A program made the position numbers and the translations under genes. A DNA stretch of 64,000 bases, from the NCBI GenBank assembly GCA_036874045.1, contig CM072338.1, positions 13,910,501 through 13,974,500 of the forward strand, given 5' to 3'. The notes under the pieces are model-generated. The model saw nothing but the letters and a program-made list of their open reading frames with translations. It was not told the origin of the DNA and did not search any database. This document shows positions 1 to 64,000 of this stretch, in pieces (the stretch's first letter is position 1; each line of letters starts with the position of its first letter). Source of the stretch: Cymodocea nodosa (Eukaryota > Streptophyta > Magnoliopsida > Alismatales > Cymodoceaceae).

Positions 1-1287
1 AAAATTGAAAATTTTTATGAACTTGCTGTAACTATCCAGTAATTGAGACTGTAAAATTTTTATAAACTGTAACTGCTTGAATGTTATATTTAGAAGGCTA
101 TATAAGATGCTATAGAATTTACTATTTATGCAAATCTAAATAGTATCTTATGTTTTTTTCTGAATTTCATGAGTTTAACAGTTTCACGATTTTAAAATGA
201 AATCAGAATGCTTAATGAAAAATTAGTAAATTATTTGAAGTCCTGAAAGAGCTGAGATGTGAATTCTAGATTAAATGAAACACATATGATTAAAGATACA
301 TTTCATTTGACTGATTGAACTTGTAGAATGATTTATGTGTAGATCTTATTAAACTATAGAAAAAGTATGAGCTTATTGTTATGGATTCATATTTACAGTA
401 AATGATAGAAGCAGGACTATATGAGATTGGTGATTACTGCATCTGTATTAATGAAATACATACATATACAGTATGTGATTAATGTTTTGTTTTATGTTTG
501 CATTTTGATTGAAAAAAAAAAGTTTAAAAAAAAAAAGAAAAAAAAGAAAGAAAGAGGAAAATTTGAGAGTTTATTGACTTGTTTGATCACGAGACTTTTG
601 TACTTGAGTAGATAGGTATGTAAGGATTGTTGACTTGAAAAAGGACTCTTGAAATCTGGCAACCTAAGATCTTGATCAGATTTGGGAATGTTGATTGAAA
701 GCTCGTTACATGGGTATATTAGAAAGCTCTTGTATGATTTAAGCTTGTCAAATTAACTTTTAAAGAAAAAAAAAAGAAAAGGAAAAAAAAAAAATATTTA
801 TATACATATACTGTTCTGAAAAGATACAAGTGTTTTGTGAAATACAAATATCTTATAAATTGAGTATATTTTCTGTTATCTAGAATTGCTGTAATATGAA
901 TCTAAAATTGACTTTTGAAATTGTTTAATGGAGATACAATTCTTTATTCTACTTGTCTTAATCATATTGAATTGGATTGTACTTTGATTCGTATGTTGTT
1001 GAAATTTCTTCTAGAAATCTTATTGAAAAATTCAAGATGACAAACGATGAAAAGAAGAACAAACGATAATATCATTAAGACCTATGTGATGATGATATAC
1101 TTTGTATGTAATTTACATATATTCTAAGTATATTTGCAGGTTGATTACTGAAACATACAAAATATATATTCTTATGCTGAACAGAAGAAAAAAGAAAGAA
1201 GAAGAATTAGTTCTAGCACTTTTTGAAAGACCAATTAATTAAATCTTAGTTTGCTATGGGATTAGCAAAATCTAGGTATGGGGGAAG
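1..1287 (+). other. 3' untranslated internal region and polypurine tract of LTR element A
   Basis: This stretch has no convincing coding frame. It is AT-rich with A-rich runs near 509-550 and 765-795. Read along its length it matches, as reverse complement, the DNA at about 44626-45870, which lies immediately upstream of L-LTR C in the same relative orientation. Both end in the same purine-rich tract (tatgggggaag, 1277-1287), placed directly before a TGTTTAGAATG LTR start. That is the position of a plus-strand primer, so this is the 3' end of the internal region of an L element whose 5' part lies left of the window. In the matching copy the upstream neighbour is an F-box gene. Confidence 0.75.
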
Positions 1288-1972
1288 TGTTTAGAATGAG
1301 AAAGTGCATATTATTAACGGTTTAATGATGGTTAATTGCATAATATTTAGCTTATCATATGAGAATTAAGCCATTATGTTATAATTGCACTGTTATATGC
1401 TTTAATTAAAGAATCTGCTTAATTTTGGGGAATTAATGTTAATTTAGTACATTTCTGAACTGTCGGTAAGTTGTAGGCTGTGAAATTCTTAAGTATCCGA
1501 ATTTTCTGATATTTTGGACAGTTATGTTTAACATACCGAACATATTTCAGACAATTATGTTTAACAGACCGAACATGTCGGATAGTTATGTTTAAATTGC
1601 CGAACAGTTATGTTTTGAAGGAATATTTTATTATTTCCTGAAGTACACGTGTCAAAACCATAATACATGACTTAAGTGAACTTTCGGTGAGTTATCTATA
1701 ACTATCCGAAATTACAACTAGGCATCGAATAGTTAGACCTGTAACTCTCTGAAATATCTTTTTATTTATAAAATAGTTGTGGACACGTGTCAAGTTCTGG
1801 AAAAGTGACTTAAGTGGATTTTCGGTGAGTTATCTATAACTATCTGAAATGCATCTGAGCATCGGATAGTTAGACCTGTAACTCTCTAAAATATTTATTT
1901 TATTATTAAACTACTGTTGACACGTGTCGAGATCTGGTAGATTTACTTAAGTTATATATCAGTGAGTTATCT

Positions 1973-2099
1973 GTAACTATCTGAAATGCACCTGAGCATC
2001 AGATAGTTAAGTTTGTAAGTATCCGAAATGCACCTGAGCATCAGATAGTTAAGTTTGTAAGTATCCGAAATGCACCTGAGCATCGAATAGTTAAATTTA
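1973..2099 (+). repeat. 42-bp tandem repeat (3 units) with internal dyad, inside L-LTR A
   Basis: The word gaaatgcacctgagcatc recurs at 1983, 2025 and 2067, a constant 42-bp period. Each unit begins with (c)tatccga or a close variant and ends with tcggatagtta or a variant, so a unit can fold into a hairpin of about 10 bp with a 14-base loop. Related single units lie at about 1838-1873, 61080-61115, 61213-61250 and 63497-63531. Because 42 is a multiple of three, the opposite strand stays open and would encode a repeated 14-residue peptide (LRCISDTYKLNYLM). I take that as a by-product of the repeat. Confidence 0.85.
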
Positions 2100-2236
2100 T
2101 GCACGTGTTTTATAGTTAAATCAACGAAGAAATTCCGTTGAGTTATCTGTAACTCCATGGACTATTTATTTTCTAATATGCCATTGGAGCGGTTGCAGGA
2201 ACAAGGCAGTTGAAAGAAAAACCACGACTACACGTA

Positions 2237-2602
2237 TCACGTAGGGAGAAAAAAGCATCGCCGTTGATATGAATGAAGGAAATCCAATCGACCATTCAAG
2301 TAGAAGCAGTTACTATTGAAGAAATATAAAAGAAAAGAAGAAAAAGAAGAAAAGTGTGTGATTGATGGACGACCAATGTATACAGAGGAGGAGTACCGAG
2401 CTTTCTGCAAATAGTATCGGCAATTCTCCAAAGTACCACACCAACCATCGTTACCACCACCACAATCACCAACCATCGGAGGTCTGTGAGAATACTTTCT
2501 TGATGTCGGGTCGATTCTGAGCCAAACACAATGTCTGACAACCACTGTGAGGAGTGATCGTGTCGTGGGAAGGGAAGCCATTTTCACCAAGTGCCGACTC
2601 AT
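2237..2602 (-). other. Conserved antisense reading frame in L-LTR A (121 codons)
   Basis: This frame runs antisense to the LTR and opens with MSRHLVKMAS. It has no recognisable domain; the C-terminal part is Ser/Phe/Tyr rich. The same frame with the same start region (LVKMAS...TRSLLTVVV...TSRKY.HRP.MVGD) is open in LTR E (61580-61891, minus) and LTR B (7125-7313, plus). In LTR C an in-frame stop interrupts it (near 43611), and in LTR D a stop falls shortly after the start. It lies just around and downstream of the LTR TATA box. It could be a small antisense product or chance conservation of promoter DNA. I favour the second. Confidence 0.3.
2325..2332 (+). promoter_or_regulatory. TATA box of L-LTR A
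   Basis: TATAAAAG lies mid-LTR in sense orientation. The same octamer occurs at the equivalent place in LTR E (61609-61616, plus) and, as CTTTTATA on minus-strand copies, in B (7352-7359), C (43800-43807) and D (56136-56143). Conservation in five copies at one position supports a core promoter, which would put the transcript start about 30 bp downstream. No transcript evidence is available here. Confidence 0.6.
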
Positions 2603-3531
2603 ATTTTAGGAGATCGTAAAGCTTTTAGCCTTGGCTTCAGGTTGATGCCTGTATGCTGAAGAGGAGATCATCTTGCAATTCTAGACTCGCAATTCTATAG
2701 GGAGAGGAGACAGAATTGTAAGTGGTTTAATTTTCAGTGGTGTAATCGCGTTGCAAGTAGTGACAGAAGTATTTACTATCGAGTGAGATTACTTTACATT
2801 TCACCTTTCGCCCATTTCCATGTTCATATTAAAACAAAAATACCAAAAGCAATTTATCTATGTTTGTATGTTGTATTTGAGTGTTGTATTATTTGTGTTG
2901 TATCGTGATTAATGTTATCTTTGTTAGTATTGTGATTATTTTATGTTTGTTTTAGTTTTACAGTTTACTGAAATTGGTTCGTTCAAAAGACTTAAAGATT
3001 TTAATTGTTATTGTTTGAATTATCTGAATGTTAGTATGCTTAATGATAAATCCAGTGTTTACTAACATTAAAGAGCTTAATTGATGTTATTTACAATCTG
3101 TGGAATCACCCAATGGTTAGCCAAATTCCTCTGTAAATAGCAGTATTTAAAAAGAAAAGACAGACTCGTGGAGTTAACTTAAGTCCACGAGGTTAGTCCG
3201 TTGAGTTAGCCATAACTCAACGAACTTTGTCTGTTGAGTTAACTGTAATTCAACGGAGGGCTTATTGAAGATACAAATTTGATTGTTAACAAACGAACAG
3301 TTCTCAGTTCTTAAGCAATTCCCTGTGGGATCGACCTGTACTTGCACATTGATATAATAGACACTGTGCACTTGCAGTTAAAGTACAAATTGGAATTATT
3401 ATCTAAATTGTATTAAAAGTTGTTTGTTTACTTCTAAAAGAAAAAGAATAAGCATAAAGCTAAATTAACTAAGTAAAAATAGAAGTAATAAATCAAAGTT
3501 TTTCTAGTGTCACGTTGGGAAAATCTAAACA

Positions 3532-5209
3532 ACACACGTCCAAGGTGTGTTGCCAGAGATCGTCCTAGGAGGGATGTTCACCCTCCATAGAGGTATGGCT
3601 ACAATAATATGGTCGCTTTTGCCCTATAGGTAGCTAGTGAGGTGGAGGATGCTGATCTACCTAGTTTTGATGCTACCGTTAGCAGACCAGAAGCCGTACA
3701 TTGGTTGGGAGCTATGCAAGAAGAACTACAATCTTTGCATAAGAATAGGACTTGGGAGTTGGTAAAATGTCCCAAGAACAGGAATGTTGTTGGTTGCAAA
3801 TGGGTGTTCTAAAGAAAATCTGGAACACAGGGCAATCATGGAATACAATACAAGGCAAGATTGGTAGCAAAAGGTTTTTTACAGAAGGAGGGTGTGGAAT
3901 TCAATGTAGTCTTTGCACCAGTCGTTAGACACACCTCCATTTGAGTCCTTTTGGCAATAGTTGCAGTAAAGGATTTAGAACTTGAACAGTTAGATGTGAA
4001 GACAGCTTTCTTGCATGATGATTTAGATGAGGACATTTGGATGGAACAACCAATAGGTTTTGCAGAAAGAGGTAGATCAGACCTAGTTTGTAAGTTCCAA
4101 AAATCTTTATATGGGCTGAAATAGTCTCCCAAGCAGTGGTATAAAAGATTTGATTCTTTTATCACAGATGTTGGTTTTATTCGAAGTAGTTTTGATTCAT
4201 GTGTCTATGTTAAACAAATTAAAGATGAATTTGTTTACTTGCTCGGGTATGTGGATGACATCTTGATTGCAGCCAAAGATGTCAATGAAATACAGGTTTT
4301 GAAAGACACATTGAAATTTGAATTTGCAATGAAGGATTTAGGACCAGCAGGTAAAATCCTTAGGATGGAGATTTATCGTGACAGGAACATTAGAAGATTA
4401 TTTCTCTATCAGCACAGTTATATTCTGAAGATTTTGAGCAGGTTTGGTATGGCTTCAAGCAAGGCCATCGGAACGCCTTATGATAGGGACCTACGATTAT
4501 CAGTTGCTATGGCACCTCAAACACAATCAGAGAAGTTGTACATGAAGAAAGTTCCATATTCACAAGCAGTTGACAGTCTCATGTGTGCCATGGTTTGTAC
4601 TCGCCCAGATCTTGCTTACCCTCTTAGTGTTGTAAGCAGGTTTATATCGAATCTAGGGAAGAGTCATTGGCAGGCCGTGAAGAGGATCTTTAGGTACTTG
4701 AAGGGCACGTCTAATGTAGGATTGATTTATGGAGTTAAGCATAATGTAGTATGGCTGGATATTCTGATTCAGATTTTGCAGGTGATGTTGATCAGTGTAG
4801 ATCCTTAACAGGATATGTCTTTACATTAGCAGATTCCATTATTAGTTGGAAATCTACTCTATAGCCTACTCTATCTTTATCCACCACTGAGGCTAAGTAT
4901 ATGGCGATGACAGAAGCTGCAAAAGAAGGTATTTGGCTAAAGAGGTTACTTGGAGACTTTGGTTTGTGATATGATATAGCAGAAATTTTCTATGACAGTC
5001 TAAGTGCCATCAGCTTAACGAAGGACAATGTGTTTCATGACAGGACAAAGCACATTGATGTTCGTTATCACTTTCTTAGAATAGAAGATCGCGTGAAGAT
5101 TTTGAAGATCAACACACATGACAATCCAGCCGATATGTTTACGAAAGGCGTTCTTGAAAGCAAGTTTAAGCATTGCTTAGACTTACTTAATATGTTTGCT
5201 TATAGTTGA
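3532..5209 (+). pseudogene. Tork-type Ty1/copia polyprotein fragment (reverse transcriptase and RNase H)
   Basis: The reading starts in the hinge before reverse transcriptase (YNNMVAFALQVASEVEDAD near 3600). It runs through WLGAMQEELQSL, the K-W-V-F box, KARLVAKGF, LDVKTAFLHDDL and LYGLK. The catalytic motif is YVDDILIAAKD (about 4248; written VDDILIA after a G-Y-V start). RNase H follows with YMAMTEAAKEGIWLKRLL, TKHIDVRYHF and NPADMFTK up to about 5208. Stops break it (after WVF at about 3810, in LYGLK*SP at about 4122, others near 4860 and 4967) and there is a frameshift near 4750. Gag, protease and integrase are missing because L-LTR A cuts in at 3531. The short 3' LTR follows at 5297. The element is dead. 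Confidence 0.9.
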
Positions 5210-5296
5210 CCCTTCGGGTCTTTTGTGATGGAGATTTGTTTTTTTGTTGTTGTTTGGTTCTAGGTGGAGTTTGTTAATTCAAGACAAGGTGGAGAT

Positions 5297-5611
5297 TGTT
5301 ATTATGTGTCTTGAATTAGTTTGTTACACGTAGGGGTATTTTTGTCCTTGGCCACTTGGGGTGCATAAATGTTATAAATAGGCCCCCAATGTGTGCTTTA
5401 TGATGATGAATCTTGTATTCCTTTATGATCACCTAGAGAAGAATTAATCAGCTAAGCTCCATTCCATCCATGGACATACCCAATTTGGGGAACCACGTTA
5501 AAACCTTGGTGTTTTGTTGTTCTTGTTTCACACGTCTACCCCTCTTTGTCTTCTTCTTTCTTCTCCACGTGTCCAAGTTTCTCCCTTTCCACATTCTCTC
5601 TTTGCATAACA
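5297..5611 (+). repeat. 3' LTR of the Tork-type copia (315 bp)
   Basis: It begins TGTTATTATGTG directly after the purine-rich tract acaaggtggagat (polypurine tract) and ends TTTGCATAACA, giving TGTTAT/ATAACA inverted tips. The short length is typical of Tnt1/Tork elements. Directly at 5612 it abuts a minus-strand S-LTR that lacks its terminal 45 or so bases (tgtaggatcg...gtct), so the Tork element most likely inserted into that S-LTR. Confidence 0.85.
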
Positions 5612-6832
5612 TTAGTAATTAAAATTACCAGTGGATAGAATAAGAGCACAAAACATTCATAAATAAAATTCTATTCTTTATAAACTTTAAAGAAAAAATT
5701 TACAATATCTTTTTAGCTCAATTCCCTTTTTGATGGTTTTGATATAGTAATGTCCGATATATAATTCAAATAGAAAATGAAGTCCTTATTCAAAACTAAT
5801 TTCGAATTGTATAAAACCAGATCTTTATGCACGTAGCTCCTTTCCTTCTTTTTGCTTAGCTTCTGTATCTCTTCTTCTCTAGTTGTCGAATTTCCAGACT
5901 TTTTGTGTTTGCAGCTTTTTTTCTGAAATTGCTTGGAATTTCGAACTTCTTCTGATGTTGGAGAATTTTTCTAGATATGAATATTCAGTTTGTGATTGGG
6001 ATCAGGATGATAGTAATGTAGCTCGTACTCTCTATTAGTAATCGAACTCTAACTTCACATTCAACATGTTCATCCACTTAATCCATAATCCATGTACTAA
6101 TTTCAAATTCATATTATCCATGATTTCCACTATCTTTTTGAATTTCCACTATGTCCACTATCATTTTGAAATTTCTACTTTCTCCACTATCATTTTGAAT
6201 TTCCACGATCTTCACTCGTAGATTCACCAAAACTTTATCTTCTTGGAGATTTGTAGAATATCTTCTAAGTCACCGCTTTAGTCGAACACTTATCATTTAA
6301 GTCTTGTAAAAACTTAAACACTTATTTGTAACTCTTTGAGTTTTTGCATCTACAAAACACGTGACTGAACAAAGAAAACTTATATGTTCGATAGTCATTT
6401 TATAAAACTCAAACAGTTATCTATCCATGTGTATAAAAACTCGGACAGTTATCTAACTCTTCGATTTTCATTACCAAATGCACATGGAAAACATGTGACA
6501 ACTTAAAACATTAAAAACACACGTGCAGATAACTTAACTATACAAGTTTTTAACATAACTCTCTGACTAAATTGAAATGTTAACTATCCAAAAGTTTAAC
6601 TGTCCGAAATTCTAACTATCTGAAAACTTTAACTATACTAAAATCTAACTATCTGAAAACTTTAACTATACTAAAATCTAACTATCTGAAAGTTAACTAT
6701 CCAAAATTTTAAATGAAACTTTTCGATAACTTGTCAACATTTAATTACGTGACTATTATACTTAGAAAATATTATTTAGACTTATTTATAAGCTTTAATA
6801 AAGCATTTATCATCAAAACAAAATTTCTAACA
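5612..6832 (-). repeat. S-family Sirevirus-like LTR, nearly complete
   Basis: On the minus strand it starts TGTTAGAAATTTTG at 6832 and runs to about 45 bp short of the usual CCTACA end, where the Tork LTR adjoins. It aligns over its length with the S-LTRs at 51735-52981 and 58412-59618 (reversed). Shared landmarks are the run of 'aactatccgaa/aactatctgaaa' words at 6580-6720, the block acacgtga...aaaacttat near 6360, and the block around 5870-5960. No S internal sequence adjoins it, so it is either a solo LTR or an LTR whose body lies beyond the Tork insertion. Confidence 0.85.
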
Positions 6833-8311
6833 AACAATACAACACTTTAATACTAAATGTAAACATAGATAATTTGTTGTTTTTGGTATTTTTGTTTTGA
6901 TATGTTCCTGAAGATGAGTGAAAGGTGAAATGTAAACATCTCTATCGATAGTAAAAACTTCCATCACTACATGCGATGCGATTACACCACTGAAAACTTA
7001 ATCATTTACAATCTTGCCTCCTCTCCCTATAGAATCGTGAAACAAGAATTGTAAGATGATCTCGTCTTCAACATACTAGCATTAACTTGAAACCAAGGCT
7101 AGAAGCTTTATGATCTCTTGAGATATGAGTCAGTGCTTGGTGAAAATGGCTTCCTTTCTTGTGATGCGATCACTCCTCACAGTGGTTGTCAGTTACCGTG
7201 TTTGGCTCGAAATCAACTTGACATCAAGAAAGTATCCTCACAGACCTCTAATGGTTGGTGATTTTGGTGGTGGTGTGGAGCTTCAGGGAACTTCCGACGG
7301 TTCTTGTAGTTAGCGTGGTTCTCCACTCACCCACACACACTTTTTCTTCGTCTTTTATATTTCTTTCAGTAATAACTGCTTCTGCTTAAATGATTGATTG
7401 GATTTCCTTCATTCATATCAACGATGGTGATTTCTTCTTCATTCCACAAGTGAATTCCTACGTAATACGTGCAATCGTGGTTTTCCATCGAATTTCCTAT
7501 TTCTACAACTACTACAATGGCATATTAGAAAATAAATGGTCTGTGGAGTTACAGCTAACTCAACAAAGTTACTTCGTTGATTTAACTATAAAACACATGC
7601 AATGAAGAAATAACTTATAAGCTTATAACACTAACACAACGCGTTACGTTAGTGTATATTTAAGTAACTTAATGTGTATAGTTATGCTAACTTAACGAGT
7701 TAAACATGTGCAGCTCACGTAACATAATAAAACATTTAAATTCAACACATACATAATTCTAACTTAACGAGTTCAAATATACAACTTATAGTTTTTACTC
7801 ACTAACTCAATGAGTTGTTACTTGTTCTTTTCTTTTTACACCTTTAAGCCTGTAACTCAACGAGTTGTTACTGTGTACCTAAATATTCTTTTAGCGTTTA
7901 AAACATAACTTAACGAGTTCAGATATACAACTTACAGTTTTTACTCACTAACTCAACGAGTTGTTACTTGTTTCTTTTCTTTTTACACCTTTAAGCATGT
8001 AACTCAACGAGTTGTTACTATGTACTTGAATATTCTTTTAGCGTTTAAAACATAACTGTCCAGTATATTAAATATAACTCTCCAAAATAATAAAAAATTT
8101 AGATACTTAAGAATTTCAAAGCTTGTAATTCACCAACAGTTCAGAAATGTACTTAATTAACACTAATTCCTTGAAATTATGCAGATTCTTTCATTAAAGC
8201 ATATAATAGTGTAATTATAATATAATGACTTAATTCTTATATGATAAGCTAAATATTATGCAATTAACCATCATTTAACCGTTAATATTATGTACTTTTT
8301 TATTCTAAACA
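6833..8311 (-). repeat. L-family LTR copy B, 5' two thirds
   Basis: The minus-strand LTR start TGTTTAGAATA is at 8311, immediately against copia reverse-transcriptase coding DNA at 8312. It keeps the TATA box (7352-7359), the conserved antisense frame (7125-7313) and several aactcaacgagttgttac repeats (7800-8030, two near-identical blocks about 130 bp apart). It stops at 6833 where the S-LTR start adjoins. The missing distal third of the LTR would continue beyond the S insertion. Confidence 0.85.
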
Positions 8312-9276
8312 AAGTATATGTAGAACAACCACTAGGTTTTGAAGATGAAGAAAGATTAAATCATGTCTATAAACTGAATAAAGCTCTTTATGGTTTGAAG
8401 CAAGCACCACGTGCATGGTATGATAAGTTGAAGGGTTTCCTTCTTGAAAATCAGTTTAACATAAAAACTACAGATAATACTCTTTTTATCAAGTTAGAAA
8501 ATTCTCATATGTTGATCATTTAGATTTCTGTTGATGATATTATTTTTGGTGCCACAAATGAGAAACTATGTCATGACTTTCAGATTTTAATGTAGAATGA
8601 ATTTGAAATGAGTCTTATGGGAGAATTAAAATTCTTCTTAGGATTACAAATTCATCAATTACAATATGAAATCTTTCTGAATCAAGAAAAATTTTACAAA
8701 GAGATTCTCTTAAAATTTGGTATGGATAAATCCAAAGAAGCTTATACACCTATGAACTCAAATAAAAAGCTTGATAAAGATATCTCTAGCACTTTTGTAG
8801 ATCAAAAGAAATATAAAGGCATGATTGGATCACTCCTGTATTTAACAGCCAGCAAACTAGACATAATGTTTAGTGTATGTGCTTGTGTAAGATATCAAGC
8901 CTCTCCAAAAGCATCACATTTAAAAGTAGTCAAACGTATCTTTAAATATTTACAGGGTTCAAAAGACTTTGGCTTATTTTATTCATCATAGAATCATCTA
9001 ATATTAACAGGTTACAGTGATGCAGATTATGCAAGATGCAAATCGGATAGAAAAAGCACCAATGGTACATGTCAACTACTTGGTCACTCACTTGTATCAT
9101 GGTTCAGCAAAAAACAAAATTGTATAGCACTCTCTACAACTGAAGTTGAATACATGGCAGTAGGTTTAGGTTGTGCCTAGATTTTATGGATGTAACAAAC
9201 ATTGGTAGATTATAAACTTAAGTTTTATAGGGAGAGAAATACATGTAAAATATTGTAAGGTTTTTGCTATTATCAA
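8312..9276 (+). pseudogene. Sirevirus-like copia reverse transcriptase C-terminus and RNase H
   Basis: The frame picks up in mid-domain with VYVEQPLGFEDEE, then LYGLKQAPRAWYDKL and the Sirevirus-typical catalytic motif VDDIIFGATNEK (about 8532). It continues through GELKFFLGLQIHQ, GSLLYLTASKLDIMFSVC, VKRIFKYLQGS and, in RNase H, YSDADYARCKSDRKST, LVSWFSKKQN and ALSTTEVEYMAVG. In-frame stops occur near 8521, 8593, 8989 and 9178. RNase H then degenerates before a polypurine tract (aaaaagggggaga, 9275-9287). The upstream coding part was displaced by L-LTR B. Its own 3' LTR follows. Confidence 0.9.
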
Positions 9277-9288
9277 AAAGGGGGAGAT

Positions 9289-10702
9289 TGAAAGGACCTC
9301 TAGATTTTGTTAATGCAAAAATCAATGTGAGGAATATTCTTTTGTATTTCATAGATCAACATATTAGCAGCTAAAGTCAATCACAAACAGAACATTCAAA
9401 GTTGATAGATGAAATCAGAAGGATCAGACAGTTATCAGTCTAAGTATTCAGAAGAAGTAGATTTTCGTAAGGTTAAATGTCTAAGTATCCGAAAATCCAA
9501 GGAAATCAGTGAGTTAGAAAATCTAACTATCTGATAAGTTAAGTCATTTAAAACGCACGTGATGAAAGTCAAAAGCAGAGAAAAAGACAACTATTCAAGT
9601 TTTCAAAAAGTTAAATTCGCAACTATCCAAAAATACAAGTAAATCGAAAAGTTATCTAGAACAACTATCCAGATAGTTAAGTTAGAAGAATATACACAAG
9701 CAGAAATTAAACTTATAGCAGACAAAGGCTTAAAAGGACTTTCAGTGAGTTAGAAAAACTAACTATTTCAAAATTGAGAAGTTTTGGAAGGTTACAAAAT
9801 GAATTATCCGAAACTTAAGTCATCCTATTATACACGTACTAAAATAGAATAACTACAATTGGAAGATTTGAAGGAAATCAGAGAGTTACTGTAGCTAACT
9901 ATTCAATAGTTAAAAACGTTTCGATAAGTTACAGCTACAAGTATCTAAACTTAAGATACCTCACGTGTACGACTTAAAATCCCACATGACATAGACAAAA
10001 GGACTTAAGTGGATTATCAGTGAGTTACAGACATCCTTTGGGGAGTTACATAGCTAACTATCCGAAAGTTAAAGGAAATCGAAAGGTTATCTTGAAACAC
10101 CTTCCTAAATGGTAACTTACCATATTTGGACCTGCAATTTTAGTAAGTATAGCAGAATACATCCATTAGAAATGGATTTGATCGTTATACTGAATGTTAT
10201 AAATATAAACAGCAGACAAGAGAGTTCGATAGCTTTTTTGAATATATGAATCTATACACCAAGCTCCACATATACGATAGAACATCTTCAAGATCAAATC
10301 TTCAGTAAAGACAAACTCAAGTCTAGAGCTCTCCATGCAAATAAACTCTGATTTCTTTAAGCCCGTGGTTTACTGAAGTATACCAACTAAAAACTTCAGA
10401 GATAGGTTGGTTGGAGCTACGACCAGAAAGCTTAGTTCGATTGGTTGGTTCTTGCTTTGACCTTAAAGCAAGTATTTGTAAGTTCTGAAAGATTAGTGAA
10501 GCTCAAGTATCCCTTGGAGGTGGACTAGTCGTTAGTGACGAACCACCTAAAATCCCTGTGTGCATTATCTTTTTTTACTCTATGTTTGCACTTAGAAAAA
10601 TCGTTTCATGCTTACTAATTAAATTGTAAAGTAGTCATTCATTGTTAAGAAATTAAATCTTACCATTCACCCCCCCCTTTGGTAAGCCATTAGGTCCTAA
10701 CA
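9289..10702 (+). repeat. 3' LTR of the Sirevirus-like copia (1414 bp)
   Basis: It begins TGAAAGGACC after the polypurine tract and ends GGTCCTAACA, with matching inverted tips AGGACC/GGTCCT. Near the 3' end is a C-run (caccccccccttt, about 10668) like the one seen before LTR ends in this group. It is packed with short words such as taactatctgaa, ccgaaagtta and tcagtgagtta, which also occur in the otherwise different L and S LTRs. At 10703 another copia's hinge coding sequence starts, so this element inserted into it. Confidence 0.85.
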
Positions 10703-10985
10703 TATCTGAGTTATCAAAGGTCTCTGAAAGTCTATGATATGAAATATAGTCTCCAATGGGGTAATTAACAAGTTCTCCTTTTCCATGATTACAAATATAA
10801 TTATTGTATTGTCTATGGACTTTTCTTACCCTATTTGACTTCCTTTATCCTATCACAAGTGATAACCCAAATCTGGTCAATCCCTTGAGTTTCTTCTTCA
10901 TTCTCATTTCTATCATTGTTGGGTCCCTAGATAACTACTTTTCCACCCTTGGGTATGTTTCCATTTTCTTGAAATTGCTCACATG
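10703..10985 (-). pseudogene. Copia hinge region between integrase and reverse transcriptase (element G1)
   Basis: Read on the minus strand with two or three stops, it gives an acidic stretch (NENEEETQGIDQI), then KEVK.GKKSP, and near its end the hinge signature (Y/H)P.GDY.SYHRLSETF that precedes reverse transcriptase in many plant copia polyproteins. It belongs with the gag and protease of the same strand at 11488-12961; the integrase that should lie between is missing, replaced by an L-like LTR fragment. The Sirevirus-like LTR cuts it off at 10702, before reverse transcriptase. Confidence 0.55.
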
Positions 10986-11487
10986 AACCATTGAGTTGCT
11001 CTTGGGAATTTGTGATTAAACTATTTATTGTTTGAAGTATTTGAATGCTAAAATTACTTAGTGTTAAATATAATATAAAATAGCATTTGAAGAGTGTAAG
11101 ATGTCATTTGCATTTTATGAGATCGCCTAATGGATGACTATATTCCTTTGTAATCAACAATATTAATAAGAAGTTACCAAAGTGCTTGTTGAGTTATCTA
11201 TAACTTAATAATGGTAGTTTGTTGATTTATCTATAATCTATCGAACTTAGTTCGTTGAGTTAAGTAATAACTCAACGAAGTGAGTAGATTAGTTAATATA
11301 CATTACACTCTAGCTATAGTAATTTAAAAATCTAATTTCAACCATTCCCTATGGATTTGACCTATTCTTGCACACTTTTTACAACTGACGTTTTACACTT
11401 GCAGTTAATTTAATGAATGAATTTACTAGATTTAAATCTTGTTTGGGAATTGCTTGTTTACTTATAAAAATTACACTTAAGCCAACA
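10986..11487 (+). repeat. Diverged L-like LTR 3' fragment
   Basis: It matches the last 500 bp of L-LTR A in order: the run around gaattatctgaatgttag, then atcgcctaatgg, then a cluster of cgttgagttaagtaataactcaacgaa, then accattccctatggatttgacct and acacttgcagttaattt, and finally tgcttgtttact near the end. Divergence is much higher than between the other L copies, and it ends ccaaca, so it is an older or sister family. It interrupts the minus-strand copia G1 between protease and hinge. Confidence 0.65.
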
Positions 11488-11925
11488 AGATAGCGACCTT
11501 GGATGCTTGATTGAAAAAAGTGTTAGCATTAGATTTTCTTTTTAGCCCAAGAAGGTATAGATCTCCTTGCCTATTCACCTGCCCAAAAACCTTCTAAGTC
11601 ACAAGATCCTGCATTAAACATTGTTTTGGGTAGAAGGTAATTTTGCAGTCTAACTCATCCACAAGCTTAGCAATAGATAGAAGATTGACATTAAATTTGG
11701 GGACATACAAAACATTTTCAATTTTTTTATTCTTAGTTAGAAGGATATTTCCAATTCCCTCTATGGAGATTTTCTAGTGATTTGGTAATTTAATGTTCTT
11801 CTTGGATTGATCTTGGGAGAATTCAATTAAGTTGTTCTTATTTTTTATCATGTGGTCTGCAGCACCACTATCAACTATCCAAAAATCTAAGATGTTGGGA
11901 TTTGAAATTAAATTTGTACCTATCA
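11488..11925 (-). pseudogene. Copia aspartic protease domain (element G1)
   Basis: On the minus strand, FWIVDSGAADHM (about 11890-11855) is the active-site motif of the copia retropepsin, with the catalytic Asp present. It is followed by NIKLPNH, a stop, ISIEGIGN, then NVLYVPKFNVNLLSIAKL, the usual downstream protease signature. The domain then leads towards the pre-integrase region (GDLYLLGLKRKS), where the L-like fragment interrupts. The enzyme would have processed the Gag-Pol polyprotein inside virus-like particles. Confidence 0.8.
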
Positions 11926-12961
11926 TGTGGCATTAGCTAATGTTAGTATATCCTTCATTTTTGAGCATGTTGAGGAGTTTGTTAAACATTTTGGGAGTCA
12001 ACTGTTGGGTGCTACTAGAGGCTTCAAAAGTTTCCCCTACACTACATTGATTTGCCCTTTTTTTCTTGTTTGTTGTAGTTTCTCTTGTTGGACTTATACC
12101 CTAGAGGAAAAATTGATTAAGAAGTAGCATTTTTCCTTTAAGTGCCCAATCTTCTTACAATTAGTGCAAAATGGTTTTTCCTTTTTCCCTTGGTCATTAT
12201 TGTATCTTGAGTTTCCTATATTTAGGGTGATGGAGTTAGTAATGGTTCTCTGGTTGCAAACTTCCTTTTGTTTCTCCTCTTCTAGTACAACACTATAAAC
12301 ATAATCCATATGTGGTAGAGGTTTTAGACTTAATATTTGACTCCTTATAACATTGTAGCTTTCATTTAACTCCATGAGGAAGTCTATGATTTCATTTTTG
12401 TGTTCCTTTTCAACAAATTCATGATAGTTTAGACAACTTTCTCCATTACTGTATTTGCTATTCGTTGTGCTGGAGTTAAGTCTATCCAAAAGGTAGGTTA
12501 ATTTTCCAAAATATGTAATAACATTGTCATCTTTTTGTTTAAGGTCATAAATTTCCTTTTTGATTTGATTCATTCTACTTAAACTTTTTTATTGATATCT
12601 ACTTTTCAAGGTAGTCCAAATCTCTTCAATAGTGTGTTTGGCTACAATGGTTTTGGATATTTTCAATTCCATTGAGTTGTTTAACAAAGACATAACCATG
12701 TGATTGCACCTAGTCCATTGCCCATGCTCAAAGGGATACTTGTCTAGATCAGGTATACTTAAACTACCATCAATGAACCCTAATTTATTCTTGGCACTTA
12801 GGGCCCTTAGAATGGCTAGACTCCACACATCATAGTTTTCTATGCTTAACAATTTTAATACCAAAGTCATGCTAGGGTTTTATGATGGTGACAAATAGTA
12901 AGGGTTATTCTTAGGTTTGTTTTTAAGTAGAGCACTCCCAATTGGAACTATATCAACCATT
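11926..12961 (-). pseudogene. Copia Gag (element G1), CCHC zinc knuckle present
   Basis: Translation most likely began at 12961 (MVDIVPIGSALL). The N-terminal signature NPYYLSPS..NPSMTLVLKLLSIENYDVWS...ALSAKNKLGFIDGS identifies a copia Gag of the gag_3 type, interrupted by a stop near 12880. The middle is the usual helical Gag (W.RCNHMVMSLLNNS; LKQKDDNVITYFGKLTYLLDRL). A CCHC knuckle, CTNCKKIGHLKEKC, lies at about 12150. After it come QLTPKMFNKLLNML and the protease. There is a stop or frameshift between 12589 and 12573. Gag packages the element's RNA; this copy is broken. Confidence 0.88.
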
Positions 12962-13231
12962 TTAAGAAGAGGACAGTTACTAAAAATAATAAAAACACTT
13001 GTATTAAGGGATTTCCTTCACAAAGGTAGGTTTGAACTTTAACATGTCAAGGAAATTACAAGTGAAATACCTAGATTTAGTAGCATGATCAAGAATATAA
13101 GCATAAAAGGGTAAAGTATAAGGATGATATAAGAAAAACAACTACAAATCAAGGGAGAAAGAGATGTAAACCCATGCAGGCTGAGGACTTGGTTGACCCC
13201 TACTATGATGGAAGTCCCATGCTTGACCCTT

Positions 13232-13456
13232 ACTATGATACCATATCAAAACACATAACTTCTTGCCATTAGCTTGGCAAGATTCACATTCGTGGAAGTA
13301 ACTGGGAGAATGATCTAAAATGAGCGAAGTTTAGGGCTTTGAAGTCTTATTGAATTATTTGTTAAAAACATAGATTCGTACAACCGAGGTCTTATATATG
13401 CCTTATTAAATATAATCGAGATCTCGAGTTGGGTACGAGAGGTTTACAGATCTAAC
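13232..13456 (-). repeat. Probable primer-binding site and short 5' LTR of copia G1
   Basis: On the minus strand the string TGGTATCATAG (about 13233-13243) resembles the tRNA-iMet complement TGGTATCAGAGC. It sits about 270 bp upstream of the Gag start. The DNA further upstream to 13456 starts TGTTAGATCTG on the minus strand and contains a TATA-like atatataag. No second copy of this LTR is in the window, so the LTR boundaries are uncertain. Confidence 0.45.
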
Positions 13457-14159
13457 ATATCGAATTAGATGCCTTAGAAAGAAAAAATAAATGATACTTG
13501 GAATATGGAAATGATTTAAGACAATATTTACTACTATGGGTTTTACCAGAAAGAAATGGATCACTATTCAAAAACTATAACATTTGAATCACCCTTCCCA
13601 TGGCTTTCAATTTTAAATGGCATTCGTAATAAATGAATATTATTAGTGTCTTCTTAATAGTAATCTTTTTGAAGAGGTTTTTATGAGTAGTCCTCCAAGA
13701 CTTGATGGGTAGAGTCTAGGTACAAAATGTTTGGCTTAACAACCTTGTATATGGCCTTAAACAAACTTATAGAGACTAATTTTTTTATCACTACTCCATT
13801 TCTCTTATCAAAGCTAGTCATTCAATATGTAGGTAAAATTATTCTTTATTTACTTATAATAATAATATGACTCATGTGTTTGTTTTGGTATATGTACAAT
13901 GATCATATTGTTAGAGATGATTTGAATGCTAGAATAAATTAAAACTTTTCTCTAGTACTCTTAATTAAGAAGCATCAATGACCTTGGGAGAGTTCATGAA
14001 ATTGTTAATTCTAAGCATGGATTAATGTTAATTTACCAATGGAGATATATTCTAAATTTGTTAGAAAAATCTTGTCTAACTACTAAATCTTTATTGATAA
14101 CTATTGAAAATCATTTTTAATTAGAATACAATAAAGTACATATCCTTAAGGACCCAACT
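13457..14159. other. No recognised feature
   Basis: AT-rich DNA without a coding frame, LTR edge or clear repeat that I can identify. Confidence 0.6.
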
Positions 14160-14998
14160 AACTATATAAGACTGGTTGGTAAACTCATCTATTAGATTAT
14201 TAAAATTAACAAGAAAACTCTTTTGTTGTTAACCATTAAGTTAATTCATGAATGTTCCTTATAAAGAACAATGTGAAGGAACCTTATAAGTGGATGCTTA
14301 GAATACTTTGATAGTCAAAGGCATTTTCTTTAGCAGAAATGACTCTTTCAAGATTGGAGAAGCTGCCATACAAGACGAAGATACACAAGTTATATTATGT
14401 ATACTGATGTCACCTATTCCATGGAAAACGAAGAAAGAAACAAGTGTTTTGAGATCTTCTTGGGAAATAAAATAATTCACAATGACTATTTCTACATGTG
14501 AAATTACTTCACTAAACTTCTCAATGATTTAAGTGTGAAATTTCATTGTCTAATTATTCTCCATTGTGATCATATGGCAGATAATTACAAAATAACCTAG
14601 TATATAAGACTAGTTGGTAAACCCATCTATTTGTAGCTCCTTTGTTGTTAACCAGTAAGTCAATTCATGAATGTCCTTTATAAAGAACACTACGGAACCT
14701 TACATGTGGATACTTTAATAGTCAAGATGCTTTCTTTGACAAAAATTACTCTTTCATGCTAAGTTGCTTTTGTTATTCAGATTTGAGAAGCCACCATAAA
14801 GGACGAAGGTCCACCATATACACACTACCCACTAAATCACCAATTCCATGGAAATGAAGAAACAATACATTGTGTCGAGATCTTTTTTGGAAATAAAATA
14901 TTATGTAATGGCTACTTCGACATGTGAAATTAATTAACTAATTTTCTCAATGATTAGGTGTGAAGTTTCCTTTTCCTATTATTCTTCATTGTCATATA
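14160..14998 (+). repeat. Tandem direct duplication of about 400-435 bp (two diverged copies)
   Basis: Copy 1 (about 14160-14572) and copy 2 (about 14597-14998) share, in order, tatataagactggttggtaaac, tttgttgttaacca.taagt, aattcatgaatgt, ttataaagaaca, atagtcaa.., gagaagc..ccat..a.gacgaag, caattccatgga, gagatctt.tt.ggaaataaaat, ctacatgtgaaatta and tctcaatgatt..gtgtgaa. Copy 2 carries an insertion of about 25 bp near 14758. No coding potential is shared; the duplication is non-coding and old. Confidence 0.85.
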
Positions 14999-16225
14999 TA
15001 TTAAGATCAAATGTCTTCACTAAAGAAGGATGAATAAAGAAATTTAATAATTTTCAACCAATTTAAAATACTTAAATGATTCAATATGATTTTCAATAAG
15101 TACGCAACGTTTGTAATTGTAGCAAAAAAGTGATTCACTCACAACTTAAGATACATCCTTTTCCAAGCCTCTCGCTTGAACTTACATTAATTTGTATTAT
15201 TACAGGCCAACTCCTTGCCATTATTGTTTACTTTTAACAATTTGCCATGCCCTATCTCTACTCATCTTAGAGCTACCTTTGCACAATCTATGGAACCTTC
15301 TTACAATTTTAGGGATTCTCATTATAGATTGATGAAATAAGCTTGTTGAATTACTTTCACACTTGAAGCTCTATATCCCATTTGAATAGCTTTCTCCTTC
15401 AATATAAGCGATCCTCAATGTAATTTTATGTATGTGTGCACATAGAGAGTGAAGAGGAATGAGATTTTTCCCTTTAGAGAATGAGTGAAGTACTAAAGAG
15501 TGTAGGGCATCTTCAGGTTAAATTTTTATGGCCAAAAGAACCATATATATAGATAGATAGATAGATAGATAGATACACACGCACAAGTATTTATAGTTCA
15601 GAATTGCATGTGTAATGGCTAAAACATTTTCTATAACGGATACTGGATTTATATGCCATTTTTAATTTGGATGAAATTACTGTTTTTGTGATTGATATGT
15701 TATTCCTCAGTTAGATTATTTCTATTACAAAATTAGTATTTCTTTTTATTTTATTTTTTGATTTTTTAACTTCATGTTATTCTAAAATCTTATATTATCA
15801 CATACGTTATTATAAAATAACTATTCGTCAAATTGTCTTCCTAAAATCTGACATCATGCTAAAATGTCACGATTTTCGTTAAAATATTTAACTTAACCAT
15901 AGATTATTAATTTACTTTACATGTGAGATTATTAAATTGTCTTCATTGCCATTTTAATCTGAACTAATCTTGGTTGCTATCTTGAAGGCATTTTCCATCA
16001 TGGATATATATACAGGTGAGAGAGAGATAATGGTGATAATTTAGTAAGTGGGAGGAGAGTAAAAAAGATTTTTACATAGAAATAATACTCTAAATAAATG
16101 TTAATACATTTATTGACTATGATGACATTTTAAAAAGGACCTAACTTCTAAGAGCACATATTGAAAATAAATATTCTATAAAATCATACACGAAAATATA
16201 ACATTTTATAATTACGTACAAGTAA
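14999..16225. other. Intergenic stretch with a GATA microsatellite
   Basis: No gene recognised. A (GATA)n run of about seven units lies at 15549-15576, followed by a short CA-rich tail. A purine-rich stretch (gagagagagataatgg) occurs near 16018. Nothing else supports a feature. Confidence 0.6.
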
Positions 16226-16746
16226 AAGAATATCTATTTTTCCTTGTACATGTCCAAACAACCAAGTCGCTAACTCTCCTTCCTCTTGCCAAACGACCAG
16301 TCAAATCTCTGTTGATTTGGAAATTCATTGTCGCACTTCTCACACGGTTGAATCCAATTTGGAAAAATCCCATGAGGTTTATTCGTCCATACTTCATATT
16401 TGTGATGTTTTTAAAAGCCCTTCTGATTTATCTAATATGAAAAGACCTAATAGTCGGGTGGTGGATGATAGCAACTCTTTTCTACCATTCTCTTACCTTA
16501 TTGTTGATTCCAACACCCAACTCTTTCACATCTTCCTCTTCTGATCTCATAGTGGAGAAAGGAAGTTCCATTAATCATGAATCCATCAGGAGTATTGATT
16601 TAAAAAATTCCATAACTAATATTAATAGCCACCCAAAATTTAGATGTGGACTAAAATTGGAAAAGCCTTTTGCCAACAATCGAGAAACATTCCAAGGTCA
16701 CCCTCATGCTTCATTCTCAGCTGAACCCACATGGACTCGATCATGA
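16226..16746 (+). other. Unassigned Ser-rich open frames
   Basis: A frame opens at about 16226 (PCTCPNNQVANSPSSCQ...) and stays open to a stop at 16542; a second overlapping frame continues to 16744 (SSINHESIRSIDLKNS...). Together they could be one frameshifted, Ser-rich coding relic of about 170 codons. I do not recognise a domain. There is no signal peptide or convincing start. It could be the tail of a LINE ORF1 or an intron-poor gene relic. Confidence that it is coding is low. Confidence 0.2.
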
Positions 16747-17682
16747 TGCAAACGCTCATTCTTATGCTTTGAAATCCAAAAGTTTTCATTAATTATGTGA
16801 ACCTCGTGCTGGGCAAGCAACAAGAAACATTAAAAGTAGTTATAACACTTGTTCAAGGATCAATTAGTCGATCGAACACCTCAAGGATAAATGGTACCAA
16901 TTGCGAAATGGAATATTCTTGTGCGTCCTGATTGGAAATCGCTAGTCAAGTTTCCAAACAAGTAAACACTCTTTGAAGCCACAGATCAAAATTGGACTAC
17001 TCCAAATGGCCTTGTACGTACTATCCTTCGTCGTTCTAATTTGTAAACTCAACTTCTACGCTAAATAGCATTTGAATTCGAGTATTTGTAATTTCAACAC
17101 ATATGTGGTCCTGATCCTTTATATCCTTAGTGCTTGCAGATTTTGCTCGATCATATTTTTGTTTTCAATATGGGACCTTATATATATTATGATCCAAACC
17201 ATATACAATATTTCATATATTTTTACACATTAAACATTTTAAAGGTGCTATTGTTGATTTTAGTCATTCTCATTCCATTCAGTCACACACGATAACATGA
17301 CGCACAGAAAGAAGAAAGAGGTGGAGGAGGAAGCAGTAGTAGCCGAAAATAGGATTATTACATTCAACGTGTTGGATTGGAGTGAAGATGAGAAGCAAGA
17401 AGAAGGAAGGAGACGAGATTCAACTAAAATGATTTTTCTTGAAATTTTATTCCTGATACAGTGTGAAGCATATATATATATATGGACAACATAAAAGAAG
17501 CTGTACAGGAAAAAACTGAAAAGCAGAAATTAAAGCTGTAGGTTGGTCATAGAATTTTGGGCTGTAGTGATTAGCTTAATACAACGATGATAAAGGAATA
17601 CAATAAATACGCAAAGCAAATTAAATTTGGGTCATCTAAGGCAAAAAAATTCCTGACCATAAAAAACATAACTGTTATGACA

Positions 17683-17960
17683 CACAAATGCCAAAAAGTT
17701 GGCATATTACTATCATGTATGCCTAACTTGCTAAGTAAAGCACGCCATTGATGTTTAGAGATCAACTTTGTAAGCATATTAGCTCAAGTTAGCGTACAAA
17801 TGTCCATAGCTTTTAGCTTTCACATGCATATGATTTTTATGACTCCTTGCTGCACCTTTTCTTGGACAATGTGATAATCCAAATCAATTTGCTCGGCCCT
17901 TTGATGGAATATGAGATTAGTTGCTATGGGCTTTAGTAAAGATTGACCGGAACAAATGGT
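17683..17960 (-). pseudogene. Copia RNase H C-terminus
   Basis: Minus-strand translation gives ATNLIFHQRAEQIDLDYHIVQEKVQQGVI, the usual 'N.VFH.R.KHI.ID.HFVREK' segment of copia RNase H. After a stop and short degenerate stretch comes ML(T)K.ISKHQWRALLSKLGIHD, the C-terminal tail that ends many copia polyproteins just before the 3' LTR. The key Asp and Glu residues of RNase H lie upstream and are not preserved here. Its position against the 17252-17682 LTR fits the 3' end of the deleted copia. Confidence 0.75.
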
Positions 17961-18544
17961 ATGTCGTGAAGGAACCAACGGTCTCTTGTTTCAACTTCAG
18001 TAAGCAATTACAAGTCTATTCTTTAAAATAATATTTTGAACTTGGTATACAATATTCCGATGCTAAAATTGATATATCAACATAAGTCTAGACTTTGCCT
18101 ATACCCTTAGGCTAAAATTCGATACTTTGTTTTACAACAATAGTATGCTGAGTTTGTGGTAGTAAAATTTTTAAGTAAATTACATGAATAGATTATTTTG
18201 ATCATCTATTTGAAGTGCATGTCATCTACTTTACATGTCCTATTACGATGATTCTAATGCGAGAGAGTATCGAGATTTACAATTTTTTTTAAAAATACAC
18301 ATCATTACAGCTTAACATAATATATACAAATTTTCAAATTTTAGCAACTTTGATCCATCACCTTTGGGCTTTTCCTTCAGTTTTGCTTGAATTTACTTTT
18401 CACTATTGTTTCAACTTCTACATCTTGAATTCCTCTATCTACCTTGACTTCAATTGCATTTCATTGGTCTTTTATTGCATCGCTATAATTCCTCAAAAAA
18501 AAGTTAATATTTTCTACCAAATAATTATTCATTAAGTTTTGATA

Positions 18545-18830
18545 TCATCAAAACCAAGATAAAGATTTTCCTAACATAGAAAGGACCATATCATTGCATC
18601 TCATCCAATGATTGTATTCATTAAGAGAAGAGCTAGAGTCCAAGGCCATTAGGGTTCTATCAATACTAGACTCAGTTTTGGCCTTAAGAGCTATTCTCAT
18701 AATGACCCATAATTCTTTCAGTTGAATAATCTAGAAACCAATGGTATACCTAAATTATCTAATTGATGCAAGTAACAGGGGTTGGAACTGTTTACCTTTG
18801 TAACATACAAATGGTTTCCTGAATCTCTTT
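18545..18830 (-). pseudogene. Copia Gag N-terminal fragment
   Basis: On the minus strand, NPCYLHQLDNLGIPLVSRLFN (about 18800-18720) matches the conserved start of plant copia Gag (NPYYLH.SDNPG..LVS..L). A frame change later comes ELWVIMRIALKAKT.SSIDRTL and W.RCNDMVLSML (about 18715-18560), the next conserved blocks. The frame is broken by small indels. It lies downstream of the right-hand LTR on the same strand, as Gag should, and only its first 90 or so residues remain. Confidence 0.65.
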
Positions 18831-19538
18831 TTATTAAACCCATGCTACAATAGAAGAAAAGCCGATGCTCATATTGCAATGGAGTAGGGTGAAAAAATAG
18901 ATATAACAAAAAATATGTTGAAAAAGGGTGACCTTTCAAGTGGAGTTGCTCAAACAAAGTGGAAGACCAAGGAACTCCAAATGTTGTAGAAGTGGTGGAA
19001 AACTATGGGTCTTGGAGAAGCAAACTAGAGAGGAGTGGTCTAACAAACGGGTTGTAAAGTAGTTAATTTTTACTCATTCTCACTTTGAAGGATGCAAGGT
19101 TGATGAAAGTAGACATCGAAAGCAAAAAATAGAGTTCAGTAACCTAGTGGAAGCTTTATTTGTGGCTTGTTGTCGTAAATCAATTGAACATTATTCACTA
19201 ATATCTGCCAAAGGGTTGTTTGGAGAATTAGCTAATAGAATTGAGCCCTAGGGGTTGATTGATGTGCAAGACGAAGATGATAGTTTGACCAAGAGGACGA
19301 AAACAGGACCCTGCTCTAATAAAATGTTGATTTTACACATTCTCATTCCATTCAGTTGTGTACAACAGTATCAGGCATAAGGAGAAGGAAGAGGTGGAGG
19401 AATAAGCAACTAAAAAGAGGATTATGGTTTATTAGATTCAACGACAACAAAAGAAGACAATAAATATGTAACGCAAAGTAAATCTAGGCCATCCAAGGAA
19501 AAAAAATTCTAGCCACAAAAAACAGGACTGTTATAACA

Positions 19539-21529
19539 CACAAAAGCATAAAAATTATTGCAATTTCAATGACCATTCAAAAACACTAGGTGCTTCATTA
19601 CCAAAGTCCAATTTATTCTCCACCCCAAAATGACTTGCTCACATTTGCTAGGTTTAATTCTTTGTTTGGCAGAAGCTCATGACCTCTAATCATTCCAAAT
19701 TCCAACCATGGTCAAAAATGTTTTCCCAATCTATCTACCAACAATGAAAAAAAAAAATCCTACATCTACTAATGCAAATTCTCCAACCCATTTAGTTTGG
19801 ACTAGAAGTTAGCCCAACCCATCTGAATTGAGCATATCAACTAGACCCAAAAGTCCCATTAATCATTTATCTCACTTCTATGCTAAAAGCACATCAAGTG
19901 CGGGAGTTTTGGGTCTTGCACTTGTTGCCCCAATCCTTTATCTTCTGCAGCTTGTTAGCATTGATTCCAGTGTAGGTCATTTTCCAAGTGTCTCCATTGA
20001 TGAGAGAATACATACTCTTAGAATAACATGTAATAGAGAATCACATGTTTCTTCTCCTTATACATCCATCCCTGATGAACCATTATCTAAATCACCTAGG
20101 AGAAAACATTCATCACTAAGAATCCAACAAGGATCTCAAACATTTTTCTTCCAAAATAGAAATGAGAATTTAATTAGATATCCAAGCGAAATATTATTTT
20201 ATCAACTTAAGAAATAACATTGCCTTGCCAACTATAGATCTAAATGAAGAACATCAATGTTTGGACTTGCTTCAAAATTTATGATCAAATTTGAATATCA
20301 TTAAATGATATTGAATTTTATTTGATCAAATGTATTGTTGGCATTTTGAAGCTTACAATCCTTGTAAGTCAAACTCAAAATCACAATTTATTCATGAATT
20401 GGATCAAATTAAATATGTCAGTTGTTGTTACTTTAGTCTTTTCCTTTCTAGGGATATTGTTTTCTTTTTCTTTCAATCATGTTGCTCTATGTCAAGTGAT
20501 ATATAAACTTGTTTCCATATTGGTTTTTTCTGTTGAATGAACATTTTTCCTTTTCTTTTGCCTCTGTCCTCCCTCATCTATGCCCTAATTTAACTTTACT
20601 TCATTCACCTTCAATGTCGGTCAATCCCTTTAGCAGTTTTTGCACGATTCTAATAAGGTATCAAAGTAGGTGTTACCTTGTTGTTGAAGTACCAACCATG
20701 AACCATGACAATCAATTTTATCCCCTCAAATCTTCTATTCCTATCTCTTTCCTTGTATCCTCTTTTGATGGATAGTTCGTGCATATGTTACCTTTTTTCA
20801 CTTTCCAAATTATTAATAATATGCTTTAATGCTTGCTGACACCCATTTGAAGTTTTAAAGTACATGATGTACAAAGCAACACATCGACAAGTACAAGTCA
20901 TACACATAAGAAGTTAGGAATGATAATTAAAAACTAAGTTAATTTAGTTGAACAATTCAACATGATTGTAAGAAACTAAATATAAAGATTTAGACATGCA
21001 GTCACGTTTTAGCCTTAAATAAGCAGAACTTTCAAATTCGTAACTTAATATAACATGCTCCAAGAATTATGATTAAGTATGCAATTGAAGGAGCAAGAAG
21101 TTCTTAATCAAAAGACATTTTATCCGGGCTAATTTCATGTCCAAAAATTCGACGATAAAGATTACAATCCAGTGGTGCAAATTAGTCTAGTCCAAAATAC
21201 AGCACTTGCATCCCTCACTTCTAAAATTCATAACTTATACATTTCTTAACCAAATTTCATAAAATCACCCTTGAACGAAAGATCATTCAATATACTATCT
21301 AGGAAAATTATAAACTTAATAAATAGAGCATGATAAGATTGTTAAAATTCTGATCGAATCTGGAACGTGAAAAATGTCAAAGGGAGAACTATCTACTGAA
21401 ATTTGAAAATTAAACTTTAACAATATAAAGATGATGCATAACACAAGATTGAGTATTGTTATAACATTTTAAGAAACATATCAAAGTTCTAATTAATAAC
21501 TAACGTGAGAACGAGACTATTAAAATATA
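19539..21529. other. Mostly unassigned DNA with one open frame (19828-20217, plus)
   Basis: The only long frame is 19828-20217. It has no ATG at its start (TTG), is Ser/Leu rich, and includes a hydrophobic stretch AGVLGLALVAPILYLLQLV. I do not recognise a family; it may be a decayed coding relic or chance. Several AT-rich frames at 20322-20775 look like low-complexity artefacts. No LTR edge or tandem repeat was found. Confidence 0.35.
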
Positions 21530-21990
21530 ATGATCAAAACATCACCACGTTCTCCTTCGTCACTTCTCTACGTAGCTTGGATGCACCAGATGAACGCGGG
21601 CACGCCTCCTCCCAAAGATTTCCGTTCGCCGACAGCGCCATCCCTCTTTTCCGTGGTTCCACGTGAAGTGCAGCCACGAGCCTTCGTCTATGTCGTCGTC
21701 GCTGGGATCACCACGTCGCCGTCGCTCCGCTCAGATACTCCTCCCACCGCACAGTGCAAGTCGTCCGGAAGAACGTCGATGGCCTCGCGCACGGACACAT
21801 TCGCCTCCTCACGAAGAGTAGAACTCTCGATGCCCTCCGTCAGACGACCCCTTCCTCTTAAAAGTCATTTCCCTCATCGTAACCTCCCACCGATACATCC
21901 GCAAGACGTGGTCTCCGTGGCTCCATCGTGGACGTGTGGCTCCAGCTCCACGTAACTCCGACGAGCCTCCCAGTTGTGCGGAGATGGCTG
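21530..21990. other. GC-rich island in AT-rich DNA
   Basis: From about 21540 to 21985 the sequence becomes strikingly richer in C and G, with many CpG dinucleotides (cgtcgtcgctggg, gccgtcgctccgctc), and then drops back abruptly. A plus-strand frame of 141 codons (21530-21955) spans it, Ser/Pro/Arg rich, without a recognised domain; the minus strand is open in pieces. It may be a captured or decayed exon of a cellular gene. Function unknown. Confidence 0.4.
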
Positions 21991-22789
21991 TCGACTCTCC
22001 ATTTCTTTAAAACATTTTTCTTTTCTTTTTATACTATATTATTTCTACAATATCCTTGTGAATCTTCTCATTTCTCCTATTCTTTCTTTATGATTGATTT
22101 TTTATTAAATTCTACAAAACACATAAAGAGATACCTTTCGTGAAGCATAAAATATCAAAAATATCATAATATGATTACAAATTTGATCTCTAAACAGTTG
22201 GCTTTAGTTTGATTGAAATCTTTTTAATTTGTTTTTTTAAAGAATCTTCGGTTCAAGCCTTTATTTTCTTTTTTATTTTATTTTATTTTCCTTTTATCGA
22301 TTTCCTGTTTGTATTTTTTTCTTCCCTCTTTTTTTACACTTGTATATTATGCCTAAAATTCCCTTTTGATTTCATTTTAAACATTTATATTTTCATGTCT
22401 AAAATATTTTGATTTTATCTCTTTTTTTATTATCTTTATGATTATTATTATTATTACACATATATATTTATATATAAAAAATCTTGTTATATTATACGTC
22501 ACCTAATATTTGTAAATGTCAGGTAGTTTCACCCAACATTTAAAGTGTTGCGTGTGACTTGTCTCCCCCTTTTTTTCTACGTATCAACCAATTTATTTAT
22601 TTTGTCGTCTTATTTTTTTTCAACCTGTTGTATTTCCACAACGATATATAAATACATTTGTTTTTATATGTATAGATGATAGTTTAAACTCTTATCTAAG
22701 AATACTAATAAATAAAAAATAGAATTTTGGATGACACTATTGAATTTTCCACTTTGGATATTTTGGCTCAAGATATTTAATAAAATATA
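21991..22789. other. AT-rich spacer with a small inverted repeat
   Basis: No gene. T-rich tracts dominate. A near-palindrome caacatttaaagtgttg lies at about 22534-22550 and an ATT microsatellite at about 22441-22456. The short GC blip 22497-22575 resembles subterminal repeats of DNA transposons but no matching partner was found. Confidence 0.45.
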
Positions 22790-23140
22790 AGTACCTAAGA
22801 TATTTTGATTTTTGGATTCTTAGATTTTATATTTTATACATAAAACATTACATTTGATTTTAGATAGTTGCATTTTGTAACTAAAATATATCGATTTTGA
22901 TTTCTTAAATACTTGCATCTTTATATTTAAAATATTTGATTTTATTTTAGAAAGTTGCATCTTGTTTTCTAAAATATTTTGATTTCATTTTATTTTAGAT
23001 ACTTATCTAAAATATTTTAATTTGATCTTATTTTGGTTATTTATATTTTGTATAAAAAATAATTTGATTCTCAATTTTTAGATATTTATATTTTTTATAT
23101 AAAATAGACAAACTTTAATTGATTTATATTTTTCTTGTGA
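22790..23140. repeat. Left part of AT-rich tandem array
   Basis: A degenerate unit of about 50-60 bp recurs: (ta)aaatattttgatttt...tcttagatatttatattttatat. The same unit forms the long array at 34484-36340, on the other side of two minus-strand retrotransposons, so the array was probably split by those insertions. No coding content. Confidence 0.7.
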
Positions 23141-23152
23141 TATAAAAGTACC

Positions 23153-23800
23153 CTAATCTAATTGCTTAATTTGTAAGCCTAAAAAAAATGATAGTTCACC
23201 CATTATACTCATTTCAAATTGATTAGTCATGTCTTTCGAAAAGTACTCACCTAATTTATCATTTGTTGCTCCAAATATGATGTCATCTACATAGATTTGA
23301 ACTACAAATATATCCTTTTCGATCTTCTTGATAAAAAGAGTGTGATCTGCCTTTCCCATAGAATTTCCTTTTTCCATAAGAAATTTAGATAATCTCTCAT
23401 ACCAAAACCTAGGGGCTTGTTTAAGGCCATATAGTGCCTTCTTAAGCTTCTAAACATACTCAGGATGTTTTGAATCTTCAAAACTTGGAGGTTGTTTTAC
23501 ATACACTTCTTCTTTTATATATCCATTTAAAAAGGCACTCTCAACATCCATTTGATATAATTTGAAATTCATATAACAAGCATATGCTAACAAAATTCGT
23601 ATTGATTCTAGTCTAGCAATAGGAGCAAATGTTTCATCATAGTCAATTCCTTCCTCTTGCTTGTAACCTTGAGCAACTAATCTAGCTTTATTTTTAACTA
23701 TATGTCCATCTTGATCTACTTTGTATCTAAATACCCACCTTGTTCCTATTATGGACTAATTTTCAGGTGATGGAACTAGATCCCATACCTCATTTCTTAT
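23153..23800 (-). pseudogene. Reverse transcriptase of copia S2
   Basis: Minus-strand reading shows [81 protein letters not shown] and the catalytic YVDDIIFGATNDK at about 23285, then GELSFFLGLQIKQL, where it ends. A stop replaces a residue in the segment before KLKKALYGLK (about 23450). The plus-strand copy at 62806-63152 covers part of the same region. The enzyme copies element RNA to DNA; this copy lacks RNase H and is dead. Confidence 0.9.
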
Positions 23801-25190
23801 AAATCGATTTAGCTCATCTTGCATAGCTAAATATCAAAATTCATCTTCTAAGGCATCTTCAATTTTCTTAGGTTCTAGTAAAGAAACAAATGAATAAGCA
23901 CCACCAATGTTGACTACTGATGACCTAGTCCTAACTCCTTGATTAGGATTGCCTATTATCTAATCAATAGGATGAGATGAAGCATAACGCCAATTTCTAT
24001 GTTGTTCCATATTTTCTATAAGTATGACATTATTTTCTTCTAAATTTTCATCATTTAAGTTTATATTTCTTATTCCGTCAGATAATCTCTCAATTTCTCT
24101 GTCAACATCATTTGATACCATTTCTGAGAGAATTTCTGAATCAAAGTATTCAGCATGTCTAACATCCAAATGAGAATTTTCATGAAATTTCACATGTAGG
24201 GTTTCCTCAATGGTTTTTGTTGATTTATTATAAACTCTATATGCCTTACTTCTAATGGAATAATCAACAAAAATACCCTCATCTGATTTGGCACTAAATT
24301 TGTCTCTTTATTCCTTAGTGTTTAAAATAAAACACTTACAGCCAAAGGGTTTTAAATAACTTATTTCGGGAACCCTGTTATACCATATCTCATAAGGAGT
24401 TTTATCTAAAATTGGTCTTAGATGTACTCAATTTATAACATAGCATGCTATATGAACTACTTTTGCCTAGAGAGATAGGGGTAACTTATTCTCATTTAAC
24501 ATGGTTCTGGACATTTCCTGAAGTGATCTGTTTTTACGTTCTACTATCCCATTTTGTGAATGAGCTCTTGGAAATAAGTACATATGATCTATGCCTAATT
24601 CTTCACAAAATGTGTCTATTTGAACATTATTAAATTCTGTACCATGATCACTCCTAAGTTTTTGAATTTTAACATTTTTCTCATTCTGAACTTTATTATA
24701 GAATATCTTAAATATTTCAAAAACATCCGTTTTATTTGCTAGAAAATAGACCCAAGTAAATCTAGAATAGTCATCAACTAGTACAAAAGCATAATGTTTA
24801 CCTCCTAGACTGGTTGTCCTAGTAGGTCCAAATAAATCCATATGCACTAGTTCTAATACTCTTTTGCTTGTTATTTTATTTAAACTTTTAAAGGATGTTT
24901 TATATAATTTACCGAGTTGACATGTGTCACACAAACTCTTTCGAGTACTTAATACTAGGTAAACCTCTAACTAGATTCTTTTTAGACAACTTTTGTAATA
25001 ATTTTAAGTTTGAGTGTCCTAGCCTTCTATGCCATAAAATAACTTCATCCGATTTTGTAATGAAGCAAGCATTGTCTTTAATAATATCAGAAGGCAAATT
25101 CAGAATACAAAACGGATCCTTTCTTATATGTAGTGAATAAAATTTCGTTTGTAGACATGTCCATAATTTTACAGGAATCTTTTTCAAAAA
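23801..25190 (-). pseudogene. Integrase and hinge of copia S2
   Basis: The pre-integrase zinc region (LWHRRLGHSNLKLLQKLSKKNLVRGLP, then CDTCQLGKLYKTSF) gives the HHCC fold. The core has the D,D,E residues in LVHMDLFGP, RSDHGTEFNN and NGIVERKNRSL (about 24850, 24640 and 24540). The C-terminal LRP..KT..EIWYN..P..SYLKPFGCKCF.LNT block follows with a stop near 24430. The hinge near 24190-23960 is acidic and ends ENMEQHRNWRYASSHPID. Integrase would join the cDNA to the genome. Lesions around 24934 and 24430-24470 disable it. Confidence 0.9.
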
Positions 25191-25430
25191 TTACTCTATA
25201 AAACTTCATTAAGACAAGAACACTCAATAAATTAAAATCTAAGTTTTCCACTAATAAGACATAATTTATAAAGCATTTCTTAGTTACTTGAACATTGCCA
25301 AACCCAAGGATATTTGTTTTGCTTTTATTTCCAAAGGTAACTTGTCTATTCTTGGTCTTTGTTATTTCTATAAGTAATCGTATATCTCTAATCATGTGGC
25401 TGGATGCTCCACTGTTCATTATCCATTTTG
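25087..25430 (-). pseudogene. Aspartic protease of copia S2, catalytic Asp replaced
   Basis: The retropepsin active-site motif reads NSGASSHM at about 25418-25395 where family members have DSGAS. It is followed by QVTFGNKSKTNILGFGNV and FNLLSVL, the standard protease landmarks. The sister copy in S3 (minus strand, about 49525) keeps the Asp (DSGVSSHM). The Asp to Asn change alone would abolish proteolysis of the polyprotein. Confidence 0.85.
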
Positions 25431-25699
25431 ATTTGTGTACCTACAAAATAGTCAAGAAGAGATTTTATCTCTTGGAACCCATTTTTGAGTGGGTCCAAGA
25501 ATTTTAGAGAGAGTCATATTAGAATAATCAATATTTTTAAACTTCAACTTATCTATTTTCTGATAATTATTCTTGCATTTATTTTTCTTATTATTATAAT
25601 TATCAGAACATTTATTTCTATGTAAACCAGAGTTGAAATTTTCATTTCTGACATTATTTGATTGCTAATCCCAATATCTAATATGTTTTAAATATGAAG

Positions 25700-27475
25700 A
25701 AAACTGATCAAAATATTAAAATTCTCAAATGACTTAGCTTGATTTTTCTAAAAATTTCTTTTGACATTCTTCCATCGTGTGCTATCATTTATAAGCTGCA
25801 TTTTATCAATTTGCACATATTTATTTCCCTTTTTAACTACCCACGGAATAGTTTTTCTCTTACTATTCTCAGTACTGGAAATAAAGACATTATTTTTAGT
25901 AGTGTCATCATGCAATATATCATTTTCAGAAGATGCATCGTGTAAACCAATACCATGTTTTTCTACATTTGATATTTTACTACTAAGTTCATTTGTTATA
26001 GTTTGACTATTATTCCATTTACTTAATATAGCCTTTTGATCGTAGACCTTAATCTTTAACATATCAATTTTTGAATTTAAATCAGTAATAGTTAGTTCTA
26101 GTTTTTCAATTTCATTGATAATTTTGTTTTTATCAGCAATTAAATTTTCACAATTAGCATGCAATTTTCTTTCTATTGTAGTAAACTTTAAAATTTCCTA
26201 TGCATGCCTTTGATTTTCTTCTTTAAATTTATTCAACGTAGAGTTCAGAAAATCAATATTATTTTCAGATTCATTTAGCATTTTCCTAGTGTTCTTTCTT
26301 TCTATTTTTACTTTCTTATATTTTCTAGCTAGTCTATTGTATTCAACAAGTAATTCATCAAAACTATCAAAGTTGGCATTTTGATTAGAGGATACCTCAC
26401 TAGATTTTGGCATGAAGCATACGTTTGCTAGTTTTTCTTCTGAATCTGATGCTGATGAGGATTCATTGTCTGATGTTGAATCCTTTGTTTCTTCACTTTG
26501 TGAAGCTGAAGAGTCATCCCATGTCACTTTAAGTGCCCTTCTCTTTCTGAATTTCTTATTCCTAAAATTCTTCTTATCTTTGTTGAGCGGACAATCAGTT
26601 TGAAAGTGACCTGGTCTGTTGCACTTGTAGCATATGCTTTTGTCTTTCATGAATGACTTCTTCTCCATATCTCCAGATGTCTTCGTTGACCTGAAGTTCC
26701 TACGTTTCTTCAACAGATTTCTAAATTTTCTGGTCAACAATAGTAAATCATCATTAGAATCACTAGTGACTTCTAAGACTTTATCAGCCTCAAAAGCTAG
26801 ATCCCTTCTAGGAATTTTTCCTTTCGGATCTAAATGTTGTACTTCATAGGCTGTCAGATTTCCTATGAGATCATCAAGAGTATATGTATTTAAATCTTTG
26901 GACTCTTCAATAGATGTTGTCTTTTCAGCCCAAATTTTAGTTAAAGATCTAAGGATCTTTATTACCAAGTCTTTTTCCTCGAATTTCTTGCCTAAAGATT
27001 TTAATGAATTTACAATCTCAAGAAAACAGGAAAACATGTCAGAGATACATTAATTTTCGTGGATTTTAAAAAGCTCATATTTATATACTAACAAATTAAT
27101 CTTAGATTCCTTAACTTGGTTAGTACCTTCGTTGGCAACTTCTAATGCATGCCATATCTCATATGTAGTTTGATATGCAGAAACTTTGTTAAATTGATCA
27201 TGAGATACAGCACAAAACAAGATGTTTAAACCTTTAGCATTCAATGTCATTCGCTCCTTTTCATCAAAAGTCCAAATATCATATGGAGTCGTAACTAGCA
27301 CTATAGGGTTGCTAATTATATGCCATTGTTTGAAATCGATTGACTGAAAGAATACTTTCATCCTATATTTCTAGTAGCCATAATTACTACCTTCGAACAT
27401 AGGAGGACGATTAGTGGTCTGTCCCTTAGTCATAACTAAGATTTCAGTATTATCTATTTTAAACAAATGATCCTG
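25700..27475 (-). pseudogene. Sirevirus-like Gag of copia S2
   Basis: The original start lies near 27473, where the ATG seen in S3 and S4 is ATA. Conserved blocks are YDIWTFDEKERMTLNAKGLNIL, YEIWHALEVANEGTNQVKESKIN, the Gag helix LEIVNSLKSLGKKFEEKDLV and LLLLTRKFRNLLKKR. A CCHC knuckle, CYKCNRPGHFQTDC, is at about 26600. A long acidic, coiled-coil-like C-terminal region (26500-25750, with LIADKNKIINEIEKLELTITDL) follows, as in Sireviruses. Stops at about 27372, 27050 and 26197 break it into three frames. Confidence 0.9.
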
Positions 27476-27552
27476 AGTAAATGATAGTAAAAACTGATTC
27501 CTAAATAGAGAAATAAAAGCTCTTAATTAAGATAAAGTGCTCTAATACTAGT

Positions 27553-28273
27553 TGTAGGATCGTCTGTATCACAAGAGGGGGGTGAATTGTGTCTTTAGTA
27601 ATTAAAATACCAACGGATAAAACAAGAGCACAAAACACTCGTAAATGAAATTCTATTCTTTATTTAAAGACGAAATTTACAATATCTTTTCAGCTCAATT
27701 CCCTTCTTGATCGTCTCCACTTGTAAATTCACCGAAACTTTATTTTCCTGGAGTCTTGTAGAATATCTTCTAAGTCTTCGATTTAGTCGAGCACTTATCC
27801 TTTAAGTCGTATAAAAACTAAAATACTTATATGTAACTCTACGAGTTTTTGCACCTATAAAACACGTGACTAAACATAGAAAACTTATTTGTTCCTTAGT
27901 CATTTTATAAAACTCGAAGACTTATCTATCCATGCGTGTAAAAATTCGAATAGTTATCTAACTATTCGATTTTCATTACCGAACGCACATCGAAAACATG
28001 TGACAACTTAAAACATTAAAAACACACTTGTAGATAACTTAACTATACGAGTTTTTTAACTTAAACTATTCGACAAAAATGAAACGTTAACTATCCAAAA
28101 GTTTAACTATCAAAAATCTAACTCTTCGGAAATCTTTAACTTATCCGACATAAAAATGAAACTTTCCGATAATCTGTTAACTATTATACTTAGAGAATAT
28201 ACTTAAAGAATATTATTTAGACTTATTTAAAAACTTTAATAAAGTATATATCATCAAAACAAAATTCCTAACA
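27553..28273 (-). repeat. 5' LTR of copia S2, internally deleted (721 bp)
   Basis: It has both termini (TGTTAGGAATTTTG at 28273 and CCTACA at 27553) but about 480 bp shorter than the 1207-1247 bp S-LTRs elsewhere. The gap falls after the plus-strand word ttcccttcttga at about 27700, removing the segment that in other copies contains the gatatacaattcaaatag block and following 400 bp. The rest, including the clustered aactatcc words near 28090, is kept. Confidence 0.88.
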
Positions 28274-28444
28274 AACTTAAAAAAAATAAGTAAAATCAAT
28301 AACATACTACAATAATTTTATCGTAAATACCTAGTATCTTATGCAATAGTTTAGATATTACTTAGATATCTATGATAAGTATTTAATATCTATGAGGTAA
28401 ACAACATCATCAACAATATTTATCTTTTGTGGAGTCTAAGCATT

Positions 28445-29314
28445 TTACACATCACATAGTCTACAAATACCTAAATTTGATCTTATATTGCAGAATGTAG
28501 TTTCATCTAGAGGTTTTGTAAATATATCACCTAATTGATTTTTACTAAACACAAATCCTAATTTAATTTTACCTTTAATTACATTATCTCTTAGAAAATA
28601 ATGTCTAACTTCTATATGCTTTGCACTAGAATTTAATACAGGATTTTTGGAAAGATTTATTACAGAATTACTATCACAATAAATCTTAGTTGTATCATAA
28701 GATAATTCAAAATCTTCTAAAGTTTGCCTTATCCATAGAATTTGAGTATAACGCAATGCAGCAACAACATATTCAGCTTCAATGGTAGAAATTACTACAT
28801 AGTTTTACTTTTTACTAAATAATGACACCAAATTATTTCCCAATAATTGACATGTGCCACTAGTACTCTTTCTATCAGATTTAGATCCTATGTAATTAGC
28901 ATTAGCATATCCTATAAGATCTATTGAACTATCCTCAGAATAATACAGTTCAAAATTTTTAGTTCCTTGTATATATCTAAATATTCTTTTAACAACAATT
29001 GAGTGTGATTCTTTAGGATTAGATTGAAATCTAGCACAAGCACATACAGCAAACATAATATTAGGTCTACTAGTTGTCAAATAAAGTAAAGAACCATTCA
29101 TACTTCTGTATTTTCTTTGATCTATTGATTTTCCTATGTCATCAATATCTAGCTTTAAAGAAGTACTCATAGGAGTTCCTCGAATCTTTGTATCATTAAA
29201 ATTAAATTTCTTAAGCATTTCAATTACATATTTTTCCTTATTTAAAAATATACCTTTATCCATTTGCTTAATTTGAAGTCCTAGAAAATATGAAAGTTCA
29301 CCTATCATACTCAT
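28445..29314 (-). pseudogene. RNase H and reverse transcriptase C-terminus of copia E
   Basis: The frame 29314-28805 carries GELSYFLGLQIKQMDKGIFLNKEKYVIEML, YRSMNGSLLYLTTSRPNIMFAVC and VKRIFRYIQGT, then the RNase H start YANANYIGSKSDRKSTSGTCQLLG, where an expected Asp (YADAD) is Asn. A stop follows LVSLFSKK; the remainder 28756-28445 reads LWIRQTLEDFEL, IYCDSNSVINLSKNPV, SAKHIEVRHYFLRDNV and NQLGDIFTKPL, the standard copia C-terminus, ending with stop at 28445. Confidence 0.9.
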
Positions 29315-29320
29315 TTCAAA

Positions 29321-30085
29321 CTAACTAGTCATCTCTTTAGAAAATATTTTTATCAGTTTATCAAAAGTTGCTCCAAAGATTATATCATCCACATATATTT
29401 GAACAACAATTTGATCTTTATTATCTTTCTTGAAAAAAAGAGTATGGTCTATTTTTTCCATGATATATCCTTGTTCTATTAGAAAAGTAGATAATCTTTC
29501 ATACCACGATCTAGGTGCTTGCTTCAAACCATATAAGGCTTTCTTTAATTTATACACATAGTTAGGATATTTAATATCTTCAAATCTAAGTAGTTGTTTC
29601 ACATAAACTTCTTCATTAATTAAATCATTTAGAAATGCACTCTTTATATCCATTTGATAAATTTTAAAATCCATATAGCAAGCATAGGCTAATAATATTC
29701 TAATACTTTCAAACCTAGTCACAAGAGCAAATGTTTCATCATAATTGAGTCTTTCTTTCTATGTATACCATTGTGCAACTAATCTAGCTTTGCTTCTTAT
29801 AACTTGAGCAGTCTCATTAGTTTTGTTTCTAAAGATTCACTTTGTATTTATTATGAACTGATTTTCTAGTGGAGAGACTAATTCTTAAACATCATTTCTG
29901 ATGAATTGATTTAGTTCATCTTGCATTGCCACTATCCAATTTTCATAAGATAATGCTTCTTTTATATTCTTTGGTTCCACTATAGAAACAAATATATACA
30001 TACTATTTAAATTTACTGAAACTTTGGTTTTAACTCCCTCATTAATATTACCAATGACTTGAGTGATAGGATGTGATGAAGAATA
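29321..30085 (-). pseudogene. Reverse transcriptase of copia E
   Basis: It shows [72 protein letters not shown] and the catalytic YVDDIIFGATFDK at about 29380, typical of Sireviruses. Upstream (29722-30085) the first fingers segment is readable but broken by stops, for example where KARLVAQ should stand near 29780. A stop at about 29320 separates it from the following thumb/connection segment. Confidence 0.9.
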
Positions 30086-30088
30086 ACG

Positions 30089-31025
30089 CTAATTTCTATG
30101 ATTCTCCTCAATATTCTCACCTACATTTGAAGATACATCATTTTGATCATTAGTTTGTTCATTTAAGTTCATATTTTTAATTTTCTCAGATAAATCTTCA
30201 ATCTCTCTATTGATCTCTAATTCTTTTGGAAAATTGATCATATCATCATTAGCAACTTTAAATTGAGATTCTCTACAAGAATTTTCATTGAAGCTTACAT
30301 GAAGGATTTCATCAATGGTTCTAGAAGTCTTATTATACACTCTATAAACTTTACTTCTAGTAGAGTAACCTATAAAATTCCTTCATCCGCTTTGGCTTGA
30401 AATTTATCCCTTTTATCCTTAGTGTTAAGGATAAAACAGTTACAGCCAAATGGTTTCATATAGGAAATTTTTGGAATCCTATCAAACAAAATTTCAAAAT
30501 GAGTTTTATTAACAAGAGGTCTTAGGTGACTTCTGTTAATAATATAATAAGCTGTATTCACTACTTCAGCCCAAAGATTTTGAGGTAAATTATGTTTATT
30601 TAACATAGTTCTAGTCATTTCCTAAAGTGATCGATTATTTCTCTCAACAATACCATTTTGAGAAGGTGCTCTTGGAAAAGAATATTTGTGATCAATGTCA
30701 TGTTCTTTACAGTAATTATCCATTTGATCATTTTCAAATTCAATACCATAATCACTCTTAAGTTTTTGAACAGGGACACTATGTTCATTTTGAACAAGAA
30801 TGCAATACATTTTAAATGTTTCAAAAACTTCTATCTTAGTTGCTAGAAAATATACCCAAGTGTATCTAGAGAAGTCATCTACCACCAAGACTATTTACCA
30901 CCTAGACTCATGATTCTTATTGATCCAAATAAATCCATATGTATAAGTTCTAAGACTCTCTTGCTTGATATATCAGTTTTGGATTTAAAAGAGTTTTTAT
31001 AAAGTTTGCCTAACTCACATGCATC
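30089..31025 (-). pseudogene. Integrase and hinge of copia E
   Basis: Minus-strand blocks: DLFGSIRI near 30920 (first catalytic Asp), VVDDFSRYTWVYFLA, KLKSDYGIEFEND (second Asp, with a Tyr where His is usual), FPRAPSQNGIVERNNRSL (Glu, about 30640), then MTRTMLNKHNLPQNLWAEVVNTAYYIINR and KPFGCNCFILNTKDKRDKF. The hinge 30340-30089 is acidic (NREIEDLSEKIKNMNL) and ends EENHRN. A stop between 30618 and 30622 splits core from C-terminus. Confidence 0.88.
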
Positions 31026-31560
31026 TCACAAGAAATCCTTTAAGTATTTAATATTAGGTAAACCTTTCACTAAATTTTTTCTAGAGAATTTATGCAACAT
31101 TTTCATATTTATATGCCTTATCCTTCTATGCCAAAGATATGCATCACTAGATTCAACTAGCAAACATGAATTTAAATTAACTACATCAGAAGGTACAAAT
31201 AAAATATACACAGAACCTTTTCTTTTAGTAATAAACTTAAGTTCATTTGTAATTTTATCAATAATTTTGCATACATTATCTTCAAACAATACATAATATT
31301 TATTATCAATTAGTTTTATAACACTCAGCAAATCAAATCTTAGGTTTTCTACATACAGTACATTTGAAATAACATAAATAGGAGTTATTTGAATATTGCC
31401 CATATCTATGATTTTATCCTTGCTTTTGTTTCCAAATATTACACTTACTTTCTTGGTATTTGTAAAATTTTTCGATAGGCTTTTCTATCCAATCATGTAA
31501 CTTGATGCTCCACTATCCAAAATCCATTTTGATGTTGTTTCCTACTAAGACTCATCTGCC
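31026..31560 (-). pseudogene. Protease and pre-integrase region of copia E
   Basis: The pre-integrase segment is clear: YLWHRRIRHINMKMLHKFSRKNLVKGLPNIKYLKDF (31180-31026), and before it SNVLYVENLRFDLLSVIKL, the region after the protease core. The protease active site near 31520 reads WI.DSGASSYM with the catalytic Asp kept. Frameshifts at about 31405-31490 separate the two. The Cys pair of the zinc motif lies at the broken edge near 31020, where one Cys codon region is degraded. Confidence 0.75.
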
Positions 31561-32640
31561 ATAAAGCACACATGAGCAACATCTTCTAACCTTTGTTCTT
31601 TTTTTGAATGTGAAGATTTTGATGATAATTCCTCATATTCAAACTCTTCTAATGTGTCATCCCAAGTGACCTTCAAAGCCTTTTTCTTGTAAAACTTTTT
31701 CTAAGTTTTCTGAGCCGTCTTCTTTTGATTTGTCCTACTTTGCTTTTCATTTTTCCTCATAGGACAATCTAGAGAAAGATGTCTAGGTTTCCTACAGTTG
31801 TAACATACATACTTTCTAGATGAAGAATTCTTTTCATTTATTGACTTTGACGTTGAGGGCTTGTCATTTCTATTCCTTTGTTGTTTCCTAGCTTTCCATA
31901 CTTTCTTGAATTTCTTAGTCAGCGAAATCATGTCCTCGTCAGAATCAGTTGATACTTTAAAATCTAAATTAATTTCGAAGGCTATTTCTTTCTTTATTTT
32001 TAATTTGTTGTGACTCAGTGAATCATTTAATTGAACTTCATAAGTAATTAAATTTCTTATAAGTTCATTTATAATATAAACATTTAAGTCTTGTGATTTC
32101 TAAATTGATGTCACTTTCTAAGACCATTTAGAACTTAGGAATCTGAGAATTTTTCTCACCAAATCCTTCTGTTCAAAATTTTTTCCTAAGCATTTTAAAG
32201 AGTTTATGATATCTAGGAATCTGAAAAACATCTCAGAAATACTTTCGTCATCATGCATCTTAAAGAGTTCATACTTATGAATTAATATATTAATCTTGGT
32301 CTCTTTAACTTGAGAAGTGCATTCATATGAAACTTCTAATGCATCCCACACCTCATAAGCAGATTTATATGCCGACACTTTACTGAACTATTGATAACTC
32401 AATGTACAAAATAAGATATTTAAGCCTTTAGCATTAAGAGTTTCCTTTTCTTTTTCAGTAATTGTCCAAGTATTATAAGGAGTAGTTAACAGAGTATATG
32501 GTTTAGAAATCATGAACCACAACTTGTGATTTATACTTTGAAGAAAGATTGTCATCCTATATTTCCAATATTCAAAATGTATTCCATTAAATAAAGGAGG
32601 ACGGTTAAGATTTTAGCCTTCATATAAAGAAAAATTACCA
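31561..32640 (-). pseudogene. Gag of copia E
   Basis: Blocks in order on the minus strand: YEVWDALEVSYECTSQVKETKINILIHKYELFKMHDDESISEMFFRFLDIINSLKCLGKNFEQKDLVRKILRFL (32378-32118), then a degenerate middle, then KKFKKVWKARKQQRN and a CCHC knuckle CYNCRKPRHLSLDC (about 31800), in which the usual Gly before His is Arg. A short acidic tail follows. The long coiled-coil extension seen in S2 is absent, so the C-terminal part of Gag may have been deleted. Several stops. Confidence 0.85.
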
Positions 32641-32824
32641 TCTTACCTTAGATTTTTCAACTTATTTGATTTTAAATAGTTTAAAACTTTAAAAATAACT
32701 TGAGCCTAAAATCAACAAAGTTAAACATATGCTTAGATATTAATTTCTGTTAAAAAAAAAGGAAGATAGAATAAGCTCTGATATTAATTAAGTTGGTATC
32801 GACTTTATATCAAAGATTATTAAC

Positions 32825-32840
32825 TAGCTTTGATACCACT
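32825..32840 (-). other. Primer-binding site of copia E
   Basis: On the minus strand GTGGTATCAAAGC follows the LTR end CCTACA by one or two bases and matches the tRNA-iMet 3' complement TGGTATCAGAGC with one mismatch. Confidence 0.8.
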
Positions 32841-34483
32841 TGTAGGATCGAATGGCTACACAAGAGGGGTGAATTGTGTTTTTCAACATATTTAAATATA
32901 ATTGAAACTTCAAAATTAAAAAAAATGCGAGACACTGTTTTAATCAAATCATTTTATTCAAGGTTTCAATTACAATATATAATTCAATTCTCCTCAGAAA
33001 TTGTAGATGCAATTATATTCTGATATCATATTTCATCTAATCAATTTCATAACTACAAATAGAGAAAACTAATTTATGGAATTTAAAACATTTCTCCCTG
33101 TTTGAGATTTTTCTTCTTCTTCTTCTGCAATTCCTTAGTGACAAATATATAACTTTCTCTACTTCACCGAATTTGCTTTCTTCTGATTCTTCAAATCTTC
33201 AGTGACATAAATCTAACTTTCTCTACTTCACTAAATTTTCTTCTATCTGAGAGTTTTTCCCTAGAGAGATGTTTTTAATCCCTAAATAAAAAATTTGTTT
33301 GGTGTGTAGAGATAATTGATCAACAAGAATTCTATACCTTTTATACTATATATTCATTTCAGGCATATCCTCCACGTTTAATCACTATCAATTTTTCATT
33401 CTTCACGTCTTCTCTTTTTCCTTCATCGAAATACACATGTTCTGACCCACGTTTTTCTTTCGAATTTTCTTTAATCATCAATCCTAGATCTTTGAAAAAT
33501 TTCCTGCAAAATAAATTTTCTCGTTTAAAATTTTTCATCAAGTGTAATAACAAATCGATGTGTTAATGTTAAGTAAATGAGTAAAACAAGTAGATTTATA
33601 ACTTAACGTATCTAACTCAACGAGTGCATCATGTGCCAAATTACGTGACAAGTAATGTAGCTAACTCAACGAACCAAGTACGTGGTGTTATGCTAACTTA
33701 ATGAACCAGCTTTGTGGTGTTATAGTTAACTCAACGAACTAGCTTAACCTTTTTTTCGAAAGGTTAAATGCTAACTCATCGAAAACAGTTTAAGTATCGG
33801 ATAGTTAAGTTTTCTAAGTATACGAAAATCTGATAACTCAACGATTCAGTACTAAACAAATATTTTTAGAATAAGTTATTTACCACGTGCAATAATAATA
33901 ACTTTAAGTTTATAACGCTAACCTGACGCGTTGACTTAGTGTTTAATATAGCAACTCAATATGTTTAATTATGTTAACTTAACGAGTTAAACATGTGCAA
34001 CTCATGTAATACAATATAACATTCGTAAACTTTAATTTCATTATGTGCACAATACTAGCTTAACGAGTTCCTCTCTTCATTTTAACATTTTGTTCACTTA
34101 ACTTAACGAGTTCTCATATAACCTATTTTAACCTTTAAGCTTATAACTTAACGAGTTCTCATGTGACCTATGTTAACTTTTAAGTCTATAACTCAATAAG
34201 TTATCTAAACGTACACTGTACATGATACAAAAATATAATTTTAAAATATATATGTTTACAATAAAAATACACCTTAACTTAATATTTAATTAAATGAAAA
34301 GTTAGTATAACTTAATGACTAATTATTTAACTTAGTATAATTTTAGATCTATTACAGATAAGTATTTATATCAGTAAACTTTTTCTGTATTAATTAATGT
34401 TTTTAATTTACTTTCACAAATAATAGTAATTTAGTAAATATGATTACATTCATTTAGCATACATCATCAAAACAAAATATTCA
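32841..34483 (-). repeat. 5' LTR of copia E (about 1.64 kb)
   Basis: It ends CCTACA at 32841 next to the primer site. The minus-strand start is near 34483 (TGAATATTTTGTTTTGATGATG, boundary less certain). The end proximal to Gag shares the tacacaagaggggtgaattgtg block with S-LTRs. The 33590-34200 part is full of aactcaacgag/aacttaacgagtt words. One block of about 170 bp (about 33850-34010) matches L-LTR E at 60765-60925 in reverse, although the two elements are otherwise unrelated. Confidence 0.8.
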
Positions 34484-35211
34484 AAATACTTATATTTTTT
34501 TATATCTAAGTTGTTTAAAATTTTCCTTATTTTAGATATCTGTAAATTTTTTATATCTAAAATAATTTGATTTTGACATCTTAAATTAGTTTGATTTTTT
34601 TTGTTTAGAAAAATTTTACCTCAATTTGACCGAAGAAGGCCAATGTCAGTCGTTTCCTTATTATTATTATTATTATTATATTATCATGTTTTTTTTTTGT
34701 TTTGCAAAAGTGATTGACCGATCTGATAGGTAATATCATTTTATCTTCTTCTTCTTTTTTCGTTTGGAAAAAGAAACCCCTCTGTCATACCTCCGCTGAA
34801 GTCTACGTATATATTTGTTTAAACGAAGCTTTCGATCCAACACTTCAATTCGACTAAAGCCCATTCTTTTTTAAAAAAGACTTTAGTTGGATCTAAGATT
34901 GACTTCAATTTAAGTTTATATATATATATTTATTTAACTTAAAATATTTTAACCTTCATTTTAAACTTCTCAAAATTTTAGTCATTTGATTTTATTTTTT
35001 TAGACACGTATGTATTGTATCTAAAATATTTGATTTCTTAGACGTTTACATTTTATATCTAAGATATTTGATTTATTTTAGATACCTATATTTTACATTC
35101 AAAATATTTTGATTTATTAGATCTTTATATTTTTATATCTAAGATTATTTTATTTTAGATACTTATGTTTTGTATCTAAAACATTTTGATTTTTAATTCC
35201 TTAAATATCTA

Positions 35212-35246
<35 letters not shown>

Positions 35247-36380
35247 CTAAGACGTTTGGTTTTATTTTAGATACTTATATTTTGTATCTAAAATATTTTG
35301 ATTTTAATTTCTTAGATATTTATATTATATCTAAGATATTTAAAATTTATTTTCTTACTTTAGATATTCGTATTTTATATTTAAAAAACTTTGATCTTGA
35401 TTCTTAGATGTTTATATTTTATATCTAAGCTATTTAAATTTAACTTTTTTATTTTAGGTATTTGTATTTTATATCTAAAATACTTTTAATTTTGAATCTT
35501 CAATATTTATATTTTATATCTAAGATATTTAATTTTTATTGTAGATATTTATATTTTATATCTAAAATAATTTAATTTGAAATCTTAGATATTTATATTT
35601 TAAATCTAACATATTTAATTAATTTAATTTTTTTAAAAATATTTGTATTTTGTATCTAAAATACTTTACTTTTAAATCTTAGATATTTATATTTCATATC
35701 TATATTTTTTTAGATATTTGTATTTTATACCTAAAATACTTTAATTTGGCATCTTAGATATTTATATTTAAGATATTTAATTTTTATTTTAGATATTCAT
35801 ATTTTATATCTAAAATACTTTAATTTTGAATCTTAGATATTTATATTTTATATCTAAGATATTTAATTTTTATTGTAGATATTTATATTTTATATCTAAA
35901 ATAATTTAATTTGAAATCTTAGATATTTATATTTTAAATCTAACATATTTAATTAATTTAATTTTTTTAAAAATATTTGTATTTTGTATCTAAAATACTT
36001 TACTTTTAAATCTTAGATATTTATATTTCATATCTATATTTTTTTAGATATTTGTATTTTATACCTAAAATACTTTAATTTGGCATCTTAGATATTTATA
36101 TTTAAGATATTTAATTTTTATTTTAAATATTCATATTTTATATCTAAAATACTTTAATTTTGAATCTTAGATATTTATATTTTATATCTAAGATATTTAA
36201 TTTTTTATTTTAAATATTTGTATTTTATGTCTAAAATACTTTAATTTTGAGTTTTAGATATTTATATTTCATATCAAACATATTTAATTTATATTTTAGA
36301 TATTTATATTTTACATTTGTAATGCTTTTATCTTCTCCAAATATTTGATTATTATATATATATATATATATATATATTAT
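34484..36380. repeat. Right part of AT-rich tandem array, with a recent 334-bp duplication
   Basis: A degenerate unit of roughly 50-60 bp (tttagatatttatattttatatctaagatatttaattttt and variants) repeats for almost 1.9 kb. Within it, about 35490-35823 and 35824-36157 are nearly identical 334-bp blocks (the word taatttttattgtag at 35530 and 35864), differing at only a few bases, so they duplicated long after the array formed. An (ATT)n run sits at 35211-35243 and an (AT)n run at about 36354-36378. The array also appears at 22790-23140. Confidence 0.85.
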
Positions 36381-38467
36381 TTTTTTTTTTTAAGGGACGC
36401 AACGACTGATGTCAGTCAGACCAAAATAAGAAAGGACCAAAGACGTTCCCTTATATATTATATTATTCTTTTTGCAAACGGTGATCGCTCAGGTTGACCG
36501 GACCTATGACCCGGTCAGAACAATTTCTTTTTTTTTATTCGGTTTGATCAAAGGGTTACTTTAGTTAGATAGATTTCCCTTTTTGTTTTATTCAGTCTTT
36601 CTTTTTCATTTCGGTCTGATCGTATGTGTTTCGATCGAACTTTTCCTCCATTTTTTTTGTTTTGCATCCTCTTCTCATCTTTGATTTATATATATATTAT
36701 TTTTTATTTTTTTATACTTATAACCTTTTATATATATATATATATATCTACTATTGTTTGTTGCTTGTTTTTTTCTCTTCTTTTTTTCCCAAAAAAATGA
36801 TTTATTTCCTCCGATGGCACAATCGTCTTCTTCATTTCTGACAACAAAACTCTAGCACATCTCCTTAGAAAAATAAGCACATTTTTAAGTCGTTGTCGTC
36901 AAAATCTATACTACGAGGGGAGTGCAAAAACAATCTTCCATATTTTTCAAATCATCATCGTAGTTCGATCTTATTTTTGGAGGAAGTGCGACAACATTCG
37001 CTTTTTTCTCACAATCGCTGTAGTCTATTCTCTTCTAAGGAAAAGTGTGGTGGACGTTATCTCATCTTTTTTTTTTTTCAAAAATCGCAATCGTCACAGA
37101 TCGTTTCCTTTCAGAGGATGTACAGCAGCTCGTTTCTTTTTTCCTCCAATCTTACCTTCCTCTTTTTTCTTTTTTTTATCGAAATGAAGACCTACCTTAT
37201 TTGGCTTTTTTTAGTAGAATCACATAACAGCGAACATGGATGCTTGCAACTGAGGCGTACCACGGAGGAGAAAAACCAGCGTAGTTCATGAGTGGGAGAC
37301 TTTTCGATTTTTCTGTAGTCGTCCATCAGAGTTTTTGTCTCCTCAATGAAGTCGCAATTGATGTCTAAAGAGAGAGTGTGCCATTGATTTTTTCAAACCC
37401 ATCTGGACGATTGGTATTCCTTTTTATAACACTAACACTCGACGACGTTGAAAGGAGAGCCATGCCTCATCGTGCACGTCGTGGAAGAGAGAAAAAAGAT
37501 GGTGGACGTGCAAAGCTTCGTTCGTGGGAACGTGCATTCGCATGCGATCGTGGCAAAACGTAAAAATTGTGGCCGACACGTGAATTCTCCGGTGCATCGT
37601 CGAAGCTTCGCCATTTTTATTTTTTTTGTTGTTATTGTTTTTCTTTGTTTTTTTTTTTTTTGTAAATGTGCCTTCAATCTTGACCTCTTCGTCCGTTACT
37701 ATTTTCAGGAATTGAAGACTATTTAAATGACATATTTTGGCATCCTATTGATGCTAGGCGATCTTCCAAATATATATTATATTATTATTATAAATGTAAT
37801 GTACTTTGAATTATCAGAATTACGAGGAGAGTTTTCTATGCTCAGATCGTTCTATGAAACAACAAGGAATTTAGATGTCATTGATGATGATGAGACCAGA
37901 TGAAGCTAAGCTACAGGAGGAAAAGACACTCCACAGTTTTACTCTATCTCATCGATAAAGTAACCATTGAGTTCACCAACGAAGAGACTATCATTGGTTT
38001 ATGGTTAAAGTTAGAAAGTATATACATAACTAAATCTTTAACTAATAATTTACTTTTAAACTAACAATCATTTGGATCAGTTACATAAATGTCAAAATTA
38101 AAGATGAAGATACAACACTTCTACTGTTAGTATCTCTTCCTTAATTTTATGAAAATTTTTTAATCTTTTACAGTTGACAAATATACTACATCTCTAAAAG
38201 AAGTAAGATTAAGTTTACACACTCGACAACTTTGACATATATGAGGGGGGGGAGGGGAGGATTTGTGGAAGTGGAAACCATGAGAAAAGAAAAAAAAAAA
38301 ATTGAGAGAAATTATTTTCCATGGTTTCTCTTTGTTTGTGCATGAAGTAAATAAGGGGAAATTGATTTCCCTTTATTACCTTGATATAAAACTTCAAGAA
38401 GAAATAGTTTCCCGACCTATCCCCTCCGTAACATTGGGTAAAGGTCGGGAAAATCAACCTCTCCTCT
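36381..38467. other. No gene recognised; T-rich and mixed-composition DNA
   Basis: Starts with a GC-richer motif (gggacgcaacgactgatgtcagtcagacc, 36394) that loosely echoes 34620-34650. T-tracts and AT microsatellites (36732-36747) follow. A CpG-rich patch at 37430-37610 has open frames on both strands but no recognisable domain. At 38408-38455 an inverted repeat (tttcccgacct ... aggtcgggaaa) could form a hairpin. No feature can be assigned. Confidence 0.5.
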
Positions 38468-38905
38468 CGCCTGTTCACGCTTGCCCTCAATCGTCGCCTC
38501 GACCTCGCCGCATCACATAGCACTCTTGCCTCAACCTCGTCGCATTGTGCAGTGCTCTCGCCTCAATCGACGCTCTCGCCTGTTTGCGCCTACCCTCTCG
38601 TCGTCACCTCGACCTCGCCGCACTGTGCAACGTTCTCGCCTCGACCGACACTCTTGCTTATTTGCACCTGCCCTCTCATTGTCGCCTCGACCTCACCGCA
38701 CCACGTAGCACTCTTGCCTTGACCTCACCGCACTACGCAGCACTCTCGCCTCGACCGACGCTCTTGCTTGTTTGCGCCTGCCCTCTCATCGTCGCCTTGA
38801 CCTTACCGCAACGCGTAGCACTCTCGCCTCGACCTCGCCACACTATGCAGTGCTCTTGCCTCAACCGACATTCTCACTTGTTTGCTCCTGCCTTGTCATC
38901 ATCAG
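38468..38905 (+). repeat. GC-rich minisatellite, 110-bp unit
   Basis: The marker tgyttgtttgcgcctgccctctc and its variants begin at 38468, 38577, 38655, 38765 and 38875, giving spacings of 109, 78, 110 and 110 bp. Each unit contains one or two copies of a sub-repeat of about 33 bp (gcctcgacctcgccgcacta...cagcactct); the short unit has one fewer. Plus-strand frames of up to 122 codons across it (38481-38708; 38545-38913) are Arg/Ser/Pro/Leu-rich repeats of themselves and look like a consequence of the tandem structure, not genes. Confidence 0.9.
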
Positions 38906-39117
38906 TTGATTAACGCTCTCGCCCAACCCTTAAGCAAATACTATCTTGGGTAAAGTTCGCCATCTCTATCACTGGTAATCCCCTAACCCGATTTTTTGCA
39001 TTTCCTCCTGAAACTATGCATTTGAAATACTATCCTAGCAAATCTGTGTAGAGCTCTTGGTTGGTGAGATTTATCGAAGTCTAACGGTGTTTGTTCTTCT
39101 CTAGCTTTGGTGAGATT

Positions 39118-39236
39118 TATCCATGTAATAGCTTCTCTGTTTGTAGCTTCTTTAATAGCTTCTTTGTTTGTATTTTGATCCATGTAATAGCTTCTCTGTT
39201 TGCAGCTTCTTTAATAGCTTCTCTGTTTGTCTAACG
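39118..39236 (+). repeat. 59-bp direct tandem duplication
   Basis: The word ccatgtaatagcttctctg occurs at 39121 and again at 39180. Each unit also contains an internal repeat of agcttcttt/agcttctctgtttg. Non-coding and small. Confidence 0.85.
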
Positions 39237-39927
39237 GCATGTTCTTCTTTTCATGTTTTATCACTTGTATACTAGCTATGGAAGGTGAGTTGGATGGAAG
39301 TAGGAATGTCAAAACAAAACATGATTTTCATTGTATGTAACTGCTATGTAGAAAAATCGGTTTCAAATAAAGTTGTTCAATGTGGGTAACGTTGATACCA
39401 GCCAGTGTGGGATTAGAATAAATATGTATTAAAGTGGTTGTCTTCCTGTTATATGTATCATTGTATGTAAATACTTTGTAGACGAACCAATATGAAATTA
39501 GCAATTTATTCTGTGCAAATTATGATGTGTTTGCTTCGTGTTCTTTCCTCAAATTATCACACCAATTATTTTGGTGATCCACTAACTTAAAGAATGCATG
39601 TTCATGTTTTATTGTGTGGATTACTGTTAAATTTTATTTTGTGGATTACTGTTTAGTTGTTCAAATGATATGTATTGGATTGTGGATTGTGATATATATA
39701 GTTCCTATATCTCCATTGTTGCTTTGTTCTATTGTTTCATTGATTTGTTGATTCATTGTTTCATTGATTCATTGTTATATTATTGTGAATGCATATAATC
39801 TAAATTTGTAAGAAAATTATGTATACGATTGAATATACTTGCAAAAGGAAAAATGATATTCTCATACTTGTTCTAGCTTTGTTAATGTACATAATACAGG
39901 AATATGACTTCTGAGAGATAAAAGTAC

Positions 39928-40290
39928 GTGAATTCGAGCATCAGACAAGATGAAATTTTTTTAGGTATCTTAGCATCAGAAATAAGAGAGGGAAATGCAA
40001 AAGTACATGATGGGAAGATCAGAGTTGAGACATGGCAAAAAGTGATTGCTGAATACAATGATAAAACTAATGCCAATGTGCAGCGCTCTCGTAGATCGAG
40101 AAGACTTGTTACAAGATCTGGCAGATGAATTGTGGGAAGAAAATGTTGTATTAAATGAAGAATTTGTTAACAATGTTGAAGAAGATAATGTATATTGTTC
40201 TATTAATTTGAGTATGAAACAAAGGAAAGTAGTAGCTGATGTAATGCATGAAAAAATTATGTATTCCATGTGGGAGAGGGATAATATGTA
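39928..40290 (+). pseudogene. Possible Myb/SANT-like protein fragment
   Basis: The frame 39928-40128 reads RQDEIFLGILASEIREGNAKVHDGKIRVETWQKVIAEYNDKTNA. This has the spacing of Myb/SANT-like domains (acidic start, 'FL.LL..E...GN', then 'W..V...FN.KT'), known from PIF/Harbinger ORF1 proteins and related plant genes. The first conserved Trp is absent (Ser). A second frame, 40046-40291, continues (DLLQDLADELWEENVVLNEEFV...MKQRKVVADVMHEKI), suggesting a frameshift near 40060-40120. No transposase is seen nearby. Call is by pattern only. Confidence 0.4.
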
Positions 40291-40439
40291 AAAAAATATA
40301 TTCAATGTAGTTTTAATGAATTTTACTTTTGATGAAAAAGTTATTTTATATGTGCATTTTGTATAGTTATTTGAAGTCAATACATTAAAAATTTAGAAAT
40401 ATTCATAATATATATTTAAAATGATTTATAAAGGTAAAT

Positions 40440-40640
40440 TTAAACCATTTAAAAAAATTTCTTGTCATTTCCTATTATTTCCTGGTATGCACAAATAGCT
40501 CAAACTTTCCTGTCATTTCCTTTCATTTCCTACTGTGCACAAACATCATTTTATTTCATGTCATTTACTATCATTTCTTCTTCTTTCCATTTCACACTAT
40601 TTCCTGGATCTCCCATTGTTTCATTTCCCGTCGGGAAATG
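40440..40640. repeat. Repetitive TTTCC-rich stretch ending in a perfect 19-bp palindrome
   Basis: The words catttcct, tcatttcc and atttcctg recur about ten times from 40466 to 40630, and the stretch closes with catttcccg-t-cgggaaatg at 40622-40640 (9-bp arms, one-base centre). TTTCC/GGAAA-rich ends are common in PIF/Harbinger-type elements, which would fit the Myb/SANT-like frame just upstream, but no opposite terminus was found. Confidence 0.55.
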
Positions 40641-40689
40641 TGGCTCATGGTGTCAAACACAAGTGGAGATATTTCTACCTCAGGCCTTG

Positions 40690-42675
40690 CTGCAACCAGC
40701 CACAAAAGAAATCATGGGCGTTTTGAGAGATATGATAAAAGGAAAATATCTGAATTTAAAAGATATCTACAATTATTGTAAAGAACCCAACCATTGGAAG
40801 GTTGATTGCCTAGAGAAGAAGAAATCAAAAGCAACAATTGTAATTGTTGCACAAGATGACTCTTCTTCAAAACTAGATATAGCATTTATAGTCTCTAATG
40901 TTCCTTATTCAATCAACAACTAGATTTTAAATTTTGATGCATCACATCATATGTATCTGATCAAGGAATGATTTACAACTTACGAAGTAATTAACGGTGG
41001 TGATATCTCCATGAAAGACAAGAATGTCTGTAAGATGGTTGGGATTGAAATAGTCCATATAAGGATGCATGATGATGTAATCAAAATACTCAAAGATGTC
41101 TGCCACGTACCCCAACTAGGTAAGAATTTGATATCCTGGATGACTCTTGATAATAATAAATATCATTATAGTGGTAGAGGTGGAGTGCTTCGAGTGATGA
41201 AAGGAGCATTAGTGGTTATGAAAGGTGTAAAAAGGAGACCCTTATACGTCCTCCAAGGTTCAACTATCACTAGGTCAGTAGCAATGGTATCATCTTCAAA
41301 TCAAACAAATCGAACAAAAATTTGGCACATGCATCTTGCACATCTGAATGTAAAAGCTATGATGAATCTCAACAAGCAAGGACTTCTAGTAAGAGATGAA
41401 ATAACAAACTTGAGTTTTTGTGAACATTGTATCTTTGGGAAACAACATCAGGTTCATTTTGGAAGGGTAGAACACACCATTAAGAAGATGCTTCACTATA
41501 TCCACATTGATTGTTGGGGTCCCTCTCAAGTTCTTTCCTTAAGAGGGTTTCAAGTGTTTCTCTTACCTCTAATAGATGATTACTTAAGAATGACTTGGGT
41601 ATTTGTAATGAAGCACAAGAGTGAGGTTTTTAAGAACTTCCAACACTAGAAAGTTCTTGTGGAAAATCAAATTGAAAGTTAAGTCAAGTGACTTCGTATA
41701 GACAATGGTCTTGAATTTTGCTCAAATGAATTTAATGACTTCTATAAGGGTGTAGGGATCACTAGACATTGAACAGTGAAAAACATAGGATAAAAAAAAA
41801 GTGTCGTTGAGCAGATGAATTAGACATTGCATAAGAAAGCACATTTTGTGATCTTTAATTCAAAGTTGGAGAAAAGTTTTTAGGCAAAGGTGATCAATAC
41901 TACTTGCCACATCATGAACTGGTGTCCATCTAGTGTCATTCAAGACAAGACCCCATTTGAAGTATAAACTTGCAAACTATTCTAATTTTAGAATATTTGG
42001 GTGTCCTACATATTAACATGTGAGTGAAGGAAAACTTGAGCCCAAAGCTAGAAAAGGTGTTTTCATCAAATATGGGGATGGAGTAAAGGACTTTAAAATT
42101 TGGAACCCATCTTAACATAAAGCAGTTCTCAATAGATATGTGACTTTTAATGAGTCCATGCTTCACTCAAATGGTGGGAGGATTACTTTAGAGACCATAG
42201 GTGATGGCTTGAGGCAAGTGGAGTTTGATTTAACTCCTGACCCTTGGATCATCAAGAGCCCATCATAGAACCATGAATTTGATTCTAATGTAGGTGCTAA
42301 AGTGGTTCAAGGAGAACAACCATATAGTATTGTTGTCAACCAATCCAAGAGATAGATTGATCATCCAAAGTGGTATGGCTATGAAGGGATGATTGCTTTT
42401 GCTCTCCAAGTGGTAGACGAAGTAGAGGAGCCCACCTCCTATATAGAAGCAATCAATAGTTTAGAATTAGCATAGTGGGTTGCGACTATGTGTGAAGAGA
42501 TGAAATCTTTTCATTAGAATCAAACTTGGGAACTAATTAGAGCACCAAAAGGAAGAAGAATTATCGGGTGCAAGTGGGTGTTTAAGAAGAAAGTTGTAAC
42601 TCAAGGAAGTAAAGGTACAAGGTTTAAAGCATGTTTGATTGCAAAGGGGTACAATTAGTATGAGGGGTGTATTGA
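40690..42675 (+). pseudogene. Tork-type copia fragment: Gag zinc knuckle, protease, integrase, start of reverse transcriptase
   Basis: In plus-strand order: a Gag end with a knuckle CKEPNHWKVDC (first Cys displaced); the protease site, where W-I-L-D-S-G reads stop-I-L-N-F-D at about 40921, so the catalytic Asp is lost; HVPQLGKNLISW; pre-integrase WHMHLAHLNVKAMM and CEHCIFGKQHQVHF; integrase core with IDCWGPS and a DDY segment (41500-41590), then RIDNGLEF (about 41698) and VEQMN. The hinge has YGYEGMIAFALQV. Reverse transcriptase starts with GCKWVFKKK and stops at KGYN*YEGCIDV (42675), where L-LTR C cuts in. At least ten stops and several frameshifts. Confidence 0.88.
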
Positions 42676-44625
42676 TGTGAAAGGTTAACTTCTATTTTTA
42701 TGCTTATATCAATAATTACTTTTAGAAGTAAACTAACAACCTTTCACACAAATTAGATATTAATTTCAATTTGTGTTTTAACTACAAATACACAGTGTAT
42801 ATTGTATTTGTGTGCAAGTATAGGTCGATCCCACAAAGAGAGATGGAATAAAAATTGTGTACTATTTCAATTTTTATGTTGGAGTTTATGTATTCAGTAA
42901 AACACTCTATTGAATTACAGTTAACAAAACGGACTTAGTTCGTAGAGTTATGGCTAACTCAATGGACTAACCTCATGGAGTTAAGTTAACTCCACGAGCC
43001 TATCAATATTGTTAATTACAGAGGTATTCGGCCAACCATTGGGCGATTCTACAGATTGTAAATAACATCAATTAAGCTCTTTAATGCTAGTTAAGATTAG
43101 ATTTATCATTAAGCAATACTAATATTCAGATATTTCAAACAGTAACCGTTAAAATCTTTAAGTATTTGGAACATAACAATTTCAGTAAACTGTAAAACTA
43201 TTATCTATTTTTCTAATCAATCAAACATAAAATATTCACAATACTGACAATGATAACATTAATCACGATACAAAACATACAATACAACACTTGAATACTA
43301 AACGTAAATACAGACAAGTTGTTGTTTTTGGAATTTTTCTTTTTGATATGTTCCTAAAGATGAATGAAAGGTGAAATGTAAAAATCTCTATCAATAGTAA
43401 AAACTTTCGTCACTACATATGACGCGATTACACCACTGAAAATTTAATCACTTACAATCATGTCTCCTCTCCCTATAGAATCGTGAGTCTAGAATTGTAA
43501 GACGATCTCCTCCTCAGCATACTAGCATCAACTTGAAACCAAGGCTAGAAGTTTTACGATCTCCTAAGATATGAGTCGGTGCTTGGTGAAAATAGCTTCC
43601 CTTCCCGGGATGTGATCACTCCTCACAGTGGTTGTCAAGCACCGTGTTTGGCTCGGAATTAACTCGACATCAGGAAAGTATCCTCACAAACCTCCGATGG
43701 TTGGTGATTATGGTGGTGGTGTGGAGCTTCAAGGAACTTCTAATGCTGCCTGCAGTTAGCGCGGTTCTCCAACACACTTTGCACACACTTTTTCTTCGTC
43801 TTTTATATTTCTTATAGTAGTAACTGCTCCCACTTAAATGATCAGTTAGATTTCCTTCATTCATATCAACGATGGTGATTTCTTCTTCATTCCACAAGTG
43901 AATTCTTACGTGATACGTGTAATCATGGTCTTCCTTCGTATGTCTTGTTTCTGCAACTACTACAGTGGCATATTAGAAAATATATGATCCATCGAGTTAC
44001 AGATAACTCAACGGACTTACTTCGTTGATTTAACCATAAAACACGTTCAATAAAGAAATAAGCTGCTAACATAACGCGTTACCTTAGTGTGTATTCATGT
44101 AACTCAATGCGTACAGTTATGCTAACTTAACGAGTTAAACATGTGCATCTCACGCCATATACTTAAGCATTTAAATTCAACACGTGTATAATTCTAACTT
44201 AACAAGTTCAGATATTTCGGACACTTACAAATCTAACTATCTGATGCCCAGATGCATTTTGGATAGTTAATAAATAACTTACCGAAAATCCACTTAAGTC
44301 TATGTATTGAGGTTTCAACACGTGTAATTCAGGAAATAATAAAATATTCTTTGAACATTTAAAACATAACTGTCTAGTAAATTAAACATAACTCTCCAAA
44401 ATAATAGAAAATTTGGATACTTAAGAACTTCATAGCCTATAATTTACCGACAATTTAGAATTGTACTAAATTAACATTAATTCCCTGAATTTATGCAGAT
44501 TCTTTCATTAAAGCATATAATAGTACAATTATAACATAATGGCTTAATTCTCATATGATAAGCTAAATATTATGCAATTAACCATCATTTAACCGTTAAT
44601 ATTATGCACTTTTCCATTCTAAACA
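42676..44625 (-). repeat. L-family LTR copy C (3' LTR of the F-box element)
   Basis: Minus-strand start TGTTTAGAATGG at 44625 follows the polypurine tract (gtatgggggaag, minus strand of 44626-44637). It keeps the TATA box (43800-43807) and most LTR landmarks, and its conserved antisense frame has an in-frame stop. Near the end it departs from copy A and stops with ...GTTAACCTTTCACA at 42676, 2-TG/CA like but unlike TCTAAACA, so the 3' end may be rearranged. It interrupts Tork copia reverse transcriptase at 42675. Confidence 0.82.
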
Positions 44626-46378
44626 CTTCCCCCATACTTAAATTTTACTAGTCCCTTAGCAAACTAAGATTTAACTAATTAGCCTTTCTAAACTACTAGA
44701 ATTAATTCTTCATTTCGTTCATCTTCAGAATAATAAATTAGATTACTATATAGATTTTCTGTATGTTTCAGTAATCTATTTTAACTTTGTTTTCTCCTCT
44801 TCAACCTACAAATATACTTAGAATATATGTAAATTATATACAAAATATATCAGCATCACATAGGTGTTAATTATATTATCATTTGTTCTTTTCATCATCT
44901 ATCATCTTAAATTTTCCAATATGATTTCCAGAATAAATTTCAACAACATACGAATCAAAACACAATCCAATTCAATATGATTAAGACAAGTAGAATAAAG
45001 AATTGTATCTCAGATAAACAACTTCAAAAGTCTATTCTAGATTCATACTTCAGTAATCTTAGATAACAGAAAATATACTCAATTCAAAAGATATCTGTAT
45101 TTCACAAAACACTTGTATCTTTTCAGAACAGTATATGAATATTTGTACTTTAAAAGTTAATTTGACAAAGCTTACATCTTACAAGAGCTTTCTAGTGTAC
45201 CCATGTATCGAGCTTTCAGTCAACAATCTCAGATCTGATCAAGACCTTAGGTTGCCAGATTTAAAGAGTCATTTTCAGGTCAACAATCCTTACATACCTA
45301 TCTGCTCAAGTACAAAAGGCTCGTGATCAAACAAGTCAATAAACTCTCAAAGTTTTTCTCTTTCTCTCTTTTTTTTTTTTTTTACACAACAAACAGAATA
45401 TATACGTATTTCATTAATACAAATGCAATAAAACACAAATCTCGTATAGTCCTGCTTCTATTCTTTACTGAAAATATGAATCCATGTCAATAAGCTCATA
45501 CTTTTTCTATAGTTTAATAAGATCTACACATAAATCATTCTACAAGTTTAATCAATCAAATTAAGTGTATCCTTGATCATATGTATTTCATTTAATCTAA
45601 AAATCAACATTTCAACTCTTTCAGGATTTCAGATAATTTACTGAGTTTCAGTTAAGCATTCTGATTTCATTTTAAAATCGTGAAACTCTTAAACTCATAA
45701 AATTCAGCAAAAACATAAGATACTATATCTAGATTTGTATGAATAGTAATATTCTGTAGCATCTTATAAAAAATTCTAAATATAACATTCAAGCAGTTAC
45801 AGTTCTTCAAAATTTTATAGTCTCAATTATCGGATGGTTACAGCAAATTCTCAAAAAATTTTCAATTTCCACATACTTTTGCAGTACCATTCTAATCCTT
45901 TAATTAACAAAATTACATGGCTGCTACTTTAATTACCTCCCCCCATACCTACATTTTGCATTGTCCTTAATGTAAAAGATTTTACAATAAATACAGTAAT
46001 TGTAGTAGTCATGAATATTGTTTCATTGACTTAGCACCTAAATTAACGAATTGAATTTAAATGTAAATTCAGGATAAGTAATCAATTACATACCTTGTTC
46101 TTTTGTATCTCCTTCCATATCTTTCGATTTTTGATTCTGAAAAACTTTTCATTCACAAATAAAAGCAAAATATATAACAACATAACAAAACAAAAATTGC
46201 TAATTCAATGTCTTGTGTGGAACCTAGGCTCCTATGCCTTTGGTGGCTTACAAGCAAGCTAGTTGGTTTCCCAAAACAGATACCAACAAACTGGATTGAT
46301 ATTTTGTTGGTTTTTTAAAAAAAATAATAATAAAATAAATGTAGAATACACACAACATTAAAAGCACAGAACCACAGT
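44626..46378 (-). other. 3' UTR and polypurine tract of the F-box element
   Basis: No coding frame. The first 1.25 kb upstream of LTR C aligns with window positions 1-1287 in reverse, including the A-rich tract (here T-run at 45369-45384) and the block aagtagaataaagaattgtatc near 44988. This shared region shows that the F-box element and element A belong to one family. The remaining 46100-46378 adjoins the F-box stop codon (46379-46381). Confidence 0.75.
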
Positions 46379-46849
46379 TTAAGAACATGACTGAAAAGTA
46401 GTAACAAAAGGAATAAACGTGTCAGTCCATTCAAACTTTTTAGGCATAATTCTTCTTGCTATTAATTCTATTTTAATGTAGTTTATTTTCCTTTTCAGCT
46501 TGTAAACTTGCAATATGTTATCAATACTAAATATAAGTGTATTACCATTAATGAAATGAAATGCAGAAATGGATTCTCTTATGTTCCAAGATAATGTAAC
46601 TATTTCTATTTCTATATCTATTTCAATATATTCTTCTTCCCACTTCCATTCATTTAAGTATTTTATAATCCATATTTGAAATTTCTTCAATTCCTCCCAC
46701 CATCTTATCAGACATAAAGTAGGATCATCATATTCATTATACCACATTCTTAATTGAATTTGATCATATTCTGAAGATGGTGGTTTAGCTATATCACTCG
46801 GTATAGGTAATATTTCTATAAAATCATCATAATTGCCTATGCTTACTAT
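46379..46849 (-). pseudogene. F-box protein gene, 3' part (C-terminal 155 codons)
   Basis: It continues the frame of the 52982-53655 part once the nested copia and its 8-base flank duplicate are removed. The protein segment runs SIGNYDDFIEILPIPSDI, then YDDPTLCLIRWWEELKKFQIWI, a W/E-rich stretch, and ends FIPFVTTFQSCS. It has the alternating aromatic and hydrophobic strands of an F-box-associated beta-propeller-like region (FHFINGNTLIFSIDN). It has no internal stop over 155 codons including the terminal TAA at 46379-46381. Family assignment depends on the F-box at the other end. Role would be substrate recognition in an SCF ubiquitin ligase. Confidence 0.65.
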
Positions 46850-47969
46850 TGTAGGATCGTCTGTATCACAAGAGACAGGTGAATTATGTCTTTAGTAATT
46901 AAATACTAGCGGATAAAACAAGAGTACAAAACACTCGTAAATGAAATTCTATTCTTTTATTTCAAGACAGAATTTACAATATCTTTTTAGCTCAATTCCC
47001 TTCTTGACGGTTTTGATACATTAATGTTCGATATACAATTCAAATAGGAAAACAAAGCTCTTATTCAAAACTAATTTTGAATTGTATATAACCTGATCTT
47101 TATGCACACAACTTCTTTCTTTCTCTTTACTCAGCTTCTATATCTCTTCTTCTCCAGTTGTCGAATTTCCAGACTTCTTACGTTTGCAACTCCTTTTCTA
47201 AAATTGCTTGGAATTTTGAACTTCTTCTGATGTTGGAGAATTTTTCAGAATATGAATATTCAAACTAAACTTTTCAGTTAGGGATCCGGATTGAATATTC
47301 AGACTTGGTTTTTGAAATTGGGATACTTTTTTGTAATGTAGCTCGTACTCTCTATTAGAAGTTGAACTTTGTTGTCTTTTACCTTCAGCATGTACATCCA
47401 CTTGATCCACAATCCATAATCCACTTACTAATTTTCTCTTTAATCCAAATTACTTTCTATTTTAATTTCCACTTTCTCCACTAACATTTTGAATTTCCAC
47501 GATCTCCACTTCGTAGATTCACCGAAACTTTATCTTCTTGGAGTCTTGTAGAATATCTTCTAGGTTTTCGATTTAGTCGAACATTTATCCTTTAAGTTCT
47601 GTAAAAACTCGAACACTTATCCTTTAACTCTTCTAGTTTTTGCACCTACAAAACACGTGACCAAACAAAGAAACTTATATGTTCGTTAGTCCTTTTATAA
47701 AACTCGAACAATTATCTATCCATACGTATAAAAACTCCAACAGTTATCTAACTATTCGACTTTTCATTATCGAACGCACATGAAAAACACGTGACAACTT
47801 AAAACATTAAAAACACACGTGCAGATAACCTTAACTATACGAGTTTTTAACATAAAGTATTCGACAAAAATGAAACGTTAATTATTCGAAAGTTTAACTA
47901 TCCGAAATGTTAACTATCCGAAAGTTTAAGTATTGCAAATCTAACTCTTCGGAAATCTTTAATTTATCC
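46850..47969 (-). repeat. 3' LTR of copia S3, lacking its first ~130 bp
   Basis: Ends CCTACA at 46850 (minus strand). It parallels the 5' LTR 51735-52981 block by block (same gatatacaattcaaatagg, cttctgatgttggagaatttttca and ttagggatccggattgaatattcag words), with scattered differences. It stops at the word aatttatcc (47961-47969), where the integrase-hinge sequence begins. Confidence 0.88.
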
Positions 47970-49225
47970 TATTTTCTTAGGTTCTAGCAAAGAAACAAAT
48001 GAATAAGCACCACAGATATTGACTACTGATGACCGAGTCCTAACTCCTTGATTAGGATCGCCTATTATCTGATCAATAGGATGAGATGAAGTATAACGCC
48101 AATTTCTATGTTATTCCACATTTTCTATAGGTATGACATTATTTTCTTCTAAATTTTCATCATTCAAACTTAGATTTCTTATTTCATTAGATAATCTATC
48201 AATTTCTCTATCAACATCATTTGGTACTATTTCTAGGAGAATTTATAAATCAAAATTTTCAGCATGTCTTAAATCCAAATGAGAATATTCATGAAATTTC
48301 ACATGTAGGGTTTCCTCAATGGTTTTTGTTGATTTATTATAAACTCTATATGCTTTAATTCTAATGAAATAACCAACAAAAATACCTTCATCTAATTTGG
48401 CTTTAAATTTGTCTCTTCATTCCTTAGTGTTTAAAATAAAACACTTACAGCCAAAGAGTTTTAAATAACTTATTTTGGGAACCTTGTTATACCATATCTC
48501 ATAACGAGTTTTATCTAAAATTGGTCTTAGATGCACTTTATTTATAACATAGCATGCTATATGAACTACTTCTACCCAAAAAGATAGGGGTAACTTATTT
48601 TCATTTAACATGGTTCTGGACATTTCCTGAAGTGATTTATTTTTACGTTCTACTATCCCATTTTGTGAAGGAGCTCTTGGAAATCAGTACCTATGATCTA
48701 TGCCTAATTCTTCACAAAATGTGTCCATTTGATCATTATCAAATTCTGTACCATGATCACTCCTAAGTTTTTGAATTTTAACATTTTGCTTGTTCTGAAC
48801 TTTATTACAGAATATCTTAAATATTTCAAAAACTTTAGTTTTATTAACTAGAAAATAGACCCAAGTGAATCTAGAATAGTCATCAACTAGTACAAAAGCA
48901 TAATGTATTAACCTCCTAGACTAGTTGTTCTAGTAGGTCCAAATAAATCCATACGCACTAGTTCTAATACTCTTTTGCTTGTTACTTCATTTAAGCATTT
49001 AAAGGATGTTTTACGTAATTTACCTAGTTGACATGCATCACACATAAACTCTTTCGAGTACTTAATACTAGGTAAACCTCTAACTAGATTCTTTTTAGAC
49101 AGCTTTTGTAATAATTTTAAGTTTGAGTGTCCTAGCCTTCTATTCCATAAAATGACTTCATCTGATTTTGCAATTAAACAAGCATTGTCTTTAATAATAT
49201 CAGAAGGTAAATTTCGAATACAAAC
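47970..49225 (-). pseudogene. Integrase and hinge of copia S3
   Basis: Same domain order as S2. Pre-integrase zinc region with CDACQLGKLRKTSFK near 49030; core with MDLFGP (first Asp) near 48950, RSDHGTEF near 48765 and a NGIVERKN-type Glu motif near 48650; then MSRTMLNENKLPLSFWVEVVHIACYVINKVHLRP and LKLFGCKCFILNTKE (48623-48417). Stops and a small insertion near 48905 break the core. The hinge (48290-48080) ends in the RNWRY.SSHPIDQIIGDPNQGVRTRSS segment before the deletion. Confidence 0.85.
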
Positions 49226-49560
49226 AGATCATTTCTTGTATGCAGTGAATAATATTTCGTTTGTAGACATGTCCATAATTTTGCAGGAATCTTTTTCAAA
49301 AATTACTCTATAAATCTTCATTAAAACAAGAACACTCAATAAATTAAAACCTAAGTTTTCCACTAATAAGACATCATTTATAAAGCATTTCTCAGTTACT
49401 TGAACCTTGTCAGACCCAAGGATATTTGTTTTGCTTTTATTTCCAAAGGTAACTTGTTTGTTCTTGGTCTTTGTTATTTTTGTAAGTAATCGTATATCTC
49501 CAGTCATGTGGCTGGATACTCCACTGTCTATTATCCATTTTGATTTGTGTACCTACAAAA
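49226..49560 (-). pseudogene. Aspartic protease of copia S3
   Basis: WIIDSGVSSHMTGDIRLL near 49530-49480 keeps the catalytic Asp-Ser-Gly, unlike the S2 copy. It is followed by QVTFGNKSKTNILGSDKVQVTEKCFINDVLLVENLGFNLLSVLVLMK, the typical protease body, in one open frame to 49229. Confidence 0.85.
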
Positions 49561-49799
49561 TAGTTAAAAAGAGATTTTATCTCTTGGAAACCATTTTTGA
49601 GTGGGTCCAAGAATTTTAGAGAGAGTCATATCAAAATAATCCATATTTTTAGACTTCAACTTATCTATTTTCTGATAATTATTCTTGCGTTTCTTTCTTT
49701 TAGTGTTATAATTATCAGAACATTTGTCTCTATGAAAACCAGAGTTGAAATTTTCATTTCTAACATTACTTGATTTTCAATATCCGATATTCTTTAAAT

Positions 49800-51576
49800 A
49801 TGAAGAAAATTGATCAAGAACATTAAAATTCTCAAATGTCTTAGCTTGATTCTTCTAAAGATTTCTTTTGAAATTCTTGCATCTTGTGCTATCATTTATA
49901 TGCTGCATTTTATCAACTTGCACATATTTTTCTCCCTTTTTAATCAAACATGGAATAGTTTTTCTCTTACTATTCTCAGTACTGGAAATAAAGACATTAT
50001 TTTTAGCAGTACCATCATGTAATATATAATTTTTAGAAGATGCATCATGTAAACCAATACCATAATTTTCTACATTTGATATTGTACTACTAAGTTCATT
50101 TGTTATAGCTTAACTATTATTCCATTTACTTAATATAGCCTTTTGATTGCAGACTTTAATCTTTAATACATCAATTTCTAAATTTAAATCAGTAATAGTT
50201 AGTTCTAGTTTCTAAATTTTGCAGATCATTTTCTTCTTATCAGCAATTAAATTTTCACAATCAGCATGCAATTTTCATTCTATAGTAGTGAACTTTAAAA
50301 TTTCCTGTGCATGCCTTTGATTTTCTTCTTTAAATTAATTCAACGTTGAGTTCAGAAAATCAATCTTATTTTCAGATTCATCTAGCATTTTCCTAGTGTC
50401 ATTTCTTTCTATTTTGACTTTTTTATTTTTTCTGGTCAGTCTATCGTATTCAACAAGCAAACCATCAAAACTATCAAAATTTGCATTTTTATCAAAGGAT
50501 ACCTCACTAGATTTTGCCATAAAGCATACATTTGCCAGATTTTCTTCTGAATTTGATGTTGATGATGATTCGTTGTCTGATGTTCAATCCTTTGTTTCTT
50601 CACTTTATGAAGCTCAAGAGTCATCCCACGTTACTTTAAGCGCCCTTCTCTTTCTGAATTTCTTATTCCTGAAATTCCACCTTGAATTCTTCTTATCTTT
50701 GTTGAGAGGACAATTAGTTTGAAAGTGACCCGGCTTATTGCACTTGTAGCATATACTTTTGTCTTTCGTGAATGACTTCTTCTCCATATCTCCAAATGTC
50801 TTTGCTGACCTGAAGTTCCTACGTTTCTTCAACAGATTTCTAAATTTTCTAGTCAACAATAGTAAATCATCGTTAGAATCACTAATGACTTTTGAGACTT
50901 TATCAACCTCAAAAGCCAGATCCCTTCTAGAATTTTTCCTTTTTGGATCTAAATGTTGTACTTCATAGGCTATCAGATTTCCTATGACATCATCGAGAGT
51001 ATATGTATTTAAGTCTTTGGACTCTTCAATAGATGTATTCTTCTGAGCCCAAATTTTAGTTAAAGATCTAAGGATCTTTCTTACCAAGTCTTTTTCCTTG
51101 AATTTCTTGCCTAAAGATTTTAATGAATTTACAATCTCAAGAAAACGGGAAAATATGTCAAAGATACATTCATTTTCGTGCATTGTAAAAAGCTCATATT
51201 TATGTACTAACATATTGATCTTAGATTCCTTGACCTGATTAGTACCTTCGTTGGCAACTTCTAATGCATGCCATATCTCATATGTAGTTTGATATGCAGG
51301 AACTTTATTAAATTGATCATGAGATAAAGTACAAAACAAAATGTTTAAACCTTTAGCATTTAGTGTCATTCACTCCTTTTTATCAAAACTCTAAGTATCA
51401 TAGGGAGTCGTAACTAACACTATAGGATTGCTAATTATATGCTATAATTTGAAATCAATTGACTAAAAGAATACTTTCATCCTATATTTCCAGTAGTCAT
51501 AATTGCTACCTTCGAACATAGGAGGACAATTAGTGGCATATCCTTCAGTCATAACTAAGATTTCAGAATTATCCAT
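49800..51576 (-). pseudogene. Gag of copia S3
   Basis: ATG at 51576 (MDNSEILVMTEG) begins the frame, which is interrupted near 51370-51480. The main frame 51369-50614 holds YEIWHALEVANEGTNQVKESKINMLVHKYELF, LEIVNSLKSLGKKFKEKDLVRKILRSL, LTRKFRNLLKKRRNFRSAKTFGDMEKKSF and the CCHC knuckle CYKCNKPGHFQTNC (about 50740). After a frame change the acidic, coiled-coil C-terminal part (50520-50335 and on to about 49900) follows. It is the best-preserved Gag of the family here. Confidence 0.9.
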
Positions 51577-51734
51577 TTTAAAAAGATGATCCGAAGTAAA
51601 TGACAGGAAAAATCGATTCCTAAATAGAGAAAGGCTTTTAATTATGATAATAATGAAAGCTCTAATACTAGTTGTAGCAGAGCGTAGTAAATCTGGAAAA
51701 AAAAAAAGTGAAAAATAGAAGCTCTGATACTAGT

Positions 51735-52981
51735 TGTAGGATCGTCTGTATCACAAGAAGTGGATGAATTGTGTCTTTGGTAATTAAATACTAGCGAATA
51801 AAACAAGAGCACAAAACACTCGTAAATGAAATTCTATTCTTTTATTTGAAGACAGAATTTACAATATCTTTTCAGCTCAATTCCCTTCTTGACGGTTTTG
51901 ATACAGTAATGGTCGATATACAATTCAAATAGGAAAACAAATCTCTTATTCAAAACTAATTTTGAATTGTATATAACCTGATCTTTATACACACAGCTTC
52001 TTTCTTTCTCTTTGCTCAGCTTTTGTATCTCTTCTTCTCTAGTTGTTGAATTTCCAGACTTCTTACATTTGCAGCTCCTTTTCTAAAATTGCTTGGAATT
52101 TCGAACTTCTTCTGATGTTGGAGAATTTTTCAAAATATGAATATACAAACTAAACTTTTCAGTTAGGGATCCGGATTGAATATTCAGACTTGATTTTTGA
52201 GATTAGGATCCTTTTTTGTAATGTAGCTCGTACTCTCTATTAGTAGTCGAACTCTGTTGTCTTTTACCTTCAGCATGTTCATCCACTTGATCCACAATCC
52301 ATAATCCACGTACTAATTTTCTCTTTAATCAAAATTACTTTCTATTTTAATTTCCACTTTCTCCACTAACATTTTAAATTTCCACGATCTCCACTTCGTA
52401 GATTCACCGAAGTTTTATCTTCTTTGAGTCTTGTAGAATATCTTCTAAGTCTTCCATTTAGTCGAACATTTATACTTTAAGTCCTGTAAAAACTCGAACA
52501 CTTATCCTTTAACTCTTCGAGTTTTTGCACCTACAAAACACGTGACTAAACAAAGAAACTTATCAGTTCGTTAGTCCTTTTATAAAACTCGAACAGTTAT
52601 CTATCCAAGCATATAAAAACTCGAACAGTTATCTAACTATTCGATTTTTCATTACCGAACGCACATGGAAAACACATGACAACTTAAAACATTAAAAACA
52701 CACATGCAGATAAGCTTAATATACGAGTTTTTAACATAAAGTTTTCGACAAAAATGAAATATTAACTATCCGAAAGTTTAACTATCCGAAACGTTAACTA
52801 TACGAAAGTTTAACTATTGCAAATCTAACTCTTCAGAAATCTTTAATTTATCCAACATAAAAATGAAACTTTCTGATAATCTGTTAACTATTATACTTAG
52901 AGAAATATACTTAGAGAATATTATGTAGACTTATTTAAATACGTTAATAAAGACTATATCATCAAAATTAAATACCTAACA
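51735..52981 (-). repeat. 5' LTR of copia S3, complete (1247 bp), with adjoining primer site
   Basis: TGTTAGGTATTT at 52981 and CCTACA at 51735. The primer site gctctgatactagt (51721-51734, plus strand) is complementary to tRNA-iMet (gctctgatacca). A second, degenerate copy of the LTR-end/primer-site words (gctctaatactagttgtagcag) lies 60 bp further inside at 51659-51680, a local duplication. Contains clustered taactatccgaaa words at 52765-52815. Confidence 0.9.
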
Positions 52982-53655
52982 CTTATTATGTATAAATCAG
53001 ATCTAAATGCAACTGATATATCTGTGACTAGATATATATATCCATCAAGTATGACATGCATGCTGTTAATTAAAGCTTTCTGTCCTAGATATATCATAGT
53101 ATTTTCAGTTTAAGATCTATTCAGAAAATTATACACACTTAAGCATAAATCTTCATCCCAATTTCTAGTTGATCTCCAATAATATAATTTTTCAGGAATG
53201 ATCAATTTTTTATCAAAAAAAATTAAAGCTGACTCACAATTTTCAGTTGGTACTTCATATCTATTAGGCCTTCCTATATTCCATTCTTCTCTAGTGATAG
53301 GATTTCTAACCAAAATATCAGGTAACAGAATTGCATACCTTAGTTTGATTCTGTAAATAATTAATCATTCATCCATCCCCATAATACGATCTATTCCTTC
53401 TAATGTATTAGGTGGAATTCCAACATTTTCTTCCATATTCAGATATTCATAGTTGATTGAACTATGATTAAATGACTTCCATAAAAATCCATCTCTAATC
53501 TTAGTCATTTTTACAGCTTATAGTCCGTGAAAATATTTTTCTCTAACACAGTCTTTAATTTCTTTTGATACACAACACAATCTACATAGATCTTTAGCTG
53601 ACAAGTTACTCAGTACTTCCCTCAGTGCATCCAGCGGTAATTTCATAAATTCCAT
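52982..53655 (-). pseudogene. F-box protein gene, 5' part (codons 1-224) in an LTR retrotransposon
   Basis: ATG at 53655. Residues 5-40 read KLPLDALREVLSNLSAKDLCRLCCVSKEIKDCVRE, a textbook F-box (LP...L.E.LS.L..KDL.R..CVSK), the Skp1-binding motif of SCF ubiquitin ligases. Later comes ILVRNPITREEWNIGRP, like the F-box-associated 'NP.T.EW' strand, and MHVILDGYIYLV. The frame has three in-frame stops (codon 46 TAA, one TGA near 53365 and one TAA near 53110) but no frameshift across 224 codons. It continues after the nested copia (46849-46379) for about 379 codons in all, the usual F-box protein length. It follows gag and an intron-like segment. Decayed, but once apparently full-length. Confidence 0.75.
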
Positions 53656-53666
53656 CTGTTATGATT

Positions 53667-53857
53667 CTGTATAACATAAAAAAAAAATTAATAGAGACAA
53701 AATTAACATAACTACTTCACACCCTCGTGGAGTTAGGTCATAACTCAATGCACTAAGTTCGTTGAGTTAAGTAATAACTCTACGAAACTACTAACTACAA
53801 TTAAGCTTATATTTTTTCTTTTTATATTTTTCTTCTTACTATATTATACATACTTAC
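53667..53857 (-). other. Putative intron between gag and the F-box gene (191 bp)
   Basis: On the minus strand, GTAAGTATG (donor, starting 53857) lies 16 bases after the gag stop, and a run of nine or ten T's followed by ATGTTATACAG (acceptor ending 53667) lies 11 bases before the F-box ATG. Both match plant consensus well and the size suits a plant intron. The segment also holds cgttgagtta/aactcaacgaa words typical of these LTRs. Confidence 0.5.
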
Positions 53858-53872
53858 TTCTGTTATATTGTT

Positions 53873-55081
53873 TCATTCAGCTACCCTCCCAAAGGAGGTA
53901 TCAATTTCATTAATAGTTCTATTGGCAGGGTTAGGTATTGCTTGCATTGGCAATCCTCCAGTAGGTTTAACTTCCATTGATTCCTTTTGTCTAGGAGGTA
54001 TATTTCTATTCTTATTTTGATTTTGCATTGTAGCATTTCCAAATACAAGATCTAGACGATTGTTTAATTGTTGGATTATCTTTTCTAATTTCTCTATTCT
54101 AGATCCTTGTTCAATTAATGCTTCATAACTTATATTCTTGTCATTTATATTTTCGCCTCTCTGAAAATTGTTGTTTCTTCAAGATAAATTCGGGTGATTT
54201 CTCCAATTAGGGTTATAAGAATTTCCAAAGTTATCTTTCTAGTTTCTAGCATAAATAATATCTAAAACATTAATGTTAACATTCTTTTCTGCTAGTTTCT
54301 AATTTAATGATAACTCTTCTATTTTCTTTGTTAATTCATTTAATTTAACTTCAAGCATAGTGCTTGAATCTATTTCATGCATTCCCCTAGGCAATATTCT
54401 TTTATCTGTAATAGCTTCAGCTGAGTTTTTCCACTATGCAGTTCTTTTTGCAAAGTTTTCTAAATATGCTCATGCTTCTTCACTATAGAGTTTTAAAAAT
54501 CCATTATGACAAGTAGATTCTAACAAAGATTTCGTTGAAACATCTATGCCTTCATAAATTATACCTATTAATTGTGCTTTACTCATTGCATGATGTGGAC
54601 ATTGAGTCAGTAAATCTTTAAAACTTTCAAAATATTTCCAGAATGATTCTCCCTGTTTTTGGCTGCACATTAATATTTCCTTTTTCTTTTTAATCATTTG
54701 ATGTGTTGAATAATATTTTTTCAGAAAAATAGAGCAAAATTCAGTTCATGCAGAAATTGAATCAGGCGATAGACTATATAACCATCTCTTAGCTGTGTCT
54801 TTTAAAGTAAAAGGGATATATCTAAGTTTAATAGCATCAAAACTCATGTTCGGCATTTTCATCATTTGACAAACTTCGTTAAATTCTCTTAGTAAATAAT
54901 AGGCATCTTCTCTTTCTAATCCATGAAAATGTGACAATTGACTAATATAATTAGATTTCAGTTCAAACATATCTACCTCAAAGCTTGGCAATCAGATGCA
55001 TGAAGGTTCATCAATTAATTCAGGATACAGAATTTTCTCTAATGGTTTAGCTATTAATTCCAATTTATGTACAGGATACAT
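53873..55081 (-). pseudogene. Athila-type Ty3/gypsy Gag in the F-box element
   Basis: A candidate ATG sits at 55081, right against LTR D. Blocks: KLELIAKPLEKILYPELIDEPSCI, FELKSNYISQLSHFHGLEREDAYYLLREFNEVCQMMKMPNM, IKLRYIPFTLKDTAKRWLYSLSPDSIS, GESFWKYFESFKDLLTQCPHHAMSKAQLIGIIYEGID, SYNPNWRNHPNLS and a C-terminal EKLEKIIQQLNNRLDLV helix, ending RVAE at 53876. These are typical of Athila/Calypso Gag. No CCHC knuckle is visible where one would be expected (about 54260-54300). Several stops, for example after SCI and ISA. Gag would form the particle that packages RNA. Confidence 0.85.
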
Positions 55082-56930
55082 GAATTAGCTATTAATTCCA
55101 ATTTGTGTTTTAACTGCAAGTGCACAATGCATACTGTATTTGTTGTGTACAAGTACATGTCGATCTCAAAGGGAGAGATAGAATAAAGTTGTGTACTGTT
55201 CCGATTTTTATATTGAAATTTATGTGTTCAGTAAAACACTCTGTTGAATTATAGTTAACACAACGGACCTAGTTCGTGGAGTTATGGTTAACTCAACGAA
55301 CTAACCTCGTGGACATAAGTTAACTCCACAAGTCTAACAATACTGTTAATTACAAAGGAATTCGGCCAACTATTAGGCGATTCCATAGATTGTAAATAGC
55401 ATCAATTAAGCTCTTTGATGCTAGCTAAGATCAGATTTATCATAATGTAACACTAGCATTCAGATATTTCAAACAGTAACCATTGAAATCTTCAAGTGTC
55501 TAGAACGAGTCAATTTCAGTAAATTATAAAACTATCATCTATTTTCTGAATCAATTAAACATAAAACATTCACAATACCAACAACGATAGCATTAATCAC
55601 AATACAAAACAAACAATACAACACTTACATACTAACTGTAAACACAAATAAGTAGTTGTTTTTGGTGTTTTTTTTTTTAATGTGTTCCTGAAGATGAATG
55701 AAAGGTGAAATGTATAAATCTCTATCGATAGTAAAAACTTCCGTCACTACATGTAACACAATTACACCACTAAAAATTTAATCACTTACAATCCTGTCTC
55801 CTCTCCCTATAGAATGCAAGTCTAAAATTGCAAGATGATCTCCTCCTTAGCATATTGACATGAACTCCAAACCAAGGCTAGAAGCTTTACGATCTCTTGA
55901 GATATGAACCGGTGATTGGTGAAAATGGCTTCCCTTCCCCCGACGTGATCACTCCTCATAGTGGTTGTCAAGCACCGTGTTTGGCTCAAAATCAACCCGA
56001 CATCAGGAAAGTATCCTCACAGACCTCTGATGGTTGGTGAAGGTGATGGTGTTGGTGTGGAGCTTCAGGGAACTTCCGACGCTGCCTGTAGTTAGTGTGG
56101 TTCTCCAACACACTTTGCACACACTTTTTCTACGTCTTTTATATTTCTTACAGTAGTAACTGATCCTGCTTAATTGATCGGTTAGATTTCCTTCATTCAT
56201 ATCAACGATGGTGATTTTTTCTTCATTCCACGAGTGAATTCCTACGTGATACATGTAATCGTGGTCTTCCTTCAAATGTCTTGTTTCTACAACTACTACA
56301 GTGGCATATTAGAAAATATATGGTCCATGGAATTACAGATAACTCAACGAACTTACTTCGTTGATTTAACTATAAAACACGTGCAATAAAGAAATAAGCA
56401 ACTAACCAAACGTATTACTTTAGTGTGTATTCATGTAACTCAACGCGTACAGTTATGCTAACTTAACGAGTTAAACATGTGCATCTCACGTGATATACTA
56501 AAGCATTTAAATTCAACACGTGCATAATTCTAACTTAACAAGTTCAGATATACAACTTACAGTTTTTACTTACTAACTTAACGAGTTGTTACTTGTACCT
56601 TTTACAAATTTAAGCCTTTAACTCAACGAGTTGTTACTGTGTACCTGCATATTCTTTTAGCATTTAAAACATAACTATTTGGTACATTAAATATAACTCT
56701 CCAAAATAACTAAAAATTCGGATACTTAAGAACTTCATAGCCTATAATTTACTGACAGTTCAAAATTATACAAAATTAACATTAATTCCCTGAAATTATG
56801 CAAATTATTTCATTAAAGCATATAATAGTGTAATTATAACATAATGGCTTAATTCTGATAAGATAAGCTAAATATTATGCAATAAACCATCATTTAACCG
56901 TTAATATAATGTACTTTTTAATTTTGAAGA
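55082..56930 (-). repeat. L-family LTR copy D (5' LTR of the F-box element), 3' end truncated
   Basis: The minus-strand start near 56930 (TCTTCAAAATTAAAAAG) is a mutated TGTTTAGAATGAAAAAG, lying inside Athila pol. The TATA box is at 56136-56143. Its antisense frame is stopped early. At the other end it lacks roughly the last 110 bp of copy A, and no primer site is found. The junction shows the identical 20-mer ttagctattaattccaattt at 55047-55066 (in gag) and 55085-55104 (in the LTR), 38 bp apart. Confidence 0.85.
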
Positions 56931-58411
56931 GGCTCCAATCAGGTGCTTGTATTATAGGAGTTGAAATTAAGCTAGTTTTAAGCTTCAAAAATGCTTCTTT
57001 GCAATTTTAATCAAACTTAAGTGGGACATCTTTTAATAGATTAGTTAAAGGTCTAGCTATTTTGCTAAAATATTTAATAAATCTTTTGTAAAATCTAGCA
57101 TGTCTTAGAAATGATCTAATATCTTTTACTAATTTAGGTTCTAGTAGATTAGAAATTACTTCTATTTTAGCTTTATCTACTTCCAACCCTTTCTTTGAAA
57201 CAACATGCCCCAAGACTATTCCTTGTTTAACCATGAAGTGACATTTTTCCCAATTTAGAACCAGACTTTTTTCCACATAGCATTTTAATACTTGGTCTAA
57301 ATTGTTTAAACACACTTCATATGAAGTTCCATAAATAGTAAAATCATCCATAAATATTTCTAAAAAATCTTCAATCATTCTAGTGAATATGCCCTACTTA
57401 CACCTTTGAAAGGTGGCTGGTGCATTGCATAGTCTGAATGGCATTCTCTTAAAAACATAAGTTCCATTAGGACAGGTGAAAGTTGTTTTCTCTTGATCCT
57501 CTAATGCTACAAGAACTTGGTTATATCTTGAATACCCGTCTAGGAAACAAAAATATTCTTGCCCTGCCAATTTCACTAGTATTTGATCTATAAAACGTAA
57601 GGGAAAATGATCTTTCCTAGTCACTGCATTCAGCTTTCTATAGTCTATACACACTCTCCAGCCTGATTGAATTCTAGTAGGTATCAAGTTTTGACTTTCA
57701 TTCCTAATAACTATTAATCCTAATTTCTTGGGAACTACATGGATTGGACTAACCCATGAGCTATTAGAAATCGAATAAATTTTTTCATTATCTAACCATT
57801 TCACTATTTCCTTCCTGACTACTTCTTTAAGGTTTGGATTTAATCTCCTCTCAGGAATTCTAATAGGTTTAGCATTCTCTTCTAAATATATGTGGTCACA
57901 GCTTAAAGTTGCATTTAAGCCTTTTATATCATTCATAGTCTATCCTATTGCTTCTTTATAAGTTTTTACTACATCTTTTAGTTTAGCAATTTGATACTCT
58001 TTTAAATCTGAAGCAATAATGATTGGACATGTTCATTTTTCTTCCAGAAATATATAGGTTAATTCAATAGGTAAAGGTTTTAATTCTAAATGTTGCCCAT
58101 CAGAAGCTAGAGCTCCTAATTAAACATCATCATTTTCTAAATTAATTTCTTCCTGATCTCCTTCTATATTTATGCTTTCACTTTCTTCTAAAGTTTTAAA
58201 ATTGAGTTGCTTATTTAATTCTTCTTAAATCACATCATCTAGCATATCTTCTTCATCCTCTAAAAAGTCTATAGTATGTAAGGACATTTCTAACCCCTCA
58301 AACTTTTCTAGTTTGAAAATGTTTAATTTAGTATCCTCATTACCATATGCTAACTTCATTACTCCAATTTTACAATTTATAACAACCTCTGATGTTGCTA
58401 AAAATGGTCTT
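56931..58411 (-). pseudogene. Athila-type Ty3/gypsy pol fragment: protease C-terminus and reverse transcriptase
   Basis: Starts in the protease with RPFLATSEVVIN (58411). A linker region with KPLPIELTYIFLEE and IIASDLKEYQIAKLKDVV follows (stops near 58228 and 58045). The reverse transcriptase reads VRKEIVKWLDNEKIYSISNSSWVSPIHVVPKK, PTRIQSGWRVCIDYRKLNAVTRKDHFPLRFIDQ, CFLDGYSRYNQVLVA, FRLCNAPATFQRC, then after a frameshift (about 57380-57394) FMDDFTIYG (catalytic DD), NWEKCHFMVKQGIVLGHVVSKKGLEVDKAK and PIIQAPDWSL, where LTR D interrupts at 56930. The SGWR.CIDYRKLN block points to Athila/Calypso. A plus-strand S element cuts its upstream end. Confidence 0.92.
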
Positions 58412-59618
58412 TGTTAGGAATTTTGTTTTGATGATGTATACTTTATTAAAGTTTTTAAATAAGTCTAAATAATATTCTCTAAGTATAACTATCACGTGAA
58501 TTAAATGTTAACAGATTATCAGAAAATTTCATTTTTATTTCGAATAGTTAGATTTTCGATAGTTAAACTTTCGGATAGTTAACGTTTTATTTTTGTCGAA
58601 TAGTTATGTTAAAAACTCGTAAAGTTAAGTTATCTACACATGTGTTTTTAATGTTTTAAGTTGTCATGTGTTTTCCATGTGCATTTGGTAACGAAAATCG
58701 AATAGTTAGATAACTATTCGAGTTTTTATACGCATGGATAGATAAGTCTTCGAGTTTTATAAACTAACTAACGAACAGATAAGTTTCCTATGTTTAGTTA
58801 CGTGTTTTGCAAGTAAAAAAACTCGAAGAGTTATAGATAAGTATTCAAGTTTTTATAGGACTTAAACGATAAGTGTTCGACTCAATCGAAGAGTTAAAAT
58901 ATATTCTACAAGACTCCAAGAAGATAAAGTTTCAATGAATCTACGAGTGGAGATCGTGGAAATTCAAAATGATAGTGGAGAAAGTGGAAATTCAAATAGA
59001 AAGTAATTTGGATTAAAGAAAAAATTAGTACGTGGATTATGGATTATGGATTATGGATCAATGGATGAACATCCTGAACGTGAAAGACAACAAAGTTTGA
59101 CTACTAATAGAGAGTACGAGCTACATTACAAACAGAGGATCCCAATCTCAAAAATCAAGTCTGAATATTTAATCTAGATCCCTAACTAAAAAGTTAAGTT
59201 TGAATATTCATGTCTAGAAAAATTCTTCAACATCAGAAGAAGTTCGAAATTCCAAGCAATTTCAGAAAAGGAGTTGTAAACGCAAGAAGTCTAGCAATTT
59301 GACAACTAGAGAAGAAGAGATACAAAAACTGAGCAAAAAGATGGAAAGGAGCTACGTGCATAAAGATCTGGTTTTATACAATTCAAAATTAGTTTTGAAT
59401 AAGAACTTCATTTTTCTATTTGAATTATATATCAAACTTTACTATATCAAAACAGTCAAGAAGGGAATTCAACTGAAAAGATATTGTAAATTCTGTCTTT
59501 AAAGTTTATAAAGAATAGAATTTCATTTACGAGTGTTTTGTGCTCTTGTTTTATCTGTTGGTAATTTAATTACTAAAGACACAATTCACCCCCTCTCTTG
59601 TGATACAACGATCCTACA
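58412..59618 (+). repeat. 5' LTR of copia S4, complete (1207 bp)
   Basis: TGTTAGGAATTTTG at 58412 and GATCCTACA ending at 59618, then the primer-binding site at 59619 (actagtatcagagc against TGGTATCAGAGC). It contains arrays of gatagttaactttcg-type words near 58535-58600 and aactattcgag near 58705-58730. A splice of gypsy protease (minus strand) to the TG start marks the insertion. Confidence 0.92.
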
Positions 59619-59632
59619 ACTAGTATCAGAGC
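59619..59632 (+). other. Primer-binding site of copia S4
   Basis: Directly after the LTR, actagtatcagagc resembles the tRNA-iMet 3' complement TGGTATCAGAGC; the first bases differ. Confidence 0.75.
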
Positions 59633-59753
59633 ATTTATTATTGTCAACTTGCCTACACTCTACTACATCTAGTATTAAAGCATCTAAAAAGCTTTCATTT
59701 CTCTATATAGGAATCAGTTTTTCCTGTCATTTACTTAAGATCATCTGTTTAAA

Positions 59754-60592
59754 ATGGATAATACTGAAATCTTAGTTATGACTGAAGGACAGACCACTAA
59801 TCATCCTCCTATGTTTGAATGTAGTAATTATGGCTACTAGAAATATAGGATGAAAGTATTCTTTTAGTCAATTGATTTCAAACTATGGCATATAATTAGC
59901 AATCCTATAGTGTTAGTTACGACTCCATATGATACTTGGACTTTTGATGAAAAGGAGCGAATGACACTGAATGCTAAAGGTTTAAACATCTTGTTTTGTG
60001 CTTTATCTCATGATCAATTTAACAAAGTTTCTACATATCAAACTGCATATGAGATATGACATGCATTAGAAGTTGCCAACGAAGGTACTAACCAGGTCAA
60101 GGAATCCAAGATTAATATGTTAGTACATAAATATGAGTTTTTTAAAATGCACGAAAATGAATGTATCTCTGATATGTTTTCTCATTTTCTTAAGATTGTA
60201 AATTCATTAAAATGTTTAGGTAAGAAATTCAAGGAAAAAGACTTGGTAAGAAAGATCCTTAGATCTTTAACTAAAATTTTGGCTCAAAAGACAACATCTA
60301 TTGAAGAGTCCAAATATTTAAATACATATACTCTTGATGATCTCATAGGAAATCTGACAGCCTATGAAATACAATATTTAGATCCAAAAAGGAAAAATCC
60401 TAGAAGGGATCTAGCTTTTGAGGCTGATAAAGTCTCAGAAGTCACTAGTGATTCTGACGATGATTTACTGTTGTTGACCAGAAAATTTAGAAATCTGTTG
60501 AAGAAACACAAGAACTTTAAGTCAGCAAAGACATCTGGAGATATAGAGAAGAAGTTATTCATGAAAGACAAAATAATATGCTATAAGTGCAG
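59754..60592 (+). pseudogene. Gag N-terminal two thirds of copia S4
   Basis: ATG at 59754 (MDNTEILVMTEG). Stops at 59838-59840 (GY*KY), about 59863 and 60057 break the first third. The frame 60117-60592 then carries MLVHKYEFFKMHENECISDMFSHFLKIVNSLKCLGKKFKEKDLVRKILRSLTKI, DLIGNLTAYEIQYLDPKRKNPRRDLAFEADKVSE and LLLLTRKFRNLLKK. The coding ends in the CCHC knuckle after CYKC (60590), where L-like LTR sequence takes over. The next S4 sequence found is 2.6 kb further along the polyprotein, at 62806. Confidence 0.9.
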
Positions 60593-62805
60593 TTATGTTC
60601 AGAAAGTTTCCTGAAGTTAACAACTAGTCGTTTCGTTACATTAATTTCTCATTTAGCTAAACGTTAAGTTAACGTGTGTTTTTATTGAAAAGCATGATAT
60701 GTTTTAAAGTTATATCTTATGTATCATGAAAAGTGCACGTTTTGATAACTCGTTAAGTTAGTGAGTAAAAGAAGAGACGAACTCGTTAAGTTAACATAAC
60801 TAAACGCGTTGAGTTGCTATATTGAACATTAAGGCAACGCATTAGGTTAGCGTTATAAACTTAAGTTGTTATTTTTGCACGTGGTAAAATTCTTATTATA
60901 AAAACATTTGTTTATTACAGAATCAGTCAGTTATCTATAACTATCCGAAATTGCAGTTGGGCATCGAACAGTTATATGTATAACTCTCCGAAATCTCTTT
61001 TTATTTATAAAATAGCTGAGGACACATGTCATGTTCTAGTAAAGTGACTTAAGTGGATTTTCGGTGAGTTAGCTGTAACAATTCGAAATGCATCTGAGCA
61101 TCGGATAGTTAGACTTATAACTCTCCGAAATGTTATTTTATGATTAAAAAGCTATTGACACGTGTCTAGATCTGGTAAATTTACTTAAGTTATATATCGT
61201 TGAGTTATTTGTAACTATCCGAAATGCATTTGAGCATCGGATAGTTAAGTTTATAAGTATCTGAAATGCACCTAAGCATCGGATAGTTAAATTTATGCAC
61301 GTGTTGAATTTAAATGTTTTAGTATATCACGTGAGATGCACATGTTTAACTCGTTAAGTTAGCATAACTGTACGCGTTGAGTTACATGAAAACACACTAA
61401 GGCAACACATTATGTTAGCAGCTTATTTCTTTATATTTTCTAATATGCCACTATAGCGGTTGTAGAAACAGGACAGTTGGAAGGAAAACCATGATCGTAT
61501 GTATCACGCAAGAATTCAATCTTCGAAGGGAAAAGAAATCATCGTCATTGATATGAATGAAGGAAATCCAACCGACCATTCAAGTAGAAGTAGTTACTAC
61601 TGAAGAAATATAAAAGAAAAGAAGAAAAAGAAGTAAGAGTGCGTGTGTGATCGATGGACAGCCAGTGCATACAGAGGAGGAGCACCGAGCTTTCTGTAAA
61701 TAGTATCGGCGAGTCTCCGAAGTATCACACCAACCATCGTTACCACTACCACAATCACCAACCATTAGAGGTCTGTGAGAATACTTTCTTGATGTCGGGT
61801 CGATTCCGAGCCAAACACAGTGCTTGACAACCACTGTGAGGAGTGATCGCGTCGCGGGAAAAGAAGCCATTTTCACCAAGCGCCAACTCATATTTCAGGA
61901 GATCGTAAAGCTTTTAGCATTGGCTTCGGGTTGATGCCTGTATGCTGAAGAGAAGATTATCTTGCAATTCTGGACTCGCGATTCTATAGGGAGAGGAGAC
62001 AGAATTGTAAGTGGTTTAATTTTCAGTGGTGTAATCGCGTTTCAAGTAGTGTCGAAAGTATTTACTATCAAGTGAGATTACTTTACATTTCACCTTTCGC
62101 CCATTTCCATGTTCATATTAAAACAAAAATACCGAAAACAATTTATCTATGTTTCTATGTTGTATTTGAGTGTTGTATCGTGATTAATGTTATCTTTATC
62201 AGTGTTGTGATTGTTTTATGTTTGTTTTAGTTTTACAATTTACTGAAATTGGTTCGTTCAAAAGACTTAAAGATTTTAATGGTTACTGTTTGAATTATCT
62301 GAATATTAGTATTGCTTAATGATAAATCCAATGTTAACTAACATTAAAAAGCTTAATTGATGTTATTTACAATCTATGGAATCGCCCAATAGTTGGCTGA
62401 ATTCCTCTGTAAATAGCAGTATTAAAAAGAAAAGACAGGCTCGTGGAGTTAACTTAAGTCCACGAGGTTAGTCCGTTGAGTTAGCCATAACTCAATGAAC
62501 TTTGTCCGTTAAGTTAACTGTAATTCAACGGAGAGCTCATTGAATATATAAATTTGATTGTTAACAAACGAACAGTTCTCAAGTTCTTCAACAATTCCCT
62601 ATGGGATCGACTTGTACTTGCACACTGATACAATAGACATTGTGCACTTGCAGTTAAAGTACAAATTGGACTTAATATCTAAATTGTATTAAAGGTTGTT
62701 TGTTTACTTCTAAAAGAAAGAATAGGCATAAAGATAAATTAACTAAGTAAAAACAGAAGTAACAAATCCAAGTTTTTCTAATGTCGTGCTGGGAAAACAC
62801 AAACA
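60591..62805 (+). repeat. L-family LTR copy E, chimeric 5' part
   Basis: From about 60925 to 62805 it follows copy A closely (TATA at 61609-61616, antisense frame, 3' end with aaattggacttaatatctaaattg and terminal aaaca). The first 330 bp (60591-60920) do not match the A start; instead 60765-60925 matches the LTR of copia E (about 33850-34010) in reverse. No TGTTTAGAATG start exists. S4 polyprotein DNA for protease, integrase and part of Gag is missing across this block, so the block marks a deletion or rearrangement, not a clean insertion. Confidence 0.8.
61580..61891 (-). other. Conserved antisense reading frame in L-LTR E (103 codons)
   Basis: Homologous to the frame at 2237-2602: MSWRLVKMASFPATRSLLTVVVKHCVWLGIDPTSRKYSHRPLMVGDC and so on, diverging only by substitutions until the Leu/Phe-rich C-terminus (LLFLLFFYISSVV), which could be a membrane segment if it were translated. 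No known family. See the matching copies in A and B. Confidence 0.3.
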
Positions 62806-63152
62806 TAGAACAACATAGAAATTGGCGTTATGCTTCATCACATCCTATTGATCAGATAATAAGTGATCCTAATCAAGGAGTTAGGACTAGGTCATTAGTA
62901 GTCAACATTTGTCGTACTTATTCATTTGTTTCTTTACTAGAACTTAAGAAAATTGAAGATGCCTTAGAAGATGAATTTTGGTATTTAGTTATGCAAGATG
63001 AGCTAAATCAATTTATAAGAAATGAGGTATGGGATCTAGTTCCACCACTTGAAAATTAGTCCATAATAGGAACAAGAAGGGTATTTAGAAACAAAGTAGA
63101 TCAGGATGGACATATAGTTAAAAATAAAGCTAGATTAGTTGCTCAATGTTAC
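62806..63152 (+). pseudogene. Hinge and reverse transcriptase start of copia S4
   Basis: Continues the S4 polyprotein: EQHRNWRYASSHPIDQIISDPNQGVRTRSLV, IEDALEDEFWYLVMQDELNQFIRNEVWDLVPP (stop TAG at 63057-63059), then [22 protein letters not shown], matching S2 in reverse at about 23950-23680. It ends within the ARLVAQGY segment at 63152, where L-LTR F begins. This proves S4 was cut twice by L-related DNA. Confidence 0.9.
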
Positions 63153-64000
63153 TATTTAGAATGAAAAAGTACATATTATTAACGGTTAAATGATGGTTAA
63201 TTGCATAATATTTAGCTTATCATATGAGAATTAAGCCATTATGTTATAATTGCACTATTATATGCTTTAATTGAAGAATCTGCTTAATTTTGGGGAATTA
63301 ATGTTAATTTCGTACATTTATGAACTGTCGGTAAGTTGCAGGTTGTGAAATTCTTAAGTATCTGAATTTTCTTATATTTCGGATAGTTATGTTTAAATTG
63401 CTGAACATTTATGTTTAGAGAGAATATTTTATTATTTCCAAATGTACACGTGTCGAAACAAGAATGAATGTCTTAAGTGAATTTTCGGTGAGTTAGCTGT
63501 AACTATCCAAAAATGCATCTGACCATCGGATAGTTATACCTGTAACTCTCTGAAATGTTATTTTATGTTTAAACTGCTGCTGACACGTGTCGAGAACTGG
63601 TAGATTTACTAAAGTTATAACTCGTTAAGTTAGCATAACTGTACGTGTTGAGTTACATGAATATACACTAAGGTAACGTGTTATCTTAGTGGCTTATTTC
63701 TTTATTGCATGTATTTTATGCACGTGTTGAATTTAAATGCTTTAGAATATCACGTGAGAAGCACATGTTTAACTAGTTAAGTTAGTATAACTGCACGCAT
63801 TGAGTTACATGAATATACACTAAGGTAACGCGTTAGGTTAACAGCTTATTTCTTTATTGCATGTATTTTATAGTTATTTTCTAAAATGCCACTGTAGCGG
63901 TTGCAGGAACAGATAGTTGGAAGGAAAAGCACGTTTGCACGTATCACATAGGAATTCAATTGCACATGGAGAAGGAAGCATCGCCGTTGTTCTGAAGCAA
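63153..64000 (+). repeat. L-family LTR copy F, 5' part (runs off the window)
   Basis: Starts TATTTAGAATGAAAAAG (TG to TA change at the first pair) exactly where S4 reverse-transcriptase coding stops. It follows copy A/C for the first several hundred bases (acggttaaatgatggttaattgcataat..., tgaactgtcggtaagttgcaggttg). From 63600 it has a duplicated block (see next entry). The end lies beyond 64000. Confidence 0.88.
63618..63880 (+). repeat. 152-bp tandem duplication inside L-LTR F
   Basis: The word taact(c/a)gttaagttag(c/t)ataactg begins at 63618 and at 63770. Each is followed by c(g/a)..ttgagttacatgaatatacactaaggtaacg.gtta and by gcttatttctttattgcatgtatttta. Other L copies (C, D, E) show the block once. 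Between the two units lies gcacgtgttgaatttaaatgcttt, the normal continuation, so the duplication is a unit of the LTR itself. Confidence 0.85.

Follow-up and report, generated by a model that had tools for sequence, protein, structure and literature searches.

Anatomy of the F-box copy in the window

The window, namely the whole stretch of 64,000 nucleotides of Cymodocea nodosa DNA analysed here, contains a decayed member of an Athila-like LTR retrotransposon family. The family is present in high copy number, its units measure about 17 kb, and we call its copies L elements. The earlier note had read from the letters a minus-strand series of LTR D, gag, F-box frame, 3' UTR with polypurine tract (PPT) and LTR C, and every one of these parts was confirmed and assigned coordinates, all on the minus strand. 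LTR D (about 55083..56920) has a full 5' end and a truncated inner end, which is fused into gag; LTR C is probably not its partner. The capsid-type gag remnant, with several stops, lies at 53823..54991 (Retrotrans_gag PF03732, E=1e-16, obtained with the first 230 residues of the remnant and X at stops). It is followed by the first part of the F-box frame, with 225 codons (52982..53655, ATG at 53655), and the last part (46379..46843) resumes at 46843 and ends with the stop at 46379. Between the two parts lies a 6.1-kb copia element (about 46844..52981), whose LTRs at 51728-52981 and 46844-47969 are 93.7% identical across 1127 columns, and in 20 of 20 copies without this insert the two parts are continuous. 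Thus the 379-codon frame described earlier does have its three stops, at codons 46, 97 and 182, but it is split by the copia insert. The F-box was rightly placed near the N-terminus: a profile search finds PF00646 at residues 4-42 with E=4.1e-11 and 42.8 bits against a cut-off of 20.5, and because of this E-value and of the family found genome-wide, a chance match is ruled out.

Downstream of the frame, the 3' UTR of 1751 bp (44628..46378) ends in the polypurine tract at 44628-44638, TATGGGGGAAG, which immediately precedes LTR C (42676..44627). LTR comparison, the junction and the LTR tree identify LTR C as the 3' LTR of the window copy, and the same PPT/LTR junction, with point changes, is present in 9 of 9 other copies compared. 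Further pieces of the same kind of element surround this copy. A fragment of RT/RNase H, together with a small remnant of the protease end (56931..58410, minus strand; RVT_1 E=1.4e-10 and 1.7e-7), is cut by LTR D. On the plus strand, the 3' UTR of another L element (2..1287), 80% like the one next to LTR C and with its upstream part outside the window, leads into its LTR A (1288..3458), and a partial L-type LTR, LTR B, lies on the minus strand at 6829..8311.

Pairing of LTR D and LTR C

It had been claimed that LTRs D and C bound one element, a view that the LTR tree does not uphold. Two real pairs form cherries in this tree (0.986 and 0.909), whereas C joins the LTR of another copy (0.998) and D joins two others, the latter with a weak value (0.757); we therefore reject D-C as the LTR pair of a single element. 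D and C are 85% identical over 1872 columns; in the comparison of all LTRs, 11 of the 21 others are closer to C than D is (85.7%). Counter to the unpaired reading, the best identity match of D is C itself, at 85.7% with a runner-up at 85.4%. The junctions on both sides of D are informative as well, for the RT/RNase H DNA (58410-56931) lies on the same strand and ends precisely at the start of LTR D, and the inner end of D has no primer-binding site (PBS) and runs into the N-terminus of gag near 55056, where there is a short duplication. Since D is truncated and fused to gag and the RT/RNase H is cut by D, the PBS, zinc knuckle, integrase, the next ORF and the promoter region are absent from the window copy and not from the family. 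The reading in which other L elements carry no F-box and two unrelated insertions happen to enclose a host F-box gene is rejected too, because the same junctions recur across other copies and all 20 fetched copies carry the F-box.

Layout of the family

The earlier description of the element as pol-less fails for the family. Integrase lies ahead of gag and F-box on the same strand in all eight copies with further upstream sequence, seven of which also have a clear RT. The five copies that reach the 5' LTR all show one order over about 17 kb: LTR, PBS, zinc-knuckle ORF, protease, RT, RNase H, integrase, an ORF, capsid gag, F-box, 3' UTR, PPT and LTR. The pol domains were identified by Pfam (RVT_1, RT_RNaseH and rve), and in L029, L030, L033, L034, L036, L037 and L038 the RT and RNase H precede integrase, which is the order that defines Ty3/gypsy elements. 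The RT and integrase motifs are also, presumably, akin to those of the Athila lineage. Paired LTRs, PBS, PPT and a target-site duplication mark the family as LTR retrotransposons, the unit of L033/L026 being flanked at both sides by the 5-bp duplication GCTCC. Within-element LTR pairs are 96.1, 94.4 and 93.7% identical against 88.9-91.1% between elements; the pairs of L016, L022 and L023 are closer than between-element LTRs, and the L025 pair, at 90.4%, does not stand out from unrelated LTRs. Against an 18-mer that we take to be the tRNA-Asp sequence, all seven LTR ends of the full type have a PBS that matches at 15-17 of the 18 positions, and three pol-less copies match at 8-10, where the background is 6-12.

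The spacing of zinc knuckle and F-box agrees with this layout: in 24 of 32 same-strand pairs within 30 kb, the F-box lies 9.5-13 kb downstream, where random placement gives a mean of 0.2. No examined copy has every gene open, and the pol frames are broken in the units looked at. The claim of a non-autonomous carrier without pol does not hold for the family as a whole, although it may fit some derivatives, namely L010, L021 and L028, in which an LTR and a degraded PBS are followed by the ORF or gag with no pol between.

A capsid gag behind pol

In five of five units there is no capsid between PBS and protease, and the capsid lies behind integrase. A CCHC zinc knuckle occurs in four of the five 5' ORFs and in none of 16 downstream gags. 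As the capsid is behind integrase and the element is not gag-first, we name the family Athila-like and do not file it as a member of the Athila lineage. The capsid gag is preceded by a conserved block, with a TATA in 15 of 16 copies lying within the most conserved 30-nt block, and an intron-like stretch stands ahead of a conserved ATG at the gag/F-box module; the DNA there is AT-rich, and both the TATA and the splice signals were recognised by their match to a consensus. All 16 gag copies have broken frames. They share TAGs at CAG and TGG codons, and a recoded or read-through TAG was considered and rejected: CAG/CTG sites in the 3' UTR likewise show about 30% change, so that decay by C-to-T changes at methylated sites accounts for the TAGs more simply.

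The F-box gene and its selection across the genome

In a search of the window's own genome with the F-box frame, the best 150 of 5345 first-look candidates were scored and all 150 are close family copies with at least 81% identity. The earlier note had suggested looking for F-box DNA between gag and 3' UTR in other L elements and for any intact copy. The whole frame is present at the same place in 20 of 20 fetched copies, gag DNA lies directly upstream in 17 of them, and the frame is open in 6, where 15 of the 20 had been selected for long F-box frames. The F-box of the L009 copy likewise exceeds the PF00646 cut-off of 20.5, with 40.1 bits. For the C-terminal part of the protein, a match to FBA_1 (E=0.027) stays below the cut-off, and the structure model is unusable (pLDDT 32.8). 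PDB sequence searches gave no meaningful match, and scans of viral contigs confirmed no relative.

Purifying selection acted on both F-box and gag while the copies spread. In the proposed dN/dS comparison across copies, with CG/CHG sites left out, the omega of shared variants is 0.52 for F-box and 0.38 for gag, against 1.00-1.15 for the 3' UTR control and 0.81 for one wrong-frame gag control, so that the controls span 0.8-1.15. The contrast between shared and singleton F-box variants alone gives p=0.06 after hotspot removal. Divergence per site in the F-box is about half of that in the 3' UTR. The shared F-box variants include one stop at S=33 with an expected stop/S of 0.24, a count biased by the choice of copies; the raw contrast of stop counts between F-box and gag was dropped, because 15 of the 20 copies were selected for long F-box frames. 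The F-box was thus not captured in this copy alone: it recurs throughout the sampled copies of an abundant retrotransposon, which has kept it under selection.

Interpretation and alternatives

Taking anatomy and selection jointly, we consider it probable that the family is an Athila-like element with a split layout and a selected accessory F-box gene. One alternative is that the truly pol-less unit (LTR-PBS-gag-F-box-3' UTR-LTR) amplifies, mobilised in trans, with the pol-bearing units as recombinants or a minority. The A-type LTR and degraded PBS followed by ORF or gag in L010, L021 and L028 would suit it, as would the unit right of L009, which has no pol past its zinc-knuckle start, and the scant overlap of the best 150 gag places with the best 150 zinc-knuckle places, a pairing that we judge uninformative. 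Yet the integrase in every copy traced upstream speaks against it, the breaks of the pol-less forms fall at three different places, as expected of deletions, the two LTRs of L021 are only 75% alike across 554 columns, and first-look counts of zinc-knuckle ORF (5260) and F-box (5345) are similar; we regard it as unlikely. TR-GAG-type elements have gag only and no pol between their LTRs, and the integrase of the traced copies sets this family apart from them.

Gag and F-box might instead have entered the element together, as a ready-made module taken from a cellular or domesticated gag/F-box locus that had its own promoter. This would agree with the TATA block, the intron-like stretch before the conserved ATG and the zinc knuckle missing from the downstream gag, but seems to us quite improbable; the best 150 hits, all of them close family copies, include no cellular one. 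Very improbable is the F-box as a passenger, a host gene captured once and copied without function: most copies are broken, and LTR elements are well known to capture host genes at a low level (PMC7264820), but the shared variants, with their low omega and single stop (stops being biased by choice), and the halved divergence argue otherwise.

For the Athila-like element with a selected F-box, the following expression is envisaged. The LTR promoter would make the genomic RNA and an NC-PR-RT-INT protein, and an internal promoter would make a shorter RNA, from which alternative splicing could yield capsid or F-box protein. The F-box protein is predicted to bind SKP1 and so join an SCF ubiquitin ligase, to which its C-terminal part might bring a host protein or the element's own capsid. 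The element may thus encode its own handle on the host machinery of protein destruction. That the target is a defence or silencing factor is a first guess, and a doubtful one. The full scheme is similarly tentative: a gag split into a zinc knuckle with pol under the LTR and a capsid that has moved behind pol and has a TATA promoter of its own. Alternative splicing would there give, along with the capsid, an SCF F-box adaptor to remove a host restriction or silencing factor, as counter-defence via targeted protein destruction.

Comparison with known systems

The nearest known systems are the plant Ty3/gypsy elements Athila, Calypso and Diaspora, which, according to PMC1142308, likewise have long LTRs and a tRNA-Asp-type PBS, tRNA-Asp being used as primer by the Athila lineage, a CCHC finger adjoining protease, RT and integrase, and in many members an extra ORF region behind pol. 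There, however, gag core, finger, protease, RT and integrase stand in one ORF with gag first, whereas here the capsid follows integrase and the F-box comes next. The note's placement of a full-length F-box in the env position is apt, as the frame sits behind pol, in the stretch that can hold an env-like ORF in Athila-type elements. With its capsid behind pol and away from the zinc knuckle, the family differs from the described gag-first layout of LTR elements, which would bear on the control of capsid dosage.

Plant LTR elements with a fixed extra host-type gene are uncommon: the survey of 121 genomes in PMC9289625 lists 15 atypical domains, and its main text makes no mention of an F-box. Its orchid Gypsy elements are likewise large Ty3/gypsy elements (25 kbp) with a fixed host-type ORF; their extra gene is an AlkB m6A RNA demethylase, and here it is an F-box. 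Retand elements, as the main text of PMC11963269 presents them, also have a long pol-to-3'LTR region with ORFs and some clusters without gag, but most of these ORFs run antisense, with a TRP28 domain, and that text has no F-box. A high-copy family with a selected F-box makes proteasome targeting by retrotransposons directly testable. By function only, it may be set beside F-box proteins of viruses, for example polerovirus P0, and beside the host FBW2, which are reported to act against or control AGO1 and illustrate how a selfish element could profit from an F-box. F-box genes likewise meet transposon DNA in the nematode fusions with Tc1-mariner HTH, but in those, according to PMC12062965, host F-box genes took up a transposase domain, whereas here the element carries the F-box gene.

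Results

The F-box gene in its family

The C-terminal part of the F-box frame, used as a query against the source genome (374.6 Mb), gave 5345 first-look candidates; the best 150 were scored and all 150 match, the window copy at 100% identity and the rest of these best 150 of 5345 at 81-89%. Twenty copies of 10 kb were fetched, 15 (L009-L023) selected for long open frames and five (L024-L028) taken from among the higher-ranking matches irrespective of frame. The whole F-box frame is present in all 20. In 17 it is immediately preceded by same-strand gag DNA, which in L017 is reduced to the final 110 codons; L013, L014 and the target copy of L015 have no gag DNA in that place. An F-box between gag and the 3' UTR, which the earlier note had seen in one copy, recurs across the sampled family. 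Intact F-box frames exist as well, the frame being open end to end in six of the 20 (L009, L011, L012, L013, L014 and L016), 15 of which had been selected for long frames. The junction of 3' UTR, polypurine tract (PPT) and LTR is identical apart from point changes in all nine copies printed. On one sequence of the same genome, C2:8752573-9713852 (L002-L008, L024) carries a series of thirteen F-box places, near-identical and all of one strand, spaced in many cases by about 60 kb, or by 75-140 kb; the region is, by its appearance, a large tandem segmental duplication along with which the element was copied.

Complete element layout

The interval between the L-type LTRs D and C of the window had been described as a pol-less LTR retrotransposon with an F-box gene in the env position, and as a family property the lack of pol did not hold. 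The sequence before gag is conserved among copies for up to 3.2 kb and does not belong to an LTR; L009 is matched there nearly throughout by nine copies, partly by seven, and not at all by L013, L014 and L015. In further-upstream stretches, obtained for eight copies (L009, L016, L019, L020, L022, L023, L025 and L026), 8/8 have same-strand integrase DNA in front of gag and F-box, and 7/8 have a clear RT as well; upstream of L019 there are an integrase end and a weak RT/RNase H match, with nothing more of pol. The 5' LTR was reached in L016, L022, L023, L025 and L026, and all five show the order LTR, PBS, short leader, an ORF with zinc knuckle and coiled coil, protease, RT, RNase H and integrase, followed by a conserved spacer, a second ORF, gag, F-box, 3' UTR and, in units not cut there, an LTR. 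Behind the integrase of L022 sits a 1.9-kb insertion. No Pfam family was found for the ORF between integrase and gag, whose conserved parts in L022 (409-732 and 1423-2022) are at the position of the Athila env-like ORF.

The unit L033/L026, whose 5' LTR carries an internal deletion, has GCTCC at both outer sides, and the whole gene set therefore moved as one element. Identity within LTR pairs is 96.1% in L016 (697 bp), 94.4% in L022 (851 bp), 93.7% in L023 (1651 bp) and 90.4% in L025 (1110 bp); the last value is uninformative as an identity because it falls within the 88.9-91.1% found between elements (four comparisons), but the L025 pair does form a cherry in the LTR tree (0.909). Against an 18-mer that we take to be that of tRNA-Asp, the PBS matches at 15-17 positions in 7/7 full-type LTR ends.

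Arrangements without pol were found at L010:1-1990, L021:840-3240 and L028:138-3255, where an A-type LTR with a degraded PBS (8-10 matching positions, as against 6-12 for random window pieces) leads directly to the ORF or gag, with three different break points. In the unit next to L009 on its right, a zinc-knuckle start is directly followed by the spacer that normally comes after integrase. The family, judged by the eight copies with further-upstream sequence, is not pol-less.

As a check on spacing by coordinates, the best 150 of 5260 first-look candidates for the zinc-knuckle ORF were scored and paired with the best 150 F-box places within 30 kb. Among 32 same-strand pairs the F-box lies 9.5-13 kb downstream of the zinc knuckle in 24, with 16 at 10.3-10.8 kb; a single cluster of near-identical places on C2 contributes five of the 24, and the first three units fetched are included. 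Random placement gave a mean of 0.2 such pairs and a maximum of 3 in 1000 trials. The other pairs are seven wider ones (16.6-26.2 kb) and one reversed on the same strand, and three on opposite strands. When gag places (best 150 of 5463) were set against the zinc-knuckle places, only seven pairs lay no more than 30 kb apart, a single one of which is same-strand; this tells little for or against the layout.

Split gag

According to PMC1142308, Athila, Calypso and Diaspora elements have gag core, CCHC finger, protease, RT and integrase in one ORF with gag first, whereas here the capsid lies behind integrase and the CCHC in the 5' ORF. The CCHC motif is present in the 5' ORF of 4/5 units (in the fifth, L037, R replaces H) and in no forward frame of the downstream gag in 16 copies, and the capsid domain PF03732 was seen behind integrase only (E=2.2e-14 in L022). 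Because the L016/L037 unit, with A-type LTRs, has the layout of the C-type units, this layout seems to be older than the divergence of the two LTR types.

The window copy

The minus-strand series of the window runs from LTR D (about 56920-55083) through a gag remnant, the F-box frame and a 1751-bp 3' UTR with PPT to LTR C (44627-42676). The F-box frame with three stops was borne out, with domain PF00646 at 42.8 bits (E=4.1e-11) and stops at codons 46, 97 and 182; it is split by a copia element (about 46844-52981) whose own LTRs are 93.7% alike. RT/RNase H DNA of the same strand lies directly upstream of D, ending at 56931, at the start of D.

The assumption that D and C are the LTRs of one element was not borne out. 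In the LTR tree C groups with the LTR of L012 (0.998), and D groups with LTR B of the window (0.757) and the LTR of L026, while two real LTR pairs are cherries in this tree; by identity the closest match of D is, narrowly, C. The inner end of D is without PBS and joined into gag with a short duplication. The window copy is thus a damaged family member: its 3' half retains the layout of the family, and D stands in place of its 5' half. Elsewhere in the window there are an AT-rich tandem array (34993-36313; nested periods of 22, 44, 94 and 334 bases, two units 96% alike) and a GC-rich tandem repeat (38482-38900; 78/110/188 bases) in AT-rich surroundings.

Selection and decay

Copies decay once inserted, and single-copy variants are expected to be near neutral; variants common to several copies were taken to reflect forces before or during spread. 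In the F-box, gag and 3' UTR alignments (L009-L028), about 30% of copies carry a change at CAG/CTG trinucleotides, whatever the frame, a pattern resembling decay of cytosines methylated in CHG context. Such change gives independent TAG stops at the same codons. CG and CHG sites were excluded from the omega counts because CAG/CTG are mutation hotspots, with about 30% changed in the 3' UTR as well. For the F-box (20 copies) omega was about 0.91 in singletons and 0.52 in shared variants (S=33, N=55, stop=1), and for gag (16 copies) 1.32 and 0.38 (S=30, N=37, stop=3), as compared with control shared values of 1.10 and 1.09 in wrong F-box frames, 0.81 and 1.07 in wrong gag frames, and 1.00, 1.04 and 1.15 in the 3' UTR. 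The calculation of dN/dS across copies, proposed in the earlier note, sets shared F-box variants below those of the 3' UTR: with the relatedness of copies ignored, p was 0.001-0.005 for shared F-box against shared UTR variants, 0.06 for shared against singleton F-box variants and 0.0002 for the latter comparison in gag. Selecting copies for long frames biases the stop counts of the F-box; the five unselected copies have 1-3 stops in the F-box and 2-5 in gag, and gag is broken in 16/16 copies.

Discussion

Possible function

The F-box core is conserved in the family, and the usual role of F-box domains is SKP1 binding. The most attractive reading would be a role of the element's F-box in counter-defence, the main alternative being control of the element's own capsid. 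Polerovirus P0 is one of the viral F-box proteins directed against AGO1, and the plant F-box protein FBW2 decreases AGO1 (PMC2914764). Neither an F-box gene on an LTR element nor a capsid gene behind pol was described in the titles and abstract starts searched, most subscription journals being outside coverage. Across 121 genomes, a survey of m6A demethylases lists 15 atypical domains of Gypsy elements (PMC9289625), and the term 'F-box' is absent from its main text and from those of PMC7264820 and PMC11963269. Because of that journal coverage, such absence is weak evidence for the novelty of an F-box-carrying element with its capsid behind pol.

Candidate expression signals

In 15/16 copies a consensus match, TATAAATA or TATATATA, precedes the gag reference point by 402-416 nt; the 30-nt block holding it has the top conservation (0.956) of a 1.36-kb profile of 13 copies, and the second-best block (0.955) is within gag. 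The gag ATG, conserved in 10/12 copies shown, is preceded by a possible intron, GTATGT...TTAAG. Eleven nt before the F-box ATG, after a T-rich tract, CAG is found in 15/20 copies, TAG in two and no AG in three, and GTGAGT is present in 4/5 leaders. We infer from these consensus matches that there may be two transcription units with alternative splicing. The motif GTTGAGTTA/TAACTCAAC, which recurs in LTRs as well as ahead of gag and of the F-box (53700-53790 and 56340-56660 in the window), might be regulatory.
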